This document shows, in pieces, positions 1 through 64,000 of a stretch of DNA of 64,000 nt. Below the pieces are notes generated by a model. It did no database searches. It was not told the origin of the DNA and saw only the letters and a list, made by a program, of their open reading frames with translations. Position numbers and translations under genes: made by a program. Within the stretch, counting starts at the first letter, position 1. Every line of letters starts with the position of its first letter. The DNA is from Cymbomonas tetramitiformis (Eukaryota; Chlorophyta; Pyramimonadophyceae; Pyramimonadales; Pyramimonadaceae): NCBI GenBank assembly GCA_001247695.2, contig LGRX02024739.1, positions 42,004-106,003 on the forward strand, written 5' to 3'.

Positions 1-738
1 AAGCCAGGAACGTAGCCCCTGCTGAATTGGCAGCTGGCGGTGTTGCTGGAGTGTTCGCGTGGCTCGCAGCTACTGATACAAAAATTGTGGACAATGTGCG
101 TCGGCGATTCGCCATGCTAGCGGTGGCTCGAGTGGAAGCAACCATGACGAAAAGGACTGAAGGGGCGGAGTGAGGCAATGAAACGTGAGAGATGTGGCAG
201 TCGTGGGCGGCCAAGAAACGTGCGGGTCGTCGATACAGCAGCCGTGAGAGATCAAATAATTCCGGGAAGTCGTGTGGAGGAGGCGGCCGATACGCAACGG
301 TGTGGGATCCAACCAGAAAACATAAACCAGACCAGCGTTAAATCCCGTAAGAAAAAATTGCCTCTAAGCGTTGCGGCGTGCCGTAAATCAACCCATACAA
401 TTTAGGCCATACCCGCGGTGACTGCCGGCACTCTCACGTGCGGAGCGCCTCACTCCATCCCAGGCGTCCGAGCTTAGCCACTCATAGTGGCAATCTCGCA
501 GTGGCTAAATAAAGCGTAACGGTGGGGCCAAACCTGTTAGATATAAAGGTCCGCGGGATATATCTAAATAGTAGATATAAACCCTAAGTTGGGGTTTTCG
601 GAATCAGAACGATAAAGTGTGTTAGATAAAACGGAGGTAAACATAAATACCTAACGGTTGTTTCAGTCTACTCGGTGACGGTCACTCAGCCTACTATAGG
701 AAGTGACATGTGACAAATTTGAGTGTCGGTGTGTCACA
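1..738. other. Left flank without a recognisable gene
   Basis: No convincing coding region is seen. There are short hairpins (for example GCCAC/GTGGC around 476-515) and A+T-rich stretches resembling LTR-type promoter sequence. The last five bases, TCACA at 734-738, are the left target-site duplication of the retrotransposon that begins at 739. Confidence 0.5.
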
Positions 739-867
739 TGTGAGATATATAGCTACGGATATATATGGGGTTACGGTCAGAATGCTTTCACTTTCGGTGT
801 TTCTCATAAGTGTAGATAAACATAAGAAACCCTAAACCTGTGACACCCGTACTGTACCGAGTACTAG
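739..867 (-). repeat. 3' LTR of element Y, part 1
   Basis: It matches 18170-18319 closely, except that the 18.2-kb copy has about 22 extra bases near 18258. It stops at CTAG (864-867), where the TGGCTAC element is inserted, and resumes at 12260 with the duplicated CTAG. Confidence 0.8.
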
Positions 868-1441
868 TGGCTACTGCCCGACGCTCCAGTCCTACCACAA
901 GGACCGAAGTAAAAGGGGGCTAGCCGCCACGATTTTTCGATGTAGTTGATGTTTGAGTGCTTAAAGATCATCCTTGGGTGCTCAAATATTTATTAAAAAC
1001 ATGTGCCGGGTGATATACTCGATATGGGTATGCACCTGTGAGGGCTGAAGAGGTGGGGGTAAAATTAATTCAAATTAGATAAAAAGGCCAGTCCTACCAC
1101 AAGGACCGAAATGTTTCTCACGCTAGCTACCTCCACGAAGGTCCTGTGAAAATTCGGAGACCCATGTTGGCAAGTTCGTGAGCTGCTCTTTCTGCTGTGT
1201 CTTGTCCAAAAAATGATCGGAGGTCATCTTCGCCCTCAAAATATCGGTTGAAGTTGCCTGGGTATACAAAATCCGAAAATATCACTGTGGTGTGGTTGGA
1301 ATTTAGTGATTTTTAACGCTACTCATGCTTAATGTTGATAACGTAGCATGAAATTGCGACATTGTTTAGGCAAGCGGGCAAAGGGGTACTCAGTTTAGGT
1401 CCCAATGAGACTACAATCCGGATGATAGGCACTAGGAGTAT

Positions 1442-1995
1442 TGTCAGGGTTATGACCGATGACATATGTGTCATACATGTCATACGTGTCATACGTGTCA
1501 TACATGTCATACCATGTCATGTCATGTCATGTCGTGTCATGTCATATATTATAATGACAGACAGTCGTCAGTACGGTCGACTATGACATGTTCAGTCATC
1601 ATTTGTCATTCACTCACCTTGACTGACACCTGTCATCGAGAGGCCAGGTTGTGGCATCGAGATGGCAAAGCAAGATGAAGTCTTGAAGAACCGAAAGTGT
1701 TCGGAGAAAACTCATCTTCGCTTCTAGCATGAACTGAACAAGCATGCGAGTATCATATGGCTTATTCGTTCAGCCGATACTGATTGTTCAACCAATGCCT
1801 TGGGTTCACAACCCAATTGTGGTGGCATCTATGAGATGCGGGGCATTGCGTAAATGAGGTAGCATTGAGCTACAGCAGTCACTTCTGGAGAAGCGCTGCA
1901 CTCATATCCACACATACGCTGCGTGAGCTATTAACGTTCAATAATAGCCTCGCCTTATATCATATATCTATTCGCTTCCTAGCGAAGCCCTAACA
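1442..1995 (+). repeat. 5' LTR of the chromovirus
   Basis: It begins TGTCAGGG and ends CCCTAACA. The first 110 bases are a run of about 14 GTCAT pentamers, many as the 10-mer GTCATACRTG. Compared with the 3' LTR it has one more 10-mer, lacks a 4-bp AGCA insertion and differs at only a few other positions. Confidence 0.88.
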
Positions 1996-4900
1996 GTTGG
2001 TATTCTCCGTCTCGTCAAGGCGACGAACGAGGACGCACAAGTGTGAGTGCAGCAGTAGAGATATTGAATTTTGTGTGCGCAGGTTGGCGGAGCGCGTATA
2101 TGATACAGGCGCCGCAGTCGCACATATCAACATATCTCGCATAATATCGACCGCTGCATAATAAACAGCGGAAACAGTGCGCGTGGAGACATCGTCGCAA
2201 TCGCACTTGTTCGTACATACCGTCTGAGATAACAGCGCAAGAAGGTGTGCATACAGCATGCCGATCGCACATATGCGCAGTTATCATTCGCAATTGTACG
2301 AGATTCGACATATTGAGACGCGGATGAACAAATCATCGTCAGAATATGATCCGTGTGAGAAATGGCATTCGTATCATATGCCGTACATCTGCGACAGAGA
2401 TATGCTCATAATTCGCAGCGCGCACATCAGCGATTCAACAGAGTCACAATAAATCGCTACTGCACTGAACGATTACCTTGCAGTTTTGATGCGTATACTG
2501 ATTTCGTCATCAGAATATCGTCATTTGCACCATTTGAAATGAACGTTGCAAAAATCACTCGTTTGCGCGCATCATGATTATCTTCACAGGACATGTACAT
2601 ACCTGCAGATTTGTCATGAACAGATGACGCACGATGACAGTATAATATGCAGCATGCTATACAAGTCTGTGATGCTTGCACATGAAAGATAATACTTATC
2701 CATTCACTGTCAGATTCACATACTGTACAAGCTTGCAATCATGAGAGTGTACTATATGCTGTGTGAATAGCTATACACACACACACTCAGTATGACAGAT
2801 AAGTGGATGTTGTGCAGCAAACATCATAGTGTGTACAATTATTTGGGTGTGCAGTGATTATAATACTTGCAGCACCACACACACACACTTGCAGTATATA
2901 CTAATCATTCAGTATATACCAAGTGCATGCACCATTCATTACTATACTGTGCAGTGATATCATGCAGTTTGATTTCACTTTGTTATACAGTGACATGTGC
3001 ATACATTTATGCATTCAGCTTGATCACGATAGCAGCTGTCATGCATAAACCAGCTTGACCACGATAGCAGCTGGTATATATGGTCTCATATAACAATGCA
3101 TCAGACATTGCACATAGCATACCTGCTGTGCATGTAAACTATAAATGAACCCATATGGTGAAAGGTGCCTATTCATGGTCTTAACACAATAATTAGCTCA
3201 GTATGTCCTGACGCAGGATTTGGGATGGATATACTGTTCTATTGTGGATCACTGAAAGGAATGCTCACCGGAACCATATGTGAAATAGACCCAAGCAACT
3301 CATCATTGCAGATGAGATATGCAGGATTACAGTCACTAACTAAGCTGATATACATCATGTTAGATACATTCTGTGATTGGTATACAGAACATCCTATGTG
3401 ATAGATCAACTTGGTATAGTGTAATAAATCAGTAATTACCTATATACAAGTGTGTGTAGTAGCACATATCCCACACACACGCACATAGTGTACTCAATCA
3501 GAAAGTACCTTACACAAGTCACTGCAACTTATGTATTGTTGTAACACTGATATCATTAAGAATAATGACATTACACTGATTCACAAGTGTAATAATTAAG
3601 TCACTGACACTACTATGTAAGTTGACAATACACTGGCTCATAAGTGTAGTGGTCAAATATTATATCAACACATAATACATAGTACCATCCAGCTAACACA
3701 TGTGCGAGCTGGATGTCAAGTGATGGCGATAGATATGGGACAGGATCAACCAACATGCTGTAGGGCTGGATGGAGATATCTCCAGACCTGAAGGCAGCGT
3801 ATACAATGCTCAAATAGCAGCTGGTCACTGCTGAGCATTGTCCATTCGTCCCACATACTATTGCTGGAGCAACGACAACATCTACATTGCATTCTGACAA
3901 TTGATACAGAATTGATCGGTTCAATTGCATGTAACACTCTCAGATCATTAACTATATATTGACATCTGATAGAGGTTGTTGTGGACATTACACACACACA
4001 CTGTTGTGTTGTGTGAGACTGCTTAGATTTATTTATCAAGCTTTCATTGTCCAGATCTACTTGGAAACTAAAGATATCACTTGATACTCTTTCAGTGCAC
4101 TGCCATATGCCCAATTAGATAATAGGTTCTGACAAGTTATCACTTAAGTGACTGACTCACTTAAAGTTGATACACCTAATTATATCATTGGGAAGTGGAC
4201 CATAACTTCCATGGGTTTCAATCAGCAAAATCCATATATATGTTCAACCATCCACAGATGTTGACCATCAGATATCTTCACTATTATGCCATGAAAAATA
4301 CCATGTGCAAAAGTGAGATAAGTTGCATGAGTTCTGTAACTTGCACATTACACACACACCGCTATACATATACTGTAGTATATATATAAGTGGCCAGAAT
4401 GGTGAAAAATGGGTAAAAACCCATTGCGGGAGATTTCAAAATTGAAATTCGGACTCCATTTTTTCACGGATTATCATTTTATACCTATTAAGGTATCTGA
4501 AAAACATAATGTGCACAGTCATATCTCATGTAACACCCTAAATATCAGGTGTGTAACACCTAGGGGTATACATAGTTGCTGTAACTAAATACGTGAAAAA
4601 CTCACACGTATGATTTGAAAATGAAAATTTGGGTTTCATTTTTTTCGTTACTCCATTTTATTAGCTATTGAAAAATATGCTCAAAATAGTACAGCACTTG
4701 TAACACCCTATAACTATATATAATCACGTGTACAGTTACAGGGGTGTAACATACCTCCTAAATACCACGTGATACACAGTGATATATTAAATGCAGTTTT
4801 GCTTCAATTTCTTTGAAAAATGTTCATACTGCTTTAATTTGACATAATTTAGGGTTACTGATACCAAGTAACACCCTAATGTCACTGTGGGAGATAAGGG

Positions 4901-5257
4901 TCACTGTAACACTATATACCCTGAAATGCCGCTATATACTAGCAAAACACTCTGTGTTTGGCATTTATGTCATGCTGAAATCAGCACAGTCATGACAATA
5001 TATCGGGCAACAACCCAAAAACTGTCGGGCAACAACCCAAAAACTGTAGGGCGACAACCCAAGGACTGTAGGGCAGCAACCCTAAAACTGTATAAGCTGC
5101 TTCCTATAAGGACTGCATGCTACATTATGAGGTATTAAGGCACTTGACAACTGCCTGTGTGTTCACACTTCCTTGAGGGGGGAAGAAGGTGGAACCATAT
5201 ATACATACATTACCTCATTATAACAATGTACAAAAATAATACATGTACAAAATGTAG

Positions 5258-5288
<31 letters not shown>

Positions 5289-5331
5289 GCCAGTTGAAGG
5301 TTTTTTGTTGGTGTTGTGTTTTGTCTTATAG
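1996..5331 (+). other. Long non-coding leader of the chromovirus
   Basis: This is 3.3 kb of A+T-rich sequence between the 5' LTR and gag. It contains CA microsatellites (about 2770, 2880, 3470, 3990, 5270) and, at 5008-5095, four copies of a 22-bp repeat of the form GGGCAACAACCCAAAAACTG. The short open frames have no family features and I regard them as chance. The bases after the LTR do not match the usual plant initiator-tRNA-Met primer site, so I cannot place the primer-binding site. Confidence 0.55.
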
Positions 5332-6800
5332 ATGGCAGAAGTAGCAGAAATACCAGCTATTAATGCAGATCCATCTACCTGGTTCTTTGACATCTTAGGC
5401 TCATACGATGCCTTCAGTCGGTTTAAGATACCCAAATGGCTTACTGGTTACGCTGATACCCAGACCAGATTCGATGAGATAGGGTATTTCGATCACATCA
5501 GTCGTATGAAACCCGACATGAGTAGATACAGAGACCCTGAGACAGAACCACAGGAGCCAGACGAAGAGTATACAGAGGATCGTGCTCCACCAGTATTCAC
5601 AGACCCTGATGATGGTCATTTACCTCATTTAGCACCAGCTCCATCCGCATTAGTTCCAAAGGTGAAAATGGCTCCACCTAAGGAATATAAGGCAGGACAG
5701 GATGCTGAGATTTGGTTGGATACAGTGGATAGATACTTCCAGTTTACCTATCCAGGTGTTCCAGACAAGGACATTATTACAGTCTTCCTGACACTCATTC
5801 AGAACAATGACAGACATTATTTTCAGGTCGAGGCCAAAAAGCCAGATGCCACGTATGAAGGTATCAGAAGGACATTCCTCAGTCAGTTTGGTAACCCACA
5901 CAAAATATCAGTAGCCAAAAAGCATCTTATGGCACTGAATCAGGGAAACCAGACCTTTGCAGATTATCTCCGCACGTTCACATCACTGGCTGCATTAGCA
6001 TCAGTTGATCTGGATGATGTTTGATAAAGGACAGATTCATCAGCAATATGGAATCAGATCTTCGCAAACAGTTTCACCTCAGATATCTAACAGAGGACGA
6101 AAGGAATAATCTGTCGTGGGCACAAACCACACAGATCCTGCTCGATTTGAATTATGTTGTTCATTCGAAGCAGTCAGAGACCCTTCACTATAGGGGGCAA
6201 AAGGAACAGTCAGGAGGCCCAGTCAGAAAAGACAAGGACAGAGGCCGTGGCAAAAAGCCATATGACAGATCCAATCGGAATTGGAATCAGAATCAGAGTG
6301 GCAATCAAAATCAAAATGCCAATCAGAATTCCCAAAGGAATAAAGGGAAAGGTGGAAAAGGCAAAGGCAAATGGAAAGGGAAAGGAGCAGCAGCAAATCC
6401 TCCTCAGCCTTGCCAACGTTGTGGTCGTACCAATCACGCCACAAAGGATTGTTTCTCCACCAGGACACCAGAAGGAAAAGCTATAAAAGGCAATCCTCCA
6501 GCTCAGAATCCATACAGAGGACAGCAGCAACAGAATAATCAGGGTGCTAAGAACGAGTCTGGCAAACTTGTGAAAACAATCAACACCCTGGTTAAGGAGC
6601 TAAAGAGTCAGCAGAGCATCAATGCAGCAGTAGCAGCTCCAGCTCCAGCTCCAGCTTCAGCTCCAGCTCCTCAGGGAAACTCTCAGGGTACTGCACAGGT
6701 ACCAGTGTTGAGAGCACCCCGAGGGCAAATCAGCCTGAAGATGCCATTGAAGCAAGTGGCCGGGTTGAGAGTATCTCAGAAGAAGTCCTTTCCAGTCTGA
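5332..6800 (+). pseudogene. Gag of the chromovirus, frameshifted
   Basis: The first part (5332-6024) begins at an ATG just after a pyrimidine-rich, CA-repeat stretch. It contains the capsid-like region of Ty3/gypsy gags, in which a PPKEYKAG-type segment is followed by helices with W and F residues (YFQFTYPGVPDKD). It stops at 6024. The homologous protein continues in another frame from about 6021 to 6800 without a proper ATG, so one or two bases were gained or lost near 6020. The second part is rich in N, Q, G and K. It carries one CCHC zinc knuckle (CQRCGRTNHATKDC, about 6412-6453) for nucleic-acid binding, then an Ala/Pro-rich tail. Gag forms the particle that packages the element RNA. Confidence 0.82.
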
Positions 6801-6817
6801 CATTACAGTTTCAGCAG

Positions 6818-7096
6818 ATGGACACTCCCTCAGAGCACATCGCACAGATGCAGTCTCAGACAGCACAGCTGAAATCACAGAAGAAGCTGTTGTTGTACAA
6901 AGGGAAAGTATATGGACAGAGTACTCATATATTGGTAGATCCAGGAGCTACATCGTCTTTTATCGACAGACAGTTCGCTGCTCAGCTTGGTATTGCACCC
7001 ACAAATTCCTCATCATTCTCAGTGGGATTGGCTGGAGGAAGCCAACTACCATGTACATCCTATCTTCCCAAAGCTACATTCACGCTGGGTAAGTAG
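6818..7096 (+). pseudogene. Retropepsin-like protease segment of the chromovirus
   Basis: The segment shows the retropepsin fold around ILVDPGATSSFID (about 6932-6970). The active-site triplet reads D-P-G rather than D-S/T-G, which is unusual and may be inactivating. A stop follows at 7094-7096, and the rest of the domain (ILGQDWLERRNPHI) lies in the next open stretch, so the frame is broken here. In an intact element it would cut the polyprotein. Confidence 0.75.
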
Positions 7097-7126
7097 AAGG
7101 ACACAGAGGATTTCTACATCATTGAC

Positions 7127-9839
7127 ATGAAACCCTTCACTATCATCCTGGGTCAAGATTGGTTGGAAAGGAGAAATCCACACATTAACTTCCAGTCCAA
7201 AAATCTGACGATCACTAGGAAACACTCATCAGGTTCCAGTGTTCGCACAATGCTGTCCAGAGTTGAACAGACTCCAAGCTCAGATGACCTTCCTGAAATG
7301 GAATTGGTCAGTGCCACCACCATGAGAAAGCACCTACGTCGTATTCGATCCAGTGGTTCGGCTGAAGAAGCCGTAGCTTATCTCTTCTTTCTCTCAGAGG
7401 TCGATGGTGAACTGGTCTTGGCAGCAGCAGATTCAGACACCACTATGGAAGACCCAAAGGTCACAGCAGCACGTGATGATCAGATGAGGGAAGACTTTTC
7501 AGATATTTTCCAGGAGGATCTTCCAGCTGGTCATAGGCCAGAACGGTTTGAAGGTGGATATCATCGCATCAACATTGAACCTGGGCACAAGCTACCATCA
7601 CAGCCAGTTCGTACCATTCCAGTGCCTATGATGGAGGAGCTCAAACGACATATCATCAAATATGTCGAACTGGGTATCCTTCGTCCGTCATCATCACCAT
7701 ATGGATGTCCTATCATTTTCGCTCCTAAGCCAGGGGGGAAGTGGAGGATGTGCTGTGATTATCGAGCCCTTAATAACATCACAATTAAGGACACGTATCC
7801 ATTGCCACCTCACGACACCCTTCTTGAACAGCTTAAAGGTGCACGATGGATGGTTTAGCAGATTTGATATCAATCAGTTCTTCTATCAGATCCCTATACA
7901 TCCAGATGACATTCACAAAACAGCGATACGCACCAGATACGGTTCCTATGAGTGGACAGTTATGCCTTTCGGATTGACTAATGCTCCTGCAACCGCTCTA
8001 CGTGTAGGAAATCGAGCATTCTTTGACTTCATCGATCGGTTTCTGGTCATTTTCATGGATGGCACTATTGTGTACAGTCCAGACTTTGACAGCCACGTGA
8101 AGCATGTTCGACAGTTCCTCCAGCGTTGCAGAGATCATCAGTTCTTCATCAGGCCCTCGAAGGTTGAGTTGTTCGTCAGATCCATAGATTTTATCGGACA
8201 CCACATCTCTGAGGCAGGCCTATCCATCATCGAAGACAGGATCCGAGCAGTCATGGCAATACAACCTCCAGTGTCGTATGGTCCAACCGTGGGTAAACAG
8301 CCTCTACGCCGTATGGCTAAAGATGGCAAGTCATCCCTTCGGTCATTCTTGGGCATGGTCGGCCAATTTAGGAGATTCATACCAAAGTTCTCCAAGATTG
8401 CCGAGCCGCTCAATCGTCTCCTTAAAGATAACGCAGCGTTTGTCTGGGAATATGAGCAGCAGCAGGCATTTGATAATCTCAAAAGTGCCATCTGCAATGC
8501 TCCAGTACTACAGCTTCCAGATCAGAAACTGCCATCTATTATGGAGGTCGATGGATCAGGCACACACGTTGGACAAGTGGTATTACAGGATCAAGGAAAA
8601 GGTATGAAGCCATCTGGCTATCACAGCGTCACTCTTTCTGATACACAGAGACGTTGGCCTATTCCTGAGATCGAGCTATTTGCCATTGTGGAGGGCTTCC
8701 GATTCTTTCGCCACATCTTGCTGGGAGCTCCTGAGACTATTGTACGCTCAGATCATCAGCCACTGGTTTATTTCCAGTCCAAATCCACACTAAGCCCCAA
8801 ACAGGCGAGGTGGTTGGATGAGCTCTCCGAGTACAACTTCCGAATAGAGCACATTGCTGGCGAGAAGAACAAGGTTGCAGATGCACTCACTCGTATTTCT
8901 ACACTCTTTGAACTCACTGATTGTCTGAAACATATAGACATCGCCGAGGTTCCAGTCATTGACATACCGTCTACAGATTCTACATTCATTGCTCTTATAT
9001 CTTCTTCATCAGCTCATCAGCTTCACGACATTATTATATCCCAGTATGATCGTGACACATTTGCACAGACTATATTGTCTAAGCTGGCATCATCGACTTC
9101 ATCACAGTCAGTCAGCAATTTCGAGCTCATTCAGGGGTTGATCTATCGCAAGACCATATATGGCAGACAGCTTTACATTCCACCTACTGCCAAAGTCCCT
9201 ACAGATGACGGTGAGATCACACAGCTTCGCCACATTCTACTTCATGAGTGCCATTCAGCCACTATTTCTGGTCATGTAGGCAAAAATCGCATGCTTCATC
9301 TATTGCGTAGCCGATATTATTGGCCAGGAATGACGATGGCAGCCATTCAGTACATTCGGGAGTGCCCCGTTTGTCAACGCCAGAAAACGAGGAGACACAA
9401 ACCTTACGGTCAGTCACATATACGATATTGTGTGCCTAAGACAAAATGGCTTGATGTATCTCTTGACTGGATTACTGACCTGCCTATCACTACTAATGGG
9501 CACGACAATATATTTGTGGTAATGTGCCAATTCTCTCATCGCTGTCATCTCATTCCCTTCAACATGACCTGGACTGCTCAGCATACTGCTTCGATATATA
9601 TGCAGCATATCTTCAAGCTCCATGGTCTTCCGAGGAACATCATCTCAGATCGAGACCCCAGATTCACCTCTACATTCTGGCACACACTGTGGAAATCTAC
9701 TGGTACGAGATTGTCTATGACGTCTTCACACCATCCACAGTCGAATGCAAGCAATGAAAGGAGCCATGCCTTCATTGAGGACATCCTCAGGTATTTTTCA
9801 ATATGTTTGATGCATGATTCACCATCCTCTGGTTTATAA
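7127..9839 (+). pseudogene. Reverse transcriptase, RNase H and integrase core of the chromovirus
   Basis: The end of the protease and the reverse-transcriptase fingers (PYGCPIIFAPKPGGKWRMC, then DYRALN) lie in 7127-7858. The domain continues in another frame from about 7855 to 9839. The catalytic motif reads FMDGTIVYS (about 8053-8079) where active enzymes have Y/F-x-D-D, so the second Asp is lost. RNase H follows (from about 8540; EVDGSG, then SDHQPL). The integrase has an HHCC zinc-binding module (HECHSA..., CPVCQRQ, about 9240-9390) and the DDE core (SLDWI, SDRDPRF, NERSH). Reverse transcriptase and RNase H copy the RNA into DNA and integrase inserts it. The frame stops at 9837-9839, before the end of the integrase. 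Confidence 0.87.
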
Positions 9840-9881
9840 ACTGATTAGATAGTATTTTTCTCCTCGGGTGTTGTTGCAATG

Positions 9882-10597
9882 ATACTTCAGCCAATTCGTG
9901 GGAGAACAAGTTGCCTCTGGTGGAGTTTGCAATTAACAACACAGTTTCTGCAACTACTGGTTATTCACCATTTTATCTCGACTCGATGGCGCAGCCACTT
10001 TCGCCTCATGACCTGGCAATCACTATTCCGCCAGAAGCTCCTGTTCCAATACAGAATGCTATTCGAGATCATTTTGACCAGTACTCGGCTGTACATGCCA
10101 ACGCGGTAGACAACATCTCCCGAGCAGCAGAAATTAGCCAAGCCAGATTCAATAAGACTCACATGCCCCGGCAATATGCAGTAGGGCAGAAAGTTCTTTT
10201 ACGGACCGAGTTTATCCAATGGACTGGTTTGACAGAGGCAGGCAGACACTTTAAACAGCCATATATTGGACCGTTTACCATATCCAAAGTGCTAAGCCAT
10301 GGACGTGCTTACGAGTTAGATTTCGGGGATCTCGATATTCGTATCCATCCGGTACAGCCTGTATCCAGAATAGAGCTGTATAACGACTCGATCCAAGCAC
10401 CTTTGCCTCTGCCACAGATGATCACCGAAGAAGGGCAACCACTGTTTGAGATATCACACATACTCTCAGATAAGATCACTAGAGGTGTCAAGTACTATTT
10501 AGTGCGATATGCAGGCTACGGCCCTGAGCATGACACCTGGGTCAAAGCCACAGAGTTGACCAATGCAGCAGGCATGATAGGTGCCTATGAAGGCTAA
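9882..10597 (+). pseudogene. Integrase C-terminus with chromodomain
   Basis: The open stretch resumes with LPLVEFAINN, the usual continuation after the DDE core, followed by the GPY/F-type module (YIGPFTISKV, about 10261-10290). A chromodomain lies at about 10441-10560 (YYLVRYAGYGP..DTW). Chromodomains on integrases direct insertion to particular chromatin. The 50-100 bp before it (9840-9881) contain stops in this frame. A GT...AG pair spans the gap (9791, 9894), but splicing there would give the wrong frame, so I treat the gap as damage. Confidence 0.82.
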
Positions 10598-11609
10598 CAT
10601 TATATTAAGCCTAATGCCCTTACTTCTTGTAATATATACTAATACATGTCGATCATCTATATACCTTGCTCTTAATGTTTTACCATTATGTTGCATAGAA
10701 GCAGGAAATTGATTCTTCCTTGCTAAAGGTGTAGTGAGCCTTGTACAAAATCATACCCTTGCACAGATACGCACACATGCGAGATATCATATCTGTGGAT
10801 AAATAAAAACTGCTAAATGCTACCTTTGCCAGACCGTGGTTTGTCATTCGGATCTTATGGCCAGTAATCCGTGCTACCGGATAATACTGAGGTGGACGGA
10901 GTTGTGATCCTGAGTTATGCTTGACACACATAACTAAAACGAATTTCACATTAGTACGTGTCGAATCCACTCTGAATCGACAGATGTTCGTCAAAGCGCG
11001 CGTACCGGACCAAATATTGAGGAGTTGAGCAGACCGGGTAAAGGATTATAAGTCCAATCCCGTTAAGCAGGGCCACTCCGTTTGCATTAAAACAAGCCCC
11101 AAAAATCGGGCTCCCCATGACCGCCTGTGAACCTCCATAGTAGCTTCAGGAGGGGAGGAAGGGTTGGGTGCACTACATATAACTGTGGAAACATGTACCC
11201 AAGGGTTTTCGTCGATCAGTTGTATATATAAGGCCGAGAATCGTTCGTTAAATCGTCGATCATCGTTCGCAAAGGCGTCGACGGCAAGCGCAAATATTAT
11301 CCGTAACGTAAACCTCGGATACCTTGAATCGTCACTCTGAAATACGATACGCAATTCATGGATACCTTGAAACGTCACTCTGAAATACGATACGCAATTC
11401 ATGGGGGCTACATCCTAAGAACTGTAAGGCTAAATGCCTAAGGTGAGGGTTTAAAGTGGACTCAGTTCCCCCCAATATCCTAAAACACCTTGAGGGACGC
11501 CTCATCGGTGTAAGAAGACTGGTACCAGCAGCAACAACAACAAATACATCAAAGACATAAACAAAGGTATGCCCGTTGTGAGGTCACAACTCTTTCAAGA
11601 GGGGAGATC
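10598..11609 (+). other. 3' untranslated part of the chromovirus with polypurine tract
   Basis: No coding region is seen. A 43-bp sequence is directly duplicated at 11317-11402 (units starting GATACCTTGAA). The polypurine tract AAGAGGGGAGA (11597-11607) lies directly before the 3' LTR, where plus-strand priming is expected. Confidence 0.65.
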
Positions 11610-12158
11610 TGTCAGGGTTATGACCGATGACATATGTGTCATACGTGTCATACGTGTCATACATATCATACCATGTCATGTCATGTCATGTCGTGTCATG
11701 TCATATATTATAATGACAGACAGTCGTCAGTACGGTCGACTATGACATGTTCAGTCATCATTTGTCATTCACTCACCTTGACTGACACCTGTCATCGAGA
11801 GGCCAGGTTGTGGCATCGAGATGGCAAAGCAAGCAAGATGAAGTCTTGAAGAACCGAAAGTGTTCGGAGAAAACTCATCTTCGCTTCTAGCATGAACTGA
11901 ACAAGCATGCGAGTATCATATGGCTTATTCGTTCAGCCGATACTGATTGTTCAACCAATGCCTTGGGTTCACAACCCAATTGTGGTGGCATCTATGAGAT
12001 GCGGGGCATTGCGTAAATGAGGTAGCATTGAGCTACAGCAGTCACTTCTGGAGAAGCGCTGCACTCATATCCACACATGCGCTGCGTGAGCTATTAACGT
12101 TCAATAATAGCCTCGCCTTATATCATATATCCTATCGCTTCCTAGCGAAGCCCTAAGA
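11610..12158 (+). repeat. 3' LTR of the chromovirus
   Basis: It begins TGTCAGGG and ends CCCTAAGA, so the usual terminal CA is GA here. It is followed by the target duplication AGTAT (12159-12163). It is about 98-99% identical by eye to 1442-1995 outside the short GTCAT repeat. Confidence 0.88.
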
Positions 12159-12263
12159 AGTATCAAGAGGATGGTTAAAAAAATTCCCGCGCGTCCGGTC
12201 CTTGTGATAGGACTGAACGAGATTCCAGTCCTTTCACAAGGACTGTCGGGCAGTAGCCACTAG

Positions 12264-12305
12264 TACAGATAACAGGAAGTGACACACGGTGTGTCACATC
12301 CAGCA
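12264..12305 (-). repeat. 3' LTR of element Y, part 2
   Basis: This continues the LTR interrupted at 867 and matches 18320-18366, ending in TCCAGCA. It directly follows the CTAG duplication of the TGGCTAC element. Confidence 0.78.
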
Positions 12306-12556
12306 CACCACCCTGGACTATGGAAAAATAATTAATTTAGATTAAGTTTCCATAATTTTAGATTAACCCATTTTTATGTTGATTTTAGATTAAGTTTTCT
12401 TGATGTCATCCGGCTATGACCGGTGGTCCTTTTCACGACTCGTGTTCAAATAATGTGCACACAGGTCAAACGCTCTCGTTCCCGCTGGTGTCATCATGAG
12501 GAAGCCTCCAAAAAGCTTTAAGAAGGTTTGTCTCGCTTGTGATAATGGTGGGCGCC

Positions 12557-13952
12557 GTTGTAATAGACACTCACGGCGTGTTCTGCTTGAAAAAAAGGCC
12601 CCTGTACTTCTTCTATATCCTAAACCCTTTGACTTGCCTTGTACCGCTGCACGCGACCGGCAAGCATCTTTGAAACTTCCGAGTTTCAAAGATGCGTTTT
12701 GTATTTTGGGTGCACCCTAATTTTACAAAACGGCCGAGCGCTTCCCGTTTGTGCGGGATATTCACATTTATTCCATGGAATATTTCATATGGATTAACAC
12801 ACATAAGCACGAAGGCATCGGCCACGCATCTTTGAAACTAACGAGTTTCAAAGATGCGTTTTTTGTCATTTGGGTGCGCATACCCAAATAACAAATCAGC
12901 CGAGCGCTTCCCGTTGGCGTGGGGTATCCAACGCTTGAATGTTGAATATTCATTGTAATATGAGTTAGCAAGCGAGGTTGCAAAGGCATCGGGACAGAAT
13001 CTACGAAACTGTCCTATGCCTTTGCCTTTGGGTTTGGGTTCGAACGTGACACCCAAACCCAAAGATGGCAAACAGCCGAGGGCTTCCCGTGCGTCCTAAC
13101 GCACGAAACTTGGCACGAATACTACCATGGTACATATCTTCGAGTAACTTGAAGCTCAAGGCTTCAAGTTACTTGTGCGCGAAACGCGCACTTTATTTCT
13201 AAGGCAGATGTTTTGGGTTTGGGTTCGAACGTGACACCCAAACCCAAAGATGCCAAACAGCCGAGGGCTTCCCGTGCGTCCTAACGCACGAAACTTGGCA
13301 CGAATACTACCATGGTACATATATTTAGTAACTTGAAGCTCAAGGCTTCAAGTTACTTGTGCGCGAAACGCGCACTTTATTTCTAAGGCAGATGTTTTGG
13401 GTTTGGGTTCGAACGTGACACCCAAACCCAAAGATGCCAAACAGCCGAGGGCTTCCCGTGCGTCCTAACGCACGAAACTTGGCACGAATACTGCCAAGAT
13501 ACATATCTTTGAGTAACTTGAAGCTCAAGGCTTCAAGTTACTTGTGCGCGAAACGCGCAATTTATTTCTAAGGCAGATGTTTTGGGTTTGGGTTCGAACG
13601 TGGCACCCAAACCCAAAGATGCCAAACAGCCGAGGGCTTCCCGTGCGTCCTAGAGCACGAAACTTGGCACACATACTGCCAAGATACATATCTTCGAGTA
13701 ACTTGAAGCTCAAGGCTTCAAGTTACTTGTGCGCGAAACGCGCAATTTATTTCTACGGCAGATGTTTTGGGTTTGGGTTCGAACGTGACACCCAAACCCA
13801 AAGATGCCAAACAGCCGAGGGCTTCCCGTGCGTCCTAGAGCCCGAAACTTGGCACACATACTGCCAAGATACATATCTTTCAGTAACTTGAAGCTCAAGG
13901 CTTCAAGTTACTTACTTTTTTTCAAGCAGAACACGCCGTGAGTGTCTATTGT
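12557..13952. repeat. Internal inverted repeat of the Mutator-like element
   Basis: About 40 bases at 12557-12598 (TAATAGACACTCACGGCGTG, then TTCTGCTTGAAAAAA) recur as the complement at 13911-13952. They frame a block of shorter hairpins. Within it, two copies of a perfect hairpin with GCATCTTTGAAACT arms lie near 12664-12697 and 12826-12861. Confidence 0.7.
13021..13915. repeat. 185-bp tandem array made of hairpins
   Basis: There are almost five copies with a period of 185 bp (anchor GGTTTGGGTTCGAAC at 13030, 13215 and so on). Each unit holds several perfect inverted repeats: GGGTTTGGGT/ACCCAAACCC, GTGCGT/ACGCAC, GTAACTTGAAG/CTTCAAGTTAC and TGCGCG/CGCGCA. Reading frames of about 62 codons recur in each unit only because the unit repeats. 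I do not regard them as genes. Confidence 0.85.
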
Positions 13953-14039
13953 GGCAAAGATGGCAAATAATAAAAGTCATTATGGGGAAAGAGTCGTTAT
14001 TCACGGCCGTGACTTTTAGATTCACGGCCGTGAATCTTT

Positions 14040-14095
14040 CCGAATGGAACCAAAAACCGTTCGATTTTAATCGAACGGTTTTTGGTTCCATTCGG
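14040..14095. repeat. Near-perfect 56-bp palindrome
   Basis: Arms of 27 bases (starting CCGAATGGAACC) are separated by two bases. It lies directly after a second palindromic stretch with two ACGGCCGTGA boxes (about 14001-14032). Confidence 0.9.
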
Positions 14096-14265
14096 ACATA
14101 TATGGACATCACGGCAAGACAACTCTTCAGTGTAATATTTCGCATGGCATGGCGATAGCTCAACAGTAGGCACAGTACAGCGTCATGGATGCATGCACCG
14201 GTAATAGCCGGATGACATAAAAAAAACTTAATCTAAAATCAACATGAAAATGGGTTAATCTAATA

Positions 14266-15225
14266 CAGTAATCACTCACCAATAAGAAAGTCCTAAATTT
14301 GGGGTCAGCCAGCGAATTTCGTCAAGTTGTGCCCCTCCCCCCCCCCGCCAGCGCCAGCGACCTATGAAATTGCTAAGAATAAGAAATCCCGATTTCGTAG
14401 CTCAGCCAGCCAATTTCTTATTCTTATTACTTAAGGAGGAGGCAGCCAGCTATCATGAAATTGGCACTCAGCGACGGCCACAGTAGTAAAATTTTAGTAT
14501 GGATCCTGCTAGCCTGGAGTTGGGTGGTGCCACGGTTGGGTGCAAAAGTTTTATTCTAACCACAGGCGTGGGTACAACGTGGAGGTAGTGTACGAGGATG
14601 GCGACCGTAGGGACCATATCTTGCGAGTGCAAGAGTATGGATATGGAGATTCGACAGTCGCTGGAACGTGGTGCATGCTCAAGAGCACTTGAGCGAAGGC
14701 TATGCGTGTGCATTTGTTGTTATCAGTTGTCTCTCTGAATACCTGAACTAATGTATATCTGAATATGTAAGTGACAGCTGGTGTTTCTACAGTTTGATAG
14801 TGTAAGCACAACATATATGTTTTTATGAACAGCAGAGTGATAGCTGGTAATTTGCAATCATATACACGGTGTAAGCGCGGTACATCTGAATAGCCATGTG
14901 ATACGATTTGATAACTCACTTTTCGCCGACAAGCCAGCGTTTGCACCTCCGTTCGAAAAAATTCAATAGTCTGTATGATATTTTTATTGAGATAAATTGT
15001 GTATAACCATCAAAATCCTTGTTAAATCGAGTAAACCCACCAAATAATCCAGCCAAAATTTCTTAACTAGCTTTCACTATGATTCAAGCCAGCCAGCCCC
15101 TTGATTTCTTATTTTGGCCAATTTCTTAAGAAATTAAAGCTAGCCAGCAAATTTCGTCAAGTTGTGACCCCCCAAACGCTGGCTGGTTTCTTATTGCTAT
15201 TATTTCTTATTGGTGAGTGATTACG
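14266..15225. mobile_element. TA-flanked inverted-repeat element (Tc1/mariner- or Stowaway-like)
   Basis: The ends share GTAATCACTCACC followed by AATAAGAAA as an inverted repeat, and TA lies on both sides (14264-14265 and 15226-15227). It is 0.96 kb and encodes no transposase. Subterminal AGCCAGC/GCTGGCT boxes recur many times (for example 14310, 14403, 15088, 15183). A related fragment with the same boxes is seen at 34630-34735. Confidence 0.68.
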
Positions 15226-15463
15226 TATCATAAAGAAATAATCTAAATTAAATAGCCTACCTGGACTATTACGGAGGAAGAGTTAGGGTGGAGCAGGGTT
15301 GTTGCAGTTTGAAAACACACCATCTCAAGCGGTGGAAACAATTCTAGAGGGGGCCTGTGCTCTTGGCCAGGGCGGTCCCAAATCTCTAGCTAGCCGTGCA
15401 CACAGGGAGGCATCTTGGCCTTGAAGCTGAACTAGCAGGGCTACTAGCAGTTACAAAACAACT

Positions 15464-17780
15464 CTAGCCACTTTGAAAGTGGTCCACAAAGCAGAGTTCA
15501 CTGTAGAAGTTGGTGTGGTCAATCCCAAAGTCCAGATTGAAGAAGCCAAAAGTGTCAGAGTCCGGAAAACCAGAGTCCAGATTGAAGCTGTCGTCGGGGT
15601 CAGCGGGTCCAGAGTCCAGAAAGGGGGGGTCAGTGAAGAAGTCCACTGCACAATCACGACAGTCAGGGTACTGCCCGTACACCACCGCCCGTGGAGCAAT
15701 CTCCGCGCCACAAAGTGCAGAGGCGGTGACGGTGTCGAGCAAAGCCATGCTCACACACATGAACAGAGCCGGCAGTGTTGCTGCTGCCGTGAGAAGATTG
15801 CCAATCGACGGTGTCCGGACATCACCAACCCGTGCTGGAGCGGGTGGCGGCACGTCCACATGTAACCCCTCGCCGTCAAACTCCGAGTCAGCCACGCTAG
15901 CTGAATCATGCGTGGAAGAAATGTACGGAGGCAGGGGGGTGAAGGAATTAGCTGAAACCTGCCGCTCGGGCCCAAAGAAGCCCAATTTCACAGACATGCC
16001 GTCCATAAAGGACTGCTCGAAGGGGGGCTCGTTGTCGATGAATTGCTTCGGAACGATTAGCGCGTCCTCGTCGCTCTCGGTCTCCACTTGCGGTTCAGGT
16101 TCCACGATGCCCTCGTCGATCACGGCGGGCGTGGCCGAGCCGAAATGAACCATGGGAAAATGTTGCGGGGCCGACTCAGCACCACCGGCTACCTGCTTCA
16201 GCTCACGGAGAGCCGTGCGCGCCTCGTGCACGCGGGTAGCAAGGAGAGAGGGCGAAGAAGGGATTAAACCCGCGTACTGTGCCCGAAGGCCGATGATGTT
16301 GTCGTCGGCGAAGGTAAAAGGCTCCTCGTCGTGACGAACAACGGGTTGATCATGTTGTCCACAAAGTCGAGCGAAGGAGGCGTCGTCCTGGGCGTCGAAG
16401 GCGGTCTGGAACGCGGACACGATCTCGTCGTTCTCGTCGGCAGTCACCAAGTCGCACTCCGCGCACGCCATGTCGTCCGTGGGGCAATTCGCGGTGTCGT
16501 GGAAGTGTCCAGGAGGACAACGCGCGCACTCAGGGACGAAGGCGGAGGAGGCCACGTGGAACGAGATGTTGTGGGCGGAGTTCTTCTTGTAGTGGGCCTG
16601 CCGCAAATTCCCGTCGGTCTTGAGCGGGCTCCGCGGCGAAGCGGAAGCTCTTCCGCCCGCCATAGCCTCCAACACGATTGATCCGGCCATGGAACTTCCC
16701 ATCGTCCCTCCTGTTGCGCTCATCCCGCCAACGTGAGGGCGGAAAGGAGACACCCCGCTTACCGTCAGGCTGCTGGCGGTGGCGGTGAGAGTCAGCGAAA
16801 CCAGAAAGAGGCTCGTCGTCCTTCGCGATTGAGTCCTTGAGGGCCATGAGAGTCGAAGTAGCCGATTCCAATTGCTTCTCGAACTCGAGGATGAGGGTCT
16901 TCACGTCAACTCCACCAGAGTAAAGTATAGCTGGGTAAGTCGGAGGTGACGGCTTAGGCTGCTTCGCGCGTCCAACACCGTTTTCGCTCTCCCAAATCTC
17001 GAGGATGTGGGCGTAGATGTCCTCGATGTCGACCTTGGCCAAGTCCACGTCGAGCCGAAGTGGAGTGATGACCTTGTCGTACATCGTGATGGGGTCGAGG
17101 GACGCGAGGAGCTGCTTCTTGGCCATCATGTCGTCGAGCGGACCAGGGGGCGAGTTGCGGATAGCCGTCAAGCAGGCGTCGAAGTCTTGAATTAACGGAT
17201 CGGGGTCGAGCTTGGAGTCGAAGTAGATGGCACAACGCTCCTCGTAGTTCCCAAGGGGTCGGAGAACACGAGGAAGCAGCCGCTTCGTGACTTCCAGCAA
17301 GGCCCGCTTCCCATCTCGCGGGGAAGCGCGTCCAGAAGCGTCCACCCAACGCCTAGCGGGTGAGTGTGGCTTCGTCAAAGATGTCAACGTCGTGAAGAGA
17401 ATGGCGTTGTAGACGTTGTTGACCTCCTTGGTGGCATCCGCCAAGTCGAAGAGGGTGTCGTTGGCGGGGTCCTTCAGCTCAAATGCTGACTGCAAAGACG
17501 TCACCAACGACGTCCATAACACGTTGCGGTCCGATTCGTCACCTCGGAATGACGCATCCTTGGTGCCCAAAGCGTCACGAGACGTCCTCTTGATCAAATC
17601 CACGTCCCATGATGAATTCTGAACGGCCACGGCACGTGTCCGTTCAGGAGCCGTCAAAGCAGCTGCCGGAGATGCAGGTGTCGGCCGATAGCGCATCCCA
17701 ACGTCTCGGGAAAAAATTGTGTCTAGTCGAATTCGGTTGTGAGCCCCCATGGGGGGTGTAGCGTGCGAAGAAACACTCAT
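15464..17780 (-). pseudogene. Gag-like protein of element Y, frameshifted
   Basis: Read on the minus strand from an ATG at about 17780 (MSVSSHATPP), the first open frame runs to about 16600 and shows a conserved capsid-like region (SPARRWVDASGR...KRLLPR, then LDPITMYDKVITPLRLD). The same segments occur at 34991-37019, so this is a real protein family. A frame change near 16600-16750 links it to a second open frame ending at 15464. That frame has a zinc-knuckle-like motif (CARCPPGHFHDTANC) and a CAEC pair, followed by an acidic tail. No enzyme domain is visible. It probably packages the element RNA, with enzymes supplied by another element. Confidence 0.65.
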
Positions 17781-18169
17781 GATAAAAATCCTATAGGTGG
17801 GTACGTCGGGGTAAGGTGGCGATGGCGCGGAGAGGAGGAACTCGCGGAAATGGTGATGGCTAAAGCAGTCAAAACGTCCGTAACTGTGAAATCCCAATTG
17901 TAGAAATGTGGAAGTCGAAGTACACGTTGCGCAAGAAGTTCGCGACAAAGAGTGATCAATTCCAGTCAAACCGAAAATCCCGTGGACATCCAGAAAATCA
18001 CGTAGGGTACGCTGCAGCGACAAACACAATTACTCCGTAACGACTCGTGCCTCAACCGCGAGTCCTCATAGCGCAACCATCAAATGGGGCCCCCAACGCC
18101 CCACCAAGCGGAGGCGTTTAGCCAATCATGCTACCAAAAGTAGTGGAAGGTGCCTGGCGCACCATAACC

Positions 18170-18366
18170 TGTGAGATATATAGCTACGGATATATATGGG
18201 GTTACGGTCAGAATGCTTTCACTTTCGGTGTTTCTCATAAGTGTAGATAAACATAAGATAGTCTCGGTTTTATGCCGGAAACCCTAAACCTGCGACACCC
18301 GTACTGTACCGAGTACTAGTACATATAACATAACAGGAAGTGACACACGGTGTGTCACATCCAGCA
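18170..18366 (-). repeat. 5' LTR of element Y (holds the empty site of the TGGCTAC element)
   Basis: This 197-bp LTR reads TGCTGGATG...TCTCACA on the minus strand. GAGTACTAGTACAT at 18311-18324 is the uninterrupted version of the site occupied at 864-12263. The LTR is followed on the right by the target duplication TCACA (18367-18371). Confidence 0.8.
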
Positions 18367-18499
18367 TCACATCCAGCAGGAGGGTGTATGTCGCAAGGTA
18401 ACGATTAGAAAGTGTGAAAATGATGGTGTGACTCGCATAATTATCAAGTGTTTAAAAAATCCAGGAAATAAGTGTGAATTTTGAGTATGTTCTTCAGAC

Positions 18500-18780
18500 A
18501 TGTGTATGTGGGTAGCAATTTTATGTACGACACGGACGGCCCTGGGCGTAGTGAGCGAACTACTTCGATTTGGGCGGCGTGCAAGGTGTCCCAAGATACC
18601 ATAGAGCAATGGCGGAATAATGTTTTTGGGGTCCTTGGGGGGGGTTCGTGGTGGGGGACGTCGAATCTGAGGTGGAATCACAGGGTTCGGTTTTGGGCGC
18701 ATTTCAGCGTGAGACCTGGAAAAACCCCGAACGTCATAGAGATATTCAAAAACCTCCTCTTCATGAGGGTATCGGTTTGA
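18500..18780 (+). repeat. Dispersed repeat R, copy 1
   Basis: It is similar to 32130-32319 continued at 34130-34205 (shared GGGCGTAG.GAGCGAAC, GGCGGCGTGC, GTGTCCCAA). In the plus frame both copies give GRSERT.SI.AAC with differences mostly at third codon positions, which hints at a former exon. Stops in the second copy argue that it is not functional there. No family is recognised. Confidence 0.45.
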
Positions 18781-19062
18781 CCTCCTCCTCCTCCGGGACA
18801 CCCAAACAAATCGGGTGTCCGTTCACTTCCTGGTCACTTCAATTTGAGACTTGTTGCAAGTCGGGGCGGTGTATTACGCCTGCCACTTCAATATAGACTG
18901 TGTGCGTTGCAGTATAAGTATAAGGTATATTATATCGCACTTGTTACATCTTCACACTTGTGTTGTGATGCCCTGGCTTGTAATATTAGACCAAGGCTTG
19001 TAAGGAGCCAGCTTGCTCCATCCCGTTTCCTTTGGGCTTGTGGCGCTTGTAGTATCGTGAAC

Positions 19063-19866
19063 ATGGCGACGACTTCAGTGGCACCTGCGGAGGAATGCTG
19101 CGTTGAGTTGCAGTATTTTAGCTGCCGTGGACGAGGTGAACCGCTTCGCCTTATTTTGGAAGACAGCGGTACGGCGTATGTCAATAAGGTTGTGCGATGT
19201 GAGGAATGGCAAGAGCTTAAGCCTGATGCCATGCTTGGATCGCTTCCCGTTCTGCGGTGGAACGAAGCACAGGTTGCACAAACTGTTGCGATTGGTGGAT
19301 TTTTGGGGTTAAAGCTCGCAGAGAAGGGATACCTAGGCGACAACAGCCAAGACGCCCATCTAGCAACGAGTTTGTCGCTGACCGCTTGCGTGTACCAGGA
19401 ATTATTGAGCCCTTTGCTTGCCTTGTTGTGGGCTCCGATAAGATCGAAAAATGTTTTCCTAAGTACTGCCGCCCACGCGTATTACAGTAAGGTTTTGATG
19501 CTCATCCCTAAACTTCAGTCTCTTGTTGGCGAGAAACCGTTCCTCGTCTCAAACTCACCTTGCATTGCCGATTTCTTTTTGGCGGAGTGGCTGGACGTTC
19601 ACTGCAGCTTCTTCAAACTCTGCGGACGAGATCTGCCCACCAATCTCCAAGCAATACGCGACAGCATTTTCTCCCGGCCTCGTATCGTGACGTACCTCGC
19701 AAGAGACTCAGGGCGGCAATCTTTGCACAGATACAGTGAAGGAGAGTGTGCAGGTCAGCCTTTGTGTACGCTCTCACCAGCGGAAACGACGGTTCGTCGC
19801 TTTTTGGAGACATATCAGCATGACATAACCAACACGGATGTGAACAACGGACGTGCCGCGTTTTGA
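19063..19866 (+). CDS. Glutathione S-transferase-like protein (267 aa)
   Basis: The N-terminal thioredoxin-like domain opens with VELQYFSCRGRGEPLRL (residues about 12-28), the classic sigma/mu/alpha-type GST start with a Tyr followed by a RGR.EP.RL turn. The SLPVL cis-Pro region and a ..QT.AI..FL segment (normally QS.AI) follow, then an all-helical C-terminal domain from about residue 95. GSTs conjugate glutathione to electrophiles in the cytosol, or act as peroxidases or isomerases. The usual Ser after Gln in the glutathione-binding QS motif is Thr here. The open frame extends upstream to 18844, but the GST homology begins just after the ATG at 19063, so I chose that start. The length is somewhat above the usual 200-230 aa because of a C-terminal extension. 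There is no intron. A TATA-like stretch lies at 18911-18938. It is the only host gene on the plus strand. Confidence 0.82.
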   Translation: MATTSVAPAEECCVELQYFSCRGRGEPLRLILEDSGTAYVNKVVRCEEWQELKPDAMLGSLPVLRWNEAQVAQTVAIGGFLGLKLAEKGYLGDNSQDAHLATSLSLTACVYQELLSPLLALLWAPIRSKNVFLSTAAHAYYSKVLMLIPKLQSLVGEKPFLVSNSPCIADFFLAEWLDVHCSFFKLCGRDLPTNLQAIRDSIFSRPRIVTYLARDSGRQSLHRYSEGECAGQPLCTLSPAETTVRRFLETYQHDITNTDVNNGRAAF

Positions 19867-19946
19867 AAGCACTCCTGGACTTTCTTATTTCCTTTCATTT
19901 GAATAACAGTGTTTACATGGATTTAGGTTTGTGTTTTCATCGAAAA

Positions 19947-20115
19947 GATGAAACAGACACAACGAGGAATCACGCGCGCGACCGCGAGCGTGCATCTCCC
20001 CTATGAAACAGACACAACGAGGAATCACGCGCGCGACCGCGAGCGTGCATCTCCCCTATGAAACAGACACAACGAGGAATCACGCGCGCGACCATGAGCG
20101 TGCATCTCCCCTATG
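19947..20115 (+). repeat. Three copies of a 55-bp repeat behind the GST gene
   Basis: The units run ATGAAACAGACACAACGAGG...CATCTCCCCT and include GCGCGCGACC. They start at about 19947, 20000 and 20055 and differ by one or two bases. They lie 80 bp after the stop codon, in the probable 3' untranslated region or terminator. Confidence 0.85.
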
Positions 20116-21447
20116 ATGTATGGTTTGCACTCCGATATCATTTGGCAAGGAACAAAAGGAACCAGGAGGCGAGTCTGCAATTCTAACCTTGTTTCGGAAT
20201 CTAATGTCGTCTGCTATGTATGCTCGCATAGAGAAAATATATATTCATCGATACTGTTTGCCTGAAACCGTCAAGATATGCAAGCCCAGTCCATTCTAGG
20301 TACCTAATAGAGTGCACTTGGAAATCAAATAGTGCCTGTTGTGATTCCTGGAATATGTGAAGAACGAAACGTCGAAAGTCGTTTCTCTCTGGTCTTGGTG
20401 GTGGTGTCCGCATGAGCAGCATTCCCGCTTTGACGTGCATGCGTAATCAGCGGCAAGGATCCACCCCTGGAGCCGCACTTGGAAGGGGTGGGGGGCTTTA
20501 GGCATGTGAGGTCACATCTGTCTAGATGGAGCAAGGTTATCAAATATTCATTCCGAAAACGGGGATTGAGCTTAGACAAAGCTTTCAGGAACATAACATC
20601 CGCATACACAATCTTTCCCCCTTCTTAATTATCCCAAAGTTTGGGTACCGCACCAACACCATATATACCAACCCTTGAAAACATAGAAAGATGCATATCA
20701 AATACATGTCACCTGCGTGCATGTTTCAAAAAGGCGTATATTCATGTAAGGGGACAAGACCTTCACTTTCTTGTTAATCTTAGCACTATTCATGATTTTA
20801 AGTGTATCAACAAATTATGACCGCTTCCCGAGACATCAGACTGAAACTCCGATTTTTGGCAACATTTCTGGCCGTAGGTTTAGGTTTCAAACTGTAGAGG
20901 GCCGTTATTTGGGCATAAGGTTTTAAGACGCTGGACGTTATATAATGTGCATCTCGAAGGGCCACTTCTATCACGGTGTAGCTTAGGGATAACATATACG
21001 ATATCATAAAACAAAATGTAAATTGTATACTTTTGCTGGTTATATGAATTTATTCTGGGGCTTGGCCAAACTTTGGGGATAACTTTTTCGAATAGCATCG
21101 ATATAAAAGATGCGAAGAGGTATTGTCATCCACTGCGCAGGTTGGGAGAGGTACACACAGGTAGTTACATTCACTTGAAATCATGATATGATGCGTTCAA
21201 GATCTTGCTGCACCGTGAAGGCAATACTATGAGTGTTGTGTGAAACCATGTATTTGGCATGTTCCCTATGCACAAAAGAAAAGTATACACCCTTTTTCGG
21301 GGTGTGGGGTTTATTGTTCCCATGACTCGTCTCTAATACACATTTATGAACATAAAGATTTGATAAGCATGAACGAAATGTAAATCAGATGAGCATGGGC
21401 CAAATACTTAAACACATTACCATGTAATAAACTAGACAAATCGATGC
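20116..21447. other. Intergenic region between convergent genes
   Basis: No coding or RNA feature is recognised. This is the space between the 3' ends of the GST gene and the 5-phosphatase gene. Confidence 0.5.
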
Positions 21448-24400
21448 CTACTGAATAAAGCATGCCCGACTAGTTGTCGGACCTGCCTGGTAGAGGGGCA
21501 AAGGAGGTCCCTCATACTTTCCCAGCATTTTGCATCGTAACTTGGCAGCCACCGGTCGATGGTCTGAAGTCTTGATTACACTTATGCATCCTGGTATTTT
21601 CGAAGGCATAAACACCGCTGTTCAGCGCGTCACTTGCGTGACTTATATTCAAGTTGCCAACAATCTACGCAGTGATCACGCCACAAGAGAATAACACGAT
21701 CTTGCGAGTGATTGCACGAAAAGGGCATCACTTGATACTTTGACCCATGCATGGGAGCAGAATGCATGCATGATTTTCAAGATACACCAAGTACAACTTT
21801 GAGTCATGGGCACACATTATCACTGACTTTGCCAGGTTGGGGTCGAGAAACAAGGCCATCCTCACCATACTCCAGCAACTTTATATCAACCTTCTTCTTG
21901 CCCTTCTTGCGCTTAGGACATTTGTACAAGATGCGGTCAGTCCACGATGGTACTCGCTGTTTTGAGCTCGAGTCGTAGACATCCGTCCACTTGTCAAACT
22001 TATATGTTGGTGGAAATGTCAGTTTGCCCTCGGTATAATTTTGGAACACTTTGCCTTTGCCTTTTTCTCTTCCTAACTGATCATTTGCAAGCAAAACCTG
22101 ATACCCCAAGCACCGCTCCGTTTCAATGCTGAGCTGCATCACATTATTGTCACAAGCCTCCTTGCTGATCACCACTTATCTTCCCCCAATTTTGACAGAG
22201 TGATGCACACGTTGCAGTGCATCAAAGTGCACTGCGAGCAGAGTGATACCTTGGGAACGGATTCGAAGCAATTGGGCACCCAGTGACGGCCCATACAAGA
22301 ACTTGAGCATTCTGAGGATTCACTAGCCAGCTACTACAGTTCTTGCAAACTCCACATTGCACGTCCACATGTCATCACGTTTCGAAAGCACCGCAACACC
22401 TCGCACAAGCCTTCCGCGTAGGGATAACTCCTGATCACGCATGCCGCCCTGGAGAAGGCGTTTTCTGCAGAACTCCTCTGAGGAGCACCACGAAAACTCC
22501 TGAAATCTCCGGACTTACGATACGAAATATCAGCCATCGTCCGCCAGTATTTTGTCGCTTTCGATGCTATATGTTTTTTCTTCAAGGAATCCAAAACCAA
22601 AATGAAGAGATGCAAAATGTGCCGAAAATCCTCGCGGCGCACCGCAAATCTGGTCGCGCAATGTGGGGTTTGCAAAATACAAGAACTGCACGTTATATCT
22701 CTGTGGAGCCTGCAGAAACCCCCATTCAGCAGATTGCAAACTACGATTCTTGGGCATCAGGCAAGGGGTGCACCTCGAACATGCCGTCTTCAATCAATGT
22801 GTCTACAGCTTTGCGGTTCGCCTGCAGGTGTGAAGCAGAACAAAGCGCGGAAAAAGGTGACTGAGTGGACGCAGCTTTGGATTCCAGGAAAAAGGTGAGT
22901 CCGTGACTGAGTGAACGCAGCTTTGGATTCCAGGAAAAAGGCGAGTCCGTGACTGAGTGGACGCAGCTTTGGATTCCAGGAAAAAGGTGAGTCCGTGACT
23001 GAGTGGACGCAGCTTTGGATTCCAGGAAAAAGGTGAGTCCGTGACTGAGTGGACGCAGCTTTGGATTCAGGAAAAGGCGAGTCCGTGACTGAGTGGACGC
23101 AGCTTTGGATTCCAGGAAGGCGAGTCCGTGACTGAGTGGACGCAGCTTTGGATTCCAGGGAAAAGGCGAGTCCGTGACTGAGTGGACGCAGCTTTGGATT
23201 GCAGGAAAAAGGCGAGTCCGTGACTGTGTGAACGCAGCTTTGGATTCCAGGAAAAGGCAAGTCCGTGACTGAGTAAACGCAGCTTTGGATTCCAGGAAAA
23301 GGTGAGTCCGTGACTGAGTGAACGCAGCTTTGGATTCCAGGAAAAAGGCGAGTCCGTGACTGAGTGGACGCAGCTTTGGATTCCAGGAAAAGCGAGTCCG
23401 TGACTGAGTGGACGCAGCTTTGGATTCCAGGAAAAAGGCGAGTCCGTGACTGAGTGGACGCAGCTTTGGATTCCAGGAAAAAGGTAAGTCCGTGACTGAG
23501 TGAACGCAGCTTTGGATTCCAGGAAAAAGGTGAGTTTGTGACTGAGTGGACGCAGCTTTGGATTCCAGGAAAAGGCAAGTCCGTGACTGAGTGGACGCAG
23601 CTTTGGATTCCAGGAAAAAGGTGAGTCCGTGACTGAGTGGACGCAGCTTTGGATTCCAGGAAAAGGCGAGTCCGTGACTGAGTGGACGCAGCTTTGGATT
23701 CCAGGAAAAGGCGAGTCCGTGACTGAGTGGACGCAGCTTTGGATTCCAGGAAAAGGCGAGTCCGTGACTGAGTGGACGCAGCTTTGGATTCCAGGAAAAG
23801 GCGAGTCCGTGACTGAGTGGACGCAGCTTTGGATTCCAGGAAAAAGGCAAGTCCGTGACTGAGTGGACGCAGCTTTGGATTCCAGGAAAAAGGTGAGTCC
23901 GTGACTGAGTGGACGCAGCTTTGGATTCCATCAATCGTTTCGACAATTTAGTCTCTGCCCTACAATAATCAAAGGCGGGCCACTTTCACTTTTGCATACT
24001 CTTCTGATCACAAGTGCCAAAATACCCCATTTCTAAAGAGGACGCCGGAAAATGACGAAGGGCTTCCGCCGCACCTCAACGCGGTAATTCAGATCGCCCA
24101 TCCACACGACTGCGTCATAATCGTCGGTCTTATCCGGAGCAGATTCCTTTGCACCACTCTCAGATTCCTTGTTCGAAGCGGAGGCCTTGTCCTCAAAGAG
24201 CTCACAGGAAATTCGCTTAAAGTCACTATAGCCAACCCCCAGAAGGTTACTCCTCAACTCACTCTGGATACCTATCCAAAAGCGCACTCGACTGACCCCA
24301 CCAATCAGGGTGCTCCTCCACTCAATCTGGGCACCATCAGCAGGGTGCTCCTCCACTCACTCTGGGCACCATCAGCAGGGTGCCCCTCCACTCACTCTGG

Positions 24401-27400
24401 GCACCATCAGCAGGGTGCCCCTCCACTCACTCTCTGTGGGCACCATCAGCAGGGTGCTGCTCCACTCAATCTCTGTGGGCACCATCAGCAGGGTGCCCCT
24501 CCACTCACTCTGGGCACCACCAGCAGGGTGCCCCTCCACTCACTCTGGGCACCATCAGCAGGGTGCCCCTCCTCTCACTCTCTGTAGGCACCACCACCGG
24601 GGTGCTCCTCCACTCTCCCCGGGCACCCGGGTGCTGAAATGGAGATTTTCTTAATTATGACTTTGGGAGATGACAACCAGGGTTCGGGAGACTTTTGGGA
24701 AATGCATGAATTTGCTGGTTTTAAAAATCAGGCGGGGAGGGGTCTATCTACATTCATCGATAGCCAACCCGAAAGTAGCCAGGTGTATGCACCGACGGCC
24801 GCAGTCAAAAGGGACCATGCATCCAGCCTTGACCCACTGCCAGGTCAAATACCTAGCCACAGCAAAAAAGGAAGCACCACCGGCTTGTTGAATTTGTTGT
24901 GCACCGTGGGATTTGTTGTGCACCGAGGGATGTCTTGTGCACCGTGGGATCTCTTGTGCACCGTGCTTTGTGACGCTTCCGCAAATGCTGGAGGTTCCAA
25001 GTAATTGGTCTCTACTCCCTACAAACATCAAATATTGTGATCCATGTCAGAGAGGAATTGAGAAGGCCCCCGGCCATCCCGGCGGGGCGAGGTGCGAGGT
25101 TTGCGTCATCCCGCAAGCCAGTGCTTTTGCACTGATACAATTTACGATCGTGCGGGCAGGTCACGTGGGAACTGACTTGTTCCGGGCTTCGATGTTATTG
25201 GAGTGGGCCGCAAAGTGCGCATTGATGAACAGAAAGGTTGTGTTCTCAAATGCAAAGGCGACCGCGACACCTCCCTGCAGTTGCCATCCATCCAGGCACA
25301 CCCTCATCAACATCTCAGCGCGAGCTCGTGAAGTGGTTTTGCAAAAACATCGATTCTTTGCGCGGAGGGAGTATGTATTTGTGCGCATCCTTGGACCGAT
25401 TCCTTTACCACCACGTAGCCACAGAATGTCAGCTGGATTATGTACCCACACCCCGGAACAAAATATTTAGCACACACTTTGGGACACTTATCCGGACTTT
25501 CCGGGGCTCAGTAGTGAAGAGCAGGACCCGCTCAGCCTGAGCCACCTGAGCGCCTCTGTGACTGCTCTCTCCACGCATTGAAACTGTGCCACTGAAGCCG
25601 GTCCACCTCCATCCCCAAGCGGAGTGTGTGCTGATCCTTAGATCAATTTCTTTGGCCAACGCTAAATAGCCATAGAATGTTGTCTGCACTGTGTACAAAC
25701 GGTCCCCCGAAATTATCGACCAAATCTTCGCAATGGCGCATCCAGATCAGAAATTCAGGGTTTTCAATTGACGGCGTAAATTATTCTGAAGTAATGAGTT
25801 AATATTTCTTGGCGCAGTAAATATCAGTATGCTTCTTGGGGAGCATACTGATACCTTCACATGTGGCAGGCCATATCATATGCCCTGAACTGAAGGAAAT
25901 CTTCAGGGTGCGCATGATTTGGCGCTTTCACGCCGAGGAATGCTCAATCGGGCATCCTGTATACCCCGAATTAGCGTAGGGTACATCCGATTAGCGGAGC
26001 GGATGTGCGAGACGCTCGGCATCACAAAGACTTCTTACTTTTTACTTGGCTCCCAGCGGATCTCCCGCAGATAGCGAAAATCAATCGAAAACCAGTTTTT
26101 CGCAAAATTAGGAAAGTGGCGGAAGGTCCCAGCCCGCACCACATCTTAGAATGTCAAGATTGGGCCACTTGATCCCGGGATTGTTGGTACCTACTTGTTA
26201 CCAACAGTCCTGCGAACAATATATGATGCATTCGCAGACGTGAATTCGTGCAAATCCTTCATATATGCGTGGTCAAACATGCAAGAGACCGTCCTCTCCA
26301 ACTTCGCGGGTCGCTGTAAAAACTGCTTTTTGGGAAACGCGAGTAACTGTTTTTCGGCAAACGGGAATGTAAAAAAGTAATCGACGGTACAGAATGACGA
26401 TTTATCGATTTCAGCGATTCTGCACCGTCGTCTCGATTTCAGGTCCCATTGCGAAAAAAAAGAGCGATTTGGTCGATAATTTTGGGGGACTGTTTGTACC
26501 CACACCTGGGATCAAAGGATTCGGCACAGTCTGTGGATATGCTTATCCTTGGATCGATATTTCCGGCAATTGCCAAAATGACCACAGAATATCAGCTGCA
26601 TTGCAGCCTGCACTTATCCTTGGACCGATTCTTTTGACACCAGATAACCACAGAATGTCGGCTGCACTATGTACCCACGCCGGAGATCAAAGGATTCAGC
26701 GCACACTTCAAGCCACTTATCCGGATTCTCCAGAGCTCAATAGTGAAGAGCAGGACCCTCTCAGCCTCACTGGGCCACCTGAGCGCCTCTGTGACTGTTC
26801 TCTCCACGCACTGAAACTGTGCCACTGAAGCTGGTCCACCTTCATCCCAGAGCTGCCCGAGCCATCTCCTCACCACCAAGCCCCGGTGCGGCACACAACA
26901 CCTCACCGATCCTGCCCGAATCAGGTCCCTGCTCCTGCGTGCGATCCTCCCGCTCCTAGCTTGGCGATAGGGGCTTAATCGCGCTATGTACCCATGCCAG
27001 AGATCGAAGGATTTAGCAAATACTTCGGGACGTTCACCCGGAATCTCCGGGGTCTCGTGGAGACCAGGAACCCCTAAGGCCTCACGAGCCACCTCAGCGC
27101 GCGCGTGGCTGTTTGGCCCACTAAGGCATCTCCCCGAGGCCGGCCTGCATCAACCCATTGGGCTGGCCGAGCCACCTTGCAACTAACACGCCTCCGTTGA
27201 GAGCTGTCATGACGCCCGCTTCTCCTCGCTCTAAAGCCCCGCCCTGCACCCGTCTGCCACCTCACAACATGCTGTGCATCCGGAAGTGGCCCGCATGGGG
27301 CTGAGGATGACAGCCTGCTTCCGTTCCGTTCTGGTCTAATTGGATCCCCCGGAAATTTAGAGCTTCTTTGCCGGTAGCTCGTGACCAGTTTCGGAGCCGT

Positions 27401-30208
27401 CAGATCGGGAGCAGAGGTTCCTGAGCGAGATCTGTCGGTTTGCCACTCAAAGACATTAGGGGCTGCGTTCATGGATTCCGCAGCTTTGTTCTTATGCGTT
27501 TGCACAAGAACTTCATAGGAATCTCCTCGCGGAGAATCCTTGTGTGGCAAACTGCAAACGGCATCCACACTTTTCTGTAATCGCCAAAGGAGAAAGTTTT
27601 TTTGGTGAGGGCATCTTCGGGCAGCGCAGCAGTTCCCGCTGCAGCAGGAGATCAGGCCGTCGTGGCTCCGAGTCCCTAGGTGTCCAAAGACTGGAGTGGA
27701 GCCGCCACGTGTCCAAAGACTGGAGTGGAGCCTCCACGTGTCCAAAGACTGGAGTGGAGCCTCCACGTGTCCAAAGACTGGAGTGGAGCCTCCACGTGTC
27801 CAAAGACTGGAGTGGAGCCTCCACGTGTCCAAAGACTGGAGTGGAGCCTCCACGTGTCCAAAGACTGGAGTGGAGCCTCCACGTGTCCAAAGACTGCAGT
27901 GGAGTCTCCACGTGTCCAAAGACTGGAGTGGAGCCGCCACGTGTCCAAAGACTGCAGTGGAGCCTCCACGTGTCCAAAGACTGGAGTGGAGCCTCCCACG
28001 TGTCCAAAGACTGGAGTGGAGCCTCCACGTGTCCAAAGACTGGGTGGAGCCTCCACGTGTCCAAGGCAGGTGGAGCCTCCCGTGTCCAAGAGACTGGAGT
28101 GGAGCCTCCACGGTGTCAAAGACTGGAGCGGAGCCTCCACGTGTCCAAAGACTGGGTGGAGCCTCCACGTGTCCAAAGACTGCAGTGGAGCCTCCACGTG
28201 TCCAAAGACTCCTCCACGTGTCCAAAGACTGCAGTGGAGCCTCCACGTGTCCAAAGACTGCAGTGGAGCCTCCACGTGTCCAAAGACTGCAGTGGAGCCT
28301 CCACGTGTCCAAAGACTCCTCCACGTGTCCAAAGACTGGAGTGGAGCCTCCACGTGTCCAAAGACTGGAGTGGAGCCTCCACGTGTCCAAAGACTGGAGT
28401 GGAGCCTCCACGTGTCCAAAGCCTGGAGTGGAGCCTCCACGTGTCCAAAGACTGGAGTGGAGCCTCCACGTGTCCAAAGACTGGAGTGGAGCCTCCACGT
28501 GTCCAAAGACTGGAGTGGAGCCTCCAAATGTCCAAAGACTGGAGTGGAGCCTCCACGTGTCCAAAGACTGGAGTGGAGCCTCCACGTGTCCAAAGACTGG
28601 AGTGGAGCCTCCACGTGTCCAAAGACTGGAGTGGAGCCGCCACGTGTCCAAAGACTGGAGTGGAGCCTCCACGTGTCCAAAGACTGGACTGGAGCCTCCA
28701 AGTGATTTTAGTATGCTGAGGACAAACAGTGAATAGTGAGAGTGCACCTCCGTGGGTTCAACGTGCGGAACGAAGCGAGCATTTCCTCACCTTATTACCA
28801 ATCACATTCCCTATACCGGTCGAAATTGATCCTTTATGCACCCCTGCGCACTTGCAGCGAAAGAGTCCCCAAGGATCCAGTTAAGGTTCTGTCCTCATGG
28901 GTATGAGACATAGCATAGCCCACTTCCCAGACCCCAGTGCCAAGCCACTCGGAGCTTCACACCACAGCGCCATCGAACTTTGCAGCAGGTGGAATTATGA
29001 TTTTGGAGTTCAGTCTTGATTTCAACACCCAAAGCAAGTGTTGAAAGAGAATTGAAGTGTCACACAGGTCACATGCACGCACTGTGCCCAGACCTGAGCA
29101 AAACGGGAGCAGCTTCTGCTTCACGAACACTGCAAGATGGATCCAGCCACCCTGCGCGCCGCGGGGTTCCGCATTCTTTCACTCCTTTAGCAGCTCTCGC
29201 CTGCTCCCTACCAGTCTGCTCTCTTTCCAGTGAGAAGACCTGCCTCCCTCACTGCGCTATGTACTGGTGGTGTGCAGTCTCGAGTCCAACCATTTCACGG
29301 TCAATGTGTTCAGCAGGTGAAACTGAAAAGGTTTTACAGAGGGAAGGCGTGCTGCTTGTGTCACTGCGTGGGGCCTGAGGTGCCATCGAGAGATGAGGGC
29401 GCACTGGATCCAGGCGCTCGGATTCTAAATGTACATATCGCCCTCGCGTGCTCTGTGCAACACCGGCGGCGAGTGACTTGTCCCACTTGTCCAGATCGTA
29501 GGCCTCTTGCACACCGATGGCGATAACGTCATAACTCCCGACCTGTCGCACTCCCCTCACAGACAACCCTTCCAGTCGCTACGCTAACTCTTGCGCCCTC
29601 TGTGACAGGCCTCGAGGCGAGAAACAAGAAGGACGCCCTAGTGCGCACCTCGAAGTCGCCAGAGGATCCATTCCAGCCTAGCAGCTTAGTCAGAGTATCC
29701 GGAGGGGCCTGCGGTGAACGGTTCCCCCACATTCCAGCCTAGCAGCTTAGTCAGCCTGCGGTGAACGGTCCCCGCTGAGGGAAAGAGGAACTGGCCCGAG
29801 CCAGCTCACCGGCATCTGGGAGAAAGGACACAGGTCCCGAACCTCAAGGGGAAGGTCATCTTGTCCTTTCTTGGTTTCCCAACTCCTGCCACGTGGGCAG
29901 CTCAAGGCCCTGCCACGTGGGCAGCTCAAGGCCCTGCAGGGGTCAGGAGGCTGCCAGAGGCCGCCTACCTTGTTGGCCATGTTCCAGGTGATCGTGAGCA
30001 CCAAGAGCTCCTCGTGCGGCTTCACCTCTGCTGGTGTCGAGAGGTCCTGCTGCCGCGCGGAGGGGGCGCTCTGGTGGCGCTCTGGGGCACTCCGACCTGC
30101 CGTCTCCGGCTCCAAGACTTTTGTAGCGGACTGGCTGCGGGCCGCCTCTGGCTCCTGCCGGCGTCCGGAGAGCCCGGACAAAGCAAGATTAAAAGGATTG
30201 CTGTCCAA
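21448..30208 (-). CDS. Inositol polyphosphate 5-phosphatase (at least 9 exons)
   Basis: The enzyme removes the 5-phosphate from inositol phosphates or phosphoinositides, acting in lipid and Ca signalling. Catalytic motifs appear in order on the minus strand: TITWNMAN (exon ending 29969), a 20-aa exon 29649-29708, YDVIAIGVQE (29542 to about 29435), LAVFVKQK (29151 to about 29090), VGNK (ending 26195), GGVAVAF...NAHFAAH...EARN (25177-25274), WMGDLNYR (24075-24225), DQL...PPTYKFD...PSWTDRIL (21866-22160), SDHRPVAAK and stop (21448-21590). Most junctions are GT-AG and in phase. The GNK/GGV junction is off by one base with canonical sites, and the 5' start is unresolved (no ATG; a stop lies just upstream of 30208). 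The introns carry four minisatellite arrays. The first visible exon also codes a Ser/Arg/Glu-rich N-terminus. Only the catalytic domain is seen. A decayed gene is possible but less likely, given the intact motifs. Confidence 0.85.
22850..23935. repeat. 45-46-bp minisatellite in a 5-phosphatase intron
   Basis: About 23 copies of a unit built from GAGTGGACGCAGCTTTGG, ATTCCAGGAAAA and GGCGAGTCCGTGACT. Variation is mainly in the length of the A run. Because 45 is divisible by three, long open frames of up to about 400 codons arise. They are repeat artefacts inside the intron between 22160 and 24075. Confidence 0.92.
24305..24630. repeat. 35-bp minisatellite in a 5-phosphatase intron
   Basis: About nine copies of a unit built from CACTCTGGGCACCATCAGC and AGGGTGCCCCTC, between the exons at 24225 and 25177. 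Some copies have extra TCTGTG. Confidence 0.9.
24893..24970. repeat. Short repeat of TTGTGCACCGTGGGAT
   Basis: Four degenerate copies, period 18-19 bp, in the same intron as the 35-bp array. Confidence 0.8.
27680..28700. repeat. 29-bp minisatellite with a CACGTG in nearly every unit
   Basis: About 35 copies of a unit built from GGAGTGGAGCCTCCACGTG and TCCAAAGACT, lying in the intron between 29090 and 26310. Each unit has the hairpin GTGGAG.CTCCAC overlapping a CACGTG (G-box/E-box) palindrome. A short duplication with CCACGTGGGCAGCTCAAGG occurs separately at about 29887-29935. Confidence 0.92.
29649..29770. repeat. Partial duplication of a 5-phosphatase exon border
   Basis: ATTCCAGCCTAGCAGCTTAG and GCCTGCGGTGAACGGT occur at 29670-29720 and again at 29731-29770. 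The second copy lies in the intron just upstream of the 20-aa exon and lacks its middle. It looks like a local slippage duplication. Confidence 0.75.
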
Positions 30209-32129
30209 AGGCTACGCCAACAATTAGTCATCTAAACCTACCCTCCGTGCTGTGGCAACAGCAGTCCGAGGCAGCGTGCAAGCACCAGAAGTTGAAGTAC
30301 CTGCAAGGAACGGGGTTTACCTCGACCTGCTTTGCTGTTTCTTGGAACGGCTTACTCTTCGCTGCAGGAGATGCGATTCCCCCCGGCATGTCGTTGGACA
30401 TTTCTGCCGGCGTTTCGGATTCTTCAGGTGGTGCTATGATAGGGCCAATAGTCGAGCCTTCCGAATTCTGGAAAGCACAGGCGGCATCGAGGCTCTTAGC
30501 TGAAAGCTACACAGACCCTCCGCCATGGATCCCAGTACAGGCGGTCACCATAGGCGGGGGTCCAAGGGGAGAAGTCAAAGCAAGTGATGGCACATTTGGG
30601 TTGGGGCTGGATAGACAGCTTGCCGAGGATATTCACGATGCTCACACCAGGAACTAACGTGACGGCATAATTCGAGCAGAGATGCTATCTCAGTCGGAGA
30701 GGCGACCTTGAGATGTGGTCATCACATCAGTCAAAATTACTTTCAGAGGAATCGCTGACTAGTGCTCAATCTAAAAAGGAAGGAAAGGTTAGCTAAATCG
30801 TTCGTTCTAACCTCAGCTGTTCGCAAAGGAGGGAGAGCTTTCTTTCTTGCAGCCCCTCCATCCTCTTTCAGCGCCGGCAGTTGCTGCGTGAGAGAAACCA
30901 AAAAATAGTTCAAAATTCACATTGGCCAGATCAGAACGAATAGTTCAAAGTTCAGAAATCATTGAATTGACGGGTCTTCCGATAGATATCGAAAGTCTGA
31001 ATCTTTCAAGTGTGTACGGTATGCGCGTATCCATGACAACAGAAAGTCTTGTTCAAAACAGCCGGTCAACAGAGGTTCCTTCTGGGAGTCCCTCAAATTC
31101 TCAAAGCAAAGTGCGCATTATCTAATGAGATGCAGAAAACCATCGAAACCATGATTTCGTTGAGTGCAGCAAGCAGGAAGGCAAACGGATCGTGCAGGGA
31201 GAGAATTGGAGGAAATGCGGACCTTGGACTTTGGAGCTTTTTCTCCCAAAGGAGCCAAAGGCGCAGAATTAAAGGCTGTTTTAGCAGGTAGGAGTCGGCC
31301 GGGACCAGTGGGTGCGTTGGAGCTCATTGAAACTCGTCCCGTGCAAGCTCAGTTTCCTAAGGCTTAATCGAAGTAGCGCGCATTATACGAGGCTCACAAC
31401 TCATACAAGGTTCACAATTTCACTCCGGTGTGTTTCTAAGCGACATCCGTGTGGGCAACACTGATGAAATCCAGGTAGAATTGTGCGTACAAGAGCCTAA
31501 TCCAACCTCAAAGCAGGAGGTCAATGGTGCGGAATCCGCTTGAGATAATGGAAACTATTTGAAAATCTTGGCGTATGCTCCCGCTCACGGTTAGGTGAGG
31601 TTTCAGAACGGGCGGAGAGTGGTCGGAAAATATCAATCGATAATTCAGTACTCAGATACCAAAGTTTAAGGTGAGAATATAATATGTACTATCGAAATTT
31701 GCGCTGACACTTCACACTGTGAGTTTTCCCTCTACTGTACCGCACCGCAGTTCCGCAGCTCGGTTTGAGTTTTGAGTTGTGAGTTGTCTACCAGTCGCAG
31801 TGTCACGTCTTCCGTTGGTTGGGACAGCGACAGGTCGAGGTCGAGGACGAGGTCAGAGTTCCCCCCGCTGATGACTAATATTTTGATTACCCAGGCAGAG
31901 GCAGGGGGTGCAATCTCGACATTATCTCTATGACGGTCCACCCCCCAGAATTGGTGGGACGGCAGGTAGCGGTGCAGTTGGCGTGCTCTAGCGGCGTGTA
32001 GCTCGATGCCCAACGCAAGGCAAGATGCATGGTGGGGATGTCGAAGGACATCAGGTGGGATGTGGGACTACCGCTCCTTGCCACATCCCACCCTCGGGAC
32101 ACCCCTAATTCTAGTGCAAAAGGTTGTTG
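30209..32129. other. No gene identified upstream of the 5-phosphatase
   Basis: Several short stretches look codon-like, for example on the minus strand about 30490-30655 and on the plus strand 31195-31290 (FGAFSPKGAKGAELKAVLAG), but none matches a family I know. Missing 5' exons of the 5-phosphatase may lie here. Confidence 0.4.
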
Positions 32130-32319
32130 ATGTAGACTGTGGTAGGTGGGGGCGGCGGGGTGTGACCCGAGCATGGTTGTGCTGACGGAGCAGGGCGTAG
32201 CGAGCGAACCGCGTCGATTCATGCGGCGTGCGAGCGTGTCCCAACACACTAGAAGAGTGGCGGAATACGAATACTTTTGGGGTAGTTGGTGGGGGGCGGG
32301 GGGCGAGGTTCGAAATGTA
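32130..32319 (+). repeat. Dispersed repeat R, copy 2 (left part)
   Basis: It matches 18500-18680 and is interrupted at 32315-32319 (ATGTA) by the small LTR element. It continues at 34130-34205, where CTCAGGGTTCGGG and CATAGAG.TATTCA match 18682-18750. Confidence 0.5.
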
Positions 32320-34124
32320 TCACGGGGAAGCTGATTTCCCCCCCACTGTATGGGGGCCTGCTTCTCCCTGTTTCACCCCTCGCCGTGTGTGTGACATGTG
32401 ACACCCATAGCCGTGACACCGATCCGTGACCTGCTAGTTAGCCTCCGTTATTGCTAACTCTTCAGTTTTATGTTATCACCGTTCCGAGCACCCGGCCCTG
32501 CGTGTTTTCTGTGTTTCACTGTCTATATATTTACCCGTTACAAATATATAGTCAGATCATCCTTTCTATAAGGTTATCGGTCCCGTACCGCGCTAGTGGT
32601 GCTCACTGCATTCAGCTCGCTTCGGCCTCAAAGCCGATTCTAATCCGTTCTTATCCGTCAACTGAGTGGGCTCGACATCTCCGTTACCGTCTTTGCCCGT
32701 TCAAGTGCTCCGCCTACCGTTTGTGATTGGTGGTTTACTTATCCGTTCTTATCCGTTCTTATCCGTTACAACTTTGTCGAAATTCTGGCATCCTACTTCG
32801 TTCCAGGCATGTCTCCCCAACGTCCTTCAACACTCTGGCCAGCAGCGCCTCTGCTGCCGGATAACGGGTTTACCGTACGACGTTTTTGACGTCACCACCG
32901 TTTTCCTCGTCGAATTTGACCCCTACATCGTCCGATTCCGTTAATTTTGCGAAAAGTTACGGTATCGCCATCGACCCAAACGTCCACTCAACTTTCTGAC
33001 CAGCAGCACCCCTTCTGGAGTGAATACGAGTTACCGTACGACGTTTTTGACTTGACCTCCGTCTTCCTCGTCGAATTTCACCCCAATTTGACTTCTCCAT
33101 CGCTTGATTTGGTTAATTTTTCGAGGAATTACCTTTCACCCACGAAACCCTATCGACGCGCCTTCCAGATTTTGCAGCCGCAGACATCATGGCCTCGCTA
33201 CGCCAGCGTGCGCGCATGGCCGTAGTTCGGTCTGCACTGGACTTGCTTCGACGACAACATCTTCCCTTTGACTGTGGTCTGGTGGTGCCTGGTGGTGCTT
33301 ACACACCAAGCACCAAGCTCGAGTCCATCGCGTTCGCCATCAACGGCGAGTGCTTTGACTCCTTCGACTTCGTCCCTCCACTCCCTTCGCCCTCGCCTTG
33401 CACCCCACCTCTTCACCATCTAGTGGTGTGTGGTGATGTTGCCACGCTCACTTCGCCCCTCTCCATCATCCCTTTCGAGTTCCTCCCCATGACCTCGATC
33501 ACGTTCCCTTACCGCATTTTTCACCTTCCACCTCCCCAACCCCTTCTCATCGACGCATTCGCTCTGGTGGTGCCAGGCTACTTTTGGCTTTGGCACCGCA
33601 CAGGAGTTGGTTGATTCGTCGTCTGGATGCCCCTCGACATCTTCGAGGAGACTGCCGCCACCACCTAGTGAATACGCGGCCACATCGCAACCGACTATTG
33701 AGTGAGCTAGTCTAGACCTTAGCTGCAATTGTCTTGCAGAGTGACACCGCATCTTGCCAGTTGTTAGCTAGCTGCAATGGTCCCTTGAACTCTGACATTA
33801 AGTGACGTTGGGTTTAGATTTTAGGGTTTGCTTGCTTCGGGATGTCCACTCACACCTTCGGGGTGAGGTGGTGTCACGGGGAAGCTGATTTCCCCCCCAC
33901 TGTATGGGGGCCTGCTTCTCCCTGTTTCACCCCTCGCCGTGTGTGTGACATGTGACACCCATAGCCGTGACACCGATCCGTGACCTGCTAGTTAGCCTCC
34001 GTTATTGCTAACTCTTCAGTTTTATGTTATCACCGTTCCGAGCACCCGGCCCTGCGTTTTTCTGTGTTTCACTGTCTATATATTTACCCGTTACAAATAT
34101 CTAGTCAGATCATCCTTTCTATAA
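32320..34124 (+). mobile_element. Small LTR retrotransposon (TRIM-like)
   Basis: Direct repeats of 251-252 bp (32320-32571 and 33874-34124) begin TCACGGGGAAGC and end TTTCTATAA. ATGTA lies on both sides (32315-32319 and 34125-34129), a 5-bp target duplication. The 1.3-kb interior has no gag or pol motif, so it depends on other elements. The LTRs differ by only a few bases (GTGTTTTC versus GTTTTTC, ATATATAG versus ATATCTAG), indicating a young insertion. The orientation is uncertain and is taken from the internal open frame. Confidence 0.78.
33189..33614 (+). CDS. Unknown 141-aa open frame inside the small LTR element
   Basis: An ATG-started frame between the two LTRs. The product has a basic N-terminus (MASLRQRARMAVVRS), a Pro/Ser-rich middle (PPLPSPSPCTPPL) and an aromatic, hydrophobic C-terminus. 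Upstream, two segments read as YDVFD.T.VFLVEF (about 32877-32917 and 33036-33083), a direct duplication in the same strand. I recognise no domain. It could be a captured host fragment or a chance frame in C-rich sequence. Confidence 0.3.
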   Translation: MASLRQRARMAVVRSALDLLRRQHLPFDCGLVVPGGAYTPSTKLESIAFAINGECFDSFDFVPPLPSPSPCTPPLHHLVVCGDVATLTSPLSIIPFEFLPMTSITFPYRIFHLPPPQPLLIDAFALVVPGYFWLWHRTGVG

Positions 34125-34129
34125 ATGTA

Positions 34130-34990
34130 GGCCAACTCTCAGGGTTCGGGTCTTGCGCGTAGGTGGGTCGCAAGGCTGAAAAAAACTGGACCGCCATAGA
34201 GTTATTCACGAGTTATGTGACATCGGGCTTTCTGGCCGTCGAAGGAATGGACACAGCGATGAGGGATGCCCGTCGATTGCGGACGAGAGGGCGTTCGCTT
34301 CGTTGAGAAACATTTGTCGACTGCACTCGATTGGTGAACTTCGTTGTGAATTCAACCGGCGTGGGTTATCTACTCTCATTTTAGCGAACAACGAACACAA
34401 AGAGAAATGCAGGGAGCATACACACGGTTGTGCGCAACGAATATTGCTGGATTATGTCCGTCACCCGTTATAGGGCGGGGTCACCATTCTCCAAAGGATT
34501 GTACCAGTCGTACTCGTACGGTACTCGGTGATCCCTAGGTCGAGACTTCTTATTCCGTTGATCCGTTTTATTTATCACACTTGTACACTGTACAATAAAT
34601 GCCGACTGTTAAGAGAATTCTACGTTAACGGAAACCAGCCAACTTTTTGGAGGGGGGTCACAACTTTAGGAGAAAAGCTGGCTGGTTTTAAAAGTTAAGA
34701 GATTGGCAAAAATAAGAAATACGGAGGCTGCCTAGACCTCCAAGACATTTTCTTAAAATATAGCAAAATAAGGTAATTAAAGCTGTAAATTGTGACACAA
34801 GTAGGGGACCGTACCGTATTTCTTATACACGTATATTTCGACTATATACCGTATATTTCGACATGCGTTCTTTCGCTCGCCCCCACTTCTCATCATTTCG
34901 CTATCACGCAGCGGTACGCCTCGTTTGCACGCGATCACCTACATCAGTTCCGGCTTTACCCGACGCCTCCCCTACAGATTTTTATTCGTG
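34130..34990. other. Repeat R remnant, TA-element fragment and gag leader
   Basis: 34130-34205 continues repeat R. At 34630-34735, AACCAGCCAAC and AGCTGGCTGG boxes with a (G)TCACAACTT core resemble the termini of the element at 14266-15225, so this is probably a fragment of that family. The rest has no recognisable gene. Confidence 0.45.
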
Positions 34991-37019
34991 ATGAGTGCTA
35001 CTTCTGTATACACTCCTCCGACGGGCGCAACCTCTCGCATGAGATTCGACAACATTTTTCCTAGAAACGTGGGGGCTCGTTATCGAGCCACCCCGCAGTC
35101 CCCTGCTGTGGAGCTCGCCTCCGCATATGAAAAGAGGGCCGTGGCAGTGCTTCAGTCGACGTGGGACGTCGATCGACATCCTGAAGCGCGTGGTCAAAGA
35201 CACCTTGGGGAACAAGGCATCTTCGTTCTCTGGGAGTGAGCCCCACCGCCAGATTTTGTGGGACTCGTTAATCACTTCGTTGCACCAGTCTTTCCCGCGA
35301 AGGACACCGGTTCCGACGATAGCTTTGACCTCGTTGACGTTGGACAAGGAGGTGAACCCGATCTTCAACGACATTATTTTACGAGCGTTGGTATCGTTGA
35401 CCACCCCCCAATCGCCCGCTCGTAGGTGGGTTGAGGCCTCCGCCCGCGTTTCCCCGCGGGATGGGAAACGTGCCCTCCTTGAGATCACGAAGAGACTCTT
35501 GCCTCCTGGGCACCGCCCTCTTGGCTACTGCCCAAAATCACGGTCCTGTCACAAGGACCGAAGTGATTTGGGGCTATCCGCCGCGTTTTTTCGAAATAGT
35601 TGATATTTGAGTGTTTTGACATCATATTTGGGTGTCCAAGAATGTATTACGAACTTCTTTTGGGTGCTATACTCGATATGGGCATGTGCTTGAGAGGAAT
35701 GAAACGCGGGGGTAGTACCGACGAAAATTAAATAAAAATGCCGGTCCTTTCACAAGGACCGGAGTGCCTGAAACCGCTTACACCTACTAGATGGCCTCCA
35801 AATACATCTAGCAATTAAAAATATCATGTTTATGACCCAATAGTGTCCTCTAATATGTGCCACCTCATAGATAGCCATGATACTTCCGCAGTCATGGCTC
35901 ACACGATAGCATGCACTCACGTAATTTCGGATCATATGCATATTAGTACCTAAAAAATATGTCAACCCGTAATGTTTAGAGTACATGCAATGCACAATAC
36001 TGCCAGTTATGGTGATGTTAATAGCTCCAAAAATCAATTGATGTGTATATACGAACACTACAATGTGCTAGCAGCCATACGTGAATAATGCAGATGCTAT
36101 TCGACAAAATTCGTCAAGCCTTCAAGAAAGTTTTTGCTGCATAAAAGAGTAGATATACGAGTGGATATACGAGCGCTCGATATATGAGAGTGGATATACG
36201 ACCCAATATACACTGAGAACGTGCATAATCGTTTGCGTATGATTGGATATGATGTTAGGATATATCTTGGAAGGTTGGCGGGCTTGTGAGACCTAGAATT
36301 CAATTGGATAAAAACTATTAAAGGCATGGTGTGTGTTTTGACGTCCTCCGAAAGTTGCAAGTGAAAAATGATAGGGTATATGATTCAAATGCACTGGATA
36401 TACTCATTTCATGACGATATATTGTCAATAGCGCGTGAAGGCACATAGTATAGGTCCATTGGAAACTAACATTCCGGGTGGGGTGCACTCGCGGAACGCC
36501 AAGAGGGTGGCTTAAAAAATTCCCGAAAAGTCGGTCCTTGTGACAGGACCGGACGCGATTCCAGTCCTGTCACAAGGATCGTTGGGCAATAGCCACTCTT
36601 CGTCACCATGAGGAGCTCGTTGCGATTTCTTTTGGCTCCACCGATGACCCCGAGCCTCTTGTGACTCAAATTCATGAATGCTCGAAAGCGATCGACGCCT
36701 CGGGTGCGGGCACTCTCAACGAGAAGGACGCCCAGCGGCAGCTGTTGGCTGCCCTTGACCCGGTTTTCTACAAGGAGGTTATCACCCCGCTCCGCCTCGA
36801 CACCGAACTCGCCAAGGTACCCCTAGAGGAGATTTACACGCACGTCTTGGAGGTGTGGTGGTCCTCCCACCCCGATGGCCCTCCTCGAGCGAAGGTGACT
36901 CACGCCCCTTCGCCACCTCACGTCTCGGCTGCCGCCTACGCCGCTCCGCACGAGACCGATGTTCGTTCCTTCGTGGAGGAGTTCCAGCGGGTCATTCGTG
37001 ATGCCGCCGCCTTGCTTGA
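34991..37019 (+). pseudogene. Second copy of the element-Y gag, broken
   Basis: From the ATG at 34991 (MSATSVYTPPTGATS) the protein matches the gag at 15464-17780 segment by segment: R..FPRNVGARYR, SPARRWVEASARVSPRDGKRALLE, and after the insertion PVFYKEVITPLRLDTELAKV. A one-base frame change lies near 35168. At 35522-36595 a TGGCTAC element interrupts it. Joining the flanks at the CTCT duplication restores an in-frame HRPL/RHHEEL junction that aligns with copy 1. The homology ends at 37019, where a third TGGCTAC terminus begins. No LTRs were identified. Confidence 0.75.
35522..36595. mobile_element. TGGCTAC inverted-repeat element, copy B (complete)
   Basis: It is 1074 bp, from TGGCTACTGCCC to GGGCAATAGCCA, with CTCT on both sides (35518-35521 and 36596-36599). 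Hairpins of the type CGGTCCT-GTCACA-AGGACCG lie at 35538-35560 and 35742-35762 on the left and in the last 85 bp on the right. The left 240 bp match copies A and C. The interior (35770-36500) does not match them and encodes nothing recognisable. Confidence 0.85.
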
Positions 37020-37265
37020 TGGCTACTGCCCGATGGTCCGGTCCTATGACAAGGACCGTAGTGAATTCGGGCTAGCAAGTGCGTGTTTTAGATATACTTG
37101 ATATTTGAGTGCTTGGACATCATTTCCAGGTGTCAAAGAATTTATCTTGAACGTGGTTTGGGCGGTATACTCGATTTGGGCATGTGGGGAGATGGTGGAA
37201 CTAGTGGAGGGGGTAGCATCGCTTGAAATTAATTAAAATGGCCGGTCCTATCACAAGGACCGGAA
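37020..37265. mobile_element. TGGCTAC element, copy C (left end only)
   Basis: TGGCTACTGCCC at 37020 is followed by the same subterminal hairpin (GGTCCTATGACAAGGACC) and the shared 240-bp left arm ending in the second hairpin at about 37241-37261. I found no matching right end further right, so the element is truncated or its right boundary is unrecognised. It interrupts the gag relic after a TTGA that would be one copy of the target duplication. Confidence 0.65.
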
Positions 37266-37459
37266 AGGGCGGAGCTTCGTTCACTCATCAAATGCGAAAA
37301 AAATGGCATCGAGTGCACACCTAGCAAGAACGTGGTTCACCTTTTTTACACACCACTTGCCCAAACCAGGATGCTTGTGCTGACCATACTGGGCAGTTTC
37401 GCCTTTCACGTTCAGAAACCTCCGACATTTTCAGCAACAATCCTGAAACAAAGCGGCCT

Positions 37460-37836
37460 TCATGGTCCGTGGCGGCGTTTTGGGGCGCATAGGCGCTTTT
37501 GTTCACGCCGATGCTCTGCATATTGAGCAACACGGTCAGCAGTGGGAGGATCCTCCTCCTCCTCCTCCTCCTCCTCCTCCGACCCCTCGTCCTCATCATT
37601 ATCCTCATTATTATCCTCTTCTTCCGCGCTACGCGCTTCCTCAACTGCGCGAAAAGCTAGTGAATGCGTGAACATACGGAAGCGAGGACGAGGTGAACAT
37701 GAAATTGAGGGAATGTACCTGACGACGGTCGCCTTGCAGGGGCAAACATGCTCCTTGGCGGCCGCACGCCGAACACGACGCTTGACCTGGTGCGGCTTCG
37801 CGTTGATGACACGTGCATGTGTTCATAACGCGGCAT
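37460..37836 (-). CDS. Possible small two-exon gene for an acidic/basic protein
   Basis: A model on the minus strand starts at the ATG at 37836 (MPRYEHMHVSSTRSRTRSS). It has a donor G|GTACAT at about 37728 and an acceptor CGCAG before VEEARS at about 37645, and ends at TGA 37460. The second exon is a run of about 30 acidic residues followed by a basic tail (RREQKRLCAPKRRHG), the kind of composition seen in nuclear proteins. The model rests only on splice-site phase and composition. The acidic run comes from a CCT/AGG microsatellite, and the locus lies next to element C. Confidence 0.25.
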
Positions 37837-39071
37837 GTATTACGCGTGTACGATTAGTCACGTGGTGCATGCTACTATAATCTGAGTATGCAGCGACCTT
37901 CGCTCATACCTACAGTATGCGTGTTTCGCATTGGGAATCGCTTCGTGTGTAGCCTTGTATGCCCCGTCGCGCCGGGACACGCGGCGTGATTATCACGGTC
38001 TGGTTTAACTATCGGATGCCTCTGCGTTGCTTGGGACAAATCGCATAATGCGTGGTGGTAAGCCTGAGCGAATACTACAATGGCATATCACGTTGAGGCA
38101 AAGAGGGATGTGCGGCTGTCGTGCTTTCTACTACTGGCGCGAAGTCCTCTCGGTCACCTGCTCCTGTTGCTCCTGCTACCAGTCTTTTTTTGCGAGCCAT
38201 GGTTGATTTATGCGACCGTTAATTTGGAATGCTGTGTCGACAGCGCAGTTCAAGCTTGTGCACGATCTATCTACACATTATCGCAAATTAATTGCATTTG
38301 TCCACGGGTAGACTACCATTAGAATCAGTTGACTACGCGCAGACAACTATTAAAATCAGTTGCGCATACTATCCTCAAATCATTTGCCTGCGCGCATACA
38401 ACCATACATGACATTTATTTATGCGTATACCACAATAAACCCTTTAAAAATGGTTGAAATGAAAATTGGGCTATCGCAAATATCAGACGAGCATGACATA
38501 CACGGAGAATACTACCCAGTAACAATGCGAGCTCTCCCCAAAATCCTGGAGCCCCCTTATTTTGATGATCACATTTTGCAAATGCCACAAAAACAAGAGA
38601 CAATCGGTGTACCCAAGTGTGTAGCTTGAAACTCAATTACTCAATTACATAAATTCTCTCCCGGTGGCATTTTTCCAGCTATTCACTTTATCTTGTGGGG
38701 TCTAAAATTTTGTGTTTCCACTGCCACGAAGCTGTGATGATAAATAGATCACACTTGACTAACGGCGTGCCCTAATGCAAAGTCTGGGCATCTGGATCCT
38801 CTGTTCCAACATTTGACATGACAATCCTATTAGAATGGGCACACGCGTTCTCTCTTCTTCAGGTATAAGGCCCCACTCTGCCAATGCTCTGCTCTCACTG
38901 AAACCTATCTATTCTCAAGTCATCCATACTCATAAGGCACACATGTTTCCCAAGTCTCTATCAAACATGCCAGCCGGCCCTGGTGCCAGCATCCTCAGGC
39001 TCTTTTCATCTGATGGCGCCGCCACTTCCACCATCCATTTCCATCTCTTCTCTGCCTGTGCATCCTTTTAT
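37837..39071. other. No gene recognised
   Basis: Region between the small candidate gene and the 3' end of the DnaJ gene. Only short chance frames are seen. Confidence 0.45.
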
Positions 39072-44454
<5,383 letters not shown>

Positions 44455-47400
44455 TTTTTCCATTTTTCTGCTGTTTGAATGAAAACAAAAACAACACAGC
44501 TACAGGACTCCGCAACAAAGAGAAAGTCTCCGATGTCGAAAAGGGACTTATCTTCGATGAACGAATATCCTTCAGCGTTCAGGCGGTGGCATCGAGTGGA
44601 AATTGTGCAAGTCGAAAGAGGAGAGACAGCCAAGCGATTGGAGCCGACAAGGGCTGAGGGGCGCGATTTTGCATTACGTGCACATGTCATCAATTTCCCT
44701 CAATTCCATTGGACAAGGATGGAACGATGCAACATGCAAGTATGCGAATGGGCTCAGACTGTGAGGCATTTTTGGTTTCAAGAGTGCATTGAACAAAAGA
44801 AGGATAAGTGTGCTGGGCTGCTGGCGTCTTCTGTCGCCACGTTTCTCGAATGTATATCGTGGCAAAATATATGCCCTTCGATCCCTGTTAAAGTTTGTAA
44901 GTGTATCATAACAAGATCCAAGCCGCTCAGTACAGAATAAGAGAATATGCCAAGGCACAAACGGAGCTCAACAATAGGGGGTGACACGTGAACGTGACAC
45001 AGGGGGGGGGGGAATTAATCTCCAAAGTGGTTGAGTGGTTGTTCGTTGTAGGAGTTCTGACTTCTGTGGCATTCGTATTGCATTGCATGGCATTGCGTTC
45101 TTCCCTTAGCTGTTGTGTCACCTTTTCCAACGTTTAATCGTCTCCGCATCTATGTTCGGATAAACGCGTTACGCGTAAATCTCAAAACGTCGGAAACAAG
45201 TGTTTACGCGTAAATTACGCGAGTCTTGATTTTAGCACGATTTTACGTGTACCACAAACCACACTGCAAGGGCGGCGGTACGTGGGACACAACGTAGTGC
45301 TAGGATTCAAGAGCGATATGCTAGGCGTGTGGTGCCTGAAAGGAGGAGCCCAGTCTGCGTGTGTTTGTACGGTCTCTAGGCGCGCCACGATTCGTCGTGC
45401 ACCGCCTATTCCTCTCACTTGTTAGGTACTCTTCCGTTACTTCCGTTAGGTTGACAGCATCACTGCACACTGCAACAAACGATCAAACGTAAGCTTACTA
45501 TCATGCACTTTAGGTGTACGCACCAGAGTGCCACAACTCTTCTTTGTTATTACATGTAAATAATTTTGCAGATAGTTGTAGATAGCATATTCGTAATTCC
45601 TTAGAATTTAATATAACATTGCAATGCACTAGCGTATGAATCAACTTGACTGTATTGGCTAGTGGCTGTTGTCCACCGCTCCACCTGACTTGTCTTTTCG
45701 GTGTTCCGCACTCGAGAGGAACTTGTCGTACTTCCATATGTTCTCGTATGCGAGGCACGTAGGGGGCCTAAGTTGTGTCTTGTGTGTAAGTTACGGCAAA
45801 TAAATACCGTAGATAAGCGTAATAAGAAATGTCAATATTATAGGGTTTATTGTACGATCATGTCCCGGTTGTACGGTAATGCTATTTCTACATAATGCAT
45901 TACGCGTAAATCTCAAAACCTTGGAAACATTAGTTATTATTTATTATAATACATTTACGTCGATGAGTAAGGCAAGGCCTTCGGAACGATCTACTGGAGT
46001 ATGTTCCCCTCAAACATAACTGTCTGCAAAGCAGGAAGCATTCCACTAAATATGGAAGCAGGAGGCGGCTCGGCACTAAGGAGACGTGTCGGCCACCAAG
46101 TCGGTCCGAAAAACATTAGCAGGTCACGGAGTTGATGCCTGGTGGGGATGGAGAAGTTAATAATTGTATTCAACCCCTAAAGGGCGGATGGAATTTCTTG
46201 CAAAAAACGGTGTTTTGGGGATTGTAGGCATTGTCGCGTATCGCGGACATCGATGTGCATTCACGTTATCAGGTATGCTGTGTATGACCACCATGTAACT
46301 TTCTGAGCGCCGTAACATGCATCCGTGCACCATATATATTCAGATTTTCGACATATCCAACCCAATTTTCATGATTTTGGGACATGTAAAATTTCTCCGA
46401 TCTCCTATTACAACTTATATTTCGACTTCGTTGGGTGACTATCGTCGTGAAAACTTGGGGATTGGTCACATGAACATATTCCCACCCGGTAGCGCACCTC
46501 TATACCGGCAAATATACCGACTATGAGCAAAAACGCCCCCCAAAACACCAAAAAAACACCCAAAAACACTTAATTGTAAATGTTTTCCATACTTAAGGAA
46601 TGATTTCCCATACTTAAGCGCAATTGAAGGCGATTGCTTCCTATTTGTGGGGATATATAGCATGTGTCATCCAAACAGCCATGGAGGGGACGCTAGTGGA
46701 CATTGGGCACGCGACATGCCTTCACAACTCCACCCAGTTGGGCGGGATCGTCGGGTGTAAGCCTTGATTTCGTCTATTTCATTAAGACAAAATTCAAGCT
46801 CTAAAAGGCAAGGCAAGAATTGTCGTAATTGAAAATGTTGCTATGTGAGATATATGTCCTTTATGGACTACCCATCCCAGTGATTAGTCATTTGCGACAT
46901 ACACACAGGTAGGTGCACGCGCCTTGGAATGCATATTGGACGGGTGATGACCCCTACGTTCTTCCAGGTGGCGGATGCTATAAGGATGACTTTTCGGATG
47001 TCGTTATCATAGTTATAGACAGTGCACCCAGTGATACTCAACCAGCCTTTTGTAACAAACGCCGGCTTCTCATGGTACCGCGCCGGGTTTGTTCAGCTGG
47101 TGACACGCATGACAGTGGTGACAGCATGACAGGCTTTACGAAGATGACCATCTGTGAGATACGGACTCGTCAGAGAAGATATAGTCACCATCAGGTGACC
47201 AGAGAATGATAAGACGAAGATGGCAGTGACTCCTTTGCCGCTGACGCGTCAGTCAGAATGCGGTAAACGGTAACATTGTTAGAGCTGGCATGGGATAATG
47301 ACTTTCCATTGGCCAGATGAAGATTTAGGGGCTAGAACCCGTTACAGTTTTGGGAAATGTGACAGGACATTGAGATATTAGTAGACTCTGACCGAAGGTC

Positions 47401-47689
47401 AAGCTAGTGGACTCATTATTGTTTTGCCTTCGCAAGTACTAGGTGGCTGTTCGCGTGCCAGTGCTAGAGTGCTAAGACAGTTCTGCTCACAGCTTTTGTA
47501 CACACAATAATTCGTATTTTGTGATATAATATCAATTTTGACGGATATATTTTACTGCTGTTTTCATACCTTTTCAAAACAATAATGTCCTGCGCGGAGC
47601 GGCTTTTTATTTCAGTGTTAATCCGGAAGTGAAGGCCCTTTGGCGAGAAGTTAGCAGCAGTTGAAAGAGCGGATTCGCAAGTCAGGCGA
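44455..47689. other. Intergenic region, no gene recognised
   Basis: It contains the presumed promoter of the DnaJ gene at its left end, without a clear TATA element. GCGTAAATCTCAAAAC occurs at about 45171 and 45905, each near a TTACGCG palindrome, so an old repeat is likely. The LTR of the large element to the right may lie between 47200 and 47690, but I could not define it. Confidence 0.45.
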
Positions 47690-48500
47690 CTCCAGGGGCA
47701 CCCACGGTGCACTGGCGGAACCTTTTTCTTCCCTGAGCTTGGTGGTACTTGCACTGGAAGAGCCTCCAGCAGCAGCGGCGACAGATCAGCTTTGAATTCA
47801 CTAGACATGAGCGGTTTCCTTCTGCACAGTGATATGCTCAACACCTCTGTCTTCAGCGAATCCAGGGGCACCCCTGGTGCACTGGCCTAGCTGCTGACAG
47901 GTGTCCTTCAGTTTTAAGCTAATCAGCACTGCATGAGCTTGGGCGGCGGCAGCGACAAAGTCAATCAGCAGTTAATGTACACCTGGATGAGCAGCTCTCA
48001 GTGGTTCTTTCAGCTGACCACCTTGCTTGAAGTGAATCCAGGGGCACCCATGGTGCACTGGCTTAACTGAAAGGCAGGTGTGTTTCACCTGAGAGCTAAT
48101 CAGCAGCGGCATCTGCCCTGTCTTACCGGCTAAGAGTGGATCAACAGCTGATGTGCACCTTGATGAACTATCTTCCAGTGAGCTCTCCAGCTGGCCACCT
48201 TGTCTGAAGTGAATCCAGGGACACCCCTGGTGTACTGGCTTAGCTGAAAGGCAGGTGTGCTTGGCCTGTGAGCTAATTAGCGGCGACATCTGCTTTTATT
48301 TACCAGTGAAGAAGTGGATCAGCAGTGAGTCACTGCTCTATGTCTGGAACTCCAACTTACGGTTTCTTTGGCAGCTCCACTTTGTCCGACGGTTAATCCA
48401 GGGACACCCCTGGTGTACTGGCCTAAGCCTGAAGCAGAGGAAGAGCTTGCTAGAGGACTGGCAGCTGCATCAACTCTGAAGGCGACAAATGAGTGGTCTA
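47690..48500 (+). repeat. Five degenerate ~175-bp direct repeats before ORF1
   Basis: The anchor TCCAGGGRCACCC..GGTGYACTGG occurs at about 47691, 47860, 48037, 48213 and 48398. Each anchor is nearly self-complementary (CCAGGGGCACC / GGTGCACTGG) and is preceded in most copies by GTGAA or GCGAA. The units lie in the leader of the large retrotransposon. Confidence 0.8.
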
Positions 48501-48601
48501 TTCCCTGGTGTGACACAGTGACCTTGTGGATTTAGAGTTAATTACGTTTCCAGCCTGGAGTGCTGCTCACTACTGGAGTGACCTTCTGCTGCCTTATCAC
48601 A

Positions 48602-51600
48602 ATGTGTTGGAGAATTCTTCTATCCTTTCTACAGTATTGGTCAGCCGAGCTCGAAGCTAAATTCTTGATGAAGGGCACCAAAGAGAAAGAAGATCTCTTG
48701 ATCGCCAAGCCGCAGACCAACGAGCAGGACGGTCTCGCCTACGTGAAGAGCTGTCGTCGCAGGGAGGCAGCTCTCAACACCGGCAGGAGGGTGGAGGACT
48801 CCGTCGTCAGGCAGAACATCGAGGAATGCATTAAGGGCCTGCGCATCAAAGAATACCGAGATCGCGTGTCCGAGCAGCTGCGCGTCAGTCATCCTGCCCC
48901 CAACAGGGTTACTTGGGAGGACCTCGAGGTGATTGTGGAGGTGCAGGACAAGCTCAAGAACGATGCAGAGGCTTGGGCCCTCACGCTGCAGCAGGAGCTG
49001 GTTCGCAGGCTCAACTGCGTGTACTCCTGCTTTGAGGCCAGGCAGATGGGGCTTGACCTGGCTGCACTGGTGTCAGCCATGAGGCGTTCGGGTTCTGCCT
49101 CCAAGACTGGGGACAGACGCCGGGACCCCAAGAAGAAGGAGCAAGCACAGCATGGTGGCGACGACGCCAAGAGACCTGCCAGGGAAGCGAACAATGCCGA
49201 GCGTCAGAAACCTTCTTACAGCAAGGTGCCACCACCTGATGCTTCGAAGAAGTTCCAGTGTGACTGGTGCTTCACGCGCCTGCCCCACTCTGCAGAGCGC
49301 TGCTACACGGGGTGTCGTGATGCTCGGGTGCCGCCCAACTTCCATAAGGACAGGCAGAACTCCAAGTGGCCGGACGAGGTCAAGAATGCCCAGATGCGCG
49401 CCTACAACATCACACACCGCTTTGATAAGCACAAGATGGGGATCACCACCAAGGAGTGGCTTAAGCTCCCGGAGGCCAAGCAGAAGCAACCACAGCAGCA
49501 GCAGCAGCAGCAGCAAGTGGCTGCCAGTGCCGAGGTTAAGGAGAAGCTCGCCGCAGAATTGTCAGGCCTCCAGGCAGGGTCACCTCCAAAGGATGACGAG
49601 ATCGCCGATGCGCAGGCCCTATCAGAGGCCAGTGATGCGGATACCGAGTACAACTCCAACTTCACCCAACAGGCAGAATACGAGGAGGATGAGCAGGACT
49701 GCCCTGCTGGGGGTGGTTTGGGAGGTGGTCATGGTGTTGACATCGATCACGCACCGAGTCTCCAGGCCAGCGCCGCTGTCGCCTTGGGCAACACTCAGCA
49801 GATGCGGGGCTTCCAGGTCAAGACGCCGGAGGAGTTCGACAGGGCCGCTCAGGTGCCTAGAGCCGTCCCTCCCGACTTACTCAGCAGGAAGGTCCACCTG
49901 TTGGCATCCAATCTTCGCAGCTCCGTGCGTGCCTGCTCGCAGATTGCTGCCATCCTGATATCCCAGAACGCCATTGATCTCCCGAAGGACATCGAGAATC
50001 TTGTGGCACTGGAGGAGCTCATGGGCAAGGATCCGAATGATGCAACCGAACAGCCCGCCGAGGTCAATGAGCATGAGTTGGAAGACACGCACGCCGCAGC
50101 GACGCAAGGAGCAAGAAGGGAAGCAGACGGTCCAGGACATCGTGCAACTGAGGAGGTGCCATTGGACGAGATGCCCAATGGGGTGGTCGACAGCGCCGCC
50201 GCTCGATGTGCAGCTGCTGCCTACGTGGACGATCTGGGGGTGGTTGACTTCAGTGACCATGGACATGTGCGAGCTGGTACCATCAAGACCTCCGCTTACG
50301 ACGCACTGAGGGCAAAGATGGCGCAGCATCTGACCGACGAGCAGGTGCTATTGATGGCTCAAGTTCAGCCCATCTGCAAGTTGCAGAATGCCACTCTATA
50401 TGAGGGGCTTGCGCTGGTGTCATCCGGTGGCGAGCTTATGCTGTACCGGGCAATCCTCATGGACACCGGCGCCAACTGTAACATCATCTCGATCTCTGTT
50501 GTGAGGCGGCTGGGTCTCACGATTTACGAAGCCACCACTGGCGCCAAGGTCACCAGATGTGACAACAGTCCCACAAAGTTCACCCATTATTGCTACGTGG
50601 ACGTCATTTTGGCAGCGGGCACGCCGCACATGACGCTTCACCGCTTGTATGCCTTCGTGACCTTCGAGGCCGAGAACTCGTGGGACCTGCTGATAGGTAC
50701 TGGGCCATTGAAGAACTCCCTGATGATTGATATCAAGCTTGGGAGTGGAGTGGCCGTATCACATGCGCCAACGATCCTGGGCACGAACGCCCAGGTGGTG
50801 CTTCCGCTGGTGGACATGACGCCACCCAAACGTCCTGACCTGCCCAGACGCGTGGACCCGGTGGTGTGTCTGCAGTCAGAGATTTTCGGACAGGGATTGG
50901 AGTGTGATTGGCTGAGGCACACGCCTCTGAGCACGAGCGAGGAGAGATTCGCGGCTTCGGGGATCCAGTGTGAGCACATTGATGACCATGCCGAGTCACC
51001 AGTGACGTCACAACCTCCTTCGCCGAGACCGCTTGCTGATCTCCCACGACATCGAGTCGCCACACAAGCAGAGATTCAGGAGCAATGTCGCCGTCAGACA
51101 TGCTCTCTTGAAGGCGGCCGACGTAGTAGCCTGCCGTCGCTGACGCCCGCCGTACAGGCAGCGTCGGAGCACATGCTCGAGCAGTTCTACAAGGAGCCGG
51201 ACCCTTGGAAAGGTGGGCACGCTAAGTGGGTCACCGACTGGACACGGAGTCCTTCTCGGGTAAATGCTGGGGACCATCCGTCTTTGGATACCCCGCTCGA
51301 TTATCACTGGGCGGACCAGAGGCTGTATCTAGACCGGCATCACGTCGCGCGCCTCTGTCGCATCCTCCAGAATCCCGCCCAGGACATGCCGAGCAGACCC
51401 TCTCGTGAGCATGTCTGCGTGGAGTTCGCCCGCTGCCTCGAACAGAAGTGGGTGACGATGCACCAGCTGATGACCCCGAACTGGCTGCATGTGGACCAAA
51501 AGCTGAAGCACGACGATCAGAAGAACTGCTGGGTGCTCGATGGCGACTACATGACGTATGTACCGTCCTCGGCCAGCAAGCAGGACGTCGCCAGGCCCCG

Positions 51601-53155
51601 GGAGAGCAGGTCGCAGTTAGACTACAACCCAATCCAGAGGCTGCAGAGCACGCTCCAGTCGTTGCTCAAGTACCCCAGTGGTGAAGTCACTGGCACCCTT
51701 ATGTGGGATTTGAGGAAGCGCGTCTTCTGTGTTCAGCCAAGCGCAGCCACACAGCAGCTCGATCTGCTGCATTGCACGTTGTCTCATGTACGCGTGTCCA
51801 ACCGTGAAGAGGTGCTGGACGAGCTCCAGCTCCCTCACTGGTACGAGAGTACGGGCGTCTGGACGTACCAGTTGCTCAGATACCTCTGCCCAGTGGACAT
51901 TGAGGCTCTCTCTGATGGCATACTCCGTCAATATGCTCGACATGGCGGCGAGAGACCGCCTCTGGAGCTCGTCTTCTCGGATTCCAGCACCAAGTACTAC
52001 CCAGTGGGGGATGGTCTTGGGGGGCCTGGCAGGGTGTTCTCCGAGAATGCTGCCGCCCAGGAGTACGTGCGCCTGGGGGAGATGCGGAAAATGCTCAAGT
52101 CGGTCGACACCAGGCGGCAGGGCCACGAGGCGCTCTATGCAGACGCAAAGCGCAGGCCGCCACCGCCCAACGACATGGCTCATTTACGGCTCACTAAGCG
52201 TGCCCCTGCGCGGCCACCTGTCCCTGCCGCTGTGGCGGGACCATCTCAGGCTGCCGCAGTACCGTCCCAGGCTGTAGCAGGCCCATCTCAGGCTGCCGCT
52301 GGCCCGTCTCGTGCCAGGTCCGCCAGTGACTCGCCGCCACGCTCGTCACGCGTCCGCGCCTTCCAAGCCCTCAAGCATGGGCCTACGCCATCGCCGGCAT
52401 CCAGCGACGGTGAGCCCGTGGACGATTCTCGTGCGTTGTCATCTCAATTCGTTTGCGCCGCTGCCGCTCGTCCTTCTCAAGGGGAATCACCCCCTGCATC
52501 GCCTGCTGTGAGCAACGATGGCACATGGGCCGACTCGATCCGGGTCCCGCGTGATGCCCGACCACGTTCCTCGGGAGGCGCGCCGTCTACGCCTCCGAGC
52601 CCGCCACGGGCGCGTCAGCTGTCTCAGTCCCCTACAAGGGCGCCTCCATCTCCGGCAGGGTCGGATTGGGATGCCGTGCAGATGGCCACCTCATCCGTCA
52701 GTTCGGTGGGCAGGTTTCTGACCGTGGCGGAGGTGAGCAACTTGAGGGAACGCCGCAACCTCACCGTCTTCATGGTGAAGTTTGCCGTGGCACATGCGAA
52801 CCGCTGCCGGGACCAGCGGATCGTGTATGAGCTTGGCGTGTGCAACCAGGAGCGAGGTCTCAGGCTGCGGGACTATCCGGGCATCACCAGCGCAGTCGCC
52901 AAGAAGCACAACAAGACCATCACTTGCGGGCAGCGGGGCTGGCGCCTCCCTCTTGGGGGACAGACGACGTCTGCCAATCTGTTGGAGGCCATCATGTCAG
53001 CCTATGCTGATCTGTCGCATCGTGGCTCAGGACACACGCGTGGCGTAGGTTATGCAAGGAACGTCGAGTTCTCGCTGTGCAAGTACGTGGAGCTTGGGTC
53101 GGCACACGTGCTGCGCTGCATGGCGCATCCAAACGCCACGCCGGTGCATTACATC
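48602..53155 (+). CDS. ORF1 (gag and protease) of the large retrotransposon, part 1
   Basis: I chose the ATG at 48602. The open frame reaches back to 48560 without an earlier ATG, and the ATG at 48668 is also possible. The N-terminus (about residues 20-230) is helical and charged, as in gag proteins. A zinc-knuckle-like CDWCFTRLPHSAERCYTGC lies at about 49258-49314, followed by a Gln run at 49487-49517 and an acidic region. The retropepsin motif ILMDTGANCNIIS is at about 50453-50491, with the later conserved WDLLIGTGPL segment at about 50680. The remaining 800 residues are unfamiliar, with Pro/Ser/Ala-rich stretches around 52200-52700. The frame is open up to the transposon at 53156. Joined at the ATC duplication with 59867-60427 it would encode about 1,704 aa. 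Confidence 0.75.
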
Positions 53156-53159
53156 CCCT

Positions 53160-54320
53160 ACAGATCTGCAACCCTTGGGAAAGCTTTCCATAGGCATGTC
53201 ATCCCTGTGCCCTCCCTATGCCCGCCCTTGGGAACGCTCGGGAAAATCCGGAAATATTTTCCAAAGGCTTGGAAAGTTTTCCATAGGGTATTTCCATAGG
53301 GATACCCCCTTTTGGAGTTTCCATAGGGTTTCTATAGGGCTGTATGCCTATGGAAAAGGACGTTCCATAGGCATGGAAGGCCGTATAATCACCCTATGGA
53401 AAAGTAAACATTTCCATAGGACGACTATAGGCATAACCAGGACTATGGAAAACCCTATGGAAAATGTAAACCCTTCCATAGGGCGGCTATAGGCATAGGG
53501 GGCCGATGGAAAGCCCTATGGAAAATATAACTTTCCCATACGCTTTCCATAGGCATGTCCAAGGGCGGGCGTAGGGCGGGCGTACGGATAGCGCACCTAT
53601 GGAAACTTAGCGTATACTATGAGTTTTCCACAAGGTTTTCCATAGGGCGGGCATAGCGATAGTACACCTATGGAAATGTACAATTCGCCCTGCGTATTCT
53701 CGGGAATAAAGTCGTAATTCCATAGGGCCTTCCATAGGGATGCCATAGGTATGGTAGGCCTATGGAAACGTATAATTCACTCTGCGTATTCTCGGGAATA
53801 TCAACGTAATTCCATAGGGCTTTCCATAGGGCCCCCATAGGGATAGTATACCTATGGAAATATACAATTCATTCTGCGTATTCTCGGTCAATAAAGACGT
53901 AATTCCATAGGGGTTTCCATAGGGTTAGCTATAGGGATAACACAGGGTGAGCATGCCGTAGGTATACTCCTGATACAGGTGGCAAAGTCGACACCTATAG
54001 TATCCATATGGAATACGTTTCCACACGTATACCGTACGTATGGAACCGAGTTCCATAGGTATAGCCAGCCTATGGAATGAGCTTTCCCAGGGGTGAGCCA
54101 CCCAGTGGAAGTGGAAAGGTCTTCCGTAGGTATATCATCCGTATGGAAACATGTTTCCCAAGGGATACCGTACCTGTGAAAGGGTTTCCATAGGTATAAC
54201 CTATCAGGTTTCATAGGGTGAGCATAGGGTGATGATTCATGATATATCCAGGCTTTCCATAGGGCTTTTACTACATATATACATATTAATATACAGAATA
54301 ATTCCATCTATGAAATGAAC
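53160..54320. repeat. Left subterminal TTTCCATAGG array
   Basis: Dozens of copies of TTTCCATAGG and its complement, in both orientations, with a common longer context CATAGGG. In CACTA elements such motifs bind the TNPA protein. Matching arrays lie at 55540-55880, 56310-56830 and 58615-59860. Confidence 0.85.
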
Positions 54321-54323
54321 AAG

Positions 54324-56256
54324 TTATTCGTCATGTAAGTCGCCCACAAAATCTACATGCCTATCTAGTATGAGCATCATCTTGTCTTTATCATATCTCC
54401 ATGGTGGATCATTGAAACCGAGTTTGTGCTCGCCGAGATAATATACCAACCTATTTGCATCGGGTCGTCCAGCTGGAATTCTCTTGGTCGTGATGAACCG
54501 GTCAAAGTTCCATGGAATGGGTACAATGCACACCAAGCACTCAATCTCAAATGCTTGGATGAAAACCTCGGAAAGGTCCCATGGCAAGTCCGACCTCAAC
54601 ATCATATTGTTCGCCACGGTATCTTGAAATGCTGCCTTCAATGGAAACCATCTTACTTTGAGGAAAACAAATTGTTTCCTGCCAATCGGGATGCTATAAC
54701 TTTTCAGAAGCTCGCCGTACCTGCAACACATACTTTCCAAAGGGTGAGCATAGGGTGGGCACAGGGTGGACATAGGGCGGCTATAGGGTGGGCATAGGGT
54801 CAACATAGGATGCAAGGCAATTGTGAATTGGGCATAGGGTGAGCATAGGGTGGACATAGGGTGATCATAGGGATGTTATAGCGTGGACATAGGGTGATCA
54901 TAGGGATGTTATATGGTGGGCATAGGGTGAGCATGTGGGAGGGATACACTTACGATGAAACGTAGTCACAACCGGCAGATCGTCGTTCTCCGCGGGTGTA
55001 GTTATCTTCCATGATACCAAGAGCTCGGCCATCTCTGGTATCAAATATAGCATCGGCAGGAGTTCGTCCAAGCGCCAAAACCTAAATACCTTGTACGGCT
55101 TTCCCGGAATAAGCCGTCCGTTACGTCGAGAGCTGGGGTGACACCGAAGTTTGTGGCAATGGAGGCACTGGGTAAGGTCGTCATGCCGGCCCGGAGTGAA
55201 GATCATGCATTCATTCCTGCAAACGTCGGCGGTATGGTACGGCAAGGCAAAATCCTTCCACATAGACAAAGCTTGTTTGAAGGAGGTCGGGAAACCATTT
55301 CGTCTCTGATTGCCGATGATGTCAACGTTGCCAATCACCGTTTGCCGCATGAGATTGAAGATTTGATCAAACATGGATTGGGTAGCATTGTGCTCGGATT
55401 TCGTTTCCAGCAGATCAATGACAAGACGATGCATTGTTGAAACCTTCTCGGCATAGACGTGATCAACGACCTGTGAAATCACGAGAGGCATCCCCAACTT
55501 TACAGGAACTGCAAAATAAAAAAAGGCATTTCCCTCCGCATGTCCACCCTATGCCCGTCCTATGCCCACCCTATGCCGACCCTATGGAAACATCCAATGC
55601 TTTCCATAGGCATGCCTACCCAGTGAACCACCTATACCCGCCCTTGGGAATGCACAGGCCCACCCTATGGAAACATTCCATGTTTTCCCAACCTATGCCC
55701 GCCCAATGCTCGCCCTATGCCCACCCACTGGAAACGTCCAATGCTTTCCATAGGCATACTTACCCAGCGCCCTACTTATACCCGCCTCTGGGAATGCCTG
55801 TTCCCACCCTATGGAAACGTTCAACGATTTCCCAACCTATGCCCACCTGTTGGCATACGTACGCCCACCCTTGGGAAATACGGAAAGAGGGGTACCTCTT
55901 GGTTATCCATATCCTCATCGTTGGCAGCAGGACTTAGGAGACGGGCACAATGTTCTTCCAGCTTTCTCAAATGATCCTGGAGAATTTCGTCCGCTTCTGC
56001 ATTGGCATCTTCCATGTCATCATCACCTCCAAGGGAACCACCATCACCACCATTACGGTCACCCCCGTCATCACTTGAAGTATCGTCTTCACTACTACTT
56101 TCCCCCATGTATACCGCTCCTTGCCATCTCTTGTATAGCTTCGTATGTCGTTGTATCGTTCGAAGAGGTTTTTCAACTTGTAGTCGGCACACGGTGCAAG
56201 GACATGGTGGCATGTCGACCCCGTGGTTGTTTAATACTGGCCCACAACACACCATC
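54324..56256 (-). pseudogene. TNPD-type CACTA transposase, core missing
   Basis: Three coding blocks on the minus strand. The first (ATG at about 56256 to about 55880) has MPPCPCTVC, then a T...H...Y..W pattern like the N-terminal zinc-binding segment of CACTA transposases, and an acidic Ser/Asp tract. The second (54954-55508) has FDQIFNLMRQTV...FPTSFKQA...CRNECMIF and CLHC..LR, the region preceding the catalytic core. It ends at a clean donor (C|GTAAGTG). The third (54324-54720, acceptor TTGCAG) has YGELLKSY...FLKVRWF...DLPWDLSEVFIQAFEIECLV, resembling the C-terminal domain. Only 230 bp of CATAGGG repeats separate the second and third blocks, so the catalytic core is absent. A functional protein is not expected. 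Confidence 0.65.
54721..54953. repeat. CATAGGGTG(A/G)(A/G)CATAGGG repeat between transposase blocks
   Basis: About 17 copies of CATAGGGTGGACATAGGG-type 9-10-bp units in one orientation, occupying the place of the missing transposase core. Confidence 0.85.
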
Positions 56257-57774
56257 CATACCAGCACGCATGACTACTTGGAACCGTTGCTTCCTTTTTA
56301 ACTTTTCATTTGCTAGGCATAGGGTGATCATGAGGTGGGCGTAGGGTGGGCGTAGGGTGGGCATAGGCATGGAAACAATACGATGTGTTCCATAGGGCGG
56401 TCCGCCCAATGACATCCCTATGGAAGGTGTTCAATACCTTCCATACCATGAACGTAGGGTGGACATAGGGTGGACATACGTTAGGAATGCTGTATTCTGG
56501 TTCCATAGGGATGCCCACCCTATACAACCTATGGGAAAATAACTTGAACTTTCCATAGGGATATTGGGTTGATATTCTATGAACGGTCGAGGTGTTAACC
56601 CTATAATAGTGGCGTCCGTAGGGCTGGAAATAATTACACAGGGATGGAAAAACCCTATGTAAAACCTATGGGAACGCATTTCCATTGGCTTTCCATAGGG
56701 CAAAAACCTTTCCATAGGGCACTTTTAAATCCCCTATCTGAAAATCGTATGGAATGGCTCTGGAAAATTTGCCACAAGCCCCAATGGAAATCGTTTCCAC
56801 CGGGTGATCATAGGTTGGCTCACCCCATTTTCGGGATTCCATAGGTAATTTATAGGGATGGAATTAAAAAAATGAAAAATAGGGCAGGGTAAAACAGGCC
56901 CTTTTTGGACCCTACAACAGCAACACGCCGCACTTGGAAAATGCCTATGGAAAATGCAGAATTACACTGTTAAGGAATGCCACAGAGATCATCCCTATGA
57001 TTGTGGCGTCCATACCTGTGGAATGGCCTGGAAACAGGTTAAAAAACATCACCAATGTACCCTATGGAAAATCCGGAGCCTGTGGGAAAAGTGGTGTGCC
57101 CTATGGGAAATCCAGAGCCTATCCCTATGGAAACCCCTATGGAAGACCCCCTACCGCCGCCAAAAACCCCCCAAATAAAATGAGCTTGTTCGATCACCCC
57201 CAAGAAAACAAACCATTTGTTCACTGACGAGGGGGGCAAAAAAACAAAATTGCGGCCTGTATGCGCTGTTTTGGCTAGTCGAGATTTTATTTCTGGAACT
57301 TCAAAAAAAAATCGGGATCTCGTAGGTTCGATTGAGACTGAGAACGACGGCCACCTCTAGACCATTACGAAGGGTTGATTACATTTAATCCCAGTTTAAA
57401 TTTTATAAGTCGATTATCTCCGATGCAATGTCACTGAGAGTGCAGAGTCTGATGAGACATCGCATCGTCATCATCGTCGTCATCGTCGATCGTGCTCGCA
57501 TGACGAGTCGATCCGATGTGACTTCTGAACGGCAAAGTTTTTGAGCACTTCGATTTTTCTGAACGGTCAAGTTCAAACTCACGTTATTGCACTCTTCACA
57601 GTTCGCCGTCAGCAATGTTGCAGCAGCCTCGCCAGTGAGTTGCGTGCTGTGATATTTTTAATTCTCACAGGTTGCAATATGGCACTGGTTTGCAGTGCAT
57701 GTTTTGGTTATGCGTGTGTATTATTTTGTGTGTGCTTCGCGCGCTCATACTTGGCATGCGTGAAACTTTGACTA

Positions 57775-57841
57775 GGAGTGAACGGGAAATTCCCGCGAGT
57801 CCTTTGCACTCGAAATAGTTGGTTCAAATCCAACTCACTCC
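57775..57841 (+). tRNA. tRNA-like cloverleaf (anticodon position TTT, Lys?)
   Basis: The 67 nt fold as follows: acceptor GGAGTGA/TCACTCC (7 perfect pairs), D-arm CGGG-AAATT-CCCG, anticodon stem CGAGT/ACTCG with the seven-base loop CCTTTGC, variable AAATA, T-arm GTTGG-TTCAAAT-CCAAC. GGTTCAAATCC fits the pol III B box. The D-loop is too short, the A box is missing and position 33 is C, not T. It may therefore be a degenerate, organelle-type or pseudo-tRNA. It lies inside the CACTA-like element. Confidence 0.45.
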
Positions 57842-58028
57842 ACATCCCCCTTTTACTTTCCTTTGCTTCTTTCGTTGACGACTGCTATTTTCTTTCTTCT
57901 TTACTAAACGTTAGTTGGTTGGTTTCGTTTTTCAGATCCGCTGAAAACGTTCGCGTGGCGAAGTCATATTAGGTTTTCATCTCGCGTTCATATTCGCATT
58001 TATTTGAGGTTGCTCGGTTGTTAATTAT

Positions 58029-58338
58029 GTTTTCAATAAAGGTTTATTTTGTGCGTTTCCGCTTTTTACTAAGTGTTGGCTCTTTACTTTCCTTTTCAGA
58101 TTGGCTGTTTTCGAGGAGGGCGAAATGGAGGAAATCGACCGCCTCGAGTACAACGTCAACTTCAAGCATCCCTTCAAACATTCTAGGTTGATAAGTCCTT
58201 TATGTTTTCAATAGAATATTCTTTTGTGCGTTTTCGCTTTTTTACTAAGTGTTGGCTCTTTACTTTCCATTTTAGATCGGTTGTTTTGGAGCGAAGCGAG
58301 ATGGGGAAAATCGACGGCCTCGAGTACAACGTCAACGT
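58029..58338 (+). repeat. ~174-bp tandem duplication with intron/exon-like units
   Basis: Two units share TTTTCAATA, ACTAAGTGTTGGCTCTTTAC, a pyrimidine tract ending in AG, and an exon-like segment with CGCCTCGAGTACAACGTCAA. The first unit has ATGGAGGAAATCGACCGCCT, the second ATGGGGAAAATCGACGGCCT. Each looks like an intron 3' end followed by a short coding piece. Confidence 0.6.
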
Positions 58339-58614
58339 TTAGGTTGGCATCTTGTAAATAGAAAGAGCACGAGAAGAACATTCTTTTGCGTATTGTAAAT
58401 AGAAAGTGCACGAGTAGAACATAATTTTGTGTATTCGTTGGTATGATAAAATTTGATAGTCCCATTCGTATTCCTTTCTGCCTAGCTAGATACATGTTAA
58501 TCGTAGTAAAGATGCTCGAGTATTTTGTTTATCTCGCATAGTGGAAACATAGTGAACACACTCCATGTTGCTAATGTGCAATATGTATGCTACACAGTCA
58601 GTGCTACACGTACA

Positions 58615-59860
58615 GTATCCCTATACTTGCCCCACTATTGTGCCTATGGAAAGTAAATATTAATTAAGTTCCATACGTATAGCATCCCGATATTATCCCT
58701 ATATCGTGCCTATGGAAACCATATATATCTACTGGTTCCATACCTATACTATGCCTATAGTAAATAGTTTCCATACGGATAACATACGTAGGGAAAGATG
58801 TTTTCCATACCTATAATATACGGTTTTCATACGCATGGTATCCCTGGGGAAAAAGCTTTCCGTAGGTATAGTACACCTGTGGAAAATGCTCTCCATAAGT
58901 ATAATAACCGTATGGAATATGAATTCCATAGGGCGGGTCACCCTACGGAAAGCGTTTCCATAGGTATACTCCTGATGCTGTTAACGGAATCATACGTATA
59001 ATATCCGTATGGAATACCTTTCCATAAGTATACAGCACGTATGGAATTGTGTTTCCATAGGTATAGCCATCCTATGGAATAATCTTTCCCAAAGGTGAGC
59101 CACCCAGTGGAAAACCTTTCCATAAGTATGTCGGCCGTATGGAAACCTATTTCCCAAGGGACGCTAAGTGTATGGGCCCGTCTTCCGTAGGCATAATGTC
59201 CGTATGGAAAGATCTTTCCCAGGGGATACCATACCTGTGGAAAATGTTCCATAGGTATATCGACCGTATGGAAGATTGCTTCCCAAGGGATACCATGCCT
59301 ATGGAATTCGCTTCCATAGGTACACCGTCCGTATGGAAACAGGTTTCCCAAGGGGTACCATGCCTGGGGAAAAGATTTCCATAGGTATGACCTATTAGGT
59401 TCCATAGGGCCAGCATAGGGTGATCATAGGGATGGAACATATCCGTGTGTTTTTCCACAGGGTTTTCCATACGGCTTTCCATAGGAATGCTATAGGGATG
59501 ACATAGGTACGGAAAACGCTTGATATTCCAGGACTTTCCATTGGGTTTCCATAGGGTTTTCCATACGATATTTTCCATACGATTCCTTCCATCCCTATGG
59601 AAAACGTTCCATAGGTATGGACGCCACAATCATCCCTATGGAATGCCTTGGAAAACCCTATGGAAAGCACAATCACCCTATGGAATGCCCTGGAAAATAA
59701 TGAAAACCTTCCCAAGGGTGAGTATAGGGATGGAAACTCAAAATTTTTGTTTTCGAGATAACCTCCAGTATCCATTTTCCCTTTTCCATAGGGCTTTTCC
59801 ATAGGGTTTTCACCCGTTTCCATGCCTATGGAAAGCTTTCCCAAGGGTTGCAGATCTGTA
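58615..59860. repeat. Right subterminal TTTCCATAGG array
   Basis: The counterpart of 53160-54320, with the motif in both orientations up to the terminal inverted repeat. The spacing of about 20-45 bp between opposed copies gives many potential hairpins. Confidence 0.85.
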
Positions 59861-59863
59861 GGG

Positions 59864-60427
59864 ATCTTCATGGATGATCAGCGGTGTCTGTCTTGGCGTA
59901 CGGAGTTCACAAACGATTACCTTGTGCAGGACGACCGGAAGTTCATATGCATGCAGTGGGGTTACGCAGAATCGGCCGCGCCATGGTTGCAGTCGGCCCT
60001 GCGCGTCTTGGAGGCGCGCCTTCTCCCGCCACAGCCGCCCAACCGTGAGGCTCGTGTGGCCGTGAGGCCGGAGCACGTGGATACGAGCTGGGCAAGGAAT
60101 GTGGACGAGGTTCGCGACCCCCCTGCACGTCGTCAATGGCCGCCTTCCCCCGGGACGTTCGAGCATCAGCCGATCGTAGGTGGTGCTGCGCGTTCGCCTG
60201 CTCCTTCCGTTGACCGCCATGGGGCTGCTACCCATGTCGTCCCCGCGCCGAGAACGTCCAGGATGCCGGCCAGCCACGCCTCACAGCGTCCTCCTTCTCC
60301 AGCTGGCTCGAATTGGAGTGAGGCTACGCAAGCGTTTCAGCACTACACAGACGAGCAGCGTGAGGCGCAGCGACGGCAAGCGCATTTTCAACAGGGCTCC
60401 CCGGGCACAGCGGGCGGGCAGCCCTGA
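59864..60427 (+). CDS. ORF1 of the large retrotransposon, part 2 (C-terminus)
   Basis: After the ATC duplication the ORF1 frame continues (IFMDDQRCLSWRTEF) in the same phase as at 53153, through a Pro-rich region to TGA at 60425-60427. The TGA overlaps the ATG of ORF2. No domain is recognised in this part. Confidence 0.7.
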   Translation: MFMDDQRCLSWRTEFTNDYLVQDDRKFICMQWGYAESAAPWLQSALRVLEARLLPPQPPNREARVAVRPEHVDTSWARNVDEVRDPPARRQWPPSPGTFEHQPIVGGAARSPAPSVDRHGAATHVVPAPRTSRMPASHASQRPPSPAGSNWSEATQAFQHYTDEQREAQRRQAHFQQGSPGTAGGQP

Positions 60428-62670
60428 TGCACAACCGGCGCTGTGGCCGTGGGCTGCCTGCACGGGCAGTCCACTTGCGGCCGGAGGTCCTGCGAGCGTG
60501 TATCTCGCTTGCGGGCAGTGCAGTGATTTGGTGGTGGTTGGTACGAGGTACCGTGCCCATGGTCGCCGTCTGGGCGATGTGGGAAGCAATATCGTGGCAC
60601 TTGGCATGGTGCCCTTTTCGCATTTGGTGGGGGCGCTGTGTGGCCTCACTTTTGAGCTGGCTGCCAATGTGGTGGTCGGCTGCTCGACGTTATCCCCGTC
60701 GTGCGTACTATAACGTTTGGGTCTTATGGGCCCTCGCCTGCATTTGGTACGTTGGGTTGCTTGTCGTGCGCACCGCGGGCATCTATGCTGGCGTGCACCG
60801 TGTTCATGCCGAAGGATGGATGGTCGTGCCCCTACGGGCTGTGGTCATTCCCTTGACGTGTTGGTCGCAGTGTGCAGCCGCCCTCCTGATCGCAATCCTT
60901 GCTTGGCTTTGGGTTTGTGCCAGCGTCTTCGCGGAGGATGTGGCGTGCCATGCCCCTCATGTCCCAAGCGACCCTTTGGACACGCATCACATTCGACGTG
61001 GCCGTGGGTGGGCTGTTCCGTCCCTACGTTGGTCTCAAGTTTTCTTGTTGGGCCGCGTGCGTCTGCCCGCTTTGCCGGCCAGGTTGGACAAACCTCGCTT
61101 TGCGGCGCGCTGGGCGCAGCTTCGGCGCAATCTTCGACTTCATTGCATCGCGCAGGCCACCTACGTGGCACTGGTCCTTGCGGTCGTGGTCTTCACCGCC
61201 GCTGGTGGGAGTACTCGCTTGGCGCACGGGGGGTGGAGAGTATTGGCGTGCTTCTTCGCTTCGAACTCGCCAGCAGCCGCAGTGCGTTTCAACAGAATTT
61301 TACGATTTTTTCTGCTTTTGTGCGGAATTTTGTGGGTCGCTGGCAAGCTGGCTGAGAGCGTGCCCATGTGCGATGCCATGTCGCCCACGCGCAGTGCTTG
61401 GGGTGAATCCCCCTGCACTTCATGGGAGGCCCAGCAGTCCTCGAGGCAATGGGAGCCGGGCTGGGAAGCCAACATCGCGGAGCAGGATGAGGTCTTGCCG
61501 TACACCGTGCTGGACGAGCTTCAACCTTTGGGTGACACGACAGTGACCAAGGACGAGGCAGCGTGGCTCGACACTGAGCTCAATGCCACGTTTGGAGGAC
61601 ATCCTGACTTCAAGGAGGAACACTGGGAGGAAATGCGGAATGTTCTTCGCAGGTGCAAGACCACCTTTGCCAACAGCCCTCACGATCTGAAAGGCTACAA
61701 GGGCAAAGCGAAGCACAACACGTTCTCCATCCCTTTCGTAGACGAATCCAAGGCCGCCTACCAGAGACCTAGGAAGTACAGTCCGGGCGAGCAGGAGATC
61801 ATCGATATCCATTGCAAGGAACTTTTGGAGTATGGTTTCATAGAGCCAGCAGCCAAGCATTGCAGGCATGCGAGCAACGTGGTCGTAGCTGGCAAGAAGG
61901 ATCACGAGACTGGCCTGTGGACTCAGACGAGGTTCTGCGTGGACCTCAGGGGTGTCAATCGGCACTCCCTCAAAGACAACACGCTGCCGCACCGACCAGA
62001 GGAGCTCTACCAGAAGGTGGCCAAAGCCAAGTTCAAGACCACTCTGGATGCCACCAAAGCTTTCCACCAGATTCCCATGGCTACGGAAGAGGACAGGAGC
62101 AAGACGGCGTTTTGGTGGAAGAATCAGCTGTACCAATACACCTCGATGCCTTTTGGTGCAGCTGGAGCTACTTCTGCGTTCGTAAGAATCATGGACTACG
62201 AGTTACGGCACTTGCAGCATTGCACGGTGGCGTACGTCGATGACGTAGTGGTCTATACGGATTCCACGCCTGAGCAGCATTTGAAGGACGTTGAGGATGT
62301 ACTTCGCACCTTGGGGGATGCTGGCATCCGTTTGCATGCAGGCAAGAGCACTTTTGGTGCAGCCACGGTGGACTTTCTGGGCTATCGTATTGGCCACAAC
62401 TCCATTGGCGCGCAAGAAGCCAAATGCAAGGCCATACAAGAACTTCCAAGCCCTCAGGACAAGACTGGGCTCCGCTCGATCTTGGGTATGATGAACTACT
62501 ACAAGGGCCTGGTGGGTGAGCCAGGGGGGCCAAACTACTCTGAGATGGCCCGCCCTCTCAACGACTTGCTCAAGAAGGAGGTCACTGACATCAAGGCAGC
62601 CTGGGGGAAGCAGCAAGATCAAGCACTCCAAGAACTTAAGGATGCCCTCTGTTCTGGGCCAGGTGCCTGA
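60427..62670 (+). CDS. ORF2: hydrophobic region plus reverse transcriptase
   Basis: The ATG overlaps the ORF1 stop (TGATG). Residues 1-320 are very hydrophobic and Trp-rich, with about five membrane-length stretches (about 25-60, 95-118, 135-172, 240-262, 292-312). From about residue 400 it is a Ty3/gypsy-like reverse transcriptase: ...FCVDLRGVN (about 505), DATKAFHQIP (about 540), MPFGAAGA (about 573), the intact catalytic box AYVDDVVVY (about 601), and LGYRIG...LRSILGMMNYYKGLV. It copies the element RNA into DNA. The frame stops at 62670 just before RNase H. Two extra bases in GGGCCAGGTGCCTGAGGCC, compared with an expected ...PVLRP... junction, explain the shift. Confidence 0.83.
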   Translation: MHNRRCGRGLPARAVHLRPEVLRACISLAGSAVIWWWLVRGTVPMVAVWAMWEAISWHLAWCPFRIWWGRCVASLLSWLPMWWSAARRYPRRAYYNVWVLWALACIWYVGLLVVRTAGIYAGVHRVHAEGWMVVPLRAVVIPLTCWSQCAAALLIAILAWLWVCASVFAEDVACHAPHVPSDPLDTHHIRRGRGWAVPSLRWSQVFLLGRVRLPALPARLDKPRFAARWAQLRRNLRLHCIAQATYVALVLAVVVFTAAGGSTRLAHGGWRVLACFFASNSPAAAVRFNRILRFFLLLCGILWVAGKLAESVPMCDAMSPTRSAWGESPCTSWEAQQSSRQWEPGWEANIAEQDEVLPYTVLDELQPLGDTTVTKDEAAWLDTELNATFGGHPDFKEEHWEEMRNVLRRCKTTFANSPHDLKGYKGKAKHNTFSIPFVDESKAAYQRPRKYSPGEQEIIDIHCKELLEYGFIEPAAKHCRHASNVVVAGKKDHETGLWTQTRFCVDLRGVNRHSLKDNTLPHRPEELYQKVAKAKFKTTLDATKAFHQIPMATEEDRSKTAFWWKNQLYQYTSMPFGAAGATSAFVRIMDYELRHLQHCTVAYVDDVVVYTDSTPEQHLKDVEDVLRTLGDAGIRLHAGKSTFGAATVDFLGYRIGHNSIGAQEAKCKAIQELPSPQDKTGLRSILGMMNYYKGLVGEPGGPNYSEMARPLNDLLKKEVTDIKAAWGKQQDQALQELKDALCSGPGA

Positions 62671-63190
62671 GGCCCATCGATTACGACAGACCTCTCATAT
62701 TGTACACTGACTGGAGCACCTATGGCATTGGCGCAGTGCTGGGCCAGAAGGACGATGACGGGAAGGAGTACATTTGTATGGCAATCAGCCGATCTCTGAG
62801 TAAAACGGAGAGACAGTACGCCAGCTTCAAAGGTGAGATGCTCGCAGTGGTGTGGGCAGTGCGCACGTTGAGGCAGTACTTGCATGGAGTCCACTTCACC
62901 TTGGTGACTGACCACTCACCGCTCACCACCCTGATGGAGAAGGCCGATCTCCAAGGGCAACATCTACGCTGGGCAATCAGCTTGCAGGAGTTCGACTTCA
63001 CGGTGCAGTACCGTCCAGGAGCTAAGAACAGCAACGCTGACGTGCCGTCTCGCTACCCACTGCCGTCCACGACAGATGAGACTGGAGCAAGGCATGAGAG
63101 GGAGAAGGTGACTGCGTTTCACGCAGGCGTGGGGGAAGTTCACACGAAGGACTTCTGTGACCACTTGTGCCTTATGTTGGCTGGGGATGC
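62640..63190 (+). CDS. RNase H of the large retrotransposon (shifted frame)
   Basis: In the frame containing the ATG at 62700, the protein shows RPLILYTDWSTYGIGAVL, S.TERQYASFKGEMLAVVWA, LVTDHSPLT and the closing YRPGAKNSNADVPSR. These are the catalytic Asp-Glu-Asp regions of the gypsy-type RNase H, which removes RNA from the hybrid. It is out of frame with the reverse transcriptase (shift near 62660) and with the methyltransferase (shift near 63180-63190). The two shifts cancel, so reverse transcriptase and methyltransferase are in the same frame. Confidence 0.82.
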
Positions 63191-64000
63191 TTCCCCAGGG
63201 GAAGATAGAGGCCACGCCAGAGGTGCAGGTTGCCAACTACTGCAGGATGGCTGCCATGGAGCAGCTGGGTACAGGACCAGTGCATCGTCTGTTCGATTTG
63301 CACTACCACGAGGAATTAGAATGCAATCATGGGGACATGTTCGACACCGACTTGCCCGAGCTGGTGACCGACTCTGGGAGGCTAGCCAGAGCAGCTTGGA
63401 AGGCGCTGAGCCTGGTTAGGCCAACGCGAGGCACGCATGGCGAGGGAAGCCCCGCTGTGTACAGCAATGAGTACTTTGAAGGTGAGCGCATCCTGAAGCC
63501 CGAGAAGGTCGACACCAGGGTGCTGAGCAGCCGATTCTTCTCGCAAGCTCGGCAGGAAGGCGTGGTGTGCTACGAACCATGTGGAGGCCTATGTGCAGGG
63601 CTGGAAATGTTGCTCCGCAGTGGGATGAAGGTGGATCGCTACCTGTATCAGGACATATCCCCGAGCAGTCAGACGGTTGCCAGAGCCAGGTGTGCGGCAT
63701 TGCTGAGACGATACCCTGACCTCATCTCGCCCCATGCAATAGAGCTTGGGGCTTTACCACAAGATCTGCGCGAGACCACCAGCGCCGACTTCATACGAGC
63801 AGGAGCTCTTCAAGGATGCCAGTGGGTCATGGTATGTGGGTTCCCATGTCAGGATCTCTCCCCTGCTGGAACACTCACAGGCCTGGATGGCAGGCACAGC
63901 AAATTATTTTATGAAGTGGTCAGGCTTCTGTCCACACTCCAGCAGCTGCTGCGGCAGAGGCCTCCAGGTTATATCCTGGAAAATGTTTCTCCGTTGTCGC
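63187..64000 (+). CDS. C5-cytosine DNA methyltransferase domain (runs off the window)
   Basis: The frame is open from 63187 (ATG, with possible upstream continuation) to the last base without a stop. After about 100 unfamiliar residues come the methyltransferase motifs: motif I-like YEPCGGLCAGLEMLL (about 63571-63615), a motif II-like LYQDISPSSQTVARAR, the catalytic motif IV CGFPCQDLSPAG (about 63837-63872) with the active Cys, and motif VI-like YILENVSPL (about 63970-63996). The enzyme would transfer methyl groups from S-adenosylmethionine to cytosine in DNA. The target-recognition region and motifs VIII-X lie beyond the window. Position directly downstream of RNase H, in the element's own frame, indicates it is part of the retrotransposon rather than a neighbouring host gene. 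Confidence 0.85.
   Translation, partial: MLPQGKIEATPEVQVANYCRMAAMEQLGTGPVHRLFDLHYHEELECNHGDMFDTDLPELVTDSGRLARAAWKALSLVRPTRGTHGEGSPAVYSNEYFEGERILKPEKVDTRVLSSRFFSQARQEGVVCYEPCGGLCAGLEMLLRSGMKVDRYLYQDISPSSQTVARARCAALLRRYPDLISPHAIELGALPQDLRETTSADFIRAGALQGCQWVMVCGFPCQDLSPAGTLTGLDGRHSKLFYEVVRLLSTLQQLLRQRPPGYILENVSPLS

Follow-up and report, generated by a model that had tools for sequence, protein, structure and literature searches.

A damaged, 3'-truncated member of a high-copy Ty3/gypsy-type family with a C5-methyltransferase in pol in the alga Cymbomonas tetramitiformis

Organization of the locus

The window is the whole 64,000-nucleotide stretch of DNA that was analyzed, from the marine prasinophyte Cymbomonas tetramitiformis (Chlorophyta, Pyramimonadales). 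The feature under study, located on the forward strand, is the 3'-truncated end of a retroelement copy that has suffered damage and belongs to a Ty3/gypsy-type family with many copies. Window base 64000 coincides with the end of the contig (base 106003), so the 3' limit of the feature is not a biological boundary.

The element begins with repeat A1 (47051..47577, +), which starts with TGTAACAAACGCC and ends with TTTTCA. It shows 91-92% identity to both A repeats (A1 and A2) of copy C19542, as well as to A2 of copy C25704. A1 is followed by the 5' leader region (47578..48647, +), which lies within a 98% match to joined coordinates 336-1932 of C18021, a long copy of the same subfamily. The match to C18021 runs from the start of A1 at 47051 onward, with 98% nucleotide identity across A1 and the leader (47051-48647). 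Directly after the leader, C18021 has approximately 1.4 kb of sequence that the window copy lacks.

The first part of the gag-protease open reading frame (ORF) occupies 48644..53155 (+) and has 82.8% nucleotide identity to C18021. Over the best stretch, its product is 42% identical in amino acids to ORF1 of copy C1905, and it contains an aspartyl-protease-like stretch whose E-value of 0.029 does not reach the Pfam cut-off. The frame is interrupted by a nested DNA transposon of 6708 bp, foreign to the retroelement (53156..59863, no strand assigned), which is bounded by perfect 43-bp terminal inverted repeats and a 3-bp duplication, ATC. Dense internal repeats of the ttccatagg type are found within this transposon, and a Pfam search with its ORF at 54898-55548 (-) gave no match. 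The gag frame ends in 59864..60427 (+), as placed by blastn to C18021 and the ORF list.

The pol frame (60364..62667, +) was assigned from the ORF list and Pfam and is composed of an N-terminal region, for which hydrophobic stretches were computed in two relatives, and the reverse transcriptase (RT; PF00078, E 5.8e-23). RNase H (PF17917, E 1.1e-33; 62640..63230, +) is encoded in a different frame from RT and is 99.5% identical to database protein P0006 over 182 amino acids. The last feature is a linker and C5 DNA methyltransferase (DNMT; 63112..64000, +) that is cut off by the end of the contig. From the gag end through pol (59864-64000), nucleotide identity to C18021 is 90%.

RT at 61000-62658 uses frame 1, RNase H at 62661-63230 uses frame 3, and the DNMT at 63133-63999 uses frame 1 again, so the window copy does not have a single pol frame. 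With a 6.7-kb transposon in gag and two frame changes in pol, this copy is damaged in both genes. Assembly error may account for part of the damage to the frames.

The DNMT frame (63112-63999, +) is open for 296 codons up to the end of the sequence and matches PF00145 (DNA_methylase) with an E-value of 4.5e-9 over residues 239-295. Its conserved stretches are CYEPCGGLCAGLE, GFPCQDLSPAG, and LENV, which are motifs I, IV, and VI, and the contig stops after the last of these. The preliminary description, which had reported a C5-methyltransferase frame downstream of RT and RNase H, was correct in this respect. It had placed the start at 63187; that position falls in the linker, ahead of a catalytic domain that begins at ~63544 by alignment to a long paralogue. 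Over 264 residues, the frame is 99% identical to P0006. This identity, together with 150 scored genomic places at 98-100% identity, excludes chance as the source of the frame.

Other features are present elsewhere in the window. A second gypsy-type element at 5332-10597 has a gag match (PF03732), weak protease and RT matches, and a chromodomain-like end recognized by eye only. An open frame at 18781-19866 encodes a glutathione S-transferase C-terminal domain (PF14497, E 9.3e-6). Long minisatellite-like arrays, open in several frames, are found at 22741-23985, 27074-28786, and 39962-41618.

Copies, domain order, and relatives

The genome searched totals 851.7 Mb. At least 150 places in it, the window copy included, match 189 residues of the window DNMT at 98-100% identity (150 of 2615 candidates were scored). 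Counted by eye, 42 of these 150 places lie within open frames of 2412-2415 codons. Allelic or redundant contigs may account for some of the 150. Searched with Pfam, the genome yields at least 124 C5-methyltransferase matches (123 of 6837 candidates were scored), with host-type genes among them.

Long copies of the family are ~15.5 kb. The pol ORF of C18021 has 2414 codons and encodes, in order, a hydrophobic region, RT, RNase H, DNMT, a zinc/DDE integrase, a PHD finger, and a C-terminal domain. The second subfamily, which includes C24634 and others, has the identical domain order in 2398 codons. A stop or intron separating the methyltransferase from the element had been named as a finding that would speak against capture, and none breaks the 2414 open codons of C18021. 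The integrase that had been sought past the DNMT is present in this same copy.

Members have the components of a Ty3/gypsy element, namely a YXDD RT, RNase H, H2C2 zinc domain, and DDE integrase in order after gag-protease, with the DNMT inserted. Protease matches are weak, with E-values of 0.006-0.04 that do not reach the Pfam cut-off. The H2C2 domain passes its cut-off, and the rve match of 29.7 bits is slightly under the cut-off of 32.6. The integrase residues D, D, and E are conserved in 60, 59, and 60 of 60 rows, respectively, and the PHD ligands in 57-58 of 58 rows.

Sixty-six database relatives were gathered using the DNMT region as the query, so the presence of a DNMT in them is by construction. 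An integrase follows the DNMT in 60 of the 66, and the other six have no integrase match. The PHD finger is located behind the integrase in 57 of the 66, the rest having no match there. The organisms named among these relatives are Cymbomonas (CYMTET_43249, 98%, and many further CYMTET entries) and Haematococcus lacustris, and the other entries come from the sources eukprot, jgi, ena, lgn, and ncbi; Klebsormidium is named in none of them. Because the integrase follows the DNMT, both in C18021 and in these 60 relatives, the methyltransferase has its place behind RNase H and ahead of the integrase, which it does not replace. The preliminary claim that it takes the place of the integrase is thus incorrect.

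The pol ORF starts with ~340 residues that contain 3-5 hydrophobic stretches of 19 residues before RT (L017, 1085-2224; C18021 ORF2, residues 1-400). This region has no Pfam match and is fast evolving, with a dN/dS of 0.33. The arrangement of gag and pol differs between copies. In C1905 (L011/L012/L031), the two ORFs are in different frames and overlap by 85 nt, while in C18021 (L119/L120) they share a frame and are separated by a stop. Possibly, the two subfamilies produce Gag-Pol in two modes, or one of the copies has decayed.

The methyltransferase is DNMT3-like

A profile of the element METHYLTRANSFERASE (DNMT), built from 15 relatives, matches DNMT3A (E 6.7e-14), DRM2 (~6e-8), and HhaI (7e-6). 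DNMT1 is absent among the 50 profile matches listed at E <= 0.01. The AlphaFold2 model of the domain has a mean pLDDT of 90.3. When this model was compared with the PDB, the best 50 of 164 matches (E <= 0.001) were all DNMT3 entries. By profile and by modeled fold, the element enzyme is DNMT3-like.

The motifs are found in the unrearranged order I-IV-VI-VIII-IX-X, and motif VIII has the AHRxRxxWxN form of the DNMT3 family. The catalytic Cys of motif IV is present in 61 of 67 rows (four gaps and two other residues), the Glu of ENV in 64 of 67, and both Arg residues of motif VIII in 65 of 67. In many relatives, the residue ahead of the motif IV Cys is E or S and not P. Between subgroups, dN/dS is 0.021 for RT, 0.057 for DNMT, and 0.054 for integrase (21 pairs each). 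The value for DNMT is read as selection that keeps the enzyme working.

The preliminary description had proposed a C5-methyltransferase tree. The tree has 89 rows. Alignment A2 contributes 9 of its 15 element rows, 74 of the 80 viral loci and 5 of the 6 host loci with a match are included, and DNMT3A is represented by three fragments joined together; viral and host rows of less than 180 residues were dropped. The element enzymes form one firm clade (100/99). The position of this clade as sister to DNMT3A (89/48) is weak, with long branches and an unsettled bootstrap.

An alternative origin for the DNMT is capture from a viral C5-methyltransferase instead of a host DNMT3. The family profile scores enzymes of viral contigs at up to 63 bits, no lower than DNMT3A (54.8 bits), and one of these viral enzymes, L097 (IMGVR_UViG_3300033994_001593), also has DNMT3-like motifs VIII-X (ARPRAFWTNI, EGLFGFP, ALGNSWS). 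The tree argues the other way, if weakly, by setting the element clade beside DNMT3A. A viral source is considered unlikely, and L097 is a possible lead on the origins of DNMT3.

End repeats and insertion

The order of the end repeats is A1-interior-B1-GC-A2-B2. This order is observed at both ends of C1905, C1237, C24244, C20827, and C19542 and at the 3' end only of C25704. In these six copies, the arrangement A-interior-B-GC-A-B takes the place of the two identical, complete direct LTRs of a standard Ty3/gypsy element. In the subfamily to which the window copy belongs, the A2|B2 junction is found at 355 genomic places with <=2 mismatches, and a reversed control gave 0.

The ends of the element are TGT...ACA. 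Target duplications of 4 bp (CCCT, TGCT, and AGCG) flank three of the five copies that have both ends, and identical 4-mers in three of five copies have a chance probability of 6e-7 at 1/256 each. In the three copies with duplications, A1 and A2 are 98.7-99.5% identical. The two copies without a duplication are C1237, in which A1 and A2 are 94.5% identical, and C20827, in which A1 is interrupted. A purine-rich tract, CTACAGATGGGGG or ATACAGATGGGGG, is conserved directly before B1 in six of six copies.

This repeat anatomy and the purine-rich tract before B1 are the basis of a permuted-circle model. The LTR of reverse transcription would be B-GC-A, bounded by TG...CA, with a length of ~610 nt in one subfamily and 740 in the other. 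The inserted form would then be a two-LTR circle that was cut open within one of its LTRs, at the ACAGCTGT palindrome, with loss of the GC. The repeats pose the question of how a DDE integrase inserts an element with repeats like those of recombinase elements.

PHD finger and C-terminal domain

The domain after the PHD finger is predicted to adopt a class I methyltransferase fold. In a plain Foldseek search, diverse methyltransferases top the list, with query-normalized TM-scores of 0.34-0.46. A PDB profile search with the domain gave five weak matches, none of them a methyltransferase, and the likeness came from fold comparison only. The amino-methyltransferase motifs sought were I (D-P-F-x-G-x-G type) and IV, (S/D/N)PP(Y/F/W), and some members of the family carry degenerate C-terminal motifs. 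Relatives P0016-P0018, P0022, P0024, and P0026 have lost them and retain the DNMT, integrase, and PHD finger. Among viral contigs, 71 pattern matches to the C-terminal domain were obtained and 0 were confirmed as relatives. The dN/dS of the PHD and C-terminal region is ~0.05, 0.10, and 0.05 in three pairs.

Proposed mechanism and alternatives

The best explanation as a whole unites the domain architecture, pre-methylation of cDNA, roles for the PHD finger and C-terminal domain, and a circular intermediate, and is considered reasonably probable. The methyltransferase would share a polyprotein with RT and integrase and would methylate the CpG sites of freshly made double-stranded cDNA, either ahead of insertion or during it. 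New copies would then arrive with a host-like or silent mark already in place. The PHD finger behind the integrase may help to choose or read target chromatin. The C-terminal domain may place a second methyl mark, of the amino type, on either DNA or RNA, or may retain only a binding role. A two-LTR circle would open at the palindrome within one LTR, which would give the observed repeat order. Pre-methylation by the element of its own cDNA is suggested by the architecture: because RT, DNMT, and integrase are parts of a single protein, the simplest use of the DNMT would be access to new cDNA or to the insertion site.

The element may be described more boldly as a circularly permuted LTR element. 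Here, reverse transcription would produce B-GC-A LTRs, a DDE integrase would insert the two-LTR circle at the LTR palindrome, and two enzymes in a PHD-bearing pol would write C5-cytosine and amino marks. This fuller description is put forward as speculative.

The preliminary description had suggested that an element able to methylate DNA could hide its own copies from the host or mark its targets. The footprint of self-methylation in CpG is weak. CpG depletion is mild, at 0.70-0.76 in ORF2 of 10 copies. Among seven near-identical copies, CpG transitions are ~1.8-fold more frequent than other C>T changes (41/845 vs. 92/3313, p 0.004), and T>C/A>G changes occur at about the same rate as CpG transitions (125/3011). 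The second gypsy-type element of the window, at 5332-10597, has a CpG observed/expected ratio of 0.534, lower than that of the DNMT elements. The footprint is not specific, since this other element is more CpG-depleted.

The methyltransferase may instead act on RNA, such as element RNA or the primer tRNA, or serve as a nucleic-acid-binding module and not as a DNA marker. The substrate of DNMT3 enzymes is DNA. The C5 domain of the element is DNMT3-like by fold and profile with a nearly invariant Cys, Glu, and Arg pair, which counts against an RNA or binding role and makes it a doubtful reading. An enzyme that chiefly changes host chromatin or the host methylome, and not the cDNA of the element itself, would fit with copies in the hundreds and a PHD reader in the same protein. 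The embedding of the DNMT between RNase H and integrase would favor the cDNA or the insertion site as the target, and a chiefly host-directed enzyme is judged improbable. Finally, a DIRS-type tyrosine-recombinase element like SymbioDIRS-Dnmt3 would explain both a DNMT after RNase H and the A-B-A-B repeats, as the order A-interior-B-A-B is that described for DIRS and methyltransferases occur in DIRS elements in the accessible text of PMC5890265. This identity is rejected as very improbable. What follows the DNMT is an H2C2 zinc domain with a DDE core (rve) whose D, D, and E are near-invariant, tyrosine recombinase (PF00589) has no match either in pol or in those parts of ORF1 that were scanned, and the 4-bp target duplications count against it.

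Published retrotransposons with a host-type silencing enzyme come from very few lineages. In a sequenced alga, the present family has hundreds of copies, many long open frames, and a DNMT and integrase under similar constraint. Haematococcus and further database relatives retain the same domain order. This abundance, constraint, and shared order make the purpose of the enzyme testable using young copies, methylomes, and isolated domains.

Comparison with known systems

As the preliminary description had proposed, the element is of the Ty3/gypsy type with a C5-methyltransferase in pol, and comparable retrotransposons have been published from some algae. The accessible part of PMC12344493 likewise states that certain DNMT3s lie within streptophyte and dinoflagellate retrotransposons. 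In Cymbomonas itself, Burns et al. (2015) reported three scaffolds, covered >10,000-fold, that are homologous to a chromodomain peptide, to RNase H, and to a cytosine DNA methyltransferase (PMC5741210, accessible text). These high-coverage scaffolds may represent the same or a related family. The main text of PMC10675990 mentions chromoviral gypsy elements and holds no word starting with "methyl". The accessible literature that was searched contains no description of an RT-RNase H-DNMT-integrase-PHD-C-terminal architecture.

Chromoviruses are Ty3/gypsy elements with a chromodomain behind the integrase. They share with the Cymbomonas element the order RT-RNase H-integrase and a histone-reader module after the integrase. 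In contrast, the Cymbomonas reader is a PHD finger, a DNMT is located between RNase H and integrase, and the repeats are split.

SymbioLINE-Dnmt is likewise a retrotransposon bearing a C5-methyltransferase, but it is a LINE with an orphan class of DNMT in its own ORF upstream of the RT ORF (PMC5890265, as far as its text was accessible). DIRS elements with a Dam-like adenine methyltransferase also combine a retroelement with an amino-type methyltransferase (PMC5890265, same text). Likened by description, they differ from the Cymbomonas element, in which the predicted amino-type domain forms the C-terminal end of a Gypsy pol that also has a C5 enzyme. SymbioDIRS-Dnmt3 of Symbiodinium resembles the Cymbomonas element in its DNMT3-type enzyme in the RT frame, its A-B-A-B repeats, and its many copies. 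Its tyrosine recombinase is encoded in a separate ORF, whereas the Cymbomonas element has a DDE integrase in the pol frame. According to the same text, SymbioDIRS-Dnmt3 enzymes carry out de novo CpG methylation in yeast assays (PMC5890265).

The nearest published relative found, compared by description, is KnitGypsy-Dnmt3 of Klebsormidium nitens. Both elements have a DNMT3-type C5-methyltransferase within a Gypsy pol frame, DIRS-like repeats in the order A-coding-B-A-B, and a DNMT under purifying selection (PMC5890265, accessible text). A yeast assay of KnitGypsy-Dnmt3 detected no activity, which its authors judged inconclusive (PMC5890265). The lineages differ, as Cymbomonas belongs to the Chlorophyta and Klebsormidium is a charophyte. 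K. nitens has fewer DNMT elements by the account in PMC5890265, compared with hundreds in Cymbomonas. The term "PHD" is absent from the main text of PMC5890265. Unlike KnitGypsy-Dnmt3 as described in that text, the Cymbomonas element possesses, after the integrase, a PHD finger and a domain predicted to be a second methyltransferase. Beyond the DNMT captures known from a few other algae, the additions of the Cymbomonas family are this PHD finger, the predicted second domain, and the unusual arrangement of the end repeats.
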